A stretch of 40,734 nt of DNA from a virus. The number at the start of each line of letters is the position of its first letter. The stretch's first letter is position 1. A program made the position numbers and the translations under genes. The notes under the pieces were generated by a model. It made no database searches, was not told the origin of the DNA, and was given only the letters and a program-made list of their open reading frames with translations. Positions 1 to 40,734 of this stretch are shown here, one piece after another. The stretch covers positions 1 through 40,734 of the IMG/VR virus record IMGVR_UViG_3300032931_000221. One strand, 5' to 3'.

Positions 1-256
1 AATCTGGCTCTACGGTGACGTTGCCGGTTGCGGGGTTGTAGACATCGGCGAACGTGTCCTCGAAGGCATTGGTGGCACTGTCCGCGTCACGTAGGCGGAT
101 GGGCGAGCCACGCGGCACTCTCGAAGACGGATGAGGCCCCTTCAACACCTGGCTATCGGTGATGCTGGTCGCGGCTATCGCCGTGCTGGTGTACTTCACC
201 GACAGCGGTGTGCGGTCGATGATGGCGTCGCGTATCTGCTCGCGGGTGATGCTCAC
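1..256 (-). CDS. virion appendage protein, N-terminal part (cut by window edge)
   Basis: The reading frame opens with a GTG that overlaps the TGA stop of the gene before it and runs off the left edge after 85 codons. I do not recognise a family. It begins ITREQIRDAIIDRT and continues with a Thr/Ala/Ser-rich stretch ending YNPATGNVTVEPD, a composition like phage structural proteins. It is the last gene of the head-to-neck series. Its abrupt end and its sequence style fit the N-terminally cut gene at the right end of the window (39799-40734), although the two do not join exactly in frame. The role is inferred only from position and composition. Confidence 0.6.
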   Translation of the reverse strand, partial: MSITREQIRDAIIDRTPLSVKYTSTAIAATSITDSQVLKGPHPSSRVPRGSPIRLRDADSATNAFEDTFADVYNPATGNVTVEPD

Positions 257-411
257 TTCTTAGCCTTCTTCCCGCCGTGACGCTTGCCCTTCGCTACGCC
301 CTTGATGGTGCCCTTGTTTTCGCTCGCGTAGAAGACATCCTCACCCTTCTTCTTGCCGTACTCGGCCTCCATGTTGGCTTTGATCTTGCGGCCCTTCTTA
401 GTGAGTGGCAC
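253..411 (-). CDS. small basic phage protein of the LTKKGxKI...YGKKKGExVFYAS type
   Basis: A 52-residue basic protein starting at GTG (VPLTKKGRKIKANMEAEYG), then KKKGEDVFYASENKGTIKGV and a Lys-rich tail. Short proteins of this pattern recur in tailed phages, usually near capsid or neck genes, with no known function. The GTG start is chosen because the conserved LTKKG begins there and a G-rich Shine-Dalgarno-like run precedes it; an upstream ATG at 474 has no ribosome site and lies inside the preceding gene. The start overlaps the end of the FmdB-like gene by 14 bases, and the stop overlaps the next GTG start, so it is probably translationally coupled. Confidence 0.75.
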   Translation of the reverse strand: MPLTKKGRKIKANMEAEYGKKKGEDVFYASENKGTIKGVAKGKRHGGKKAKK

Positions 412-574
412 GCCGGACCCCCTTCGCAACGGTTTCGCCGTTGAGATATGGCAAACTGACAAGCCTTCGAGCATCGGCTGAACAGCACGGGCAGGAGAGG
501 GAGATCACTTGCGTGTCAACCTTCTCCTCAAAAACGTACCCGCAGTCCTTGCATTGAAAGTCATACCTGGGCAT
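398..574 (-). CDS. FmdB-type zinc-ribbon protein
   Basis: A 58-residue protein beginning MPRYDFQCKDCGYVFEE, the classic start of the FmdB/CxxC_CxxC regulatory zinc-ribbon family. Cysteines at 8 and 11 form the first knuckle and CPCC at 28-31 the second. The family is small and poorly understood; members are thought to bind zinc and sometimes nucleic acid. The ATG overlaps the upstream stop as TAATG, giving tight coupling to the 127-residue gene. The end is overlapped by the LTKKG gene. Phages often carry such a protein close to head-neck genes. Identification is firm, function unknown. Confidence 0.85.
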   Translation of the reverse strand: MPRYDFQCKDCGYVFEEKVDTQVISLSCPCCSADARRLVSLPYLNGETVAKGVRRATH

Positions 575-957
575 TACTGCGCTAACCTCTGCGTATAGAT
601 AACGACGGTAGACGTGATCACCCCGCCAGCAGCAGGAGCCAGCACGTCGATGGCATCGTCACCCCCGATCACCGTCAGCGTCGGGTCGGTATAGAGCGGC
701 CAGAAGTTTGCTTGGGTATTGGCGGCGAAGGTCTTTAGCGGCGTGTCGTACCCCGCACCAGCGCCGCAGTTCAGGGTGATGATCACCCCCGTCTCGGTCG
801 GGCCAGCGCTGTAGTAGGCGTAGACGGAGAGGAGGCGCCGGGCCATCCCGTCAGGACTCGTGCTGATAGTCTGCGCTGTGTTGCCCGCGCTCGTCCCGAC
901 CCATCGTTCAATCGTGCCTCCTGCGGCCCGCCAGGCGGTTACTGCTCCTACTGTCAT
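574..957 (-). CDS. hypothetical neck-region virion protein, beta-rich
   Basis: A 127-residue protein with a good Shine-Dalgarno site (GGAGGTGAAAC before ATG) and an ATGA overlap with the preceding gene. It is rich in Thr, Ala, Gly and Val and has no cysteine-rich or catalytic motif; alternating hydrophobic residues suggest an all-beta fold. Position between the zinc-finger protein and the FmdB-like protein, downstream of the capsid, suggests a small virion or connector protein. I do not recognise a family, so this is inference from context. Confidence 0.75.
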   Translation of the reverse strand: MTVGAVTAWRAAGGTIERWVGTSAGNTAQTISTSPDGMARRLLSVYAYYSAGPTETGVIITLNCGAGAGYDTPLKTFAANTQANFWPLYTDPTLTVIGGDDAIDVLAPAAGGVITSTVVIYTQRLAQ

Positions 958-1592
958 GTTTCACCTCCATGCTTGCCTTTCTTGTGAAGGTCAAGGGCAA
1001 AGCGCGGGTTCTTGGCGTCTGGCTTCGGCTTCCAGTCGCAGTCCTGGCAGTCGAACTCACCCGACCCCACACGCGAGACGGCCCGAACCTCCCCGTCTGG
1101 CGTGGTAGCCATCTTCTCCACAAGGGCTGCCAGTTTGGGGTTGTCGTCCACTACTGCCTTCCGCAGTTTATCGAGCATCGGCGCGTACTGGAGGGCTTCA
1201 ACTCGGTGGAATGCCTCGATGTGGCCGATGAGCTTGGATCGGTCATGGGTGCGCTTGCGGCAGTCGCCGATGAAACACTCAAAGGGGCCGATGCCCTGAA
1301 CATTAGTCGGTTCGCGGAGAGTGAACCGGCGACCCCCATCTGGTCGCCGCTTGGCGAGCCAGAGAGAGCCCTGGGCACCACGCGGGATGCGGCAGGGTAC
1401 GCCGTACTCGACCCCAAAGCGGTCCATCTTTAGTTCCCAGCCTGCTGCCCATGCCCCCTTGTCCTGCGGTTCAATGAATCGCATCCCCATACCAGAGATG
1501 CCCGTTGTAATGGGCATGTTCTGCACAGGCTCACCTTCAGCCTCGCCCAGTTCTATCGCCTCGGCCTCGATGTCGGATACCTGAGATGTCAT
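954..1592 (-). CDS. protein with C2H2-type zinc finger in the head-neck module
   Basis: A 212-residue protein. An acidic N-terminus is followed by a segment with IGPFECFIGDC and a classic C-x4-C-x12-H-x4-H finger (Cys106, Cys111, His124, His129). A second cluster, C-x2-C-x17-H-x4-H (Cys182, Cys185, His203, His208), sits at the C-terminus. The finger ends in HIEAFH, typical of C2H2 folds. The start at 1592 is chosen because it forms an ATGA overlap with the preceding stop and has AGAAGG upstream; the longer ATG at 1616 would overlap by 28 bases. C2H2 fingers usually bind nucleic acid or protein. One in a phage head gene cluster is unusual; the role is unknown. Confidence 0.8.
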   Translation of the reverse strand: MTSQVSDIEAEAIELGEAEGEPVQNMPITTGISGMGMRFIEPQDKGAWAAGWELKMDRFGVEYGVPCRIPRGAQGSLWLAKRRPDGGRRFTLREPTNVQGIGPFECFIGDCRKRTHDRSKLIGHIEAFHRVEALQYAPMLDKLRKAVVDDNPKLAALVEKMATTPDGEVRAVSRVGSGEFDCQDCDWKPKPDAKNPRFALDLHKKGKHGGET

Positions 1593-1930
1593 CGTTTGCC
1601 CTTCTTCCTGGGCCACATGCCGTAGTGCCTGCGGCCACTTAACTCGATAGCACGATTCTCGCGGAGTTCGTCGTAGAGCTTGGGTACGTCGGGTTTATCT
1701 TCCCGTTCTGGTACTGGCGTTCCCTGTACCTCCTGTGTGATGTCCCGAAGAGCAATATCGTCTATGTCACCGCCGAAGTTCGGCACGAAGAGGAGGGGCC
1801 GGTCAGAGTAAGGCACCTCCTGGTATTCGTCCCGATAGCCTCCGTTGGGGAACCAACGCCGGACTCTCAGGTATCGCTTCCCTGCCTCTAACTCCTCGAT
1901 GGCGTAGACGATCTTGCCCTTCTCGCTCAT
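1589..1930 (-). CDS. hypothetical protein in head-neck module
   Basis: A 113-residue protein with the start MSEKGKIVYAIEELEAGKRY and a highly basic C-terminus (WPRKKGKR). It is joined to both neighbours by ATGA overlaps, so it is part of one translationally coupled run. A central acidic segment (GGDIDDIALRD) is followed by a Pro/Glu stretch. I do not recognise a family. Its position among small proteins after the capsid and decoration genes suggests a role in assembly or packaging rather than metabolism, but nothing in the sequence proves it. Confidence 0.75.
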   Translation of the reverse strand: MSEKGKIVYAIEELEAGKRYLRVRRWFPNGGYRDEYQEVPYSDRPLLFVPNFGGDIDDIALRDITQEVQGTPVPEREDKPDVPKLYDELRENRAIELSGRRHYGMWPRKKGKR

Positions 1931-2160
1931 GTCCTAAACAGGCCGTCCTTTACTTTCTCTGCGATATGGACTTCGCAGGCGACGTTCCTTACCTCGTCCT
2001 GATACCACCGCTCAACGTGACGACAGATGCAGGTTGGCCCGCCGTAGTAGTATTCCTTGCCGCAACAGATACAACGGTTCGGGGTCTGCGGATCAAAGTG
2101 GTGTCCAGGCATTGACGGGGCATTCTCAAACAGGTCGCCCGTCTCGTAGCCGTTTGTCAT
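1927..2160 (-). CDS. small zinc-ribbon-like hypothetical protein
   Basis: A 77-residue protein with a cysteine/histidine cluster CICCGKEYYYGGPTCICRH that can form a zinc ribbon. The start at 2160 has AGGAG nine bases upstream; an in-frame earlier start at 2223 would run through a strong GC hairpin and has no site. The stop is overlapped by the next ATG. It follows the decoration-type gene. The cysteine pattern suggests metal binding, but no family is recognised. Confidence 0.7.
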   Translation of the reverse strand: MTNGYETGDLFENAPSMPGHHFDPQTPNRCICCGKEYYYGGPTCICRHVERWYQDEVRNVACEVHIAEKVKDGLFRT

Positions 2161-2176
2161 TAGCAGGACTCCTGCC

Positions 2177-2200
2177 GGGGGGTGGGTTTCCCCACCCCCC
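2177..2200 (-). other. GC hairpin between decoration-type gene and zinc-ribbon gene
   Basis: A perfect inverted repeat with 10-bp arms (GGGGGGTGGG and CCCACCCCCC) and a 4-base loop lies just after the stop of the gene at 2213. There is no following U-run, so it is not a standard intrinsic terminator. It may limit 3' decay of the abundant structural message or attenuate downstream translation. Confidence 0.6.
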
Positions 2201-2212
2201 GAAATACAGCAC

Positions 2213-2935
2213 TTAGCTGTCAATCGTCAGCCGGATGGAACTCCAGGCCGCAGCCGCAGCAACGCGCTGGACGAAGCCAACAACGCCATCCGTGACGGCG
2301 GCAGGCGGGCCAACCCGTGCGGCTACCTGGATGTAGGCCGCAGGGTTGCCCAGTACCAGCGTGCCCTGGGTGAGTATCGCAGCGATACCAGCCGTCTGCA
2401 CCCACCCATAGGCGCCAGCGGCGATGGCCGAGCAAGCCGCACCCACAGGCGCCCCCGTGATGGTCGTCACTGGTGCCTGGATCACGCCGTCGTAGGGGTT
2501 CTTGATGAGGTCCACGCGGCTCGTGGTCGTCCAGGCGGCCTTGATCGTATCCCCTGCGGCAAGATTCAATACCAGCGCAGCGGAACCGGCGTTAGCCAGA
2601 TGGTTGTCGATCTTGTAGACACGGCCACCGTCCGGCGTCACACTTACAACAGCAAAGCCTTCAGCGTACTGGTTCGCTGTGGCCGCTGTTGCGCCGGTCG
2701 TAACCGATGGTGTGCCGGTGCCCAAGGCCGAAGCCACGGCTGTAAGATTCACGTGGTTCGCTACGTTGGCCGCAGAGGTCAGAAGGTCGCCAACGACCAG
2801 CAGTGTCGGGGCGTAACCGAACCGATACTTACGCCCATCCTGCATGACGAGTTGTGTACCGAACGGCCACCGCTGGGTCGTGTACTGGTTGAACTGTTCG
2901 CCCGATGGGCCGAAGAGGACCAAAGGTGTACTCAT
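2213..2935 (-). CDS. head decoration-type or capsid-associated structural protein
   Basis: A 240-residue protein rich in Ala, Gly, Thr and Val, directly downstream of the major capsid gene. Phrases such as GRKYRFGYAPT and GAYGWVQTAGIAAILTQGT resemble small-barrel capsid-associated proteins that follow MCP genes in many uncultured tailed phages. It starts with ATG after GTAGGAGAGAAAC, a strong ribosome site, as expected for an abundant protein. There are no catalytic motifs. The likely role is decorating or stabilising the capsid. Family assignment is by composition and position, so moderate. Confidence 0.7.
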   Translation of the reverse strand: MSTPLVLFGPSGEQFNQYTTQRWPFGTQLVMQDGRKYRFGYAPTLLVVGDLLTSAANVANHVNLTAVASALGTGTPSVTTGATAATANQYAEGFAVVSVTPDGGRVYKIDNHLANAGSAALVLNLAAGDTIKAAWTTTSRVDLIKNPYDGVIQAPVTTITGAPVGAACSAIAAGAYGWVQTAGIAAILTQGTLVLGNPAAYIQVAARVGPPAAVTDGVVGFVQRVAAAAAWSSIRLTIDS

Positions 2936-2956
2936 GTTTCTCTCCTACTCTCTAAC

Positions 2957-2975
2957 CATACCCAGGGTGGGTATG
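2957..2975 (-). other. hairpin in the capsid-decoration intergenic gap
   Basis: Inverted repeat CATACCCA / TGGGTATG with a 3-base loop, upstream of the decoration-type gene's ribosome site. With the GC hairpin at 3006-3023 it makes two stem-loops between the two genes. No U-run follows. It probably sets relative mRNA levels by processing or partial termination. Confidence 0.55.
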
Positions 2976-3005
2976 AGGTCTGTTCATAGGGGATTGCTCC
3001 CATTC

Positions 3006-3023
3006 GCGGCCCTCCCAGGCCGC
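3006..3023 (-). other. short GC hairpin just after the major capsid gene
   Basis: Arms GCGGCC and GGCCGC with a 6-base loop, placed 4 bases beyond the capsid stop codon. No U-tract follows. It could act as a 3' stabilising stem-loop or a factor-dependent terminator. Confidence 0.45.
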
Positions 3024-3026
3024 CCG

Positions 3027-3998
3027 TTACGAGGTCGGAATCGTGGCGTCCAGCGTCAGGCTGACACCCAGCATGCCGTCGAGTTCGCCGAAGCCGTAGT
3101 CCTCAACGTAGGTCATGAGGACGGAACGCCCGTCATCACTCTCCCTAGTGAACATGCCACCGGCCCCATCGTGCTTGAACGGCACGAAGACCATCGCCAT
3201 CTCGTGAAAGACCGCTCCGATGGCGTCGTCCGAGGCGTCCTTGGCGATGTTGGCGTTGGCGTAGACCTTGACACCGGCGATGTTGCCAACGAACAAGGAC
3301 TGTTCGCCCCTGCGAATCAGTTCATCGCCCACTGCGCCCGTGGCCGCTGGTGTCGTGGCCTTTGTTACCGCGCCGGTCACGGCAGCCGTGCCGATGATGG
3401 AAACCCACAGCGGATGTAGGCTCTCCGGCCTGACTACCGCATTGAAGGGACCGTCGGTGACGTTGATACCTGCGCCTGCCGCGATAGCCGTACCCGTGGT
3501 GTTGGCGCCACCGCGCAACTGAGCAACGGCGGCTCCGAGGTGGCCGATGCTGAATACGGCAGCCGCAGCACCAACGCCCCTGTCGAGGCCCGTGAAGAGC
3601 CCCGAAACGTCGGCGTCCTTTTTGCGGTCCATAGCCTTACGCATAATGCCGCCGGCACGAGTCGCCGCCTTCTCCGACCACTGGGCCAGCGACTTCTTGG
3701 AGAAGTTCACCTGGAGACCCACCTCGCCAGGGGTGACAATGACGTTGGTAACAGCGATATTCTGCTGGTTCACCAAGTCCACGCCCTCGGTGAGACTGTA
3801 GGCGACCAGGGAACCGAACTTCGGCGAGTTCCAGGTCGTACCCCGACCCGACGGTAGAGGGTCATTGAAGACCAGGGAACTCAGGTTCCCGTCCATTTGC
3901 GGCGTCTCCCTAGCCGCAGCGATCATCAGTTTTAGTGCGTTTCCGGGGACGCTTGGGATGGTTGCCCCCGTAAACGATCCAGTTGTCATGATTGGCAT
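3027..3998 (-). CDS. major capsid protein
   Basis: A 323-residue protein with a strong ribosome site (AGGAGA) placed right after a scaffold-like gene and before a decoration-type gene, the standard position of the HK97-fold major capsid protein. Length and composition fit: an N-terminal arm, a helix-rich middle (SKKSLAQWSEKAATRAGGIM, the likely spine-helix region) and an A-domain-like segment with PESLHPLWVSIIG and GVKVYANANI. The C-terminal part (VFVPFKHDGAGGMFTRES, then YVEDYGFGELDG) matches capsid coat-protein style. It would form the icosahedral shell after scaffold release. Identification rests on gene order plus overall sequence character. Confidence 0.82.
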   Translation of the reverse strand: MPIMTTGSFTGATIPSVPGNALKLMIAAARETPQMDGNLSSLVFNDPLPSGRGTTWNSPKFGSLVAYSLTEGVDLVNQQNIAVTNVIVTPGEVGLQVNFSKKSLAQWSEKAATRAGGIMRKAMDRKKDADVSGLFTGLDRGVGAAAAVFSIGHLGAAVAQLRGGANTTGTAIAAGAGINVTDGPFNAVVRPESLHPLWVSIIGTAAVTGAVTKATTPAATGAVGDELIRRGEQSLFVGNIAGVKVYANANIAKDASDDAIGAVFHEMAMVFVPFKHDGAGGMFTRESDDGRSVLMTYVEDYGFGELDGMLGVSLTLDATIPTS

Positions 3999-4008
3999 TT
4001 ACGTTCTC

Positions 4009-4890
4009 CTATCCCGCGTACTTGCCGTAGCGGGTCTGATACCATTGCTTGTCGGCGGGGGTGGCCGTTCCTTCGGCAAGGCGATCTAGTCGTTCCTCAT
4101 CCGAGGACGATGGTGCCGGACTGCCAGCAGGGGCAGGTGGCGGCACCGCGCTCTTGAGCTTCTTCAGGCCCTCTTTCTGGGCCTCAACCGCGTCCTGCCG
4201 CTTGCCGTACTGTTCTAGGTCTTGGACTGCCAGCGCGTAGCCCTGCTGAAGAGCCTTCTCACGGGCCAGCGCGAACATCTCCTTGACCAACGGCGTGCGG
4301 GTGTTCTGGCGGTTGCTGGCTTTGAGGGCGGTGCCCAGCCTCTCCATGTCCGCTTCTGCCAGGGCACCCACTAGATCCCCCTGGCTCAGAAATCCCTCCT
4401 GGAGTTCGCGGTTCCAGGTCTGGGCCTGCCCCATAACCCAGGCATCTCGGTAGGTGTTGATTGCGTTCAGCAGCCTACCCTTGTCGAGCTGTCCCGTCCC
4501 GTCGTCCCGCGAGGCTTCCACCATGACCGCATCTATCTCGGCGATGGCCTTGCGGCCTGCCTCCATGATGCGGTTGGCGTCCTCTTGGGCGGTGGCTCGC
4601 TGGGCCTGTTCGGCAGCCAGCTTGTCGGCTGCCGCCTGCTCGCGCCGGCGGACGAGTTCTTGGACGTAGGGTGATTTGTCTCCCCTGCGCCGCACGACCT
4701 CTTCCACCACCTCGTCGGAAAGGGACTCGATGATGTCCGGTTCTGGGGTTTCGGGCTGTTCCGCTCCGGCCTCCGCCTCCGCCTCCGGTGGCGTCTCGGC
4801 CTCGACAACCTCTTGGATTGGCGGGGCCTCCTGCTCCGAATCGACAGGCGTATCCTGCGAAACTTCCGCTACCACTGTCTCCGTCGTCAT
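4009..4890 (-). CDS. capsid scaffold protein
   Basis: A 293-residue, very acidic and helical protein. The N-terminal 70 residues are mostly Glu, Pro and Ala; a Glu/Arg/Ala/Gln-rich coiled-coil region follows (about 60-120), then further helices and a Pro/Ser-rich linker with a charged C-terminal tail (ERLDRLAEG, then KQWYQTRYGKYAG). This is the classic layout of a phage scaffold, whose C-terminal helix binds the capsid protein. It lies directly before the capsid gene and starts after GGAGGTTCC. A hairpin-bearing leader precedes it. No protease motif is seen. Confidence 0.8.
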   Translation of the reverse strand: MTTETVVAEVSQDTPVDSEQEAPPIQEVVEAETPPEAEAEAGAEQPETPEPDIIESLSDEVVEEVVRRRGDKSPYVQELVRRREQAAADKLAAEQAQRATAQEDANRIMEAGRKAIAEIDAVMVEASRDDGTGQLDKGRLLNAINTYRDAWVMGQAQTWNRELQEGFLSQGDLVGALAEADMERLGTALKASNRQNTRTPLVKEMFALAREKALQQGYALAVQDLEQYGKRQDAVEAQKEGLKKLKSAVPPPAPAGSPAPSSSDEERLDRLAEGTATPADKQWYQTRYGKYAG

Positions 4891-4905
4891 GGAACCTCCA
4901 AATGA

Positions 4906-4937
4906 AAGGGGCCAAACCCCTAAAGGTCTGGCCCCTT
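4906..4937 (-). other. stem-loop in the leader of the scaffold-capsid message
   Basis: Inverted repeat AAGGGGCCA / TGGCCCCTT (9-bp arms, 14-base loop) between a promoter-like sequence at 4962-4990 and the scaffold ribosome site. On the minus strand it is followed by TCATTT, not a true U-run. It may be a 5' stabilising stem-loop or a weak terminator for readthrough from the giant gene. Confidence 0.55.
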
Positions 4938-4961
4938 CCTGAATATCCGCTGTTTGGACTT

Positions 4962-4990
4962 ATCTAACTACCTTTAGCCTCCCTTGTCAA
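4962..4990 (-). promoter_or_regulatory. candidate promoter for scaffold and capsid genes
   Basis: A perfect TTGACA (4990-4985) lies immediately after the stop codon of the giant gene, with a 17-base spacer and a weak TTAGAT -10 (4967-4962). It would start a transcript about 65 bases before the scaffold gene, with a stem-loop near its 5' end. The -35 is convincing and the -10 is not. Confidence 0.45.
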
Positions 4991-7900
4991 CTACGGCGTG
5001 GGCAGGGTAAGCGGCGGCAGGTTGCCCAACCCCCCTCCCTCTGGCAGGGTGAGCGGGGTGAGTCCCTGCACGCCGGTAGTCCTGCCTCTCGCCCGCGCTA
5101 TGTCAGCCTTGCTCGCAGTCTTGTACCCCAACTCAATGATGAGTTTGTTCTTGTCGGGATTCTGCCGACGGTATCGGTCCTTCTCGCGGGTGATCATGTC
5201 TTGGAGCCGTGTGTACCCTCGCGGGTAGTCGCGCTCGCTCACGTACTCTGGCCCCAGCCCCTTAGCCGCTGCGCTCGCCTGCGCCTCCTGCGTGGCCTGG
5301 GCGCGGTAGGCGGAATAGGACGGGGCAGTAAGGCCCAGGCGATCCTTGTTGGCTGCGTACACGGTATCGGGTATGTTGAAGTATTCCTGAAGCTGCTGCC
5401 CCTTGCGGAACATCTCCCACTGGGTAGGTGTCCAGAGCTTGTGAACGTAGTCCTCAACCATGCTACGTTCCGAAGTTGACAGGGGGGCCAGGGCCGCCTC
5501 ACGCGCAGACATGAACTCGTCCCACCTCACCGCGCCGGTCTCGTCCTTGTACTGCTCGGCATCGACGGCGTAGTAGGCGGCTATGGCCGCGTCTACGGGG
5601 TTAGTGGTTTCGGCGTCCTCGAACGTGATGCCGAAGTCCTTTTGCGCCTGCTGCATCGCGGCCCAAACGTCCCTGTTGCGGGCGGTGGTACGGTCATCCC
5701 ACTCACGAGCGGTGATCTTACCAGCATTGTAGAGGTCATCATCCGTTTGCTGGGCAGTGAGTTGTCCCGCCCTCACCTTGTCCACCTGGTCGTAGTATTG
5801 GCTCTGCGGCGTCTGTGGGCGGTCCTCACCCTCCTGCTCCAATTTGGTCAAGAGCCCAGCCACCTTCGGCGTCTGGTCTATCTGGTACTTAGTTGGCTCG
5901 TCCAGATTCGGGTCGTCCCAGCCCTTGAAGCCACGCGCCTTTGCCTCAGCGTCTCGCGCCCGTTGCGTGTCCTCCCATGTAGTCCCCGCCGATACGCGGG
6001 CACCCAGGAAGCTCGCAGGCCAGGTCCACAGAGACTCACCCTCTAGTTGGCCCTGGATGGTGAAGGGCAGAGCGGACGTGCCGATGTGCTTGAGGAGGTC
6101 GGGCGGGCTGTCGATGTTCTCGAAGGGCATCGTGTTGAGGCCCGTGGCGGCTTCTACCGCAGCACCAGCCGTTGTCATGCCGACCGCGCCACGGGACGAG
6201 TAGAACTGGAACAGCGGGTTGTCCATGCTCATCTGCGTCAGTTCCGGCCTCTCGCCCTTCCTAACCTTGTAGATGTCGGCACCCGTCGTTGCTAGAAGTT
6301 GGGCGATGGCCCTTACCTGACCGCCCACGCCGATCCAGTCGCCGTTGACCTCATGTGACATGAACTTCTTGCCCGCCAACGGGTTCAGTCCGGCTAGAAT
6401 CTCATCCCAGGACTTGCCAAGTGCCAACCCTGTCGTTATGTAGAGTCCAGTGGCCGCAGTACCAAGTTTCCCAAGAGACTCCCAGGCTACGCGGCCCCTC
6501 GGATTCATCACGCCGTATCGGAGGTCTCCCACAAGAGCCGTGGTCGAGCGCAGGAGTCTGGGGGCAAAGGCCAGCCACATGGACTCTATTCCCCTCTGTG
6601 TCGGGCCAACACCTAACGCCCGTGTGTCGAGGCCGCCCGTCAAGTTACGGATGCTGGCCTGCAAGTCAGACGCCGTGCCCTTCCAGGTCGGCTTCATCGC
6701 TTCAGTCAGCAGGGCACGGGAGTAGCCCAACCCTGTGTTGTACTGTGACTGGAAGCGTCCGAAAGACTGCCGCCCAGCCTGCCGCAAGAACTGCCGCGCC
6801 CCTGCCCCACCAGGAACTTTACTCAGGAGCGCGCCCGCTGGTATGCCCTCGCCCGTCCTCATAGCAGCGAAGAACTCTGGGTCTCCCACAGGCGTCCCGT
6901 AGCGGGCCATCTCCTGAAAGGTTCCGAGGTGGTCCTTGATCATTCGCGCCTGAACCGTAGGGTCAAAGAATGCCTGGTAGTGCCGCAGCGTGGCACGACT
7001 CCATACCACGGGGTCTTTCCCAAAGACTAACAAGCCCTGGACGAAGGGTTCGGCAAAGTCACCCACGGAGGCTAGGAACCTGATAGCGTTGCCGAGAACT
7101 TGGTGTGCCCGCCCGACGACGTTGGCCTTGGGGCCGCCGCCAGATATGAACCGTAACGCATCTGTGAGCTTCTCGTAATCTTCTCTCGGCAGGAAACGGT
7201 TGCGCCACTTGACTATCGGGATGTACTCTTCCTGACGGCCAAACAACGCCCCCTTCGTCCACTGCGCCTTCTCCGCCGCCTTTCGAGAGGCAGTGTACGC
7301 ACTCCTGGCCTTCGTCCATTCCGCCTTGGCGGCTTCCATCTCGACACGAAGTTCTGGTGTCGCCATCTCCAGCGCAGATTGGGATATTTCCTCTGAGCGT
7401 AAGGGTGAAAGCAAGCCTGCATCTAGATCAACCGTGGCGCGGGCACCAGTCTGCTTGTTGTAGAAGCTCACCGAGGCACGATTCGCCTCCCGGTTATACC
7501 CAACAATGGTGCCTAGATTCTCGCGATCTGCGGCTTTTACGCGGGTTCCTGGGGTGAGCCAGTCGGTTGCCACGCCTCGCTGTGCCAGCTCTCGCCGCAC
7601 GGCCCTCTCGGCTGCAATGCGCCGCACCGTAGCGTCACTCATGCGCTGGAGAACCGGCTTCGGCATGATCTCTTTGGTCGTGACGCTCAGGGGTTCCACC
7701 GCCTCGCTCAGTTGTGCCTCGATAATCTCGCGGTAGGACTGCCGCACATGGATTCGCAGGTTCTCACGCGGGTCGCGCCCGTAGTTCGTGCCCGTAGCGT
7801 GTCCCTCAGCGGCCTCCTCATACACGCGCATCATGTGAGGGTCGGATGGCCTCTTCGGCGTGATGCCGTGGGCCTCCACGACCTTTCTAGGAACGTAGAA

Positions 7901-9490
7901 CCACCCATCCTCTGGGGTGCGGGTTGCCAGCGGCTTGAGACCGTTTAGTACCCGCAACGCCTCGGCGTCGTCCACGATGCGAAGATAGTCGTCAATGTAC
8001 GCCCTCAATGCGGGGTCCATAACGTAGTCACCAGGACGACTAAACACATCCAGCCAGTGGAGTGATGTGGACTTCACCCCAGGTTTCGGTGTGACACCCT
8101 TCAGGTTCTCGGCCTTGTCGATCTGCAAGAAGGGCTGCCGCCCGACGTATCTCTGCGCCTTGCTGTCAAGGCCCGCCTGTAGGGCCACCTCTGTCAACTG
8201 GTCGGCGGCCACCATCTGCCGCTCATAGGCGACGAGGGTACGGCCCAGCGGCGTGCCCTGGGCCACAGAGGGGTTGATACCCGTCCTCGCCACGAGGGCC
8301 TGGACAACGGGGTTATCTGAGGTCTCCACCTCGGCCACGACATCGGCGAAGGGCCGGAGTTCACCCGCGTAGGACGTGCCCCTGCCGCCGCCCATAGGGG
8401 GTAACTCAAACTCCGTAGCGACTGAAGGTTGCGCGGCTGTACGTACCGGCGGGTCTAGTCGCGGTTGGCCTGGCGGCGCTTCGGGGATAGCCGCTTTTTC
8501 TGCAACCGCTGGCACCGCCCCCTCCCGCCCTAGCACAGGGGCAGTTTCCGCAACGGGTGCGGCGACTTCGGGTGTCAGGGGTTTGGCCCCGATAACTGGC
8601 TTGACCTCGGCTACGGCCTCAGTTGCCGCGCCTTTCCCCAGTTGCCGCCCGATCACACCAGGCGCACGCCGTAGCAGGGGCGAGAATCCGCCTACGACCT
8701 CCGCCCCCATCTGTGCTTCGGGGGGCAGGCCCAACTCTTCCGCTACGCCCCCCGCGATGCCTGCGCCCAAGATGCTCTCGCCTGCGACCTTCAGGGCAGC
8801 CCCACTGAGGCCGCCCAGGGGAAGGGTGAGGCCGACAATCGGCGTGGTGGCGATCTCTGCCGTGCGGGCTATCGGTGCGCCCACCACAGGTATGCCCCTT
8901 ACCTTCTCTAGCGCCGACTCAGGGATAGGTGTCTGGAAGAAGGTAGACGGGTCGCCGGCTAGGAAACGCTCGCCCCAACTCGTCGGCGGCGCAGGGTCAA
9001 GGACGGCGATCTCATCGAGCAAGGCCCCACGGTCGATCCCGCGTTCACTCTCTGAGATCATCCGCCAGTAGTCCTCGCGGCTGAGGTTGCCCCGCTCCCG
9101 AAAGTGGGCGGCAGTCGTAGTCAACCCATCGAAGCGGCTAGCTGTCTGTTGCCCGAATGGGTCATCCTTGATAATGCCCTGGTCTACGGCGGTCTGAAAT
9201 GTCTTCGCCAGGTGCCCAGGGTCGCCATACTCGTATATGAACTCGCGGTAGGTGTCGGCGCTCATGGGGACGCCCGCCGCCACGATGTCGTTGTACCCCT
9301 TCTCCAGAGTCAGGAGGCCGACTTCATCCCGGACCTGCCGCATGGTATCTTGGATACCTGCGGGGGATAGAAGGGTCAGGAGGTTGCCCATCGCGCCTTC
9401 AGCGCGGGTAGCAGCCTCTCGTTCCTGCCGCTTGCGTTCCTCTTCCTCGGCAGCGAGGCGGTCATACAAAATCAAATCCACCGTCAGCAC
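4991..9490 (-). CDS. giant virion or DNA-ejection protein (1,499 residues)
   Basis: The largest gene in the window. It starts at GTG with AAGGAG seven bases upstream. A charged helical N-terminus (about 12-30) is followed by hydrophobic Gly/Ala segments (about 190-260), an Ala/Pro-rich linker (about 280-350), mixed alpha regions, a small-barrel-like piece near residue 660 (GTIVGYNREANRASVSFYNK), and a long C-terminal part with FAEPFVQGLLVFGKDPVVWS and WLAFAPRLLRSTTALVGDLR, resembling large polyvalent or internal virion proteins of uncultured phages. The last residues are GLGNLPPLTLPTP, a motif repeated in the neighbouring secreted protein. Without a tape measure in the genome it is the best candidate for an internal ejection protein. 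Exact function is inferred. Confidence 0.7.
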   Translation of the reverse strand: MLTVDLILYDRLAAEEEERKRQEREAATRAEGAMGNLLTLLSPAGIQDTMRQVRDEVGLLTLEKGYNDIVAAGVPMSADTYREFIYEYGDPGHLAKTFQTAVDQGIIKDDPFGQQTASRFDGLTTTAAHFRERGNLSREDYWRMISESERGIDRGALLDEIAVLDPAPPTSWGERFLAGDPSTFFQTPIPESALEKVRGIPVVGAPIARTAEIATTPIVGLTLPLGGLSGAALKVAGESILGAGIAGGVAEELGLPPEAQMGAEVVGGFSPLLRRAPGVIGRQLGKGAATEAVAEVKPVIGAKPLTPEVAAPVAETAPVLGREGAVPAVAEKAAIPEAPPGQPRLDPPVRTAAQPSVATEFELPPMGGGRGTSYAGELRPFADVVAEVETSDNPVVQALVARTGINPSVAQGTPLGRTLVAYERQMVAADQLTEVALQAGLDSKAQRYVGRQPFLQIDKAENLKGVTPKPGVKSTSLHWLDVFSRPGDYVMDPALRAYIDDYLRIVDDAEALRVLNGLKPLATRTPEDGWFYVPRKVVEAHGITPKRPSDPHMMRVYEEAAEGHATGTNYGRDPRENLRIHVRQSYREIIEAQLSEAVEPLSVTTKEIMPKPVLQRMSDATVRRIAAERAVRRELAQRGVATDWLTPGTRVKAADRENLGTIVGYNREANRASVSFYNKQTGARATVDLDAGLLSPLRSEEISQSALEMATPELRVEMEAAKAEWTKARSAYTASRKAAEKAQWTKGALFGRQEEYIPIVKWRNRFLPREDYEKLTDALRFISGGGPKANVVGRAHQVLGNAIRFLASVGDFAEPFVQGLLVFGKDPVVWSRATLRHYQAFFDPTVQARMIKDHLGTFQEMARYGTPVGDPEFFAAMRTGEGIPAGALLSKVPGGAGARQFLRQAGRQSFGRFQSQYNTGLGYSRALLTEAMKPTWKGTASDLQASIRNLTGGLDTRALGVGPTQRGIESMWLAFAPRLLRSTTALVGDLRYGVMNPRGRVAWESLGKLGTAATGLYITTGLALGKSWDEILAGLNPLAGKKFMSHEVNGDWIGVGGQVRAIAQLLATTGADIYKVRKGERPELTQMSMDNPLFQFYSSRGAVGMTTAGAAVEAATGLNTMPFENIDSPPDLLKHIGTSALPFTIQGQLEGESLWTWPASFLGARVSAGTTWEDTQRARDAEAKARGFKGWDDPNLDEPTKYQIDQTPKVAGLLTKLEQEGEDRPQTPQSQYYDQVDKVRAGQLTAQQTDDDLYNAGKITAREWDDRTTARNRDVWAAMQQAQKDFGITFEDAETTNPVDAAIAAYYAVDAEQYKDETGAVRWDEFMSAREAALAPLSTSERSMVEDYVHKLWTPTQWEMFRKGQQLQEYFNIPDTVYAANKDRLGLTAPSYSAYRAQATQEAQASAAAKGLGPEYVSERDYPRGYTRLQDMITREKDRYRRQNPDKNKLIIELGYKTASKADIARARGRTTGVQGLTPLTLPEGGGLGNLPPLTLPTP

Positions 9491-9504
9491 GCCGCAACTC
9501 CTTG

Positions 9505-9513
9505 TGGTATAAT
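9505..9513 (+). promoter_or_regulatory. extended -10 promoter for the plus-strand HNH gene
   Basis: TGG-TATAAT is a perfect -10 with the TGn extension. No good -35 is seen, as is normal for extended -10 promoters. Transcription would start near 9520, at the foot of a strong stem-loop, and run into the HNH gene against the surrounding operon. Confidence 0.6.
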
Positions 9514-9516
9514 AGT

Positions 9517-9547
9517 GCAGCGGCGACGGCGTTGACCGTCCCGCTGC
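9517..9547 (+). other. stem-loop at the 5' end of the HNH message
   Basis: GCAGCGG, one bulged C, GACGG, loop CGTTGA, then CCGTC and CCGCTGC: a 12-bp stem with one bulge. It begins 4 bases after the -10 box, so it would be at the very 5' end of the mRNA. Read on the other strand, it precedes the ribosome site of the giant virion gene. Confidence 0.65.
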
Positions 9548-9570
9548 ATGACACCAGGAGGTGAGTCCTG

Positions 9571-10125
9571 ATGCTCCCTCATTCTACACAACTCCCCATG
9601 TCTCTGGAAACCGAAGAATGGCGAGCCATCGTGGGATACGAAGGCATCTATGAGGTATCCAACCTCGGGCGGGTTCGACGGGTGAAACCAGGCAAGCACA
9701 CCCACGTCGGCCTTATTCGCCGCCCATCTCCCAATGGTGCCGGTTATCTTACCTTGGGTCTCTGGCGCGATGGGCAAGGGAGTGGGTATATTGCTGTCCA
9801 CGAACTCGTTGCTGAGGCGTGGATCGCTCCACGGCCTCCAGGCCATGAGGTCAATCACAAGGACGGGAACAAGAGAAACAATCGACCGCAGAATCTTGAA
9901 TGGGTCACACGCGGCGATAATTTCCGACATGCCTACAGACTTGGATTGAGAATGCCACCGTGCGGTGAGACCCAGGGCCAAGCCAAACTTACCGAGGATG
10001 CCGTGCGAGAGATCAGGGAGTCGAACGCAGAAGTCTCCTGTGCTGAGCTGGCTCGACGGTTCAAGGTAGACCCTTCGACCGTCTGGGTTGCGCGCTATCG
10101 TCGTACTTGGTGTCATGTCCAATAA
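9571..10125 (+). CDS. HNH homing-type endonuclease with NUMOD4 domain
   Basis: A 184-residue protein. An N-terminal NUMOD4-type segment (EEWRAIVGYEGIYEVSNLGR, about 14-33) is followed by an HNH core (HELVAEAWIAP, HEVNHKDGNKRNNRPQNLEW, about 77-111) and a C-terminal helix-turn-helix-like module (AKLTEDAVREIRE, then ELARRFKVDPSTVW). This is the standard layout of free-standing phage homing endonucleases, which cut a specific site and promote spread of their own gene. ATG 9571 follows GGAGGTGAG. It sits on the opposite strand to the virion operon with its own promoter, as expected for an inserted mobile gene. A second HNH gene (29241-29720) has a similar C-terminal module. Confidence 0.9.
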   Translation: MLPHSTQLPMSLETEEWRAIVGYEGIYEVSNLGRVRRVKPGKHTHVGLIRRPSPNGAGYLTLGLWRDGQGSGYIAVHELVAEAWIAPRPPGHEVNHKDGNKRNNRPQNLEWVTRGDNFRHAYRLGLRMPPCGETQGQAKLTEDAVREIRESNAEVSCAELARRFKVDPSTVWVARYRRTWCHVQ

Positions 10126-10134
10126 GGCTCGGTG

Positions 10135-10143
10135 TGCTATACT
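10135..10143 (+). promoter_or_regulatory. extended -10 promoter for the secreted protein gene
   Basis: TGC-TATACT lies 28 bases before the ATG at 10171 and just after the HNH stop codon. It has the same TGn-extended form as the promoter of the HNH gene. No clear -35. Confidence 0.45.
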
Positions 10144-10170
10144 TTTGCCCCGCCAGATGGAGGAATCGTC

Positions 10171-10527
10171 ATGAAACTCCGTATCCTCATCCTGGCCCTC
10201 GCAGTAACCCTGGCCTTCGGTGCGGGTGCCTTCGCGCTGTACGTCTTCCCTGGCCGGTCCGAATCGGTTCGGCCCCCTATAAGTTGCCGGGGGATTCAAT
10301 GCGAACCGACTACCGGACCAAGTCGCTGCGACCGCTTCTGGCAACTGATGGCAGATGCCCAAACAGATGGGGCGGTACGCGCCCTGGAAGTCTACCATCC
10401 CGACCATGACTGCTACCCTCGTGGTGGCACGGCCAGTGGCATATCTGGACTGCCGCCATTGTCGCTCGGCAACCTGCCACCGCTGACCCTGCCCCCACCG
10501 CTGATGCTGCCCACGCGCACGCCATAG
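10171..10527 (+). CDS. small secreted protein sharing a C-terminal motif with the giant virion protein
   Basis: A 118-residue protein with an N-terminal signal sequence or membrane anchor (MKLRILILALAVTLAFGAGA and a further hydrophobic run), a short domain with four cysteines (SCRGIQC, then RCDRFW, then HDCYP), and a Pro/Leu-rich tail GLPPLSLGNLPPLTLPPPL. The tail matches the end of the giant virion protein (GLTPLTL, then GLGNLPPLTLPTP), and the DNA agrees too. ATG 10171 follows ATGGAGGAATCGTC; an earlier in-frame ATG at 10132 lies on the promoter. It is next to the HNH gene and transcribed against the virion operon. No family is recognised; a moron-type or exported phage protein is inferred. 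Confidence 0.7.
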   Translation: MKLRILILALAVTLAFGAGAFALYVFPGRSESVRPPISCRGIQCEPTTGPSRCDRFWQLMADAQTDGAVRALEVYHPDHDCYPRGGTASGISGLPPLSLGNLPPLTLPPPLMLPTRTP

Positions 10528-10533
10528 TCTGAG

Positions 10534-10983
10534 TCAAATAAACGAGGGCGTCGCGTCCATCCCCTTCGGCATGAACCGCCCTATCTCCGCGAGATATGAG
10601 TCCGGGTACACCGAACCCGCCTTCACCAAACTGAAGAACGTATCGGACAACGTAGTGTCGTCGTTCAGCAGCTTCAACGTCTGCGGCGTCAGCGTCCTCG
10701 GCGCGGGCAGCTTCCCCTGCGAGAGTGCGTTCAGGAACTCGGCAGAGACGTAGGGCATACCACGCAGGGCGTTGTAGAGCAGTTGCGCCGCCTTCGCTGC
10801 GCTTGTCTTGTTCTCCTCTGTTAGGTCTTGGGTGGTCGGCACGGTAGATGTCGTCGCGGTAGGGCCTGCCTCGACCAGTACCCACTGACCACCTTGTTGC
10901 TGCCAGCGATTATTGGCGGGGTCATACGCAGTCTGGTAGCCAGGCGCACCGAAGAACCTGCTTCCTGCTGGTGGATTCGCCAT
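10534..10983 (-). CDS. hypothetical protein of the portal-to-giant-protein gene group
   Basis: A 149-residue protein with a Gly/Pro/Gln-rich N-terminus (AYDPANNRWQQQGGQWVLVE), a Thr/Ser linker and a helical C-terminal domain. The ATG follows GGGGGGCTGAG and lies one base after the preceding stop. It is the last of four proteins between portal and giant protein. The surface-like N-terminus and lack of catalytic motifs suggest a structural protein. I do not recognise a family. Its end abuts the convergent plus-strand gene within 6 bases. Confidence 0.7.
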   Translation of the reverse strand: MANPPAGSRFFGAPGYQTAYDPANNRWQQQGGQWVLVEAGPTATTSTVPTTQDLTEENKTSAAKAAQLLYNALRGMPYVSAEFLNALSQGKLPAPRTLTPQTLKLLNDDTTLSDTFFSLVKAGSVYPDSYLAEIGRFMPKGMDATPSFI

Positions 10984-10984
10984 C

Positions 10985-11533
10985 TCAGCCCCCCATCACC
11001 GACCTGATGCCGGCTTGCGCCGCAGAGCCGCCCAACATCTGCCGGAGCCGCGCCTGGCGGGCCGCTAGGTTCGTGTTGGCCGTGGCTCCGGCCACGCGCT
11101 GCGCGAGCGTCATGCCAGAGGGCGGTGTCCCTGTGGGCCAGAAGTTGGGGTTGTCGCGGGCCGTAGACCCTGTGGGCCAGAAGTTGGCAGTGGTCCCTGG
11201 TGGTGTCGGGCGTGACGCTACATACGTATTCTCTGAGTTTGGGTTCACGCCCCCTGGACCACCCCAACCACCCTGCCCCGGTGTCCTCTGCTGTGGCCCT
11301 TGGCCCGCAAGGCCCTGTAGTAGCATCCTGACCTGTTCCGGCGCTCGGCCCGCACTAATGAGTCTCTGGTACAACACCGCTGCGGGGTTGTTCTGAAGGG
11401 TTGCCAGGTCAGTTCCGGCATCAAGAGCGTCAAGAACAGCCTGTGCACCCTGACGTAGTGGCGCGAGATTGAAATTGGGCAACCCCCCCATCATTGGCCC
11501 GCCCAATGGACCGGTTATCGCTAGGTTAGTCAT
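10985..11533 (-). CDS. Gly/Pro-rich hypothetical virion protein with an internal tandem repeat
   Basis: A 182-residue protein. A short helical part (about 25-78) is followed by a Gly/Pro/Asn-rich stretch with a 13-residue tandem repeat containing NFWPTG twice, then a helical, Arg-rich C-terminus. GGAGGGTGAAGAT precedes the ATG. The disordered middle and the position between coiled-coil proteins and the giant protein suggest an internal or linker virion protein. No family recognised. Confidence 0.7.
   Translation of the reverse strand: MTNLAITGPLGGPMMGGLPNFNLAPLRQGAQAVLDALDAGTDLATLQNNPAAVLYQRLISAGRAPEQVRMLLQGLAGQGPQQRTPGQGGWGGPGGVNPNSENTYVASRPTPPGTTANFWPTGSTARDNPNFWPTGTPPSGMTLAQRVAGATANTNLAARQARLRQMLGGSAAQAGIRSVMGG
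11129..11187. repeat. 20-base direct repeat, period 39
   Basis: CCCTGTGGGCCAGAAGTTGG occurs at 11129-11148 and again at 11168-11187. The 39-base period keeps the frame and gives the repeated NFWPTG motif in the overlapping gene. Confidence 0.9.
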
Positions 11534-11537
11534 ATCT

Positions 11538-12230
11538 TCACCCTCCTATGAAGCCCTGAAGTTGGTCAATGAGGCTCTGCACCTCTGGGCTGAAGCCCTG
11601 TGTCTGCGGGATGTAATCCCAGACGGGACTGGGCGTGATGCCAGCCGACACGTTTTGCGAGATCGCCGTGGGGCCGCCGCCCGCCTTCGCCAGATACTCC
11701 AAGAAGCCCACGGTAGAACGCGGGTCTGCGGCCATGTTCGCCACGTCCATTGTCAGCTTGGCCTTGTTCAAGTCGTTGGTCATCAAGGCGCTCGCCAGGT
11801 CTTGCCCCAACTGATACCGCAACCGTTCGAGGGCGGCGCGGTCAGCCTCACGCTGGGCCTCCAGTTGCGCCTGGGCTGAAATCTGGGCGGCGCCCGTCTG
11901 GGCGGCAGAGGAAGCCTGCTGGCGGGCAAGGGCGGCGGCGTCGGCCATCTGCTGCAACTGTATGTCGTACTGGTGGCCCACGAGGTCCGCGTTGTAGACC
12001 TGCGACGTTCCGCCTGCACCCGCGCCGGTGAACAAAGCCCCACCGCCAGTCGTACCACCTGTCGTGGGCGGAGCCAGCGCCGTCTCAGTATAGATCGGGT
12101 AGTTAGTGCCCGAAGAAGCGTTGATCCAGCGCACGGCATCGTTGTACTCGCTGACCGTGACGGCCTGCTGGGGGTGCCGCTGCACCAGCATGTTGTAGAT
12201 TTGGCTGTTAGTACCTAGTGGAAACGCCAT
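11538..12230 (-). CDS. coiled-coil virion protein
   Basis: A 230-residue protein. The N-terminal about 50 residues form a small domain (SQIYNMLVQRHPQQAVTVSE), a Gly/Thr-rich linker follows (53-80), then a long Ala/Gln/Arg coiled coil (about 85-160) containing QISAQAQLEAQREADRAALE. The C-terminus holds VANMAADPRSTVGFLEYL and a final helix. The layout parallels the next protein upstream (12232-12957), so the two may be distant paralogs. Such helical proteins between portal and scaffold are often internal virion or ejection proteins; this is inference. It starts two bases after the preceding stop. Confidence 0.75.
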   Translation of the reverse strand: MAFPLGTNSQIYNMLVQRHPQQAVTVSEYNDAVRWINASSGTNYPIYTETALAPPTTGGTTGGGALFTGAGAGGTSQVYNADLVGHQYDIQLQQMADAAALARQQASSAAQTGAAQISAQAQLEAQREADRAALERLRYQLGQDLASALMTNDLNKAKLTMDVANMAADPRSTVGFLEYLAKAGGGPTAISQNVSAGITPSPVWDYIPQTQGFSPEVQSLIDQLQGFIGG

Positions 12231-12231
12231 G

Positions 12232-12957
12232 TCACACCCCCGCGTTCTGCTGTTGGAATTGCATGAGGTACTGGAGGGCCTGATCGGTCTGCGGGTTCAA
12301 CCCCGTAGTGATCTGGCTCCAGTCAACCGTGCCCACGGTGGGCATGGTCGAGCCTGGGATACCAGGAAGGCTGGTCATGCCCGCAGGCACGAGGTTGTCC
12401 ACAAGGCTCGTGAGCAGGGATGCGGCTGTCTTCTTCTTCTCCAGGGCCAGGGACTCAGCAAGTCGTGCCGACTCGAAGGCGTCGGTGGCACGGGTGAACT
12501 GGTCTTGGAGTGTCTGGCGGGCAAGGTTCGCCTCGTTGTACGCCTGCTCGCCGCTGCGAGCCTCGATGGTGGACTGGATGTTGGCGATGTCGTAGGGCTG
12601 CATCTCCTGGGCGCGGGCCTCTTGGCCCTGTGCAGAGAGGAGTTGTTGCTGGCGGAGTTGGGCCACAAGGGGGTCTTCAGCGGCACCCCCGCCACCACCC
12701 CCGCCGTCACTCCCAGTAGCCATCGCCTTCTCCAGCGCCGTTATCTCCGCTGGGGTCGCGGGCAACCAGGCAGCCTCGCCTATATCGTTGATCCCTTGCT
12801 TGACGTAGGACTGTGTAGGGGGGACGAAGTATAGGCCGTAGCCGACATACACTGGTTCCTCGCCCTGTTGCTGGTTGAGGTTCACGATGCCGCCCGTATA
12901 CGGCTTCACCGCCGTCACATCCGACAGTAGCCTTCTGACTTCCTCTGGTGATGCCAT
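12232..12957 (-). CDS. coiled-coil virion protein, possible paralog of the next gene
   Basis: A 241-residue protein with a small N-terminal domain (about 1-75, including YVGYGLYFVPPTQSYVKQG), an acidic/Gly linker, a coiled coil rich in Gln, Glu, Ala and Arg (about 95-175), and a C-terminus ending in a Gln-rich helix (DQALQYLMQFQQQNAG). The order domain, Gly linker, coiled coil, final helix matches its downstream neighbour. The ATG follows AAGGGGTAGGGAT. No family recognised; internal or ejection role inferred from place and shape. Confidence 0.75.
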   Translation of the reverse strand: MASPEEVRRLLSDVTAVKPYTGGIVNLNQQQGEEPVYVGYGLYFVPPTQSYVKQGINDIGEAAWLPATPAEITALEKAMATGSDGGGGGGGAAEDPLVAQLRQQQLLSAQGQEARAQEMQPYDIANIQSTIEARSGEQAYNEANLARQTLQDQFTRATDAFESARLAESLALEKKKTAASLLTSLVDNLVPAGMTSLPGIPGSTMPTVGTVDWSQITTGLNPQTDQALQYLMQFQQQNAGV

Positions 12958-12961
12958 ATCC

Positions 12962-13258
12962 CTACCCCTTCACGCCCAGCGGCGCTAGTTCAGATAGAAC
13001 GGCCCGCGCCGCCTCTACCGCCGTCTCTGGCTGATTCCGCCGTCTTGCGATGTTCGCAAAATCTCTCACGTCGTCAAGTGCCTGATTGGGGTCGCTCCGC
13101 GCCAGGAGCCGCCACTCGTCGATGGGTCGGATGGTGTAGAGCATGAACCGGATGTCGGGGTTCGGAGGTTCGGTAAACGGCGGATACCCCGAAGCCATCA
13201 TCTTATCGACAAGGTGCTCTACCGTCGCCACCAGACGGTCGGCGACATTCCTAGTCAT
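12962..13258 (-). CDS. small hypothetical protein after the portal gene
   Basis: A 98-residue, mostly helical protein with an N-terminal half starting MTRNVADRLVATVEHLVDKM and a middle segment IRPIDEWRLLARSDP. It lies between portal and the coiled-coil genes and has a weak ribosome site. No cysteine clusters or catalytic motifs. Probably an assembly or connector accessory protein, judged only by position. Confidence 0.65.
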   Translation of the reverse strand: MTRNVADRLVATVEHLVDKMMASGYPPFTEPPNPDIRFMLYTIRPIDEWRLLARSDPNQALDDVRDFANIARRRNQPETAVEAARAVLSELAPLGVKG

Positions 13259-13290
13259 GGCGTTCCACGTGGTCGGACTTAAGTCTGCGA

Positions 13291-15195
13291 TTAGACGACT
13301 CCTCCCATACCCGCCTGGCCGCCGCTAGGGCCAAGTGGGACTGCTGCGGGCACGGGGGGACGCGGCTGGTTCAAGGTCGCGTCCATTCCAGGCGCAGCCG
13401 AGCCCGTGGGAACACCGCCCGCCTGCGGCGGGGTAAGCGAGCCCGCGAGAGGCTCACCGTTAGGGCCAAGGATTGTCGGAGGGGCGGGGGGTTGGCGGGC
13501 CGCCACCTTTTGCGCGACGATCTGGCTGGCTATGACTATGGCCTGATCTATCTGGGCGTCGTACATCTTCTGCTCCGTGGCCCGACGTTGCATCTCAATG
13601 CCGTCCTCATAGCCAAAGAACGACTCGTACATCTCAATGTCGTCGATCTCGCCCGCAGCCCTTGCCCTTCGGCCCTCCTCCCACATGGCGATACGCGACG
13701 TGGGACTCATGGAGGACTGGCGGACGGTGATCTCGAAGTCGTCTATCTCGTCAGCCTTGAGGGACAGCACCTCAGCGGTGTTCCCGCCCTCTTCTGTGCG
13801 TCCCTGGTTCAGTGTCCTAACGTAGAGGGTATCGATCTTGCCATCCGTGACTTCGCTAATAGCCTTCGCCCCGTCCAACACGAGGTAGAGGATGTCCTTG
13901 ATGCCCTGACTCTGGATGGCGAGGGGCGGGTCAAGGTCGGTCATGGCAGCCTCGGCGATGAGCGCCTGCTGGTATCCCGAACTCACGCCCTCTTCCCTCA
14001 CGCCCCTGAGCGCCGGGGCGGGCTTGTACCTCACCAACTCATCCTCGACGGAGGCGACGGCGCGATCCAGAAGTTGTGCGGCGTCGGTAGGGAACTCGAA
14101 CGGGCCGACATCCCAACCATCGGGCCAGGACACGGTGCCGTCCTCATTAAAAGTGAGTTCGGGCTTCGGCTTGTCGCCCACCGGCCCAAGGCCCTTGTCG
14201 GCCTGGGGGCGGAAGGCCAGCCGCCACAGTCCGGCCATGACGCCGGAGTTGAGGCGAGCCGAGCGGAGCATATTGACCTCCTGGCCCATCGACAGCATAC
14301 CGAGGACCAGCGGCTTCCACCGCTCCAACGGGTCGGTGGAGTTCGAGAAGTCGCCCGCCATAAACACCCAGGCGGGGCGCTTGAACAGGTTGTCCCACTT
14401 CCCCAAGCCAAAGTCTTTCTCCCCCGTGGGGGTGTGCGCGTTCAGTAGGACGCGGTGTACGAACCCGCTATCCTCGACGGAGGCGATCTCCACGGTCTCA
14501 GCAAAACCCCCGTCCCAGAGGTCGTCGTAAGTCTTCGGTTCGGCTGTCCTGTCGATGCCGGAGTGCTTGTCGTAGGTGAGGGAGTATTCGTCTCCCTTGC
14601 CGTCTGTGTACCGTTTGTTGAGGAGGTCATGGACGGGCAGACTCTCGATGGTCACGACGCGGCGGGGCATCTTCAGGCGATCAAACTCTACGAAGACGTT
14701 GAGGGCGTCGGGGGTCTCCAGGGTGAAGGGCACGCCCGCGTCCTTCAGGTAGGCGTCGATGTCGTCCGCTTCGAGGCCCTTGTCAATCCAGTCCTGGTTC
14801 CAGACAAGGTGCGCGCACCACACGCCGTCCGCGACCTGAGAATCGGTGCCTAGAAACTGAGCACTCGGATAGCCGCAGTTGAAGTCGATCCAGAGTTTGT
14901 CCAAGAACCGGCGGATTCTACTCGCCGCCTGCTGCGCCTTCGCCTCGCCGGACTTGGCGAAGACGAGGATAGAGACGTTGGCGGCGAGGAGTCGGTTTCT
15001 GAGGACGCGCACAGCATCGTCAATCTCGTATGTCCGGTGCTTGATGTGGACGTTCTTCGACCACCCAGGAGGCAGAGGCGGGTCGAGTTTCCGCTGCCGG
15101 AGTTGTCGGCGGGTAGCTCGGATTTCATTGGTCTCACTCCACTCGGTCTGAAGGGCACGAGCCATCTTGGCGGCGTCGGTATCTGTCAGGCCCAT
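13291..15195 (-). CDS. portal protein
   Basis: A 634-residue protein directly after the large terminase, with its ATG overlapping the terminase stop by 10 bases. Size and place fit a portal, the 12-subunit ring through which DNA enters and leaves the capsid. Features include a charged helical N-terminus, a wing-like mixed region with VWCAHLVWNQDWIDKG, a long helical segment (PTDAAQLLDRAVASVEDELV), and a C-terminal helix (QKMYDAQIDQAIVIASQIVA) followed by a Pro/Gly-rich disordered tail. Gene order terminase-portal-scaffold-capsid supports the call strongly. The start has AGGAG upstream. Confidence 0.85.
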   Translation of the reverse strand: MGLTDTDAAKMARALQTEWSETNEIRATRRQLRQRKLDPPLPPGWSKNVHIKHRTYEIDDAVRVLRNRLLAANVSILVFAKSGEAKAQQAASRIRRFLDKLWIDFNCGYPSAQFLGTDSQVADGVWCAHLVWNQDWIDKGLEADDIDAYLKDAGVPFTLETPDALNVFVEFDRLKMPRRVVTIESLPVHDLLNKRYTDGKGDEYSLTYDKHSGIDRTAEPKTYDDLWDGGFAETVEIASVEDSGFVHRVLLNAHTPTGEKDFGLGKWDNLFKRPAWVFMAGDFSNSTDPLERWKPLVLGMLSMGQEVNMLRSARLNSGVMAGLWRLAFRPQADKGLGPVGDKPKPELTFNEDGTVSWPDGWDVGPFEFPTDAAQLLDRAVASVEDELVRYKPAPALRGVREEGVSSGYQQALIAEAAMTDLDPPLAIQSQGIKDILYLVLDGAKAISEVTDGKIDTLYVRTLNQGRTEEGGNTAEVLSLKADEIDDFEITVRQSSMSPTSRIAMWEEGRRARAAGEIDDIEMYESFFGYEDGIEMQRRATEQKMYDAQIDQAIVIASQIVAQKVAARQPPAPPTILGPNGEPLAGSLTPPQAGGVPTGSAAPGMDATLNQPRPPVPAAVPLGPSGGQAGMGGVV

Positions 15196-16502
15196 TGGCC
15201 GATCTCCTGCTTCTCCCTACGACTAGAGTAGGGAACGGACCACGAGAACAACCCCTCCATGCCCGCCGAACTCGGCTTTTCCGAAACAACGTAGGTGTTC
15301 TCATATCCGACGATGGCGTACCGCAGGGCGTCGGGGAAGTGGTCGTTGGCCTTAACGAGTGTGTCGGCGAAGGAGTCGCCGAGGTTCTGCGCCTTCCTCT
15401 GGTACGTCCTGAGTTCCCTGACGCCGTTAGGGCAGCGTTCGGGGTTGATATGAATGAGGTTGTCCCTGAAATACTGTTGGACGACCCTGACCCCGCCCTC
15501 CACGTCCTTGACGGGGCAGGGGCGAACGTCGAACCCTGCGGCGCGGGCGCTGCGAATGAAATACTCAGCCGTGGTCTCACAGAACCAGGCGGCGATCTTG
15601 TACCGCTTCTCCATGTCGGCCATGTGCGCCAGGAGGTCGGTGGTCGCAACCCGCCGCCCGTAGAACTCCTCTGGGCACCAGAGCTGGTTCTTATGGACGC
15701 CGAGGGGGACGAGGACAGAGGGGGAGATGTCGCCGAGGTCTATCCCCCCGACGCCTATCGTGAAGTCTTGTTCGCCGACCCACATATTCCCGTTGTCAAA
15801 CTGCGGGTACACGAGGCCCTCGAACAGTGTGTAGTGTCCAAGGAGTTCCTGTTCCTCGAAGTCGGTGCCCCGATACTCGTCCTCCATGTCCTCGATGTAC
15901 CCCCGTGGGAGGTGGGGGCGATTCTCATAGATCGAGGTGACGAAGACCTTATAGTTCTTCTTGCCTTCCTCGCCGAAGACCTCAAAGGACCAGTCATAGC
16001 CTCTGGGTGTGCCCGTCGCCCACATGCTGTTGACGGTGCCCTTGGGCGGTGGGAGGCGTTTACAGCCGAGGGCGACGCGCCATGCCTGGTAGGGGCAGTA
16101 GGCGTACTCGTCAAACCACACGTCGTTAGCCTCAAGGGAACGGGTCACGTTGGGGTCAGAGGCCGTGTAGAAAGTGACGATGGAGCCGTTCACAAACTCC
16201 ATCTTCTGAGGAGGAGAACGGTCATAGGAGAGGATGGTGTCGGGGTTAGTCCACTGCAAGGCCGTCTCGATGATCCCGTCCCTGAGTTTGTTGTAGTCAG
16301 GTGCCAAGCATATCCCCTTGGTGTTCTTGTAGTTCCAGCGGCGCCGTAGCATCCTGCCCCACCCGCCCGTGGTCTTGGCACTGCCTCGACCTCCCCGCCA
16401 GAGGAGGAACGGCGTGGTGTCGTCGGTGACAAACTCCTCCTGTTTGGAGGCTTCGCCTGCCCCACGAAGGCCCACGTCAAGGATCAGGCGTCTCGCCTTC
16501 AT
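15186..16502 (-). CDS. terL: terminase large subunit
   Basis: A 438-residue packaging motor. The Walker A motif GGRGSAKT is at residues 37-44 and Walker B DVWFDE at 127-132; WATGTPRG (161-168) is a coupling-motif-like segment. The C-terminal nuclease has GGIDLGD (Asp255, Asp258), CET near 308-310 and Asp391 in HFPDALRYAIVGY, matching the RNase H-like terminase nuclease. It uses ATP to drive DNA into the procapsid and cuts the concatemer. It overlaps the gene before it by 26 bases and the portal after it by 10. Length is normal for the family. Confidence 0.95.
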   Translation of the reverse strand: MKARRLILDVGLRGAGEASKQEEFVTDDTTPFLLWRGGRGSAKTTGGWGRMLRRRWNYKNTKGICLAPDYNKLRDGIIETALQWTNPDTILSYDRSPPQKMEFVNGSIVTFYTASDPNVTRSLEANDVWFDEYAYCPYQAWRVALGCKRLPPPKGTVNSMWATGTPRGYDWSFEVFGEEGKKNYKVFVTSIYENRPHLPRGYIEDMEDEYRGTDFEEQELLGHYTLFEGLVYPQFDNGNMWVGEQDFTIGVGGIDLGDISPSVLVPLGVHKNQLWCPEEFYGRRVATTDLLAHMADMEKRYKIAAWFCETTAEYFIRSARAAGFDVRPCPVKDVEGGVRVVQQYFRDNLIHINPERCPNGVRELRTYQRKAQNLGDSFADTLVKANDHFPDALRYAIVGYENTYVVSEKPSSAGMEGLFSWSVPYSSRREKQEIGQWA

Positions 16503-16824
16503 CCTCTACTTCCTCAAACTCGGCCTCGTCCGCCCCCTCTTCGAGTTGGAGGGCCTGCCCGATGATCGGCCTATCATTGACACTGACAAGGATGATGGGC
16601 TGGAGGTTCTTGCCCGTGTGCTTGACCTCGACAGGAGGCTTGCCCAAGAGACGATCTTCAATGGCCTGGGCGCAGATGTGGCACCCACCCTTCTTCTTGA
16701 GGTGGTTCTTCCGCATCTCGGTAACGAGGTTCCAGGTCGGGCCGTAACGATCTACGACGAGGTCACGGGTATCAACCTCGCCCTTGTACCGGAAGTGGTT
16801 GCGGCTCCCTGTCTGCCTCGGCAT
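16477..16824 (-). CDS. terminase small subunit candidate (by position)
   Basis: A 115-residue protein in front of the large terminase, first in the packaging operon. The N-terminal half is basic (MPRQTGSRNHFRYKGEVDTR, then MRKNHLKKKGGCHIC), the C-terminal tail very acidic. This place is normally held by the small terminase subunit, which recognises packaging sites, but no clear helix-turn-helix is visible and one CxxC (CHIC) is present. It could instead be an unrelated accessory protein. The ribosome site is weak. Its promoter is probably at 16912-16939. Confidence 0.55.
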   Translation of the reverse strand: MPRQTGSRNHFRYKGEVDTRDLVVDRYGPTWNLVTEMRKNHLKKKGGCHICAQAIEDRLLGKPPVEVKHTGKNLQPIILVSVNDRPIIGQALQLEEGADEAEFEEVEDEGETPDP

Positions 16825-16877
16825 CTCACGCTGGGCCTGGCGGAAGGGGCCAGCCTAACCCCAGGCCCATATAAGAA

Positions 16878-16897
16878 GGCCAGCCCGCCGGCTGGCC
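16878..16897 (-). other. stem-loop at the start of the packaging-operon message
   Basis: GGCCAGCC and GGCTGGCC with a 4-base loop, 15 bases downstream of a strong promoter and about 55 bases before the gene at 16824. On the minus strand it is followed by TTCTTATAT, so it could act as an attenuator or terminator as well as a 5' cap-like hairpin. Confidence 0.65.
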
Positions 16898-16911
16898 CCC
16901 TTCTGAAAGTT

Positions 16912-16939
16912 ATGATAGTCCTTAATTGGTAAATGTCAA
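16912..16939 (-). promoter_or_regulatory. strong sigma-70-type promoter for the packaging and head operon
   Basis: TTGACA (16939-16934), a 16-base spacer and TATCAT (16917-16912). The -35 is perfect and the -10 has five of six consensus bases. It points at the terminase-portal-head genes and is the best candidate for the main late promoter. Transcription would start near 16905, at the edge of a stem-loop. Confidence 0.65.
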
Positions 16940-16955
16940 GTGGTCAAGCCCTTCA

Positions 16956-17180
16956 TCACTTCCTCAACGCTGTCGCTGTGCCTTCGTACCCCGCCGGCCA
17001 GACGACAACCCATTCGCCGTCCTTCTCGTACCCGATCTCCTTGGGGCCGTCAATGACCAGCTTGAATGTGTCCATGTCGCAACCCGCCCTCGACAACTCG
17101 TCTCGGCACGCCTCCTCGTAGCTGGCCCTGATTTCACCCACCGGCTCACGTCGAGCCACGAAGTAAGAACACATCTCCAT
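16956..17180 (-). CDS. small hypothetical protein
   Basis: A 74-residue protein with SYEEACRDELSRAGCDMDTF and a C-terminal beta-like part (GEWVVVWPAGYEG). It starts at ATG after AGGGGGAAGTG, and a GTG lies directly before it. It ends just before the late promoter. No family recognised. The four-gene run (zinc ribbon, nuclease, membrane peptide, this gene) looks like one short operon. Confidence 0.7.
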   Translation of the reverse strand: MEMCSYFVARREPVGEIRASYEEACRDELSRAGCDMDTFKLVIDGPKEIGYEKDGEWVVVWPAGYEGTATALRK

Positions 17181-17190
17181 CACTTCCCCC

Positions 17191-17277
17191 TTACGGCAGC
17201 CAGTCCCACCAAGCGGCCCAAATGCCGATGGCGTAGACCCAACCCAAGCAGATGACGATCCAGAAGATGGCCTTCAT
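17191..17277 (-). CDS. 28-residue single-pass membrane peptide
   Basis: MKAIFWIVICLGWVYAIGIW and a Trp-rich end (AAWWDWLP). The ATG overlaps the stop of the nuclease gene as ATGA, and AGGAGGAAGGC gives a strong ribosome site, so translation is well supported despite the tiny size. Almost the whole peptide is one hydrophobic segment. Function unknown; small phage membrane peptides can act in superinfection exclusion, lysis control or host signalling. A similar 28-residue peptide lies at 22059-22145. Confidence 0.7.
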   Translation of the reverse strand: MKAIFWIVICLGWVYAIGIWAAWWDWLP

Positions 17278-17759
17278 GCCTTCCTCCTCCTCATGGCCCG
17301 TACCCTGCACGCAGGACTGAAGTACACCGGTCGCACCTTCACCATCTCCCCACACCCGCAGGCACAGGGAACAGTGCCTGGACTGAATGGTGGCGGGAAT
17401 AGTTCGTCGATGTCCTCGGTCCCGTCTAGTTTGACAAGCCCACGGTCGGGATGGGCGAGCACAACATCAAGACCCGCTCGTGCCAAGAGAGCGGCTACGA
17501 ACCGCTGCTCACGAGACATCGAGGCACCACCCGACTTCACTTCAGCAGCAAACGCCTCCTCAGAACCGCCTACTACCCTGAAGCATAGGAAGTCTGGCCA
17601 GCCGTTCTTGATTACTCTGTACCCGTCCGCTTCCCACTGCCGACGGAACTCTTGCTCCGCCTTCGAGCCCTGCTGGCTAGGGCTCGGCACGTCGCACAGC
17701 AATACCGCTTCCCCTCTCGCCCCTTGGTCGCTTTCTGGCACCACTGACATGGCCTCCAT
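17274..17759 (-). CDS. PD-(D/E)XK (VRR-NUC-like) nuclease with a C-terminal zinc ribbon
   Basis: A 161-residue protein. The nuclease core reads SKAEQEFRRQWEADGYRV, then WPDFLCFRV (motif Asp) and FAAEVKSGGASMSREQRFVA (E-x-K and helix), then VVLAHPD, the pattern of VRR-NUC/Holliday-junction-resolvase-like nucleases. The C-terminus has CACGCGEMVKV and FSPACRVRAMRRRK, a zinc ribbon. It may process DNA ends or branched DNA. The first 25-30 residues lie inside the upstream zinc-ribbon gene and the real start could be GTG 17690; no start has a good ribosome site. The end is overlapped by the membrane peptide. Confidence 0.75.
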   Translation of the reverse strand: MEAMSVVPESDQGARGEAVLLCDVPSPSQQGSKAEQEFRRQWEADGYRVIKNGWPDFLCFRVVGGSEEAFAAEVKSGGASMSREQRFVAALLARAGLDVVLAHPDRGLVKLDGTEDIDELFPPPFSPGTVPCACGCGEMVKVRPVYFSPACRVRAMRRRKA

Positions 17760-17788
17760 TTCCGCTCTTTCCGCTGGTAGTCACTCAT
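17612..17788 (-). CDS. small zinc-ribbon protein, probably leaderless
   Basis: A 58-residue basic protein with CQWCQKATKGREGKRYCCAT followed by CRALASRARRR, the CxxC...YCxxxCRxxAxRxR motif of small nucleic-acid-binding zinc ribbons. There is no Shine-Dalgarno site. A TACACT -10 ends 10 bases before the ATG, so the message would begin at or next to the start codon. The 3' part overlaps the nuclease gene in another frame. The same type of ribbon ends the nuclease. Longer in-frame extensions upstream to 17944 look non-coding. Confidence 0.65.
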   Translation of the reverse strand: MSDYQRKERKWRPCQWCQKATKGREGKRYCCATCRALASRARRRSKSSVGSGKRTGTE

Positions 17789-17797
17789 GGCGAAATA

Positions 17798-17826
17798 AGT
17801 GTAACACATGGGGCCAGTAAACGCAA
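17798..17826 (-). promoter_or_regulatory. promoter of the nuclease operon
   Basis: TTGCGT (17826-17821), a 17-base spacer and TACACT (17803-17798) preceded by TGT (extended -10). The predicted start point is about 17791, only a few bases before the ATG at 17788. Confidence 0.5.
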
Positions 17827-18273
17827 CAGGGTGCCCACCTGTAACGCTGCGTGTCAAGGGAAGGATGTACCCCCCCTGAAGCTGGAACGCTAAATAATAG
17901 ACTAATTCTGGGGAGTCTAACACTACCACTATACGCACCCGCACCGCGCCGCCTGCATCGCCCTTGCTTGCTGCCAGCCTTGCGCTTTCAGTAGTTATGT
18001 GAAGTATCGAGCCTGTGGCGCGTGCTAGGGGGCCTCTAGAGGGGGCTAGTTAGCTTCAAATAAGGCCGTCCGTCCGGCTATACTAGCTTCCAGCTTCAGC
18101 CTGCCCCGCGTGCATACTGATTGCGTACTGCCACGCGTTGCATGCACACACCTAACGTTGTTGACATTGTGTACTCATCTTGTCACGTATCGCAGGTGAA
18201 CAGCCATTTACCAACTACTTGCTAACTTAATGACTATAAGTACCCTAACCACAGCGACACGTTCAGGCAGCAC
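17827..18273. other. intergenic region between divergent operons
   Basis: About 450 bases without a gene I can support on either strand, with visibly lower GC than the flanks. It holds three CTAG sites spaced about ten bases apart within 18025-18049, separated by G-rich runs; a TTGACA at 18161 without a good -10; and a TATACT at 18079 without a -35. It lies between the promoters of the minus-strand nuclease operon and the plus-strand early operon, so regulators probably bind here. An attachment site or replication origin is possible, but I see no diagnostic repeat. Confidence 0.5.
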
Positions 18274-18302
18274 TTGACAAGCCTTAGAGATGGGCCGATA
18301 CT
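18274..18302 (+). promoter_or_regulatory. promoter of the plus-strand early operon
   Basis: TTGACA (18274-18279), a 17-base spacer and GATACT (18297-18302). The -35 is perfect and the -10 matches four of six. Transcription would start about 18309, the first base of a long inverted repeat, and run into the operon that ends with the integrase. Confidence 0.6.
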
Positions 18303-18308
18303 GGCAGC

Positions 18309-18372
18309 GATAAGACCGGCGGCGATTTTTATTGACACTCTGGCCCTGGTCCCGACGCCGCCCGGTCTTATC
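18309..18372 (+). repeat. long inverted repeat at the 5' end of the early operon
   Basis: GATAAGACCGG (18309-18319) pairs perfectly with CCGGTCTTATC (18362-18372), and CGGCG pairs with CGCCG (18356-18360) after one extra base, giving a 16-bp stem around a 31-base centre that contains ATTTTTATTGACA. It begins at the predicted transcription start and lies 43 bases before the first gene. It could be a regulatory RNA stem, an operator pair or part of a recombination site. Confidence 0.7.
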
Positions 18373-18415
18373 ACGGGGTAGCAAGGGACTGGGGCCTTAG
18401 TGTTAAGGGGATACG

Positions 18416-18613
18416 ATGAAAGCACGATTCTATGTTCCGTGGCGCGACGATCCCCTGGAGGGCGAGGTCATCTACACAGGCAAGGTGCAACGTAGGCGCA
18501 ATGGCAAGCTGGCACCGGGCAAGACGGATATGATTCACGTCCAAGTAGACGACGAGCACCGGACCGTTTACTCACTGCGGGCTGACCGCGACGACTGGGA
18601 AGAAATAGCCTAG
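18416..18613 (+). CDS. small early protein 1
   Basis: A 65-residue protein starting MKARFYVPWRDDPLEGEVIY, with alternating charged and hydrophobic residues that suggest a small beta-barrel (VIYTGKVQRRRNGKL, then IHVQVDDEHRTVYSL). It is the first gene of the plus-strand operon, with start context AAGGGGATACG. No family recognised. Position after a regulated promoter suggests an early host-takeover or regulatory role. Confidence 0.7.
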   Translation: MKARFYVPWRDDPLEGEVIYTGKVQRRRNGKLAPGKTDMIHVQVDDEHRTVYSLRADRDDWEEIA

Positions 18614-18638
18614 CAGGGCAAGGGCAGGAGGGGATACG

Positions 18639-18860
18639 ATGGCAGAGTTTGCAGACGAAACGACAAGGATCAAGCGGGCGCTTCGACAAGCTGGCATACC
18701 CTTTCGATACGTCAGACACGGAAGGGGTACAGCGTGGGGTTGGCTACATGTCGGACTCATGCGTGAAGCAACGCAGGCGACGCACGTTGAAGCCATACGA
18801 GTTGCCCAAATAGCCTCTGGGCGGGAAGGCGCTTTCAGCGAGCGGATCGGCACCGACTAG
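18639..18860 (+). CDS. small early protein 2 (resembles phage GTAWGW-type small domain)
   Basis: A 73-residue protein, start context AGGAGGGGATACG. The core AGIPFRYVRHGRGTAWGWLH resembles small domains of phage and polyvalent proteins carrying an RGTAYGW motif, whose function is unknown. The match is from memory and loose. It follows early protein 1 by 25 bases after a TAGCAGGGC stop-and-spacer motif that recurs in this operon. Confidence 0.65.
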   Translation: MAEFADETTRIKRALRQAGIPFRYVRHGRGTAWGWLHVGLMREATQATHVEAIRVAQIASGREGAFSERIGTD

Positions 18861-18886
18861 CAGGGCCATTAAGGAGGGGGATAGGA

Positions 18887-19114
18887 ATGAATCACCTCAG
18901 AGTCTGGAACATCATCAACCCACCGTCGCCAGCGGACTTCTACGACGTAGCAAGTCCAGACGAGGCCCGCAAGCTCATCAACAAGCTCACGCAGGAACAG
19001 TTGCGGGATACCCACATCGTGAGCAACGTCTTTGGCCTGGAGGAGGAAGTCAACGGCGAATGGGAAGAGTGGTACAACGAGGAAGGCACAGACATCTTAG
19101 GCTTGGAAGAGTAG
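18887..19114 (+). CDS. small acidic early protein 3
   Basis: A 75-residue very acidic protein starting MNHLRVWNIINPPSPADFYD, with a helix (DEARKLINKLTQEQLRD) and an acidic tail (NGEWEEWYNEEGTDILGLEE). Start context AAGGAGGGGGATAGGA. Acidic small early proteins of phages sometimes mimic DNA or bind host enzymes, but that is only a guess. No family recognised. Confidence 0.7.
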   Translation: MNHLRVWNIINPPSPADFYDVASPDEARKLINKLTQEQLRDTHIVSNVFGLEEEVNGEWEEWYNEEGTDILGLEE

Positions 19115-19197
19115 CAGGGCCTCTCGGCCCTCGCCCCAGGATACCGCAACGGGTGCAGCGTCTTGGGGCCAGCGCCGAGCTGGGGAAGGGGGATATG

Positions 19198-19446
19198 ATG
19201 ACAAGGTACAGCTACGCAATACACCTGCCCTATGGGAAGCAAGTAGTCAACGCAGACGGCAACCAGGCCAACCGCCTAGTGAGGTTTCTGCACAAGTCCT
19301 GGCGCGATGCCTACGTCGATGAGGATTACGAACACCGAAAGATGGTTGGCTCTTGGTTCGCGCAGCGTGTGGTTCGGCGGGTTCGTCGCGCCTACGGCGG
19401 GGCTGATCCCTGGGGAATCGCAGACGCTATCCCATTCATGGACTAG
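19198..19446 (+). CDS. small early protein 4
   Basis: An 82-residue protein starting MTRYSYAIHLPYGKQVVNAD, basic in the middle (FAQRVVRRVRRAYGG). Two ATGs lie in a row; the second (19198) is chosen because it matches the GGGGATA-NN-ATG spacing of the other genes in the operon. No family recognised. It follows gene 3 after an 83-base gap, longer than elsewhere in the operon. Confidence 0.65.
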   Translation: MTRYSYAIHLPYGKQVVNADGNQANRLVRFLHKSWRDAYVDEDYEHRKMVGSWFAQRVVRRVRRAYGGADPWGIADAIPFMD

Positions 19447-19503
19447 CACAGTCGCGCCCTAGCGTGAACTAGGGCGCTAAGGCCAAAGGAAGGTAGGTTC
19501 ACA

Positions 19504-19617
19504 ATGGCCCTGTTCCACATCCTAGACACACTCACCATCATCGGTCAAGTTTGGGGCCTCGCGGCCCTGATAGCAGCGGCCATCTGGATACTGGCCGCAT
19601 GGAGCGCGTTGAAATGA
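19504..19617 (+). CDS. 37-residue membrane peptide
   Basis: MALFHILDTLTIIGQVWGLA followed by a strongly hydrophobic run (ALIAAAIWILAAW) and a final SALK. One transmembrane helix. AAGGAAGG precedes it and the TGA overlaps the next ATG, supporting real translation. Function unknown; a membrane-acting early peptide such as an exclusion factor is possible. Confidence 0.65.
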   Translation: MALFHILDTLTIIGQVWGLAALIAAAIWILAAWSALK

Positions 19618-19802
19618 GCCTCAGACACAACTTAGTCGCAGGCATGTGTTATGACAAGCCCCCTCGTACCTTGCGCGAGGCCAACGCTGACGCCCAGAAT
19701 ATGCTTCACTACTACGCGAACGGCAAGGCGACAGCGGGCCAACTGAAGCGGATCATGCGTGAGATTCGGGATCATCTGGCCCAAGCTGAGGGGCTGCCAT
19801 GA
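19614..19802 (+). CDS. small hypothetical protein upstream of integrase
   Basis: A 62-residue, mainly helical protein (MSLRHNLVAGMCYDKPPRTL, then EANADAQNMLHYYANGKATA and QLKRIMREIRDHLAQAEGL). Its ATG overlaps the membrane-peptide stop (ATGA) and its TGA overlaps the next short frame. The helical, charged C-terminus could bind DNA or protein. An excisionase role is conceivable from position but no signature is visible. Confidence 0.65.
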   Translation: MSLRHNLVAGMCYDKPPRTLREANADAQNMLHYYANGKATAGQLKRIMREIRDHLAQAEGLP

Positions 19803-19885
19803 CCACACTCCCACCCGTTACCCCCGCCTTCAGGGACGCCGTGCGGGGAGATGGCGCAACGGGTTCGTATTCATTAGCGGGCTGA
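19799..19885 (+). CDS. possible 28-residue leader peptide before integrase
   Basis: A short frame, MTTLPPVTPAFRDAVRGDGA and eight more residues, starting with an ATGA overlap and ending 17 bases before the integrase GTG. It may be only a coupling leader. It could also be chance; composition is not diagnostic. Confidence 0.3.
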   Translation: MTTLPPVTPAFRDAVRGDGATGSYSLAG

Positions 19886-19902
19886 GAAGCCCAGGAGGTG
19901 AA

Positions 19903-20598
19903 GTGAGACCGTCCCGCCTACCCCGTGCCCTCACCGTCGCTGAGTGCGAGTGCCTGTTGGCTGCGTGCAAGGACGCAGAGCTGCGGGCGCTCGTGGCATT
20001 CTTGTGGGAAAGTGGCTGTCGCGTGAGTGAGGCGCTGGCACTTACATGGCAGGACGTGGATTGCGATGATCGCAGCGCCAGAGTCACCGGCAAGGGGCAT
20101 AAGCAGCGGGTTGTGTTCTTTGTAGGGGTATTTGAATCTGGCGGGGCGCTACGATTGGCAACAGACGGCCTAAACGATACCCCCCCCGTGTCCCTGACCG
20201 CCCATAGGCCGCAAGGCCATTTCGCTAGATACGCAGACCCCCCTTGCTGGGCGTCCTGTGAGGGCACCGAGGGCCGCATTTGGGCAAGAACTCGTCAAGC
20301 CTACTCCCTGCGCCTGAAGGCCGCCGCGAAGAGGGCGGGGATTGAGGGCATGCACTTCCACCTGTTGCGCCACTCGTTCGCCAGCCAAATGCTGAACAAC
20401 GGTGCCGACCTGCGAACCGTCCAGGAACTCATGGGGCATGTCCGCGTTGACACGCTGGCTGGATACTGGCATCTTGCAGACCCGCGCCTCCAAGCCCTTA
20501 GACAAAGCATTGTCACCGGCCTGCCACGAGCAAGGGCGTTCCTCTTGTCTCACCCCGACTCCTGGTCTGACGAACAAGCCTCACGACTCGACGGCTGA
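19903..20598 (+). CDS. int: minimal tyrosine recombinase (integrase)
   Basis: A 231-residue catalytic domain starting at GTG after AGGAGGTG. Active-site residues are visible: Arg40 in GCRVSEAL, Lys64 in VTGKGHKQR, His153-x2-Arg156 in HFHLLRHSF, His179 in MGHV, and Tyr188 in LAGYWHL. Family members insert or resolve DNA through a covalent phosphotyrosine. The N-terminal SAM-like core-binding domain is missing; a longer frame from GTG 19759 would add only a low-quality segment read through other genes. An extra segment (about 75-130) separates the Lys and His boxes. It suggests a temperate phage or a dimer-resolution enzyme. Its 3' end overlaps the convergent gene by 49 bases. Confidence 0.88.
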   Translation: MRPSRLPRALTVAECECLLAACKDAELRALVAFLWESGCRVSEALALTWQDVDCDDRSARVTGKGHKQRVVFFVGVFESGGALRLATDGLNDTPPVSLTAHRPQGHFARYADPPCWASCEGTEGRIWARTRQAYSLRLKAAAKRAGIEGMHFHLLRHSFASQMLNNGADLRTVQELMGHVRVDTLAGYWHLADPRLQALRQSIVTGLPRARAFLLSHPDSWSDEQASRLDG

Positions 20599-20840
20599 GC
20601 AACTGTCTCGGTGAGGCGAGCCCGGAGGTACGCAAGCAACTCATAGGTTGCTAGACTTCCTGGCCCGCGCCCCACACATAGCTGGACAATCGCAGTCGCC
20701 TCGTCCAGCACGGCCAGCGCGTAGCGGTCGGCAGCGGCCATGATGTCGTCTGCTAACCCAGCCTCCAGCAACCAGCCGCAGCGGATAGGGTCAAGTTCTG
20801 AGTCGAGATTCAGCCTAGCCTCAGCTATTGCGTCCATCAT
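20550..20840 (-). CDS. small hypothetical protein, convergent with integrase
   Basis: A 96-residue helical protein (MMDAIAEARLNLDSELDPIR, then AGLADDIMAAADRYALAVLD). The ATG overlaps the preceding stop and follows GGAGGCACC. It is the last gene of the minus-strand early module and its end overlaps the integrase gene by 49 bases tail to tail. No family recognised. Confidence 0.7.
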   Translation of the reverse strand: MMDAIAEARLNLDSELDPIRCGWLLEAGLADDIMAAADRYALAVLDEATAIVQLCVGRGPGSLATYELLAYLRARLTETVAQPSSREACSSDQESG

Positions 20841-21082
20841 GGTGCCTCCTCCAACGTTCGGACTATCTCAGCCCACGGGGGCTTTGCCTCATAGTGCCAG
20901 AACACGTGCCGAGCAGCTTCCTTGCCCCTCATGCCAGCGGGTATGAGCCCACCAGCCGAGAGCATGGCGGCAGCAGCACCCCCCGCCGCCTGACCTGCGC
21001 CCGATAGCTTCCCCATTTCACAGCGCCAGGGGAGTTCAGGATCATCGGTTTTCCATACACGGAAGGGCTTGTCAGTGGTCAT
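20837..21082 (-). CDS. small hypothetical protein
   Basis: An 81-residue protein starting MTTDKPFRVWKTDDPELPWR with an Ala/Gly-rich hydrophobic middle (AAGGAAAAMLSAGGLIPAGM) and a C-terminal HVFWHYEAKPPWAEIVRTLE. GGAGGTGGCACC precedes the ATG. The middle could be a short membrane helix. No family recognised. Confidence 0.7.
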   Translation of the reverse strand: MTTDKPFRVWKTDDPELPWRCEMGKLSGAGQAAGGAAAAMLSAGGLIPAGMRGKEAARHVFWHYEAKPPWAEIVRTLEEAP

Positions 21083-21156
21083 GGTGCCACCTCCACTGTC
21101 ACGGCCAGCACGCTACACTCTCCCCCGCACAGGTAGTACAGCCCCGCCTCGCTCAA
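21079..21156 (-). CDS. possible 25-residue peptide with TTG start
   Basis: A frame opening at a TTG that overlaps the stop of the 178-residue gene and closing on the ATG of the next gene (ATGA). It reads LSEAGLYYLCGGECSVLAVT plus five residues. Coupling at both ends is suggestive, but the size and rare start leave it doubtful. Confidence 0.3.
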   Translation of the reverse strand: MSEAGLYYLCGGECSVLAVTVEVAP

Positions 21157-21689
21157 GTCGATTCGTTCTCCGAGCCCGTCGTTGACGGTGCTGCATCCGG
21201 GGCAGGAATCAACTCGTATACCCACAAGGCACCGCACTGGGAGCATGTCACCACCTGCCTCTTGTTCCAGCCCCTCTCCCTGATTTGCAGTAGTGTTCTC
21301 GCCTGCTTCTCGTCGCTGGCACACCCGCAGCCTGGTCCCACATGGAATGTCGGCGTACCAGGCGGGGCCGACGGCGATGATGGTGGGGTCGTCTGGTTTG
21401 TAGACTCCGTTACCGCACCCCAGCGGTCTGCCCGCATATCCCTCTCCGTAGTGCGTGGCAACGGCGCTGAATCGGACGGCTGGCGGGAAGCCATCATGTT
21501 GTACAGCAGGTGACGGATGTCCACTAGCAGATTGTGATCCGTCTCCTGGCACCACATCGGCGGGCTCGATTCCGGCGCCTCGGCGCCCGAGGACGGGGCA
21601 GGCTCGCTGAGGCGTTCCAGCACCACAACAATCCGCACCAGAAGCCTCTTGAGATTCTCGACATACGCTTCCAGGAGGTCGTTGTCCAT
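21153..21689 (-). CDS. hypothetical protein with C-terminal zinc ribbon
   Basis: A 178-residue protein. An N-terminal helix (MDNDLLEAYVENLKRLLVRI) is followed by a Ser/Pro/Thr-rich linker and a cysteine cluster (GCGCASDEKQ, then CSQCGALWVYEL) that fits a zinc ribbon. The ATG follows the preceding stop directly. No family recognised; one of about ten cysteine-pair proteins in this module. Confidence 0.7.
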   Translation of the reverse strand: MDNDLLEAYVENLKRLLVRIVVVLERLSEPAPSSGAEAPESSPPMWCQETDHNLLVDIRHLLYNMMASRQPSDSAPLPRTTERDMRADRWGAVTESTNQTTPPSSPSAPPGTPTFHVGPGCGCASDEKQARTLLQIRERGWNKRQVVTCSQCGALWVYELIPAPDAAPSTTGSENEST

Positions 21690-21917
21690 CTATCCCGCCT
21701 TCCGCGGCCTGTTGGCAGCATCCAAGGCATTCTGAATCTGTCTGTCGCTCTCCCACCAAGAGCGTGTTACTGAGGCCGAAGACCCGTTGCGGCGTCTCAA
21801 CGCCCGCTCGTGCTGCCTCTCGGCATTCGCCCGCGTCTTGCATAGGCCCCAGGCAAAGGTGAAGATCACGGCACACCAGCTTATCGCTAGGATTGCCCAC
21901 GGGACTAAAGGATTCAT
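21690..21917 (-). CDS. small membrane protein with basic cytoplasmic or periplasmic tail
   Basis: A 75-residue protein. One transmembrane helix (WAILAISWCAVIFTFAWGL) is followed by an Arg-rich helical tail (RANAERQHERALRRRNG, then SDRQIQNALDAANRPRK). ATG 21917 has AAGGGAG six bases upstream; an ATG at 21932 lacks a site. The shape resembles phage spanin-like or other small anchored proteins, but it lies far from the lysis genes. Confidence 0.65.
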   Translation of the reverse strand: MNPLVPWAILAISWCAVIFTFAWGLCKTRANAERQHERALRRRNGSSASVTRSWWESDRQIQNALDAANRPRKAG

Positions 21918-22058
21918 GCGTTCTCCCTTCATGCGTTACAATCCCCACCGCCATCGCCAGAAGTAGTGTGGCGGCGAGGGCTAGGGACTTCAGTCCTTCC
22001 CTTCCTTGCTAGGTCGATCCATCGGTTCCTCCTTCTCCCGCCAGTGGTAGGCGGGGCG

Positions 22059-22145
22059 CTAGTGGACTCCCCACACCAACCACCCAATGCCCAACCCGAT
22101 GAAGTAAACGAGTACCGTCCAAGCCGCAACCTCAAAGGTGTCCAT
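22059..22145 (-). CDS. 28-residue single-pass membrane peptide
   Basis: MDTFEVAAWTVLVYFIGLGI and a Trp-rich end (GWLVWGVH). The ATG lies 6 bases after the preceding stop, with GAAGTGAAGGAC upstream. It resembles the peptide at 17191-17277 in length, in VY-x-IG and in Trp-rich ends. Function unknown. The 141 bases that follow before the next gene hold no convincing frame. Confidence 0.65.
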   Translation of the reverse strand: MDTFEVAAWTVLVYFIGLGIGWLVWGVH

Positions 22146-22151
22146 TGTCCT

Positions 22152-22493
22152 TCACTTCTCCTTCCCGCCTTCCGGCTCCGCAGGTGGAAACGGCTCAGGC
22201 CAATCGCAGGAGCCACAGATCGTCCCGTTGAACAGCCCGTCGGCGGGCTCGCCACAACGAGGGCACTTCGGCGGCGGGGCGAGGAGGGCGCGGGCCTGAA
22301 CACATATCCCCGCTTGGCACTCCTCAAAGGTTCGGCCATGCCCAATGTAAAGAGCAACGCCGTGATACCTGAGCGCATAGTCAGCCAGAAAAGTCCGCAG
22401 CGCCTTCTCCCGCTGCTCCGCCGCCTCTATCCGTTGACGGCAGATCGGGCAGTCATCATGCTCCTGTTGGTGGTGGGTCTCACGCAGGCTCAT
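22152..22493 (-). CDS. small protein with two cysteine-pair zinc motifs and EAAEQREKALR helix
   Basis: A 113-residue protein. CPICRQR near the N-terminus is followed by the helix EAAEQREKALRTFLADYALR, then CPRCGEP with ICGSC toward the end, together able to bind zinc. It starts at ATG 22493, overlapping the preceding stop as TGATG, after AGGAGG. The EAAEQREKAL segment is encoded by a 28-base repeat found twice more in the gene at 22780-23175, which points to exchange between these genes. Confidence 0.7.
   Translation of the reverse strand: MSLRETHHQQEHDDCPICRQRIEAAEQREKALRTFLADYALRYHGVALYIGHGRTFEECQAGICVQARALLAPPPKCPRCGEPADGLFNGTICGSCDWPEPFPPAEPEGGKEK
22399..22426. repeat. 28-base repeat, copy 1
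   Basis: AGCGCCTTCTCCCGCTGCTC and CGCCGCCT in a row on the plus strand. On the minus strand it encodes the EAAEQREKAL helix. Copies 2 and 3 are at 22919-22946 and 23053-23080. Confidence 0.9.
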
Positions 22494-22783
22494 CACGCGC
22501 CTCCTTCCGGCTCCGCACGGGGAGCCATACCGTAACGGTTATACATCCGGCGAGTGAAATCACGATTACACAAACGGACAGCACCCGCCTGAATCGCCAG
22601 CAGCATCTTGTTCTCCGTGACATCATAGTGTGGGATTGACCCATTGGACTGAAACCAGACCCTCTTTAGTCGTAGCCGACGTGCGAAGGCGTGCAATTCC
22701 TCCACGTTGGCATCACTCGCTAGGTGATACCACATGCCGCGCTTCCAGCCGATATATGTCCGGCCATAGTCAACGAATATCAT
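22493..22783 (-). CDS. DUF4031 family protein
   Basis: A 96-residue protein with the DUF4031 pattern: MIFVDYGRTYIGWKRGMWYH near the start, then ELHAFARRLRLKRVWFQ, HYDVTENKMLLAIQAGAV and RLCNRDFTRR. Members are common in phages and bacteria and have no proven function. The start at 22783 overlaps the preceding stop as ATGA. Identification is good because all conserved blocks are present in order. Confidence 0.85.
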   Translation of the reverse strand: MIFVDYGRTYIGWKRGMWYHLASDANVEELHAFARRLRLKRVWFQSNGSIPHYDVTENKMLLAIQAGAVRLCNRDFTRRMYNRYGMAPRAEPEGGA

Positions 22784-23175
22784 GCTAGAGGCTCCGCAGG
22801 CGGCGGAGTGAGGGCGGCGCGGGCCGCAACTACTGGTCCGTAATGGTCCCAGTCGTCCCGTGTCCATTGCGGCAAGGCGTGACGAAGCTCGCCCAAGGCC
22901 CAGGCCAAACTCTCCTCCAGCGCCTTCTCCCGCTGCTCCGCCGCCTGCAACCTCGCTCTTGCTGGATGCTCTGGGCAGCTTTCCCAGTGGTCCCGGTCTG
23001 ACTCGTCCTGCGAGAGCGTTGCGCCACAGTGGATGCACTCGCTGTTGTTCCGTAGCGCCTTCTCCCGCTGCCCCGCTGCCTCTAGGTCGGTGCGCAGCTT
23101 ACAAATGCAGCAATCCGGTGGCGGATACATGCGGTGAACCCAGTCGCATTGGTTAGCGTCAAGTGCCTTTGCCAT
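22780..23175 (-). CDS. cysteine-rich protein with two EAAEQREKAL helices
   Basis: A 131-residue protein. CCICKLR near the N-terminus, a helix DLEAAGQREKALRNN, a second cysteine pair (CIHCGATL, then SCPEHP), and another helix RLQAAEQREKALEESLAWAL, then a C-terminal HALPQWTRDDWDHYGP. The ATG follows GGAGGCCAGTG. The helices are coded by two copies of a 28-base repeat shared with the gene at 22152. It looks like a mosaic of zinc pairs and short coiled coils. No family recognised. Confidence 0.7.
   Translation of the reverse strand: MAKALDANQCDWVHRMYPPPDCCICKLRTDLEAAGQREKALRNNSECIHCGATLSQDESDRDHWESCPEHPARARLQAAEQREKALEESLAWALGELRHALPQWTRDDWDHYGPVVAARAALTPPPAEPLA
22919..22946. repeat. 28-base repeat, copy 2
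   Basis: Identical to copy 1 over the whole 28 bases (AGCGCCTTCTCCCGCTGCTC plus CGCCGCCT). Confidence 0.9.
23053..23080. repeat. 28-base repeat, copy 3 (diverged)
   Basis: Matches copies 1 and 2 except at two positions in the second half (CTGCCCCGCTGCCT), giving GQREKAL in place of EQREKAL. Confidence 0.85.
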
Positions 23176-23482
23176 CACTGGCCTCCTTCCAAGCTGCGAG
23201 GGCGGCGAGGGCTCGCGCATAACGGGGATGGTTGAGGCAGTTTGGGTCTCCACCCCAAACGAGGTCAGGATGGATGAAGTTCCTGGGCACACTGCCCAGG
23301 CCGCACCAGACACACTCGCCAGCCGCATCCATAGGCAACTCGTCCTTGAGTGCCTCTACCAGCGCCCTCACGTTCTCCTCAGCCGTGGCGGGATCTAGGC
23401 CGAGCCGGGCGCAGACTTTAAGGGCCTCACCGCCTTTTAAGATGAACCTAGCGCGGCTCATCGGTCTCGGTGTCGCGCTCAT
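23159..23482 (-). CDS. hypothetical protein with zinc-binding cysteine pair
   Basis: A 107-residue protein starting MSATPRPMSRARFILKGGEA, helical first half, then AAGECVWCGLGSVPRNFIHP and a later Cys-Leu-Asn-His (NCLNHPRYARAL), a pattern seen in small phage proteins that follow a zinc-knuckle form. The ATG follows GGAGGGTGACG. It overlaps the next gene by 17 bases. Function unknown. Confidence 0.7.
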   Translation of the reverse strand: MSATPRPMSRARFILKGGEALKVCARLGLDPATAEENVRALVEALKDELPMDAAGECVWCGLGSVPRNFIHPDLVWGGDPNCLNHPRYARALAALAAWKEASDGKGT

Positions 23483-23484
23483 CG

Positions 23485-23706
23485 TCACCCTCCTTGCGGC
23501 ACTCGTTCCACGATGCCCACGGTGCCCAAGTATTCGTAGTAGAGATCGATCACCCGCCGCACCGAAGGCTCTGCGGTAAGCCGCTCCTCGATCCACGCCA
23601 CGGCAGCATCGTCGTCCATCTCTAGGTCCGGCTTCCCCTGGCGTTCGATCCTATCCGCCAGTCGCCGGAGTTCATCCGCCCAGTAGATCGCCCAGTGCAT
23701 CTCCAT
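23485..23706 (-). CDS. small hypothetical protein
   Basis: A 73-residue acidic helical protein (MHWAIYWADELRRLADRIER, then DDDAAVAWIEERLTAEPSVR). AAGGAGGGTGACTA gives a strong ribosome site. It is the first gene after the ATPase and the dyad at 23796-23816, so it may be separately regulated. No family recognised. Confidence 0.7.
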   Translation of the reverse strand: MEMHWAIYWADELRRLADRIERQGKPDLEMDDDAAVAWIEERLTAEPSVRRVIDLYYEYLGTVGIVERVPQGG

Positions 23707-23795
23707 TAGTCACCCTCCTTGCGGCAGCGCCGCCCTTTTTCTTTGATGATTGCCCGTTGGTGAATGTGAATAAGGTATAGAGATAGGTGCAGGGC

Positions 23796-23816
23796 GACAC
23801 ATTGAATTAATGTGTC
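23796..23816. promoter_or_regulatory. dyad-symmetric operator-like site after the ATPase gene
   Basis: GACACATT, a 5-base centre GAATT, then AATGTGTC: perfect 8-bp arms ending at the ATPase stop codon. AT-rich arms and a 5-base centre fit a repressor operator better than a terminator; no U-run follows on either strand. Confidence 0.5.
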
Positions 23817-25075
23817 TAGCCCGCACTCTCCGTCATCACCAATGGGGTCTCCATTGAATACAAAATCTCTCTCCCCTGGCGCGTTCGTGTCAGGCACGTG
23901 TCGGCTGCCATGACCGTTGAGGCCGTTTGTCGGCTGACACCAAGCTGACACGATACCGCAGTTGCGCTTGCCTCACCTACTTGGAGTAGGTATTCACGTA
24001 TCTGTTCCTGTATCGTCGTGCGTCTCTGGGCGTCTATCTCTACGAACTCGCCGCGCTTGGCTGCCCGTACCCCTGAAAGCCCGTACTGGTCGAAGTCGTA
24101 GGCGAGTACCTGAAGGGGCGCGATAGGAACATCGTTGGCCTTGACCATCTTGAGGCCAATGCCTAACGTGCCATTGTTGGTGAGCTGGTGGAGGAGTTGC
24201 AGGCCGATGTCCTCTCCCGCGTCGAACATTTGCGACCCGTACTGATGGCCCTCATCTTGTCTGGGTGTGTGTGCTAGCGCCACCCAGGTTGGACAGATGC
24301 GGGAGAGGGTGTCGATGATAGCGTTCGCGGGGCGGTCTTCAACAAGTGACCCCAGGCCGGCCCGCGAAACAGAGTCCATGAACGTAACCTCGACGCCGTG
24401 CTTCTCTACGCTCCGGCGCGCCGCGTCCTCTATCTCCCGCAGTCCCTTGCCGCGTGCGTTGATGAACAAGAGAGGCCGCGTGGCCTCTATGCCCAGGGCT
24501 AGGTTGACAAACGATACGCGCCGCCGCAGTGAAATCTTGGCGCGTTCTAGGTTGATGAAGAGGATGGGCCGTGGCCGTTCCACTCGCCATATCGTCTGCA
24601 CACCCGCGTCAATGGACGCGGCCATCAAGAGGGCTGAGTACGATTTCCCGCGCCCGGGCGGTGCGAACAAGATCGTTCCCCCGCCCATGACGATGTAGGG
24701 CTCAAGGGCAAACTCGGTCGGCGCTATGTCGGCGTCACCAGCCATGAACTCGGCCTCGAACAGCGAGGCGTAGGCGGCCCATAGCCCCTCAGAGAACACG
24801 TCAAGCGTCTGCTTTAGGGCGGCGTTCGGTAACGCCTGCTGGTCCGGCTTCAGCATGTGCTTGAAGGCGCTGTTGACCAACCGCACACGGTCGGGGTCGC
24901 TCTCTACATTCAGCCCCGTCCAGGCCAGGGTATGATCGTCGAGGCGGATGAAGACGCGGGCATAGCAGGAACCGCGTTCCTTGCGGATAGAGTCGGCAGA
25001 GATGATGAGCGTTGGGCCGCTCTCTAGGGGTTGGCTGTACTCAGCCCGCTCCCCCTGCCACTTATAGGTCAGCAT
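23816..25075 (-). CDS. RepA-like AAA (AAA_25) ATPase / replicative helicase candidate
   Basis: A 419-residue protein. An N-terminal region of about 120 residues is followed by the RecA-type ATPase core: Walker A APPGRGKSYS (GRGKS at 141-145), FINLERAK (171-180 region), Walker B VEVTFMDS (Asp234), and IDTLSRICPTWVALAHTPRQ. The C-terminus has a helix-turn-helix-like segment (TAVSCQLGVSRQTASTVMA). This is the layout of AAA_25/RepA-like hexameric helicases of plasmids and phages. It is the only clear replication protein here. The start at 25075 overlaps the preceding gene by 14 bases; longer frames look non-coding. Confidence 0.8.
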   Translation of the reverse strand: MLTYKWQGERAEYSQPLESGPTLIISADSIRKERGSCYARVFIRLDDHTLAWTGLNVESDPDRVRLVNSAFKHMLKPDQQALPNAALKQTLDVFSEGLWAAYASLFEAEFMAGDADIAPTEFALEPYIVMGGGTILFAPPGRGKSYSALLMAASIDAGVQTIWRVERPRPILFINLERAKISLRRRVSFVNLALGIEATRPLLFINARGKGLREIEDAARRSVEKHGVEVTFMDSVSRAGLGSLVEDRPANAIIDTLSRICPTWVALAHTPRQDEGHQYGSQMFDAGEDIGLQLLHQLTNNGTLGIGLKMVKANDVPIAPLQVLAYDFDQYGLSGVRAAKRGEFVEIDAQRRTTIQEQIREYLLQVGEASATAVSCQLGVSRQTASTVMAADTCLTRTRQGREILYSMETPLVMTESAG

Positions 25076-25331
25076 CAGCGCGGTATCCCTTCCGCACGGG
25101 GCTCGCGTGAGGTGCTTTCGCCGGTACTGGCTTTGGCGGTGGGTCTCGGAAGGGGCTGTAGGCGTCAACGGTTGCCACCTTCTCCCATTCATCGGGAAGG
25201 GGCGGCTCCGAAGGGGGGGAACAGAGATGGGGCACGGCGCAGTGGTACGGCCCCTCCTGCATACTTCGGGACCGCCCCGCCCAAATGAAGGGCAGGGTCA
25301 ACGGCTCACCGCATACCTGGCAGGTGGTCAT
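25062..25331 (-). CDS. small protein with zinc-ribbon N-terminus
   Basis: An 89-residue protein starting MTTCQVCGEPLTLPFIWAG, with His and Cys later (YHCAVPHLC), enough for one zinc site, followed by a Pro-rich tail. ATGA overlap with the preceding gene. No family recognised. Confidence 0.7.
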   Translation of the reverse strand: MTTCQVCGEPLTLPFIWAGRSRSMQEGPYHCAVPHLCSPPSEPPLPDEWEKVATVDAYSPFRDPPPKPVPAKAPHASPVRKGYRADADL

Positions 25332-25609
25332 ACCAGCATCGCCTCAGCCCGCATCAGGCGCACCACATGGCGCAACCGTGGCGTCATTGTGGGCCGCCAC
25401 ACGACCTCGATAACGTCTAGCGTCACGACGGCATGGCACCCGTGGCCGCAGCCGAACCGCCCTTCGATGCAGCGGGCAAACAGCGGCACCGCTACGCGCT
25501 CAGTGTTGCTACCGTTCCGTCTGTCGCGGGTGTAGCGATGCACCTTGCGGATAGACGCAATCGGCCTCAGTTTCCTGCAGTGTAGGCACCAGGCAGTCGG
25601 GTTGGTCAT
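25328..25609 (-). CDS. small basic protein with cysteine/histidine clusters
   Basis: A 93-residue basic protein starting MTNPTAWCLHCRKLRPIASI, with a second cluster FGCGHGCHAVVTLDVIEVVW. ATG 25609 has AGGAAACGGC upstream; the earlier ATG at 25627 does not. It probably binds zinc and may bind nucleic acid. It lies between a nuclease and the ATPase operon genes. Confidence 0.7.
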   Translation of the reverse strand: MTNPTAWCLHCRKLRPIASIRKVHRYTRDRRNGSNTERVAVPLFARCIEGRFGCGHGCHAVVTLDVIEVVWRPTMTPRLRHVVRLMRAEAMLV

Positions 25610-25634
25610 GCCGTTTCCTCCAGCCACTTTCGGA

Positions 25635-26099
25635 TCATCCTAACCACTTCGCTATCATGGCCTTGGCTTCCCCGCGTTCCACCTGCTGCGGGGTAAAGCG
25701 CACCATGTGCCAGCCGTTCACGAAGGCGTGCCACAGCCGTTCGTTGTCCTTGAGAACACCGCTCACAGAACCATGCGCTTGCTTCGAGTAGATGCCGCCA
25801 GTGACCTCGATGAGGAAGAGGCGGTGCGGCCCATCGACCGTTCCCCCATTCGAGCCAGCCGCAGTGAAGGTTCCGATTGGGGCCGTCCTCCACACCGCGA
25901 AGTCGGCCCTAAACTTGCGCGGGGGGGCATACTGGTACTGGCGCTCGAAGTGCAGGTCCAGTTCCTCTAGGTGTAGCGCGAGGAGGTCTTCCGCTGTCGG
26001 CAGCCTCACGGCAGGCCCCGCGCAGCCCGCCAGCTCGCAGGATGGCGTGTAGCCGCTGCGGACACCGTGGGCTAGGTGCTGTTCATGCGTGATCGGCAT
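25635..26099 (-). CDS. PD-(D/E)XK nuclease (resolvase-like)
   Basis: A 154-residue protein. FERQYQYAPPRKFRADFAVW supplies the first acidic residue (RADF) and LFLIEVTGGIYSKQ the E-x-G/K strand; KDNERLWHAFVNGWHMVRFT and QQVERGEA complete the fold. This pattern is common in phage DNA nucleases that act like Holliday-junction or single-strand-annealing-linked endonucleases. It lies in the replication module, three genes before the ATPase. GGAGGAGAAGG precedes the ATG. The exact substrate is not known. Confidence 0.8.
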   Translation of the reverse strand: MPITHEQHLAHGVRSGYTPSCELAGCAGPAVRLPTAEDLLALHLEELDLHFERQYQYAPPRKFRADFAVWRTAPIGTFTAAGSNGGTVDGPHRLFLIEVTGGIYSKQAHGSVSGVLKDNERLWHAFVNGWHMVRFTPQQVERGEAKAMIAKWLG

Positions 26100-26310
26100 C
26101 CTTCTCCTCCGGCAGCCGGCCTGTGCGCCGGACGTGGGCGATAGCGTCAAGTCGCCAGTTGATGAAATGTGTCCAAGACCAGTTCCACCGTTCTCCATCT
26201 GCCGCTTCCAGCCCCGCCAGCAGGCCGTCGGTGAAGCCGGCGGCGTAACCCTCCTCTTGCCCCCATCGGCGGCCCTCGTCATAGGGCGTTTCGTAATCCA
26301 CTTTTGTCAT
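26083..26310 (-). CDS. small hypothetical protein, paralog of the next gene upstream
   Basis: A 75-residue protein with YAAGFTDGLLAGLEAADGER and a C-terminal INWRLDAIAHVRRTGRLP. The next gene (26279-26626) has the same plan: GYKADLLAGLRFAQAGLDRW, then WEELEDAIGDVEATGELP. GGAGGCAGAG precedes the ATG. They look like a tandem duplication. Function unknown. Confidence 0.75.
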   Translation of the reverse strand: MTKVDYETPYDEGRRWGQEEGYAAGFTDGLLAGLEAADGERWNWSWTHFINWRLDAIAHVRRTGRLPEEKDADHA

Positions 26311-26626
26311 CTCTGCCTCCCACCTTCGGCAACTCGCCCGTGGCTTCCACGTCACCGATAGCGTCTTCGAGTTCCTCCCATATCTCAGGGTAGTAGTCTG
26401 GTGACGGCCCCCATCTGTCGAGGCCCGCCTGAGCGAACCGTAGCCCCGCCAGCAGGTCGGCCTTGTAGCCGGCGGCACGAGCCTCTTCCTGAATGGCCTC
26501 GATAGTCCGCTTGGTTGTGGGATTGCTGCCGTAGCTGACGGGGCCACCCTCACCCGTTACGGTATCAATGGTTGCGCTATAAGGGTGCGGTGGTTCCCCA
26601 AGTCCGCCTGGTGGTACTGCGATCAT
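26279..26626 (-). CDS. small hypothetical protein, paralog of its downstream neighbour
   Basis: A 115-residue protein. The first 35 residues are low complexity; the rest (RTIEAIQEEARAAGYKADLL, then WEELEDAIGDVEATGELP) parallels the 75-residue neighbour. AGGAGGAGAAG precedes the ATG, an ideal site. The end overlaps the neighbour's start by 32 bases. The upstream gap (26627-26735) holds only a loose GC inverted repeat at 26649-26682. Confidence 0.7.
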   Translation of the reverse strand: MIAVPPGGLGEPPHPYSATIDTVTGEGGPVSYGSNPTTKRTIEAIQEEARAAGYKADLLAGLRFAQAGLDRWGPSPDYYPEIWEELEDAIGDVEATGELPKVGGRDDKSGLRNAL

Positions 26627-26735
26627 CTTCTCCTCCTGTTGTCCCCCAGCGCGGGCGAAACTAGGGAAGGAAAGTCCCGCGCCAGGGGTTGCGGCGGGCG
26701 GGGCCTACACGCTGACTATCCGGCTGCTGGGTACC

Positions 26736-26876
26736 CTAGTCACTTACCCACCACCCCACCTCGGCCTCTCCCGCCGCCTGGGCGGGCTTAGGGGCATGGC
26801 CGCTGTAGCCTGCTTCAGTGGCGCTTGCAGCGATTCCTTCCCCTAAGTCGGCCCAGGCGAGGGGCGAAACCCTCAT
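26736..26876 (-). CDS. 46-residue hypothetical peptide
   Basis: Starts at an ATGA overlap with the stop of the HNH-type gene, with GGAAGAAGAC upstream, and reads MRVSPLAWADLGEGIAASAT, ending AEVGWWVSD. No family recognised; coupling and ribosome site are the evidence. Confidence 0.5.
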   Translation of the reverse strand: MRVSPLAWADLGEGIAASATEAGYSGHAPKPAQAAGEAEVGWWVSD

Positions 26877-27589
26877 GTCTTCTTCCGGCGGTGTACGTTG
26901 CCACACGAATCGCACTCGCACATCTCCGGCGGCACCCGCCCCTGCCGCTCCCGCAACCTCTCCACCACGGCCTGACGAGGATTGTCCAATAGCGCACCCG
27001 TTGCGATTTCTATGGCCTCGTCAGGATCGGCGTCGGTGGCAATCGCGTGAGAGATTCTTCCCGATAACAGCTTCCAGTCGTCGGGCCTGTCCTTGAAGAT
27101 GGGGTATTCCTTCGCCCAATACTCCAACTGTCGCGGCGAGTACCCCCGCGTCTGTCCGGTGTAGTCGCGCACGAACTCGGCCAGCCTCTCGGCCCACCGT
27201 TCCCCGTACCCGTAGCGCCGCTGCCATTCATACGCACACTGGGCGACCACCTGCACCATGTCCGCCGCCCTCTCTAGGGCCTGGGCGATAAGCATGGCTA
27301 GCTTCTCATCGGACCAGTAGCGCGGGTCGGGTGAGTCTTCTTTCACCGTAAGCGCCCGCTCGCTCTGCACATGGCCGTCGAGTGTGGCCGTGCTCACGAA
27401 GTCGCCGTTGAGGATGAGCTTAAACTTCTTGGCGTGAAGCGCCTCGTGATGCTCACGGCACAGACTCACGCGCTGCGGTTCCACTGCCGTCCCGCCCATT
27501 CCCTTCGAGGAACGGTCTTCTGGCTGGTGGTGTTCAGGGACGGCGGGCCGGCCACAGCGCATGCAGACGGTGGTGGTGTCTGTCGTCAT
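26873..27589 (-). CDS. HNH-type zinc protein, possible endonuclease or DNA-binding protein
   Basis: A 238-residue protein. The N-terminus has VCMRCGRPAVPEHHQPEDRS and SLCREHHEALHAKKF, together a CxxC-HH-CxxHH layout of HNH/McrA-type fingers. A long helical middle (DEKLAMLIAQALERAADMVQ) and PDEAIEIATGALLDNPRQAV follow, with a second zinc knuckle CECDSCGNVHRRKK at the end. The HNH part may cut DNA, but the catalytic Asn-His arrangement is not clear; it could be a structural finger. ATGA overlap with the gene before. Confidence 0.7.
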   Translation of the reverse strand: MTTDTTTVCMRCGRPAVPEHHQPEDRSSKGMGGTAVEPQRVSLCREHHEALHAKKFKLILNGDFVSTATLDGHVQSERALTVKEDSPDPRYWSDEKLAMLIAQALERAADMVQVVAQCAYEWQRRYGYGERWAERLAEFVRDYTGQTRGYSPRQLEYWAKEYPIFKDRPDDWKLLSGRISHAIATDADPDEAIEIATGALLDNPRQAVVERLRERQGRVPPEMCECDSCGNVHRRKKT

Positions 27590-27999
27590 TCCCCCTCACC
27601 CTTGAGCGGTGTCAGCCACACGGCGTAACCGCATTTGGCACACTTGAAGTCTGGCTGGCTGGCCTTTGTCTTGATTTGGCGGTTGTCCCACCACTTGTCC
27701 TGACAGACACACAGGCCCTTCTTCTGAGCGGCCAGGGCGTCCAGCGCCTCTTGCGGGAGCTTAGGGAGGGGGCGGTTAGCGGCGGGCTTGGCGGGTGCCG
27801 CTGGTGTGATGGGTGTCACGTTGGCCGGCGTTTCCTCCGTGGGTGCCGCAGCAAAGATGGCGTCGAAGATAGCCGTAACCTGCACGAATTCCTGGCCCAA
27901 CTCCTCTGCCGTCTCACCCCGTAGACAGACCAGAGAGCCGGGTATCCGCTCTTCCTTGTATGAAATCTGGAAGGGGTACTCCGTTCTTACTTCAGGCAT
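27586..27999 (-). CDS. hypothetical protein with C-terminal zinc ribbon
   Basis: A 137-residue protein. The N-terminal domain (EYPFQISYKEERIPGSLVCL, then EELGQEFVQVTAIFDAIF) resembles a type common in phage early genes; a Pro/Ala linker follows and a zinc ribbon ends it (CVCQDKWWDNRQIKTKASQ, then PDFKCAKCGYAVWL). The ribbon resembles those of topoisomerase-like nucleic-acid-binding tails. It may be a single-strand or protein-binding accessory of replication; this is inference. Its start overlaps the preceding gene by 8 bases. Confidence 0.75.
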   Translation of the reverse strand: MPEVRTEYPFQISYKEERIPGSLVCLRGETAEELGQEFVQVTAIFDAIFAAAPTEETPANVTPITPAAPAKPAANRPLPKLPQEALDALAAQKKGLCVCQDKWWDNRQIKTKASQPDFKCAKCGYAVWLTPLKGEGE

Positions 28000-28180
28000 T
28001 TATCACCAGCCTTTCCACGCCCACCTTCAGGTCCGTAAGGCTGGCGAGTACGTGATGCACGTTGCCGGTCGGGTCGGAGTACCCGTACTCGTACCCGATC
28101 CCGCCGTCCTTGCTGCTGGACTTCGTTACCTTTGCCCACGCTTGGGGCGTCTCTGTCTTGACTTCCTCTGTATCAGCCAT
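27992..28180 (-). CDS. small hypothetical protein paired with the zinc-ribbon gene
   Basis: A 62-residue protein, MADTEEVKTETPQAWAKVTK at the start and GIGYEYGYSDPTGNVHHVLA with a C-terminal DLKVGVERLVINA. GGAGGCAAAAC precedes the ATG. The N-terminal domain of the next gene and this one may act together, since they overlap by 8 bases. No family recognised. Confidence 0.7.
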   Translation of the reverse strand: MADTEEVKTETPQAWAKVTKSSSKDGGIGYEYGYSDPTGNVHHVLASLTDLKVGVERLVINA

Positions 28181-28382
28181 GTTTTGCCTCCATCCCTGCG
28201 GCTTGTCCAGCCCGTAGGATGCTCCAGTCGGGCACATCGGCAAACTCGTACATCGGCCCCGGCTCGTGCCGCCTGAGTGCCGACAGCAGGCGCTTATAGT
28301 CACGCCGCAAGTCCTTCACGTCTTTGGCGAGGCTGCCCAGGGTCAGCCATACCGCTGCCATTTCATCCGTCTTATTAACCAA
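28173..28382 (-). CDS. small helical protein with TTG start
   Basis: A 69-residue protein with a long charged helix (LAKDVKDLRRDYKRLLSALR). No ATG is at the start; a TTG with AAGGAGG six bases upstream decides it. No family recognised. It overlaps the next gene by 8 bases. Confidence 0.65.
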   Translation of the reverse strand: MVNKTDEMAAVWLTLGSLAKDVKDLRRDYKRLLSALRRHEPGPMYEFADVPDWSILRAGQAAGMEAKHG

Positions 28383-28419
28383 CAGGTACCTCCTTCTTCA
28401 ACGTCCCGTTCCCTCACGG

Positions 28420-28623
28420 CTACCATTCTTGTTCCGCTACGCTCTCCGCAAGTCCTGGCGGTAGGCGCTTCACCTTCGGACTGCACTCGCGGCATGGGGT
28501 CAATATCTCCTTGATCTGCCAGCGGTGCCTGCGAAGGTAATCCTCAAAGGCAAGCGGTATCGACTCGCCGTGGCAACCGCAGTAGTAGTGCCCGCAGGAA
28601 TACTTCAAGGCGTATTGCTTCAC
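28420..28623 (-). CDS. small cysteine-rich protein with GTG start
   Basis: A 67-residue protein, KQYALKYSCGHYYCGCHGES, then CRECSPK, a likely zinc knuckle. The GTG overlaps the TGA of the HNH gene; GAGGTG is upstream. Longer frames lie inside that gene and look non-coding. Function unknown. Confidence 0.65.
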   Translation of the reverse strand: MKQYALKYSCGHYYCGCHGESIPLAFEDYLRRHRWQIKEILTPCRECSPKVKRLPPGLAESVAEQEW

Positions 28624-29012
28624 AGCAGCACCTCTGCCATGTGCGCCCGTATCCGCTCCCCAGTACCAGCCCGACCATCCGCGATCATGTGATGTCTGCG
28701 GCAAAGGAAGGCGATGTTACTCGGATCATTGTTGTTTGCATTCCCATCGATGTGGTGGCGCTCACCCGTCTGACCACAGACGGAGCATGGTTGAACATTG
28801 TAAAGGCGGCGGGCACGCTTCCTGGCGGTGCCGATGGGAGCCATAGCACCCTTCCAATTGGGGTTAGCTACGCTGCACCGATGGCCTGTCTTGAGATAAA
28901 GACGGCCCGCCGAGATGTCCTTTTCATCAAGGGATTCTCTGCATCCACAGACACAAAGATGTCCGACCTTAAGGTGCCTGCGCCGACTGACTGACTTTCC
29001 CCAACGTGGCAT
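28620..29012 (-). CDS. HNH endonuclease
   Basis: A 130-residue protein. An N-terminal cysteine cluster (HLCVCGCRESL) and RCSVANPNWKG precede the HNH core: CSVCG (76-80), RHHIDGN (85-91) and LCRRHHMIADG (103-113). The core histidines and asparagine are intact. AGGAGCAACGAC precedes the ATG. It is probably a free-standing homing or packaging-type HNH nuclease; the small size and intact core support activity. Confidence 0.85.
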   Translation of the reverse strand: MPRWGKSVSRRRHLKVGHLCVCGCRESLDEKDISAGRLYLKTGHRCSVANPNWKGAMAPIGTARKRARRLYNVQPCSVCGQTGERHHIDGNANNNDPSNIAFLCRRHHMIADGRAGTGERIRAHMAEVLL

Positions 29013-29022
29013 GTCGTTGCTC

Positions 29023-29244
29023 CTAAAGTAGACTTGCCTGCTTCACGCCTGCTGACTCTTGCCCCATGCAACCAGTCCAGCGACGGGCTATCTCGTCCAG
29101 GCCGTCCAGGCTACCGTGGAGCGTGTAGAGGGTCTTCTGGCGACCACAGCGACGACAGTGAACCGTGAACTTGTAGCCGTGGTCGGTGCCCACGTCGTTC
29201 AGGATTTCAAGGTCGTGGGGGGAAGGGCGGTTAGGAGTTGTCAT
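29023..29244 (-). CDS. small zinc-knuckle protein
   Basis: A 73-residue protein, MTTPNRPSPHDLEILNDVGT, then FTVHCRRCGRQKTLYTL and a late Cys-Met (WTGCMGQE). ATGA overlap with the HNH gene before it. The CxxC pair can hold half a zinc site. No family recognised. Confidence 0.7.
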   Translation of the reverse strand: MTTPNRPSPHDLEILNDVGTDHGYKFTVHCRRCGRQKTLYTLHGSLDGLDEIARRWTGCMGQESAGVKQASLL

Positions 29245-29720
29245 GGTAGCCACTTCCAGGTTTCACGGTTGATGATTCGCCAGATGGTGTGCGTGCAAAC
29301 CCCGTACTGGTGAGCGAGAGCCTCTAGGGAGTGGTGGTCATCTCTAGCACGGCGAAGGCCATTCCGTGCCTGGCGGATCGCCTGCACGTCAGCCTCGGTC
29401 AACTTGGCGTTGTAGTGGCCCTCACCGCGAGGTATCCGTCCCTTGGCTGCGGCATCGCCAATGTTATCTAGGGGCCTACCAAGGTAGAGGTGGTCTGGAT
29501 TGACACAGGGGGGGTTATCGCAGGTGTGGCAGCAGTCTATTCCCGCAGGAATCGGGCCGATGAAGAGTACATAGGATAGCCGATGGGCATAGACCCTCCG
29601 GCCAGCAACACTGACCATGCCGTATCCAGCAGGCAACCTTGCGCCTTGCCAAATCCAGCAGTCACCAGAGGTATCCACGCGGGAAAGAAACTGGTCAGGC
29701 GTAATCGTATGGTCAACTAT
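29241..29720 (-). CDS. HNH endonuclease with C-terminal DNA-binding module; start unclear
   Basis: The HNH core is clear: SGDCWIWQGARLPAGYG, then YAHRLSYVLFIGPIPAG, CCHTCDNPPCVNPDHLYLG and DNIGDAAAKGRIPRG. The tail (YNAKLTEADVQAIRQ, then ALAHQYGVCTHTIWRIINRE) parallels that of the plus-strand HNH at 9571. No ATG, GTG or TTG lies at a sensible place; the frame is open from about 29720 (ATA) and the first usable start, GTG 29678, would cut into the domain. So the start is uncertain, or the gene is 5'-damaged. Either state fits a mobile endonuclease. Confidence 0.75.
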   Translation of the reverse strand: MVDHTITPDQFLSRVDTSGDCWIWQGARLPAGYGMVSVAGRRVYAHRLSYVLFIGPIPAGIDCCHTCDNPPCVNPDHLYLGRPLDNIGDAAAKGRIPRGEGHYNAKLTEADVQAIRQARNGLRRARDDHHSLEALAHQYGVCTHTIWRIINRETWKWLP

Positions 29721-29749
29721 TGATATATAGTGCGAAGTGAGACGGGGAT

Positions 29750-29923
29750 TCAGTTCAGTGGGGACAGCGCCCTGTACCCGCGTGCCAGCATCTCGGCGGC
29801 CAAGTACTCCGCCATCTTGGGCGTGACTCGGAGGCGGCGTTGGAACAGGGCGGGACTGCACCAACCGTATTCTCCAGTCAGGAATTCGGCTCTGTCGATG
29901 AGGAAGGCGACTGGCGCGAACAT
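29750..29923 (-). CDS. 57-residue hypothetical protein
   Basis: Reads MFAPVAFLIDRAEFLTGEYG, then CSPALFQRRLRVTPKMAEYL and AAEMLARGYRALSPLN. CTGGAGAATCGGC precedes the ATG. It overlaps the end of the MerR-like gene by 46 bases. The basic, helical C-terminal half could bind nucleic acid. The longer reading frame of the HNH gene in this stretch is its shadow. Confidence 0.6.
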   Translation of the reverse strand: MFAPVAFLIDRAEFLTGEYGWCSPALFQRRLRVTPKMAEYLAAEMLARGYRALSPLN

Positions 29924-30165
29924 GCCGATTCTCCAGGCACCACAGGCGGGGCATTCAGAGGGTGCGAGTAATCGCCTGTCAGCATCGCCTTTGCCTTCTC
30001 CACATCTTCAAGCCGCCACCGCCTCTGATTCCCCACTCTCGCGGACGCGGGCGGTATCTTGCCGAGGCGTTCCCATTTTAACACCGTCGTCAAGCTGACG
30101 CCTAACATCTCGGCAACCTGAGACGTGCGAAGGGTTCTGAGCGAAACCGCTGCTCGTTCTTCCAC
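29878..30165 (-). CDS. MerR-type helix-turn-helix protein (excisionase or regulator candidate)
   Basis: A 95-residue protein. The core TLRTSQVAEMLGVSLTTVLK, then WERLGKIPPASARVGNQRRW and RLEDVEKAKAML is the winged MerR/excisionase-type helix-turn-helix. It is the first gene of the early minus-strand module, downstream of two palindromes and a promoter, so it may be autoregulated. GTG 30165 has GGAGG five bases upstream; the ATG at 30177 has none. The C-terminal 25 residues overlap another gene. Excisionase or repressor cannot be told apart by sequence. Confidence 0.8.
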   Translation of the reverse strand: MEERAAVSLRTLRTSQVAEMLGVSLTTVLKWERLGKIPPASARVGNQRRWRLEDVEKAKAMLTGDYSHPLNAPPVVPGESACSRQSPSSSTEPNS

Positions 30166-30194
30166 ATTAGCCTCCATGCGCAGTATCGGGTATC

Positions 30195-30211
30195 CTACAC
30201 ATCCTGTGTAG
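30195..30211. promoter_or_regulatory. palindromic operator-like site before the MerR-type gene
   Basis: CTACACA-TCC-TGTGTAG, 7-bp perfect arms, about 30 bases upstream of the GTG start. Symmetry and placement in the leader of a DNA-binding gene suggest an operator bound by that protein. Confidence 0.55.
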
Positions 30212-30223
30212 AGCCATTCGGCA

Positions 30224-30237
30224 GGGCCATGTGGCCC
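30224..30237. promoter_or_regulatory. second palindrome before the MerR-type gene
   Basis: GGGCCA-TG-TGGCCC, 6-bp arms. Could be a second operator or an mRNA hairpin in the leader. Confidence 0.4.
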
Positions 30238-30269
30238 CTCTTTGCCATCCCCGCCCCGTCTGCCGCCTT

Positions 30270-30297
30270 ACAATACACGTACCCAGGAGAAAAGCAA
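30270..30297 (-). promoter_or_regulatory. candidate promoter of the early minus-strand module
   Basis: TTGCTT (30297-30292), a 16-base spacer and TATTGT (30275-30270). It lies just after a terminator-like hairpin and before the operators and the MerR-type gene. Confidence 0.45.
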
Positions 30298-30337
30298 GAA
30301 CATTATGTCGTGCTAAGGGGTTATTTGAAGAAAATAG

Positions 30338-30374
30338 TTCCCATGCCCGTTGTGCGTGTGTCGGGTACTGGGAA
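30338..30374 (-). terminator. intrinsic-type terminator after the metallophosphoesterase gene
   Basis: On the minus strand TTCCCA and CCCG pair with CGGG and TGGGAA around a 12-base loop, with a small internal mismatch, followed by CTATTTTCTT. This separates the tail-lysis-phosphoesterase transcript from the early module. Confidence 0.6.
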
Positions 30375-30448
30375 TGCTACGAATGATACTATCACCCACC
30401 CCCATTAGGCTCAAGGCGCGATCTTGTGTGCAGAAGGCTCAGTTTTCT

Positions 30449-31417
30449 TCACCCTTTGGCATACAATCTAGCCAACGCCTTGAAGTCGGTGAACTTGGGC
30501 CGCAGGTGGTAGATGTGGGGCCTGCCGTCGTCGCCCTCCTTGATGATCGCAGCCCCTTGCCGCTGCCTACCCCGTGCTCTCGCCGGCAGTCGGCAGGAGA
30601 CATACTTCAGCTTGCGGGGGTCGAAGCAGCCGCCCACCTCGACGGCTTGGTGACGGTCGGCGCGGTCGTAGGTGGTGCCCGCGTAGTGGGTGTGACCGAG
30701 TACGCAGTCTGTGTCGTAGGTCTCCATGACGTAGAGGCCGACCTGTGTACCCGTGCTGGAGGGATGGCCCACGAGGACGCCGTGGACGCGGACGTAGTGG
30801 TAGGGCGTGAGGCGGATGCGGTCGTCTTTAATGTATAGCGCCTCGATGGGTTGCTGGTCTCCCACGATGAGGCCGAGCATGTTCCGGGCATCCTCGCTCA
30901 TGTTGCGTACCGCCCGCCTCACCCGTTCGCCGTGGTTCCCGGCGTGTACGTCGATGCCGTGGGGGAAGTAGCCCAGGAGTGCCGTCGTCAGGTCTTCCCA
31001 GGCCCGTATCTCCTGGTCTGGCGGCATCCCGTCCCGCTCGAACCAGGATAGCCAGTTGACATCAAAGCCGTCCTCGTCCATGACACACCGCTGCACACCC
31101 CAGGCTTCGGCTACCTCGCAGACCTGTTCGATGAATCGCGCATCGTGGTAGGGAGTGTGGGCGTCAAGCAGGCACACAACGTCTTCGTTGATACGGGGGG
31201 CCTCATTCCACCTGGGAACGGAAGGTGCTGGTATGCGGGGCCAGCGTGCGGCGGGGTCTCGTGTCCAGCCCTGCTCGCTGGCGATGTGGGTGACGCGAGC
31301 CCACTCCCCAGTGTAGCCGCGTTCAGTCAGCCAGGAAAGGATAGCGGGTCGTGTAGCGCCCCGCTCGTACATTACCCGTACTTGCTCGCGGTCCTCGCCC
31401 TGAAGCTTGACGGTCAT
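30449..31417 (-). CDS. metallophosphoesterase with N-terminal helix-turn-helix
   Basis: A 322-residue protein. The first 55 residues form a helix-turn-helix-like segment (GATRPAILSWLTERGYTGEW), then a calcineurin-type phosphoesterase: CLLDAHTPYHD (Asp85, His87), DVHAGNHGER (Asn161, His162), VLVGHPS and VLGHTHYAG (His242, His244). The set of metal ligands is nearly complete. It may cut phosphodiester bonds in DNA, RNA or nucleotides. The N-terminal DNA-binding part suggests a DNA substrate. The ATG forms an ATGA overlap with the preceding gene. Close to lysis and regulatory genes. Confidence 0.8.
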   Translation of the reverse strand: MTVKLQGEDREQVRVMYERGATRPAILSWLTERGYTGEWARVTHIASEQGWTRDPAARWPRIPAPSVPRWNEAPRINEDVVCLLDAHTPYHDARFIEQVCEVAEAWGVQRCVMDEDGFDVNWLSWFERDGMPPDQEIRAWEDLTTALLGYFPHGIDVHAGNHGERVRRAVRNMSEDARNMLGLIVGDQQPIEALYIKDDRIRLTPYHYVRVHGVLVGHPSSTGTQVGLYVMETYDTDCVLGHTHYAGTTYDRADRHQAVEVGGCFDPRKLKYVSCRLPARARGRQRQGAAIIKEGDDGRPHIYHLRPKFTDFKALARLYAKG

Positions 31418-31695
31418 GCCTTTAGCCACGGCGGGGGCTGATGCCGTTCCATTTGAAGAATGGCTACCTTCGGAATGAGGACGATACTATCGGCGTTGAA
31501 GTCGTCCTCTTCGCCTTCAGACTTCATTCGGCCCCCTATCGCTGCGGTGATCGCAATACTGTCTTCTGTCTCACGTAGCAGCCAGCCAACGCTAGTACAC
31601 GGTAACGTGTCTTCGGGCGGCAGGGTACGATACCAGCCGTGTTGCCCTGAACTGTCGAGCCACTTCAGATAGACGATCTCGGTCGGCTCCTTCAT
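31414..31695 (-). CDS. small hypothetical protein, possible LSm-like barrel
   Basis: A 93-residue protein: VYLKWLDSSGQHGWYR, then CTSVGWLLRETEDSIAITAA and SIVLIPKVAILQMERHQPPP. Strand-turn-strand pattern (VGWLLRETEDSIAIT...VLIPKVAI) looks like a small beta-barrel. ATGA overlaps at both ends place it in an operon with the sigma-like protein and phosphoesterase. Function unknown. Confidence 0.65.
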   Translation of the reverse strand: MKEPTEIVYLKWLDSSGQHGWYRTLPPEDTLPCTSVGWLLRETEDSIAITAAIGGRMKSEGEEDDFNADSIVLIPKVAILQMERHQPPPWLKA

Positions 31696-32075
31696 GCCTT
31701 CCCCATCCGCTTGCGGGCCTGCTTCTTCATCTCAGAGACGCGGCCCGCGCTCACGCCCAGCGATAGGCCGATCTCCTCCGTGGTGTACCCCGCCGCTGTC
31801 AGCATAAGGGCCTGCCGGTGACGGGGGGAGAGGGTACGGAGCTGGGCTTGGGCGTCGAGGCGCTTGACTGTTTCGGCCTCGAAGCTAGGGGTGGAGAGGG
31901 ACTGCGGCACAAACCCCGTCTGGGGATCGGGGTCAGCGTCAAGGGAGCAGTAGGTAAGGAGGATGTCGCGGTTCCGACCCCGCACGTACCACGCTCGCCA
32001 GTCGTCTTTGTCCCAATGGCGCAGAAGCCCCCACCACCAGCCCATCGTACGCTTAGTGTCCACTGGAATGTCCAC
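31692..32075 (-). CDS. sigma-70 region-4-like helix-turn-helix protein
   Basis: A 127-residue protein. The C-terminal half TLSPRHRQALMLTAAGYTTE, then EIGLSLGVSAGRVSEMKKQA is a sigma region-4/LuxR-type helix-turn-helix with the typical acidic-basic turn. The N-terminal part is short and lacks region 2, so it is not a complete sigma factor. It could control late transcription. The GTG start at 32075 is uncertain, with no good ribosome site; ATG 32045 is an alternative. Repeats of TGTCCAC lie at its start. Confidence 0.75.
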   Translation of the reverse strand: MDIPVDTKRTMGWWWGLLRHWDKDDWRAWYVRGRNRDILLTYCSLDADPDPQTGFVPQSLSTPSFEAETVKRLDAQAQLRTLSPRHRQALMLTAAGYTTEEIGLSLGVSAGRVSEMKKQARKRMGKA

Positions 32076-32123
32076 ATACTTTCGTGTCTACCGCACACCT
32101 AGCGCGCCCCAGGGAATGTCCAC
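32057..32123. repeat. three TGTCCAC repeats at the start of the sigma-like gene
   Basis: TGTCCAC occurs at 32057-32063, 32069-32075 and 32117-32123; the last two are in a longer GGAATGTCCAC. Two copies lie in the beginning of the gene and one at the end of the amidase gene. Candidate binding sites. Confidence 0.6.
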
Positions 32124-32809
32124 TACTTAGGCCGAACGCCGATGTAGGCCAGCGCGTCTGCGATCTCCTGCCAGCGGTCTTGATTCGCCAGCATCACGAG
32201 GTTGGCCCGCATCTTCACCACAGCCAGGAAGACCTCATCCTTCCGCGCCTGCTGCACGTCAAGTATGAAGACATCCCAGACAAAGCCTGCCCCTGGGTCT
32301 GAGCGTTGGTTTGAGACCTCGTAGTGACCGATGATGTGCTGGTGGTCCAAGGGGATCGCGTAATGGGTGCAGCGGTCCTGGACTAGCGCGACAAGCGCCT
32401 TCCACTGCGGGCAGCCAGGCGGCATGGTCTGGCCGATGCTTCCGGCATACCCCTCGATCTCTACCGAGAGAGTCTGAAGGTTCAGGTTCCTGTTCGGGTC
32501 CGCCCAGGCGGGCCTCGGCTTACCCTGTAGGGCGTTGGCCCAGGCGCCGAGGCGTTCCGGCACCATCTGGTAGCAGCCGCCGGCGTGGGAAATGAAGTAG
32601 TGGGTACTACCGCTACGGTTCGGATCATCGAAGTAGAGCGGCGTGCTGCTATGGGGGTCGGCGGGCTCCTCGGCGGTGTGCAGCACGAATGCCCGTGGCT
32701 GGTTCACGAGCTGATGAGCGGAGTCCTCCGCGAAGGAACGCGGATAGCCGAGGTTGGTCTCAGAGGCGGGCCACGCAACGCCCATCTTGTAGTCGGGTTT
32801 GAAGTCCAT
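32123..32809 (-). CDS. endolysin, N-acetylmuramoyl-L-alanine amidase
   Basis: A 228-residue Amidase_2/PGRP-fold protein. Zinc ligands are His44 (AFVLHTAEEP), His162 (HQHIIGHYEVS) and Asp171 (QRSDPGAGF); THYFISHAGGCYQMV and LSVEIEGYAG are the other conserved blocks. It cuts the amide bond between MurNAc and L-Ala at lysis. The C-terminal 45 residues form an extra helical region (EVFLAVVKMRANLVMLANQD), perhaps a wall-binding tail. It follows two holin-like genes. GAGAGGACAAGACT precedes the ATG; no signal peptide. Confidence 0.9.
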   Translation of the reverse strand: MDFKPDYKMGVAWPASETNLGYPRSFAEDSAHQLVNQPRAFVLHTAEEPADPHSSTPLYFDDPNRSGSTHYFISHAGGCYQMVPERLGAWANALQGKPRPAWADPNRNLNLQTLSVEIEGYAGSIGQTMPPGCPQWKALVALVQDRCTHYAIPLDHQHIIGHYEVSNQRSDPGAGFVWDVFILDVQQARKDEVFLAVVKMRANLVMLANQDRWQEIADALAYIGVRPK

Positions 32810-32935
32810 AGTCTTGTCCTCTCGGCCCCTTTCCCCCCAATGCCCGCGCCAGCAGGTCGATGATCCGGTCTTGGCCCGCCGGACTAAAGCGGTTGCTCGC
32901 GCTCAGGTCGGTGCTGTTGTGCGGAGGGCACCATC

Positions 32936-33184
32936 TCAGATGCCCCAGCGTCCCTTTGACATGAAGTGGAGCCACAGCCATGTCCACGTCCCCGTCAGTA
33001 GCGCCCCCACGCCGAACCAGAACACGGCAGGCACGCCAAAGTGATCCCACACGACCTCGCTCAAGGTGGTCCGCCCGCCCTCATGGATGGCAATCCCTTC
33101 CATGACGCCAAACCATGCCAGCCAGACAGCGGCCAGGAACGTGCCCGACACTACCCATGCCAGCCAGAGTGTGTGCGAGATCAT
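32936..33184 (-). CDS. holin-like membrane protein (two transmembrane segments)
   Basis: An 82-residue protein. TM1 covers about 4-32 (LWLAWVVSGTFLAAVWLAWF), TM2 about 50-74 (VPAVFWFGVGALLTGTWTWL), with a short charged loop and basic end (SKGRWG). Size and topology fit a class II holin. ATGA overlap with the XhlA-like gene before it; the amidase gene follows after 126 bases that hold no supported gene. Cassette order supports a lysis role; the family is not certain. Confidence 0.7.
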   Translation of the reverse strand: MISHTLWLAWVVSGTFLAAVWLAWFGVMEGIAIHEGGRTTLSEVVWDHFGVPAVFWFGVGALLTGTWTWLWLHFMSKGRWGI

Positions 33185-33369
33185 CGTGTCAGTATCTCTA
33201 GCACCACGCCGAGGAGCGTCCCAGCTACACCGACGACGAGGAAGTAGAGGGCGGTCTCGATGCGGCCTATGCGATGCGTCAGGCCATTGAAGATGTACCC
33301 GTGCATCTCAATACACTTCTGCTCTACCGTAGCCAGACGCTCCTTGATTATCGGTTGGTCGGCCCGCAT
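33181..33369 (-). CDS. XhlA-like lysis protein
   Basis: A 62-residue protein. An amphipathic coiled N-terminus (IKERLATVEQKCIEMHGYIF, then THRIGRIETAL) is followed by one C-terminal membrane helix (YFLVVGVAGTLLGVVLEIL). This is the plan of hemolysin/XhlA-type proteins that pair with holins. Strong GTAGGAGGGTGAG site. Its overlap with the next gene supports a two-gene holin pair. Confidence 0.75.
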   Translation of the reverse strand: MRADQPIIKERLATVEQKCIEMHGYIFNGLTHRIGRIETALYFLVVGVAGTLLGVVLEILTR

Positions 33370-33370
33370 C

Positions 33371-33622
33371 TCACCCTCCTACCATAGCCACTAACCTGAA
33401 TTCAAGTGTTCCCCCTCTTTGTCCTGGGCGGGTAACGAGGAAGGGTTCGAGGAGGGCGACGTGACCCCCTTGTGATAGGTGCCCAGCGATAACACACAGT
33501 CGGGGGTCGAGTAAATCAACTCTACCTCGGAGGGCGGGTGCCACGGGAGGTCTTGCATGTCCATCCAGAGATCGAAGTATATCCGTGGCCTCTTTTTGGA
33601 CTTTATCCCCTTCTTCGGTCAT
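33371..33622 (-). CDS. small hypothetical protein of the tail-lysis junction
   Basis: An 83-residue protein beginning MTEEGDKVQKEATDILRSLD with a helical first part, then a hydrophobic, Gly-rich remainder (VIAGHLSQGGHVALLEPFLV). AGGAGGTGTCGGG precedes the ATG. It follows the appendage gene 33634. No family recognised. Confidence 0.65.
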   Translation of the reverse strand: MTEEGDKVQKEATDILRSLDGHARPPVAPALRGRVDLLDPRLCVIAGHLSQGGHVALLEPFLVTRPGQRGGTLEFRLVAMVGG

Positions 33623-33633
33623 CCCGACACCTC

Positions 33634-34851
33634 CTAGCAAATGAATATGCGCCGTGACGGTGGCGCGGCTGCTGCTGTCCTGTACGCCACATACCCCGCG
33701 AGCATCGTGAGGCGCACGTTCATCGGGTCGCTCGCTTGGGCTTGCCGCCTAATGCCGAGCTCGACGTTGGCGTTAGCTGCCGTCGTCCCCATGTCGCTGA
33801 CCGCCCAATCGCCGCCAGCGGGGGACTGTTCCTGAATGTTCTGGGTGGGGGTAGCGTAGGTGGGCCACGCGCCGCCCCAAATCTGTGAATCAAACGTATC
33901 ACTGGCTCCCAACTTGAAGATGGCATCGCCGACGTTCGCATACGCGCCCGCTACCATCTTCATAGTGCTGAGCATCGCTACGCAGGCGATCTCTTGATCA
34001 GCGGGGATATTGGCATTCTGAAGGCGCATGGCGTAGGTCTGGCGCTCCACCGCTGTCCCCGTGCCGCACTCGTCGGAAGTTGTGTCCCCGTCGTTGTCCG
34101 GGCTGTCGTCCACGTCGGCAGCGTTCCCAGGCCACTCGTCATAGGTGCCTACCGCATTGGGCGTGTAGCCCAGAAGGTATGTCGGAGAGGCAGGGTCGGT
34201 GTTCTCGTAGCTGCCCGAATTGTCATTGCAGTAGATGTCGCTGATGTAGAACGACGTGCCACAGCCGGCGACTCCCTTAGCGCGGACAGTGCCAAACGTC
34301 ATGTCGTAGAAGGCGCTACCCTTGCCGCCACCCGTGTATGTGGCCTCGGAGACCCAAGCTGACCCATTCCATAGGTAGAGGGTCACAGCACGGTTAGTAG
34401 CGCCTGATTCGTCAAGGGTCAGCTTGCAGGTGTAGGTGGTGGCTTTCGCTAAGCCTGTGCTCCCCGTGGCCAGGACAGTACCTGCGCTGTCACAGAGGGT
34501 AAAGTTGTAGACCCCACCTGCGGTACGAGCGATGCGGAGAGAGCTTGCACGGTCTACCGCTATGGTGGGGATAGTCGTGAATGTCCAGTTCGTGCCCGCC
34601 GTCATGTCCCCAGACATGCGGACTAAGAACGTCAGCCATCCGATAGTCGGTGTGCCCGCAGGTCGGTTCCTGCGCCCTGTCAACGTGAAGGAGTTGTTGC
34701 CACCCGTCACATTGTCCGCGCAAAGCCACGTCCTACCACTCGGCCCCATAGCAGCCAGGGTTGCGTCGGAGGCTTGCAGTTCGGGGTTAATGATGGGGTA
34801 CAACTCATCAATGCAGCCCCGAAATGCCGTTGAAAGGAAGTAGACGGTCAT
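33634..34851 (-). CDS. tail appendage protein with lectin-like (LamG-type) domain
   Basis: A 405-residue virion-type protein. The middle has a jelly-roll-like pattern typical of LamG/concanavalin domains (FLVRMSGDMTAGTNWTFTTI, then LAKATTYTCKLTLDESGATN and AVTLYLWNGSAWVSEATYTG). An Asp/Asn-rich loop (DVDDSPDNDGDTTSDE) may bind calcium. The C-terminal half has more beta strands. The start overlaps the preceding stop as TAATG. Such proteins commonly bind host-surface sugars. Lectin fold is inferred from sequence style. Confidence 0.7.
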   Translation of the reverse strand: MTVYFLSTAFRGCIDELYPIINPELQASDATLAAMGPSGRTWLCADNVTGGNNSFTLTGRRNRPAGTPTIGWLTFLVRMSGDMTAGTNWTFTTIPTIAVDRASSLRIARTAGGVYNFTLCDSAGTVLATGSTGLAKATTYTCKLTLDESGATNRAVTLYLWNGSAWVSEATYTGGGKGSAFYDMTFGTVRAKGVAGCGTSFYISDIYCNDNSGSYENTDPASPTYLLGYTPNAVGTYDEWPGNAADVDDSPDNDGDTTSDECGTGTAVERQTYAMRLQNANIPADQEIACVAMLSTMKMVAGAYANVGDAIFKLGASDTFDSQIWGGAWPTYATPTQNIQEQSPAGGDWAVSDMGTTAANANVELGIRRQAQASDPMNVRLTMLAGYVAYRTAAAAPPSRRIFIC

Positions 34852-35375
34852 TAGCCAACCGCCTTCCAGTTGGCGGGCACGTCGAACACGTACAGTCGCC
34901 ATTCGCCGTGGTCAACGTTCTTTGTTACGTGGTAGTCAGTCCTCACCCAGCCCCATTCGGTACGGCCTACCTCCTCGCAGATCGCTAGGGAGTCCATGTC
35001 TAGGCTGATGGGGACAGCTCCCCAGCACCGCTTCCCCCGATACTGGTAGAACCAGAAGCGGAACAGAGCCCGCAAAGCAGCCCTCCGCTGTACGACAGTC
35101 AGGCCGAGCTTCGTAATCCAGATGTTGAGTTCGTTGGCTGTTTCACCCGCATGGGGGCCAGCGGGGATGATGTTGGGTTGGCAGTAGAAGAAGCCCAGCT
35201 CGTCGGGCTCGATGTAGAAGCGACAGTTGGTGCGGGCCATGAGCGTTAGTACCAGCGCCTTGTCCCACACGACCAGCGGCTCGAATGGTGGCATGGTGTG
35301 TTCCATGATGGGGCGAGCCGCGTTCCAGAGAGCGGCGATGGTGGGGGCGTCAGCGGCGGTTGCTAGGCGGGCCAT
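34851..35375 (-). CDS. GNAT-like protein among the tail genes
   Basis: A 174-residue protein beginning MARLATAADAPTIAALWNAA, a start typical of GNAT acetyltransferases, with LVLTLMARTNCRFYIEPDEL and LGFFYCQPNII as strand-loop segments and a helix TVVQRRAALRALFRFWF. The acetyl-CoA motif (Q/R-x-x-G-x-G/A) is not clear, so catalysis is uncertain. TAATG overlaps with both neighbours place it in the tail operon. It could modify a virion or host protein, or be a repurposed fold. Confidence 0.6.
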   Translation of the reverse strand: MARLATAADAPTIAALWNAARPIMEHTMPPFEPLVVWDKALVLTLMARTNCRFYIEPDELGFFYCQPNIIPAGPHAGETANELNIWITKLGLTVVQRRAALRALFRFWFYQYRGKRCWGAVPISLDMDSLAICEEVGRTEWGWVRTDYHVTKNVDHGEWRLYVFDVPANWKAVG

Positions 35376-36817
35376 TAATCCACCGTTCCTATCACGGTGA
35401 CGTGCAGTTCGTCCACAGTGCCGCTTTTCGCCGTAGTTTCCAGCCACACGAACGAGTCCGCCACAATCGTCGCGTCGTTGAAGGCCGTCACGTCCGAGCC
35501 GGTAGAGACGGACGTGGTGGTGGTCCCCCCCGTCACCGCCTCCGCGCCTGCGGCGCTGCGGTCTGTACCATGCCGTACCGTCCATGTCACGGAGGGCGTG
35601 CTAGAGCCTACGAGAACGGCACGTATCTCCGTGATGGTGATGGCGCGGTTGGTAAAGAAGATGCTGAGGTCTTCAGATGATGTCGGGTCTTCAACCGTGA
35701 TGCTGCGCTCGAAGATAACCCCGATGTCGGTGCGCGTCTCGGCGTAGGTTCTGCCCTCAATACCGTTGGCCGTAAACTTGGCAAACTCGTTGTCATTGGG
35801 CGAGTCGTCAATCGTGACGAGGGCATTGTCCGTGATGGCGTGCTGGATGCGGTGGGCGTGGTCGCTGCGGGCAAAGGTGTCGGCTGTGCCCGTGGCGGCA
35901 GCCTGCACGCCATCTATGTTCCCCCCAGCCGCAGATGCCACCCACTTCAGGCCGCTTGCCGCAGCAGCGTCGGCCATGAGCATCGTGTCGTCCGCGCCTA
36001 CCGTGAGGATCAGTGGGGTGTCATTAGCGCTGGCCGAGAGGAGATCGCCCTTCGCCGCGAAGATAGACTCCAGCACGTACCCTGTGTGCGGGTCTGCCGC
36101 TGCCTCATGCGCAGCAAGCTCGGCGTCCATTGCAGCGGTTCTGTACCCTACGACGATCCAGTTGCCGAAATAGAACAGGAGCGCCCAATCGGTTATGGTG
36201 TCCAGAGTGATGTCCTTGCCGCCTGGGCACTGAATCTTGGTTGCTGCCCCACCAGTGCCATGCTTCAGCACGACATTGTGTGCAGCGTTAGTCATGCCGA
36301 TAAGGAGCCATTGGGCGGTAGCCTCAGCAGAGCCGGTGATGCTGTCCAGATCGTCAGAGGCAGCGCCGACTTCAGTATCAAGTGTGATAACGCTGGTGCT
36401 CCCTACGGTGATTGCCCCGCTGGCAATGGTGAGTTCTGTGGCGGTCTCAGCCATTGCGAGCAGGTTGCCCCGAATGACAGTAAGCTCCAGAGGGTCTGGA
36501 ATGTTGGCTATGGGGACATCAGAGGCAGCATCTAAGGGGCAGTAGCCGCTGGCGGCACCCCTCTCCGACTCCTTCTGGTACTCGGTGTGCAGGTCCCCCG
36601 AAGCCAGCGTCCCGTGCTGCGTGCTACTGATTACGCCGGAGTGGTCCGTCGCGCTCTGAAGGGCGTGCAGTTGGGCGTGGGCTGAGGAGGTTATGGTCAG
36701 GGGGTCAGCCGCAGTCTGGGCGTCGTGCCGCTTCGCGTGCTTCAGGAGCAGCCTTTCGTTGGCTTGCACCTGCTCCCAGAGGGTTTGGAGTTGGCGCTTA
36801 ATCTTCTCGATGTCCAC
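35375..36817 (-). CDS. tail fibre protein
   Basis: A 480-residue protein. A coiled N-terminus (KIKRQLQTLWEQVQANERLL) with LTITSSAHAQLHALQSATDH is followed by a repetitive beta-rich shaft with His/Asp/Gly signatures (SDHAHRIQHAITDNALVTID, LHTEYQKESERG, DPHTGYVLESIFAAKGDLL) and a Thr/Ser-rich C-terminal domain (VTGGTTTTSVSTGSDVTAFN). SDHAH and AKGDLL are standard tail-fibre phrases. It probably forms trimeric fibres for host binding. Confidence 0.82.
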   Translation of the reverse strand: MDIEKIKRQLQTLWEQVQANERLLLKHAKRHDAQTAADPLTITSSAHAQLHALQSATDHSGVISSTQHGTLASGDLHTEYQKESERGAASGYCPLDAASDVPIANIPDPLELTVIRGNLLAMAETATELTIASGAITVGSTSVITLDTEVGAASDDLDSITGSAEATAQWLLIGMTNAAHNVVLKHGTGGAATKIQCPGGKDITLDTITDWALLFYFGNWIVVGYRTAAMDAELAAHEAAADPHTGYVLESIFAAKGDLLSASANDTPLILTVGADDTMLMADAAAASGLKWVASAAGGNIDGVQAAATGTADTFARSDHAHRIQHAITDNALVTIDDSPNDNEFAKFTANGIEGRTYAETRTDIGVIFERSITVEDPTSSEDLSIFFTNRAITITEIRAVLVGSSTPSVTWTVRHGTDRSAAGAEAVTGGTTTTSVSTGSDVTAFNDATIVADSFVWLETTAKSGTVDELHVTVIGTVD

Positions 36818-36820
36818 GGC

Positions 36821-38137
36821 CTATTCCGCCTCTGGTATTTGCGTGTCTGCCTCCGGCCTAGCCTCCGCTTCGGGTAGCGCCTCTATCTGGGCGTCGATGC
36901 GGGTGATAACGGGCAGGGACGGCTCCCAGGCGTATGCGTCCGTGAAACCCACGACTACCTCTAGGAACATCCCGCCCTCGTTGTCGTTTATGTCAACCGT
37001 CGCTGGCAGGCCGTGTATCTCCCCGACGCTGTACCACCGCCGCCGGTCCCAGCGGTAGGCGAAGCGCAGGGTGTCTGCCTGCTGGAAGTCCTCGCCCCAG
37101 ATACGGACAGAGAGGAGACGGTTGGGGCTGTTGAACTCTAGGCGCGACTGGTACAGCACGCCGGAGTCCGTACCCGCAACTCCCCCAGGGTCAGGGAACC
37201 GCCGCTGGCTGGCACCGAGGGCCGAGGAACCAAGGCTCGTGAGCACCACGCTATCGTGCGACTCGACGCCAAACAGGGTGAGGCCAGGGTCAACGCCTGA
37301 GCCCAGCGGCACGTCAGCCAGCGCCATCGCGTCTATCTGCGCCTGCGCGGGCAGCCAGCCCAGGTCGTGCCAGATGAACCGCCCGTCCTCTACCTTCCAT
37401 GCCAGGAGGTGCGGGTAGATAGAGGCCAGGGCGCGGGCCAACTCGCCCGTGTAGCCGTCCGCGATAGCGAAGGGCTCCGTGCGCGAGGGGATGGGCCAGA
37501 GTTCCGTAGCTGTTGTCTGTCCTGCGCCGCCTCCACCCGTGCCAGGTTTGATGGGAATGGCAGCGATGGCCCACTCACCGGCACTCCCCAAAGTCCAAGA
37601 CATTGTGACAGAACCCGCACCACCCTCAGAACTACCCGCTCCTCTTAACTGTCCACTTACGTTTGTATCCCAGCGTTCTGTCTGTCCTGCACCCCCAGCA
37701 GCAGTAGCATCATGGGCGGCCATGACATCAAGGACAAATTCACCCGCTGCGCTGGTAACAGCCACACTAGGGGTATTGCTGGTGGCCGTGGCCGAAGCAA
37801 ACGTACCTATCGGAGTGGATTGGTCACAGCCAGTCCAACTTGTAGCACCGCCGACAATGCCCGTAGGTGTCGTGCCCAGCGTCACAGTTATCGTGGCTGT
37901 TCCCGAAAGTGGCGCGACCAGATACCATATTTCGACAGCTCTCCAAGAAGCCGATGCCTGTCTCCCGGCCTTTCTAAGCGCCACCCCACCGTAAGTGATG
38001 CTGGAGACCAATACAGCCTGGGGTCTTAGGGAAACACCAACAACCAAGATAAGGTCGGCTCCAGTGCATGTATGACTCCAACTGAGGGTAGCAGCCGTGC
38101 CAGTACTAGAAGATGCCGCATCGAACGCAAGTGCCAT
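36821..38137 (-). CDS. tail appendage protein with N-terminal adhesin-like domain
   Basis: A 438-residue protein. The first about 200 residues are Ser/Thr/Ala-rich and beta-like (DAASSSTGTAATLSWSHTCT, then WTGCDQSTPIGTFASA and AGEFVLDVMAAHDA), followed by a Gly linker (PGTGGGGAGQ) and a second, charged domain (LLAWKVEDGRFIWHDLGWLP, then YRWDRRRWYSVGEIHG), ending in a Glu/Ala-rich tail. The DNA for the N-terminal domain is visibly less GC-rich than its neighbours, suggesting recent acquisition. Probable host-range protein. Confidence 0.7.
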   Translation of the reverse strand: MALAFDAASSSTGTAATLSWSHTCTGADLILVVGVSLRPQAVLVSSITYGGVALRKAGRQASASWRAVEIWYLVAPLSGTATITVTLGTTPTGIVGGATSWTGCDQSTPIGTFASATATSNTPSVAVTSAAGEFVLDVMAAHDATAAGGAGQTERWDTNVSGQLRGAGSSEGGAGSVTMSWTLGSAGEWAIAAIPIKPGTGGGGAGQTTATELWPIPSRTEPFAIADGYTGELARALASIYPHLLAWKVEDGRFIWHDLGWLPAQAQIDAMALADVPLGSGVDPGLTLFGVESHDSVVLTSLGSSALGASQRRFPDPGGVAGTDSGVLYQSRLEFNSPNRLLSVRIWGEDFQQADTLRFAYRWDRRRWYSVGEIHGLPATVDINDNEGGMFLEVVVGFTDAYAWEPSLPVITRIDAQIEALPEAEARPEADTQIPEAE

Positions 38138-39486
38138 CAGGCCACCGCCGCGTCTGTGTGGAACAAGAACCGCACCCAGTATTTGCTCACGCTGTTCACC
38201 GTCCCCAGCCCCATGCTGGCAGGGATATTCCTGTCATTCCAACCCAGGTAGCCGCTGCGGGCAAGGGAGCAGTTGGGGATGCTGCGGAACGTCAGGTCTA
38301 CGAGCGTCAGGGCCACCCACGCCGCCCCGTTGTAGTATTCGGCTGTGTCGAAGCCCGAAGTGGCCGTCGTGTTCAATGTCCCCATCTCGACGTAGCAGCC
38401 CTCGAACGGATAGTTGGCCCCCACGTAGAGGTAGTCCGCAGAGGCCGCGCCGCCAAGAGCTGTCAGGTCTACGACGGTGTTCGGGTTGTTGTCCGTAGCC
38501 GCAGCCGAGTAGTCGGTGAACACCGTATCGTTGTCCACCATGACAGCCACACCCAGCCCAGATGTGCCGGTGACTCCCGCGCCCCGCGTCTTGCCCGCGA
38601 AGGGCTCCTGTATCGCATAGCCCCACTCGCCGCCGTGTCCGATGGTCGTGATGCGCGTCATCGGTGTGTCGCGGCCAGGGAGGGCGTTGTTCGCCGGCCC
38701 TACCGACGTAGCCCGTAGCCCCTGGTCTATGTGGATCACGTCGCCATTCGCCAGCGGTACAAGCACGCCCAGGCCACCGACGCTCGCCGCGCCCTTGCCG
38801 TTGTCGGGATGAGGCGCTATCGAGGGCGTCAGGTTGATGAAGGTTGCACTCACGGGGTTGTAGGCGAAGACACCCTCAGCCTTGCAGACAATCACCACGT
38901 CGCCGATATGGGCCAGGGCGTTGATGGCATAGTGCGGTGCGCCCACCGTGATCGCCGAACCCCAGTTGGCAGTGGTGATCGGGTTGGCACCGGCTGGGCA
39001 GATACTTATTTGGTAGGCACTCTCGGCCCGCACCAGTCGCCCGTCGTCCATCGGCTCCATCTGGTAAGCGTGAACGTCATCGTCCTGGGCCATCGTGCCA
39101 TCTGTTGCACGGGTAAGGATGTGGGCACCGGCACCGAAGCTGACGTAGACATACTCCGTCCCAGCACCGTTATCGTGCAGGCAGACCCCAACGGCAGCAG
39201 CCGTACCTGATAGGTCTTCAACTGAAGCCGTGTGGCCGTAACGGATAAGTTTGTTGCCTACAGGGGCGAAGAAGGCGAGGCCGTTATTGTCTTCCCAGAC
39301 CACCACGCCGACAGCCGTATCCTTGTGGCCCGCGAGTGTGGCACGGAAACTGGGCGGGCAGAGGCTAAGTTGCCCTGGTATTCGGGCGTCACAGCCGCCG
39401 CTGAAGTGGTAGCGACTCGCGCTCTGACGGCGGTAGTCTCCGTATCCCTCGTGGCCGGTTCTAAGTAATGTGATCCACTCGGCCAT
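38137..39486 (-). CDS. large virion protein, propeller-like
   Basis: A 449-residue protein. ATG 39486 with GGAGG upstream; earlier frames belong to the preceding gene. Repeated segments such as VVWEDNNGLAFFAPVGNKLI, INALAHIGDVVIVCKAEGVF and VLVPLANGDVIHIDQGLRAT resemble blades of a beta-propeller (about 60-290), followed by a jelly-roll-like C-terminus (YYNGAAWVALTLVDLTFRSI). It may be a tail hub or adhesin. Overlaps the next gene by one base. Confidence 0.7.
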   Translation of the reverse strand: MAEWITLLRTGHEGYGDYRRQSASRYHFSGGCDARIPGQLSLCPPSFRATLAGHKDTAVGVVVWEDNNGLAFFAPVGNKLIRYGHTASVEDLSGTAAAVGVCLHDNGAGTEYVYVSFGAGAHILTRATDGTMAQDDDVHAYQMEPMDDGRLVRAESAYQISICPAGANPITTANWGSAITVGAPHYAINALAHIGDVVIVCKAEGVFAYNPVSATFINLTPSIAPHPDNGKGAASVGGLGVLVPLANGDVIHIDQGLRATSVGPANNALPGRDTPMTRITTIGHGGEWGYAIQEPFAGKTRGAGVTGTSGLGVAVMVDNDTVFTDYSAAATDNNPNTVVDLTALGGAASADYLYVGANYPFEGCYVEMGTLNTTATSGFDTAEYYNGAAWVALTLVDLTFRSIPNCSLARSGYLGWNDRNIPASMGLGTVNSVSKYWVRFLFHTDAAVA

Positions 39487-39799
39487 GCTTCTTTGCCTCC
39501 GCCAGAACCTCAGCGTCGGGGATGGCAGGCCCCAGCAGATCACTCACTTTCTTGGCGACTTCTACGGGCATGGAGTAGACGCGGGCCGACCCATCGCCCA
39601 GGAGTACCCGCCCGTCCTCAGTCACGCCCACCTCCCAGTTATCGGTATGGGCCACGATGACGCAGCGCACGGTGAGTTCCCCGTCGATCTCCGTCAGGGG
39701 ATAGATGTCGGACCATTGAGGGTGCAGGACATCGTTGGCGTCGTCGTGCTGGAAGATGGTCTTGCCCTCACCTATCTGGACCTGTCTAATAGCACCCAT
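39461..39799 (-). CDS. small hypothetical tail-region protein
   Basis: A 112-residue protein starting MGAIRQVQIGEGKTIFQHDD with VRCVIVAHTDNWEVGVTEDG and a helical, charged C-terminus (MPVEVAKKVSDLLGPAIPDA). The ATG overlaps the preceding stop as TAATG. Mixed alpha-beta. It overlaps the next gene by 26 bases. No family recognised. Confidence 0.7.
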   Translation of the reverse strand: MGAIRQVQIGEGKTIFQHDDANDVLHPQWSDIYPLTEIDGELTVRCVIVAHTDNWEVGVTEDGRVLLGDGSARVYSMPVEVAKKVSDLLGPAIPDAEVLAEAKKHGRVDHIT

Positions 39800-40734
39800 T
39801 AGATTGTCACCGTTCCAGTCTGGAGCTGCGGGAACCTAATCCTTGGCCTGCCGCCGCCCTTGTACTTGCTGTCCTGGGCGTATGCCTCGGCGCGCCAGAC
39901 CTTGAGTAGCCCGCCCCACCTGTTCACCCACTCCCCGCCCTTGCGGTTCTTGTCCTCGGCGTCGTAGAGCCGCTGGAATACTCTCCGACAGGCATGAGCA
40001 GTCACGTAGTCCAGGTCACAGTTCGTAGTAGCAACGTCGGTGGCGAGGGTCGCATAGTTCTGCCACTCCTCAGCGTAGACGGGATAGGCACCTAGTGCAC
40101 CTGGCCCCAAGATCAGGTCAAGGCCGCCCTGCACCTGGTCGATGTCGTACTCCAGGTCTTCACCGCGAGAGAACTCGTCGGGCTTAGTGCCCAACCGATG
40201 ATAGACGCGGCCTATCTGGTTCATGTCCGTGATACGGGCGGGAAGGCTGATACGCCGGTCGCCCACGCGCACGAGGTAGAGGGCAGCCCAGTAGCTATCC
40301 GCCGTTGCGCTAGACGATCCAAGGCGCACCGTTATCTGGTTACATCCTGTTGGGATGGTGAAGGCAGAGTGTAGGCAGACCCATGCGTTCAGGTGGGTAG
40401 CTGTGGCAGCGCCATCAAGGGTGATCGTCGCAGGGGTGGTAACGTCGTAGACCGTGAGGACGGGCACGGTGATGCTAGAATGGCACAAGACATTCACGTA
40501 GTACGTGTCGCCAGGGACAACGCTGATATAGGACGCTGGGGCCAGATAGGCGTAACCGTTGCCTGCCGAGTTGTTGACGAACAAGGTCTGTCGGGCAAAA
40601 CGGTGCGGGAAGCCCGTAGCGTCTGTCTTCGTGAGCGTCGCACCCGAACCTGTCCAGTAGGTTGCCACATCCGCAGTGGCCGTCTCCATGTCGCCGTCTA
40701 GGGCTAGACTGAGGACGAAGGGCACCCACGCCCC
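39799..40734 (-). CDS. virion appendage protein, C-terminal part (cut by window edge)
   Basis: The frame is open at the right edge (GAW before VPFVLSLALDGDME) and runs 311 codons. The first half is carbohydrate-binding-like: SLALDGDMETATADVATYWT, then PGDTYYVNVLCHSSITVPVL and AWVCLHSAFTIPTGCNQITV, a jelly-roll pattern. The second half is mixed with GKLYD-like charged stretches (EDLEYDIDQVQGGLDLILGP, then RVFQRLYDAEDKNRKGGEW). A GTG at 40725 could be a start but has no ribosome site. It may be the rest of the gene at 1-256. Confidence 0.7.
   Translation of the reverse strand, partial: GAWVPFVLSLALDGDMETATADVATYWTGSGATLTKTDATGFPHRFARQTLFVNNSAGNGYAYLAPASYISVVPGDTYYVNVLCHSSITVPVLTVYDVTTPATITLDGAATATHLNAWVCLHSAFTIPTGCNQITVRLGSSSATADSYWAALYLVRVGDRRISLPARITDMNQIGRVYHRLGTKPDEFSRGEDLEYDIDQVQGGLDLILGPGALGAYPVYAEEWQNYATLATDVATTNCDLDYVTAHACRRVFQRLYDAEDKNRKGGEWVNRWGGLLKVWRAEAYAQDSKYKGGGRPRIRFPQLQTGTVTI

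What the first reader, a model, noticed from the sequence alone, without database searches (positions are those of the whole stretch)
18274..18372. Phage promoters followed at or near +1 by a strong stem-loop
Four promoter-like sequences in this genome each have an inverted repeat at the predicted 5' end of the message: 18274-18302 with the 18309-18372 stem (plus), 9505-9513 with 9517-9547 (plus), 16912-16939 with 16878-16897 (minus), and 4962-4990 with 4906-4937 (minus, about 25 bases after a weak -10). The sequences of the stems differ, so shape, not sequence, is shared. It is known that 5'-terminal stem-loops can protect bacterial mRNA from decay that starts at the 5' end. That this phage uses them as a general 5' cap-like feature, or as attenuators, is inference.
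Basis: partly seen in the sequence, partly recalled or inferred. Interest (0 to 1): 0.62.

Follow-up and report, generated by a model that had tools for sequence, protein, structure and literature searches.

The report
Phage promoters with start-site RNA hairpins
In this uncultured temperate phage and its only known relative, the strongest predicted promoters run straight into an RNA hairpin at the first transcribed base; before the packaging and capsid genes that hairpin looks like a built-in transcription stop that the phage probably overrides when it makes particles, and before the integrase-side genes it is a conserved knot-like RNA.

Summary
The observation largely holds. In the window, the two best sigma-70-type promoters (16939-16912 minus, 18274-18302 plus) each run into a strong stem at predicted +1. 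In the one relative found (IMGVR_UViG_3300032020_000178; TerL 70% identical) the same promoter-stem units sit before terS, before the scaffold gene and before the rightward operon. Two corrections. First, the terS and scaffold stems do share sequence (AGAAGGGG(G)CCAG..GGCC + U-rich); they are one family, and the only terminator-like sites (score >0) on either strand of both genomes. Second, the 18309-18372 stem is half of a conserved interleaved two-helix (pseudoknot-type) leader: helix A starts at +1 in both phages, with 6 of 11 pairs changed on both sides and none broken. The 4962 site keeps its hairpin, but its promoter is poorly spaced. The 9505 site belongs to an inserted HNH endonuclease cassette. 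Best explanation: promoter-proximal terminators (attenuators) gate late genes and are overridden by antitermination, working like lambda pR'-tR' or AlpA, with the hairpin moved to +1. The 5'-stability idea remains a rival. The antiterminator is unidentified; a sigma-region-4 protein (31692-32075) is only a lead. New variant of a known kind; no RNA data exist.

The parts
16912..16939 (-). late promoter TTGACA-16-TATCAT upstream of terS
   Evidence: best promoter match in the window (11/12); conserved as TTGACA-17-TATCGT in the relative L002 2219-2247
16869..16904 (-). terminator-like hairpin at predicted +1 of the terS leader (AGAAGGGGGCCAGCC ggcg GGCTGGCCTTCTTATAT)
   Evidence: -25.4 kcal/mol, z -4.9; terminator score 20.8, highest in genome; conserved in relative
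16832..16869 (-). second hairpin of the terS leader (TGGGCCTGG..CCAGGCCCA); its loop carries CTGGCCC, complementary to the 5' arm of the first hairpin
   Evidence: sequence and fold; GGGCCTG..CTGGCCC retained in the relative; function unknown
16477..16824 (-). small gene before terL, putative terminase small subunit (by position)
   Evidence: overlaps the start of terL 15186-16502; terL by Pfam/PHROG
4962..4990 (-). weak promoter-like TTGACA-18-TAGATA before the scaffold-like gene
   Evidence: sequence; spacing to hairpin not as in relative
4904..4940 (-). terminator-like hairpin in the leader of the scaffold-like gene (GGAAGGGGCCAGACC..GGTTTGGCCCCTTTC), same family as 16869-16904
   Evidence: -28.8 kcal/mol, z -5.3; terminator score 18.2; conserved in relative at G001 7242-7275 minus
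18274..18302 (+). rightward promoter TTGACA-17-GATACT
   Evidence: 10/12 match; TTGACA-17-GAAACTGGCA at the same place in the relative
18309..18372 (+). helix A of the rightward leader: 18309-18319 pairs with 18362-18372 (11 bp), inner CGGCG/CGCCG
   Evidence: relative has a 12-bp helix at the same place with 6 of 11 outer pairs changed on both sides
18342..18396 (+). helix B: 18342-18353 pairs with 18385-18396 (12 bp), extended by 18332-18339/18399-18406; interleaves with helix A
   Evidence: conserved topology in relative; joint chance about 3 in 48000 positions
18322..18337 (+). sequence block GCGATTYYTATTGRCA kept in both phages in the loop between helix strands A5' and B5'
   Evidence: alignment A4; pattern with GGGACTGGGG found only in the relative among IMG/VR contigs
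18416..18613 (+). first ORF of the rightward operon (65 aa, unknown); integrase follows at 19759-20598
9505..9513 (+). extended -10 promoter (TGGTATAAT) of the HNH cassette
   Evidence: sequence
9517..9547 (+). hairpin at the 5' end of the HNH endonuclease message, before the SD of ORF 9571-10125
   Evidence: -22.2 kcal/mol, z -5.2; the cassette interrupts a gene junction that is continuous in the relative
31692..32075 (-). 127-aa protein with a sigma-70 region 4 domain; candidate late regulator or antiterminator (lead only)
   Evidence: Pfam Sigma70_r4 1.9e-8, PHROG sigma factor 1.1e-6; structure model too poor to use

Best explanation
The two late-gene leaders (before terS and before scaffold/capsid) are promoter-terminator modules. 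Host sigma-70-type polymerase starts at the A of AGAAGGGG; the first ~35 nt fold into a hairpin with a U-tract that stops transcription by default, giving only a tiny RNA. Late in infection a phage factor makes the polymerase ignore the stop, so packaging and capsid genes are switched on together (promoter-proximal attenuation with antitermination, as in lambda pR'-tR'). The rightward leader (18309-18406) uses a different +1-anchored structure, an interleaved two-helix RNA ending just before the Shine-Dalgarno sequence, which probably controls the integrase-side operon at the level of translation or read-through. Shown by computation: promoters, hairpins, conservation, terminator-like features, helix covariation. 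Inferred: start sites, termination, antitermination, and identity of the factor.
For: Same promoter-7 nt-hairpin unit at two orthologous places in a relative with TerL 70% and portal 66% identical. In 62 kb on both strands the only four sites with terminator score >0 are these four hairpins (16-21; next best -1.5 or lower), while simulated sequence gives 0-1 sites >0 per strand and none >15. U-tails of all four lie in the top 0.08-0.17% of positions. Ten G(5')-U(3') pairs against two U(5')-G(3'), i.e. U is preferred on the 3' side. The loop-proximal pairs vary but mostly keep pairing, including one A-U to U-A change in the scaffold hairpin. The arrangement, strong constitutive-looking promoters in front of late genes of a temperate phage (integrase), makes sense if output is gated after initiation. 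Known precedents: Q proteins load at the late promoter and pass terminators (PMC6606751); AlpA serves two promoters each followed by an intrinsic terminator immediately upstream of the first gene (PMC7969949). For the rightward leader: the two longest helices of each phage have the same interleaved order and near-identical positions, 6 of 11 pairs of helix A doubly changed, 0 broken, chance about 6e-5 per site.
Against: Only two genomes. No RNA data. The 5' arm AGAAGG itself dictates a pyrimidine-rich 3' arm, so some terminator-likeness follows from the stem sequence. No antiterminator is identified, the sigma-region-4 protein is only a lead, and no shared element between -35 and -10 was found in the window's two late promoters. 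The window's scaffold promoter is poorly spaced from its hairpin. Terminator score weights were recalled (d'Aubenton Carafa-type), tuned on E. coli; the host is unknown.
Confidence: 0.5

Rival explanations
1. 5'-terminal protective stem-loops: every message of this phage starts with a stem that blocks 5'-end-dependent decay (as ompA or papA leaders do), which gives long-lived late mRNA. U-richness is a by-product of the purine 5' arm.
For: Stems begin at +1 to +3 in unrelated sequence contexts (late, rightward, HNH), exactly what 5'-end protection needs; hairpins sit a short way before the SD of the highly expressed scaffold/capsid genes. 5' hairpins hinder 5'-end conversion and stabilise mRNA in E. 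coli and Bacillus (PMC3997798).
Against: Does not explain why these are the only intrinsic-terminator-like sites in both genomes, the G-U use that enriches U on the 3' side, or the interleaved helix B of the rightward leader.
Confidence: 0.2
2. Operon-boundary terminators: the hairpins end the upstream transcription unit, and the promoter for the next unit has been squeezed in just upstream; read-through by the new promoter is simply incomplete termination.
For: Each late hairpin is the first structure after the stop codon of the preceding gene. A terminator before terS would also stop early leftward transcripts from running into late genes.
Against: A promoter placed before rather than after the terminator, at fixed spacing in three of four copies, would defeat its purpose unless termination is regulated. 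No comparable terminator exists at other operon ends, including the convergent junction near 20.6-20.8 kb.
Confidence: 0.15
3. The promoters make two related tiny (~35-40 nt) non-coding RNAs with a common 5' arm (AGAAGGGGCC) that act on other targets; downstream genes are transcribed from elsewhere.
For: Shared 5' sequence in four copies and a terminator right after it.
Against: Position fixed in front of the same two late genes in both phages; the conserved part is mostly locked inside the stem.
Confidence: 0.05
4. The inverted repeats are DNA sites (operators, packaging or attachment sites) and not RNA elements.
For: Position next to terS would suit a packaging site; the rightward repeat lies in the operon that carries the integrase.
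Against: A second late copy lies before scaffold, far from terS; phasing to promoter +1; helix A keeps pairing while most of its letters change, which a protein-bound DNA site would not be expected to allow.
Confidence: 0.07

Closest known systems
Lambdoid late promoter pR' with leader terminator tR' and Q antiterminators (lambda Q, 21Q)
   Same: Late genes behind a promoter followed by an intrinsic terminator; a phage-encoded late regulator is expected; 21Q has a sigma-region-4-like fold (PMC6606751), and this phage encodes a sigma-region-4 protein
   Different: Here the terminator starts at +1, not nearly 200 nt downstream as in lambda (own knowledge); there are two such modules; no Q homologue, Q-binding repeats or -10-like pause element was identified
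AlpA regulon of Pseudomonas aeruginosa (PMC7969949)
   Same: Two promoters of one regulon, each followed by an intrinsic terminator before the first gene
   Different: No AlpA homologue identified here, no common element between -35 and -10 shown in the window, terminator at +1
HK022 put RNA (PMC9378689)
   Same: Structured RNA at the 5' end of a phage transcript just downstream of the promoter; two helices
   Different: put is two consecutive stem-loops that suppress termination; here the late hairpins are themselves terminator-like, and the rightward leader is interleaved, not consecutive
ompA/papA-type 5'-terminal stabilising stem-loops (PMC3997798)
   Same: Stem within a few bases of the 5' end
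   Different: A U-tract terminator is not part of that design; stabilisation not tested here
T4/RB69 gene 32 leader pseudoknot (PMC535899)
   Same: Pseudoknot upstream of an SD in a phage leader, kept in topology in a relative
   Different: Longer helices (11-14 bp) here, starting at +1; downstream gene has no match to gp32

Membership tests
Intrinsic (Rho-independent) terminator | G+C-rich hairpin directly followed by U-rich tract | tested here: met
   Four of four late hairpins, scores 16-21, only such sites in both genomes
Intrinsic (Rho-independent) terminator | RNA 3' ends released at the U-tract | not testable with these tools
   Needs Term-seq or in vitro transcription
Q-type antitermination-controlled late promoter | Late promoter followed by terminator ahead of the late operon | tested here: met
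   Promoter-hairpin units before terS in both phages
Q-type antitermination-controlled late promoter | Q binding element between -35 and -10 and -10-like pause element in the initial transcribed region | tested here: inconclusive
   By eye no repeat or -10-like element common to the late promoters; the relative's two promoters resemble each other upstream of +1, the window's two do not
Q-type antitermination-controlled late promoter | Q-family antiterminator protein | tested here: inconclusive
   No Q family hit among the proteins scanned, but not every ORF was scanned; sigma-region-4 protein 31692-32075 is a lead; single-sequence model pLDDT 46
HK022 put RNA | Two consecutive stem-loops near the promoter that suppress termination | tested here: not met
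   Late hairpins are terminator-like; rightward leader is interleaved; no Rfam match at gathering score and only chance-level matches for the rightward leader
5'-terminal stabilising stem-loop | Stem starts within a few nt of the 5' end | tested here: met
   Predicted starts only; stems begin +1 to +3
5'-terminal stabilising stem-loop | Longer mRNA half-life because of the stem | not testable with these tools
   Needs RNA decay measurements
Known riboswitch or leader RNA family (Rfam 15) | Covariance model match above gathering score | tested here: not met
   Whole window 0 matches

The most novel reading that the evidence does not exclude
A phage lineage in which transcription is controlled mainly by structures that begin at the first transcribed base: every late promoter carries its own +1 terminator that a dedicated phage factor must override, and the integrase-side operon starts with a new +1-anchored pseudoknot switch. 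This would be a compact promoter-terminator gate and a new leader RNA class.
Probability: 0.25. Interest if true: 0.68.

Novelty: new variant of a known kind. Interest (0 to 1): 0.5.

Why it matters
Late-gene control of most uncultured temperate phages is unknown. Finding that the only terminator-like sites of a phage genome are two +1 hairpins directly behind its late promoters gives a concrete, testable model from sequence alone and points to a search for the matching antiterminator. The conserved interleaved rightward leader is a candidate new RNA element.

Tried and rejected
(1) Finding more relatives: TerL (single and two-row alignment), MCP, portal, a WFDEYAYCP motif and leader patterns in IMG/VR, and TerL in GTDB genomes, gave only one true relative, plus TerL relatives at 24-29% identity. 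(2) Generality of the late module: the unrelated IMG/VR sites and the 4 genome sites matching the promoter + AGAAGGGG pattern lack the strong GC hairpin with U-tract. The one clear hairpin among them (L035) has an A-run before it and so looks like a terminator read on the other strand. (3) The three more distant TerL relatives (L004-L006) have promoter matches but no stem of comparable strength at +1. (4) Rfam: no known family. (5) Attenuation by the second terS-leader hairpin (its loop is complementary to the first hairpin) was rejected as the cause of read-through, because it is made only after the terminator has been passed. (6) Structure of the sigma-region-4 protein: model too poor for fold search. 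(7) ORF 9484-10407 minus has no family match and lies opposite the HNH gene; judged spurious. (8) phages collection: no DNA match, TerL only distant matches below 60% identity.

Full report
What the window is. The window is one IMG/VR virus record of 40,734 bases, 61% G+C. It carries an integrase (19759-20598 plus), terL (15186-16502 minus), endolysin (32123-32809 minus) and a minor tail protein, so it is most likely a temperate tailed phage. Portal (13291-15195), scaffold-like (4009-4890) and MCP-like (3027-3998) genes have no family match and are named by position. Almost everything is on the minus strand; only 18.4-20.6 kb and an HNH gene at 9571-10125 (NUMOD4 + HNH_3) are on the plus strand.

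Checking the four sites. 16939-16912 minus is TTGACA-16-TATCAT followed after 7 nt by a 13-bp hairpin of -25.4 kcal/mol. 18274-18302 plus is TTGACA-17-GATACT with a stem starting at 18309. 9505-9513 is an extended -10 (TGGTATAAT) without -35; its hairpin is strong, but its outer pairs lie upstream of the expected +1, and a shortened form starts at +1. 4990-4962 minus is TTGACA-18-TAGATA with a hairpin of -28.8 kcal/mol about 25 nt after the -10. A 5'-terminal hairpin with MFE <= -18 in 38 nt occurs at 0.6% of positions and <= -22 at 0.09%. An unbiased promoter scan of the window and its relative gives five promoters at >=10/12; four run into a stem at +1, and the fifth (relative, 7656 minus) puts an ATG 7 nt after the -10, which agrees with the spacing assumed for +1. 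These sites are partly homologous to one another, so they are not independent trials.

A relative. Searches of IMG/VR and GTDB found one true relative, G001 (21,129 bp; TerL 70% and portal 66% identical). Before its terS lies TTGACA-17-TATCGT-7 nt-AGAAGGGGCCAGC ttcg GTTGGCCTCTTTTT. Before its scaffold gene lies TTGACA-17-TAGAGT-7 nt-AGAAGGGGGCCAGTCC tttc GGGGACCGGCCTCTTTTC. So the window's two minus-strand sites are members of one conserved family with a common 5' arm, not unrelated sequences. In the window's scaffold leader the hairpin is intact but about 14 nt further from the -35, so this promoter may be decayed.

Terminator character. With a d'Aubenton Carafa-type score (weights recalled, not looked up), all four late hairpins score 16-21, and no other place on either strand of both genomes exceeds 0. 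First-order Markov sequence gives 0-1 sites >0 per strand and none >15. A wider scan allowing longer hairpins confirms this; the next best sites score -1.5 (window) and -2.0 (relative). U-tails are in the top 0.08-0.17% of positions. Ten pairs have G on the 5' and U on the 3' side, against two of the reverse. The caveat is that the purine 5' arm forces a pyrimidine 3' arm.

The rightward leader. Aligning 18240-18430 with the relative shows the promoter conserved (TTGACA-17-GAWACTGGCA) and a kept block GCGATTYYTATTGRCA. In each phage the two longest possible helices are A, starting 7-8 nt after the -10 (window 18309-18319/18362-18372; relative 12 bp), and B (window 18342-18353/18385-18396; relative 14 bp), in the order A5', B5', A3', B3'. 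Helix A has 6 of 11 pairs changed on both sides and none broken in ungapped comparison (4 with a gapped alignment); helix B has 2 double and 3 one-sided changes and 1 break. Only 3 of 48,000 random positions show such an arrangement. The nested minimum-energy fold of the whole leader prefers extended B and draws the Shine-Dalgarno region into pairing, so A and B may be alternative states or a pseudoknot; this is inference. Rfam has no match.

The HNH site. In the relative the genes flanking the window's HNH cassette overlap by 4 bp, and the window gene starts at the residue matching position 6 of the relative's protein. The HNH gene with its promoter and hairpin is therefore an insertion, and this site says nothing about the phage's general design.

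Mechanism. Shown: promoters, hairpins, positions, conservation, terminator-like features. Inferred: initiation at +1, default termination after ~35-40 nt, relief by a phage factor. The architecture works like lambda pR'-tR' with Q (PMC6606751) and like the AlpA regulon, where two promoters are each followed by an intrinsic terminator and one factor acts on both (PMC7969949). Membership in those systems is not claimed: no Q or AlpA homologue or binding element was identified. 21Q resembles sigma region 4 in fold (PMC6606751), and the window encodes a 127-aa protein with a sigma region 4 domain at 31692-32075 (Pfam 1.9e-8), which is a lead only; its model was too poor to use. The rival that stems protect the 5' end (PMC3997798 and references therein) is consistent with stems starting at +1 in different contexts but does not explain the U-tracts or helix B.

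Verdict. The late modules most likely are +1 attenuators. Evidence rests on two genomes and no RNA data.

Noticed in passing
window 9571-10125 plus; 9484-9570: Inserted, inverted HNH/NUMOD4 endonuclease cassette with its own extended -10 promoter and 5' hairpin, splitting a gene junction that overlaps by 4 bp in the relative.
   Followed up: partly
L002 13474-13831 plus: Relative carries a different ORF, HNH-like by eye only, between its ~1424-aa gene and the scaffold promoter, with TTGACA-18-TATACT ending 7 nt before its ATG: an apparently leaderless message.
   Followed up: partly
window 16832-16869 minus: Second conserved hairpin in the terS leader whose loop (CTGGCCC) can pair with the 5' arm of the first hairpin.
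   Followed up: partly
window 31692-32075 minus: Protein with a sigma-70 region 4 domain just downstream of the endolysin gene; candidate late regulator.
   Followed up: partly
window 4991-9490 minus and L002 9196-13470: Very large protein (1499 and 1424 aa) upstream of scaffold; ends conserved, middle strongly diverged, no Pfam or PHROG match.
   Followed up: no
window 17274-17759 minus: VRR-NUC nuclease gene (Holliday junction resolvase-like) beside the late promoter; its C-terminal CACGCGE..YFSPACR region is kept in the relative.
   Followed up: no
window 26873-27589, 28620-29012, 29241-29954 minus: Further HNH-type endonuclease matches (strong for 29241-29954, weak for the other two); the phage seems rich in them.
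   Followed up: no
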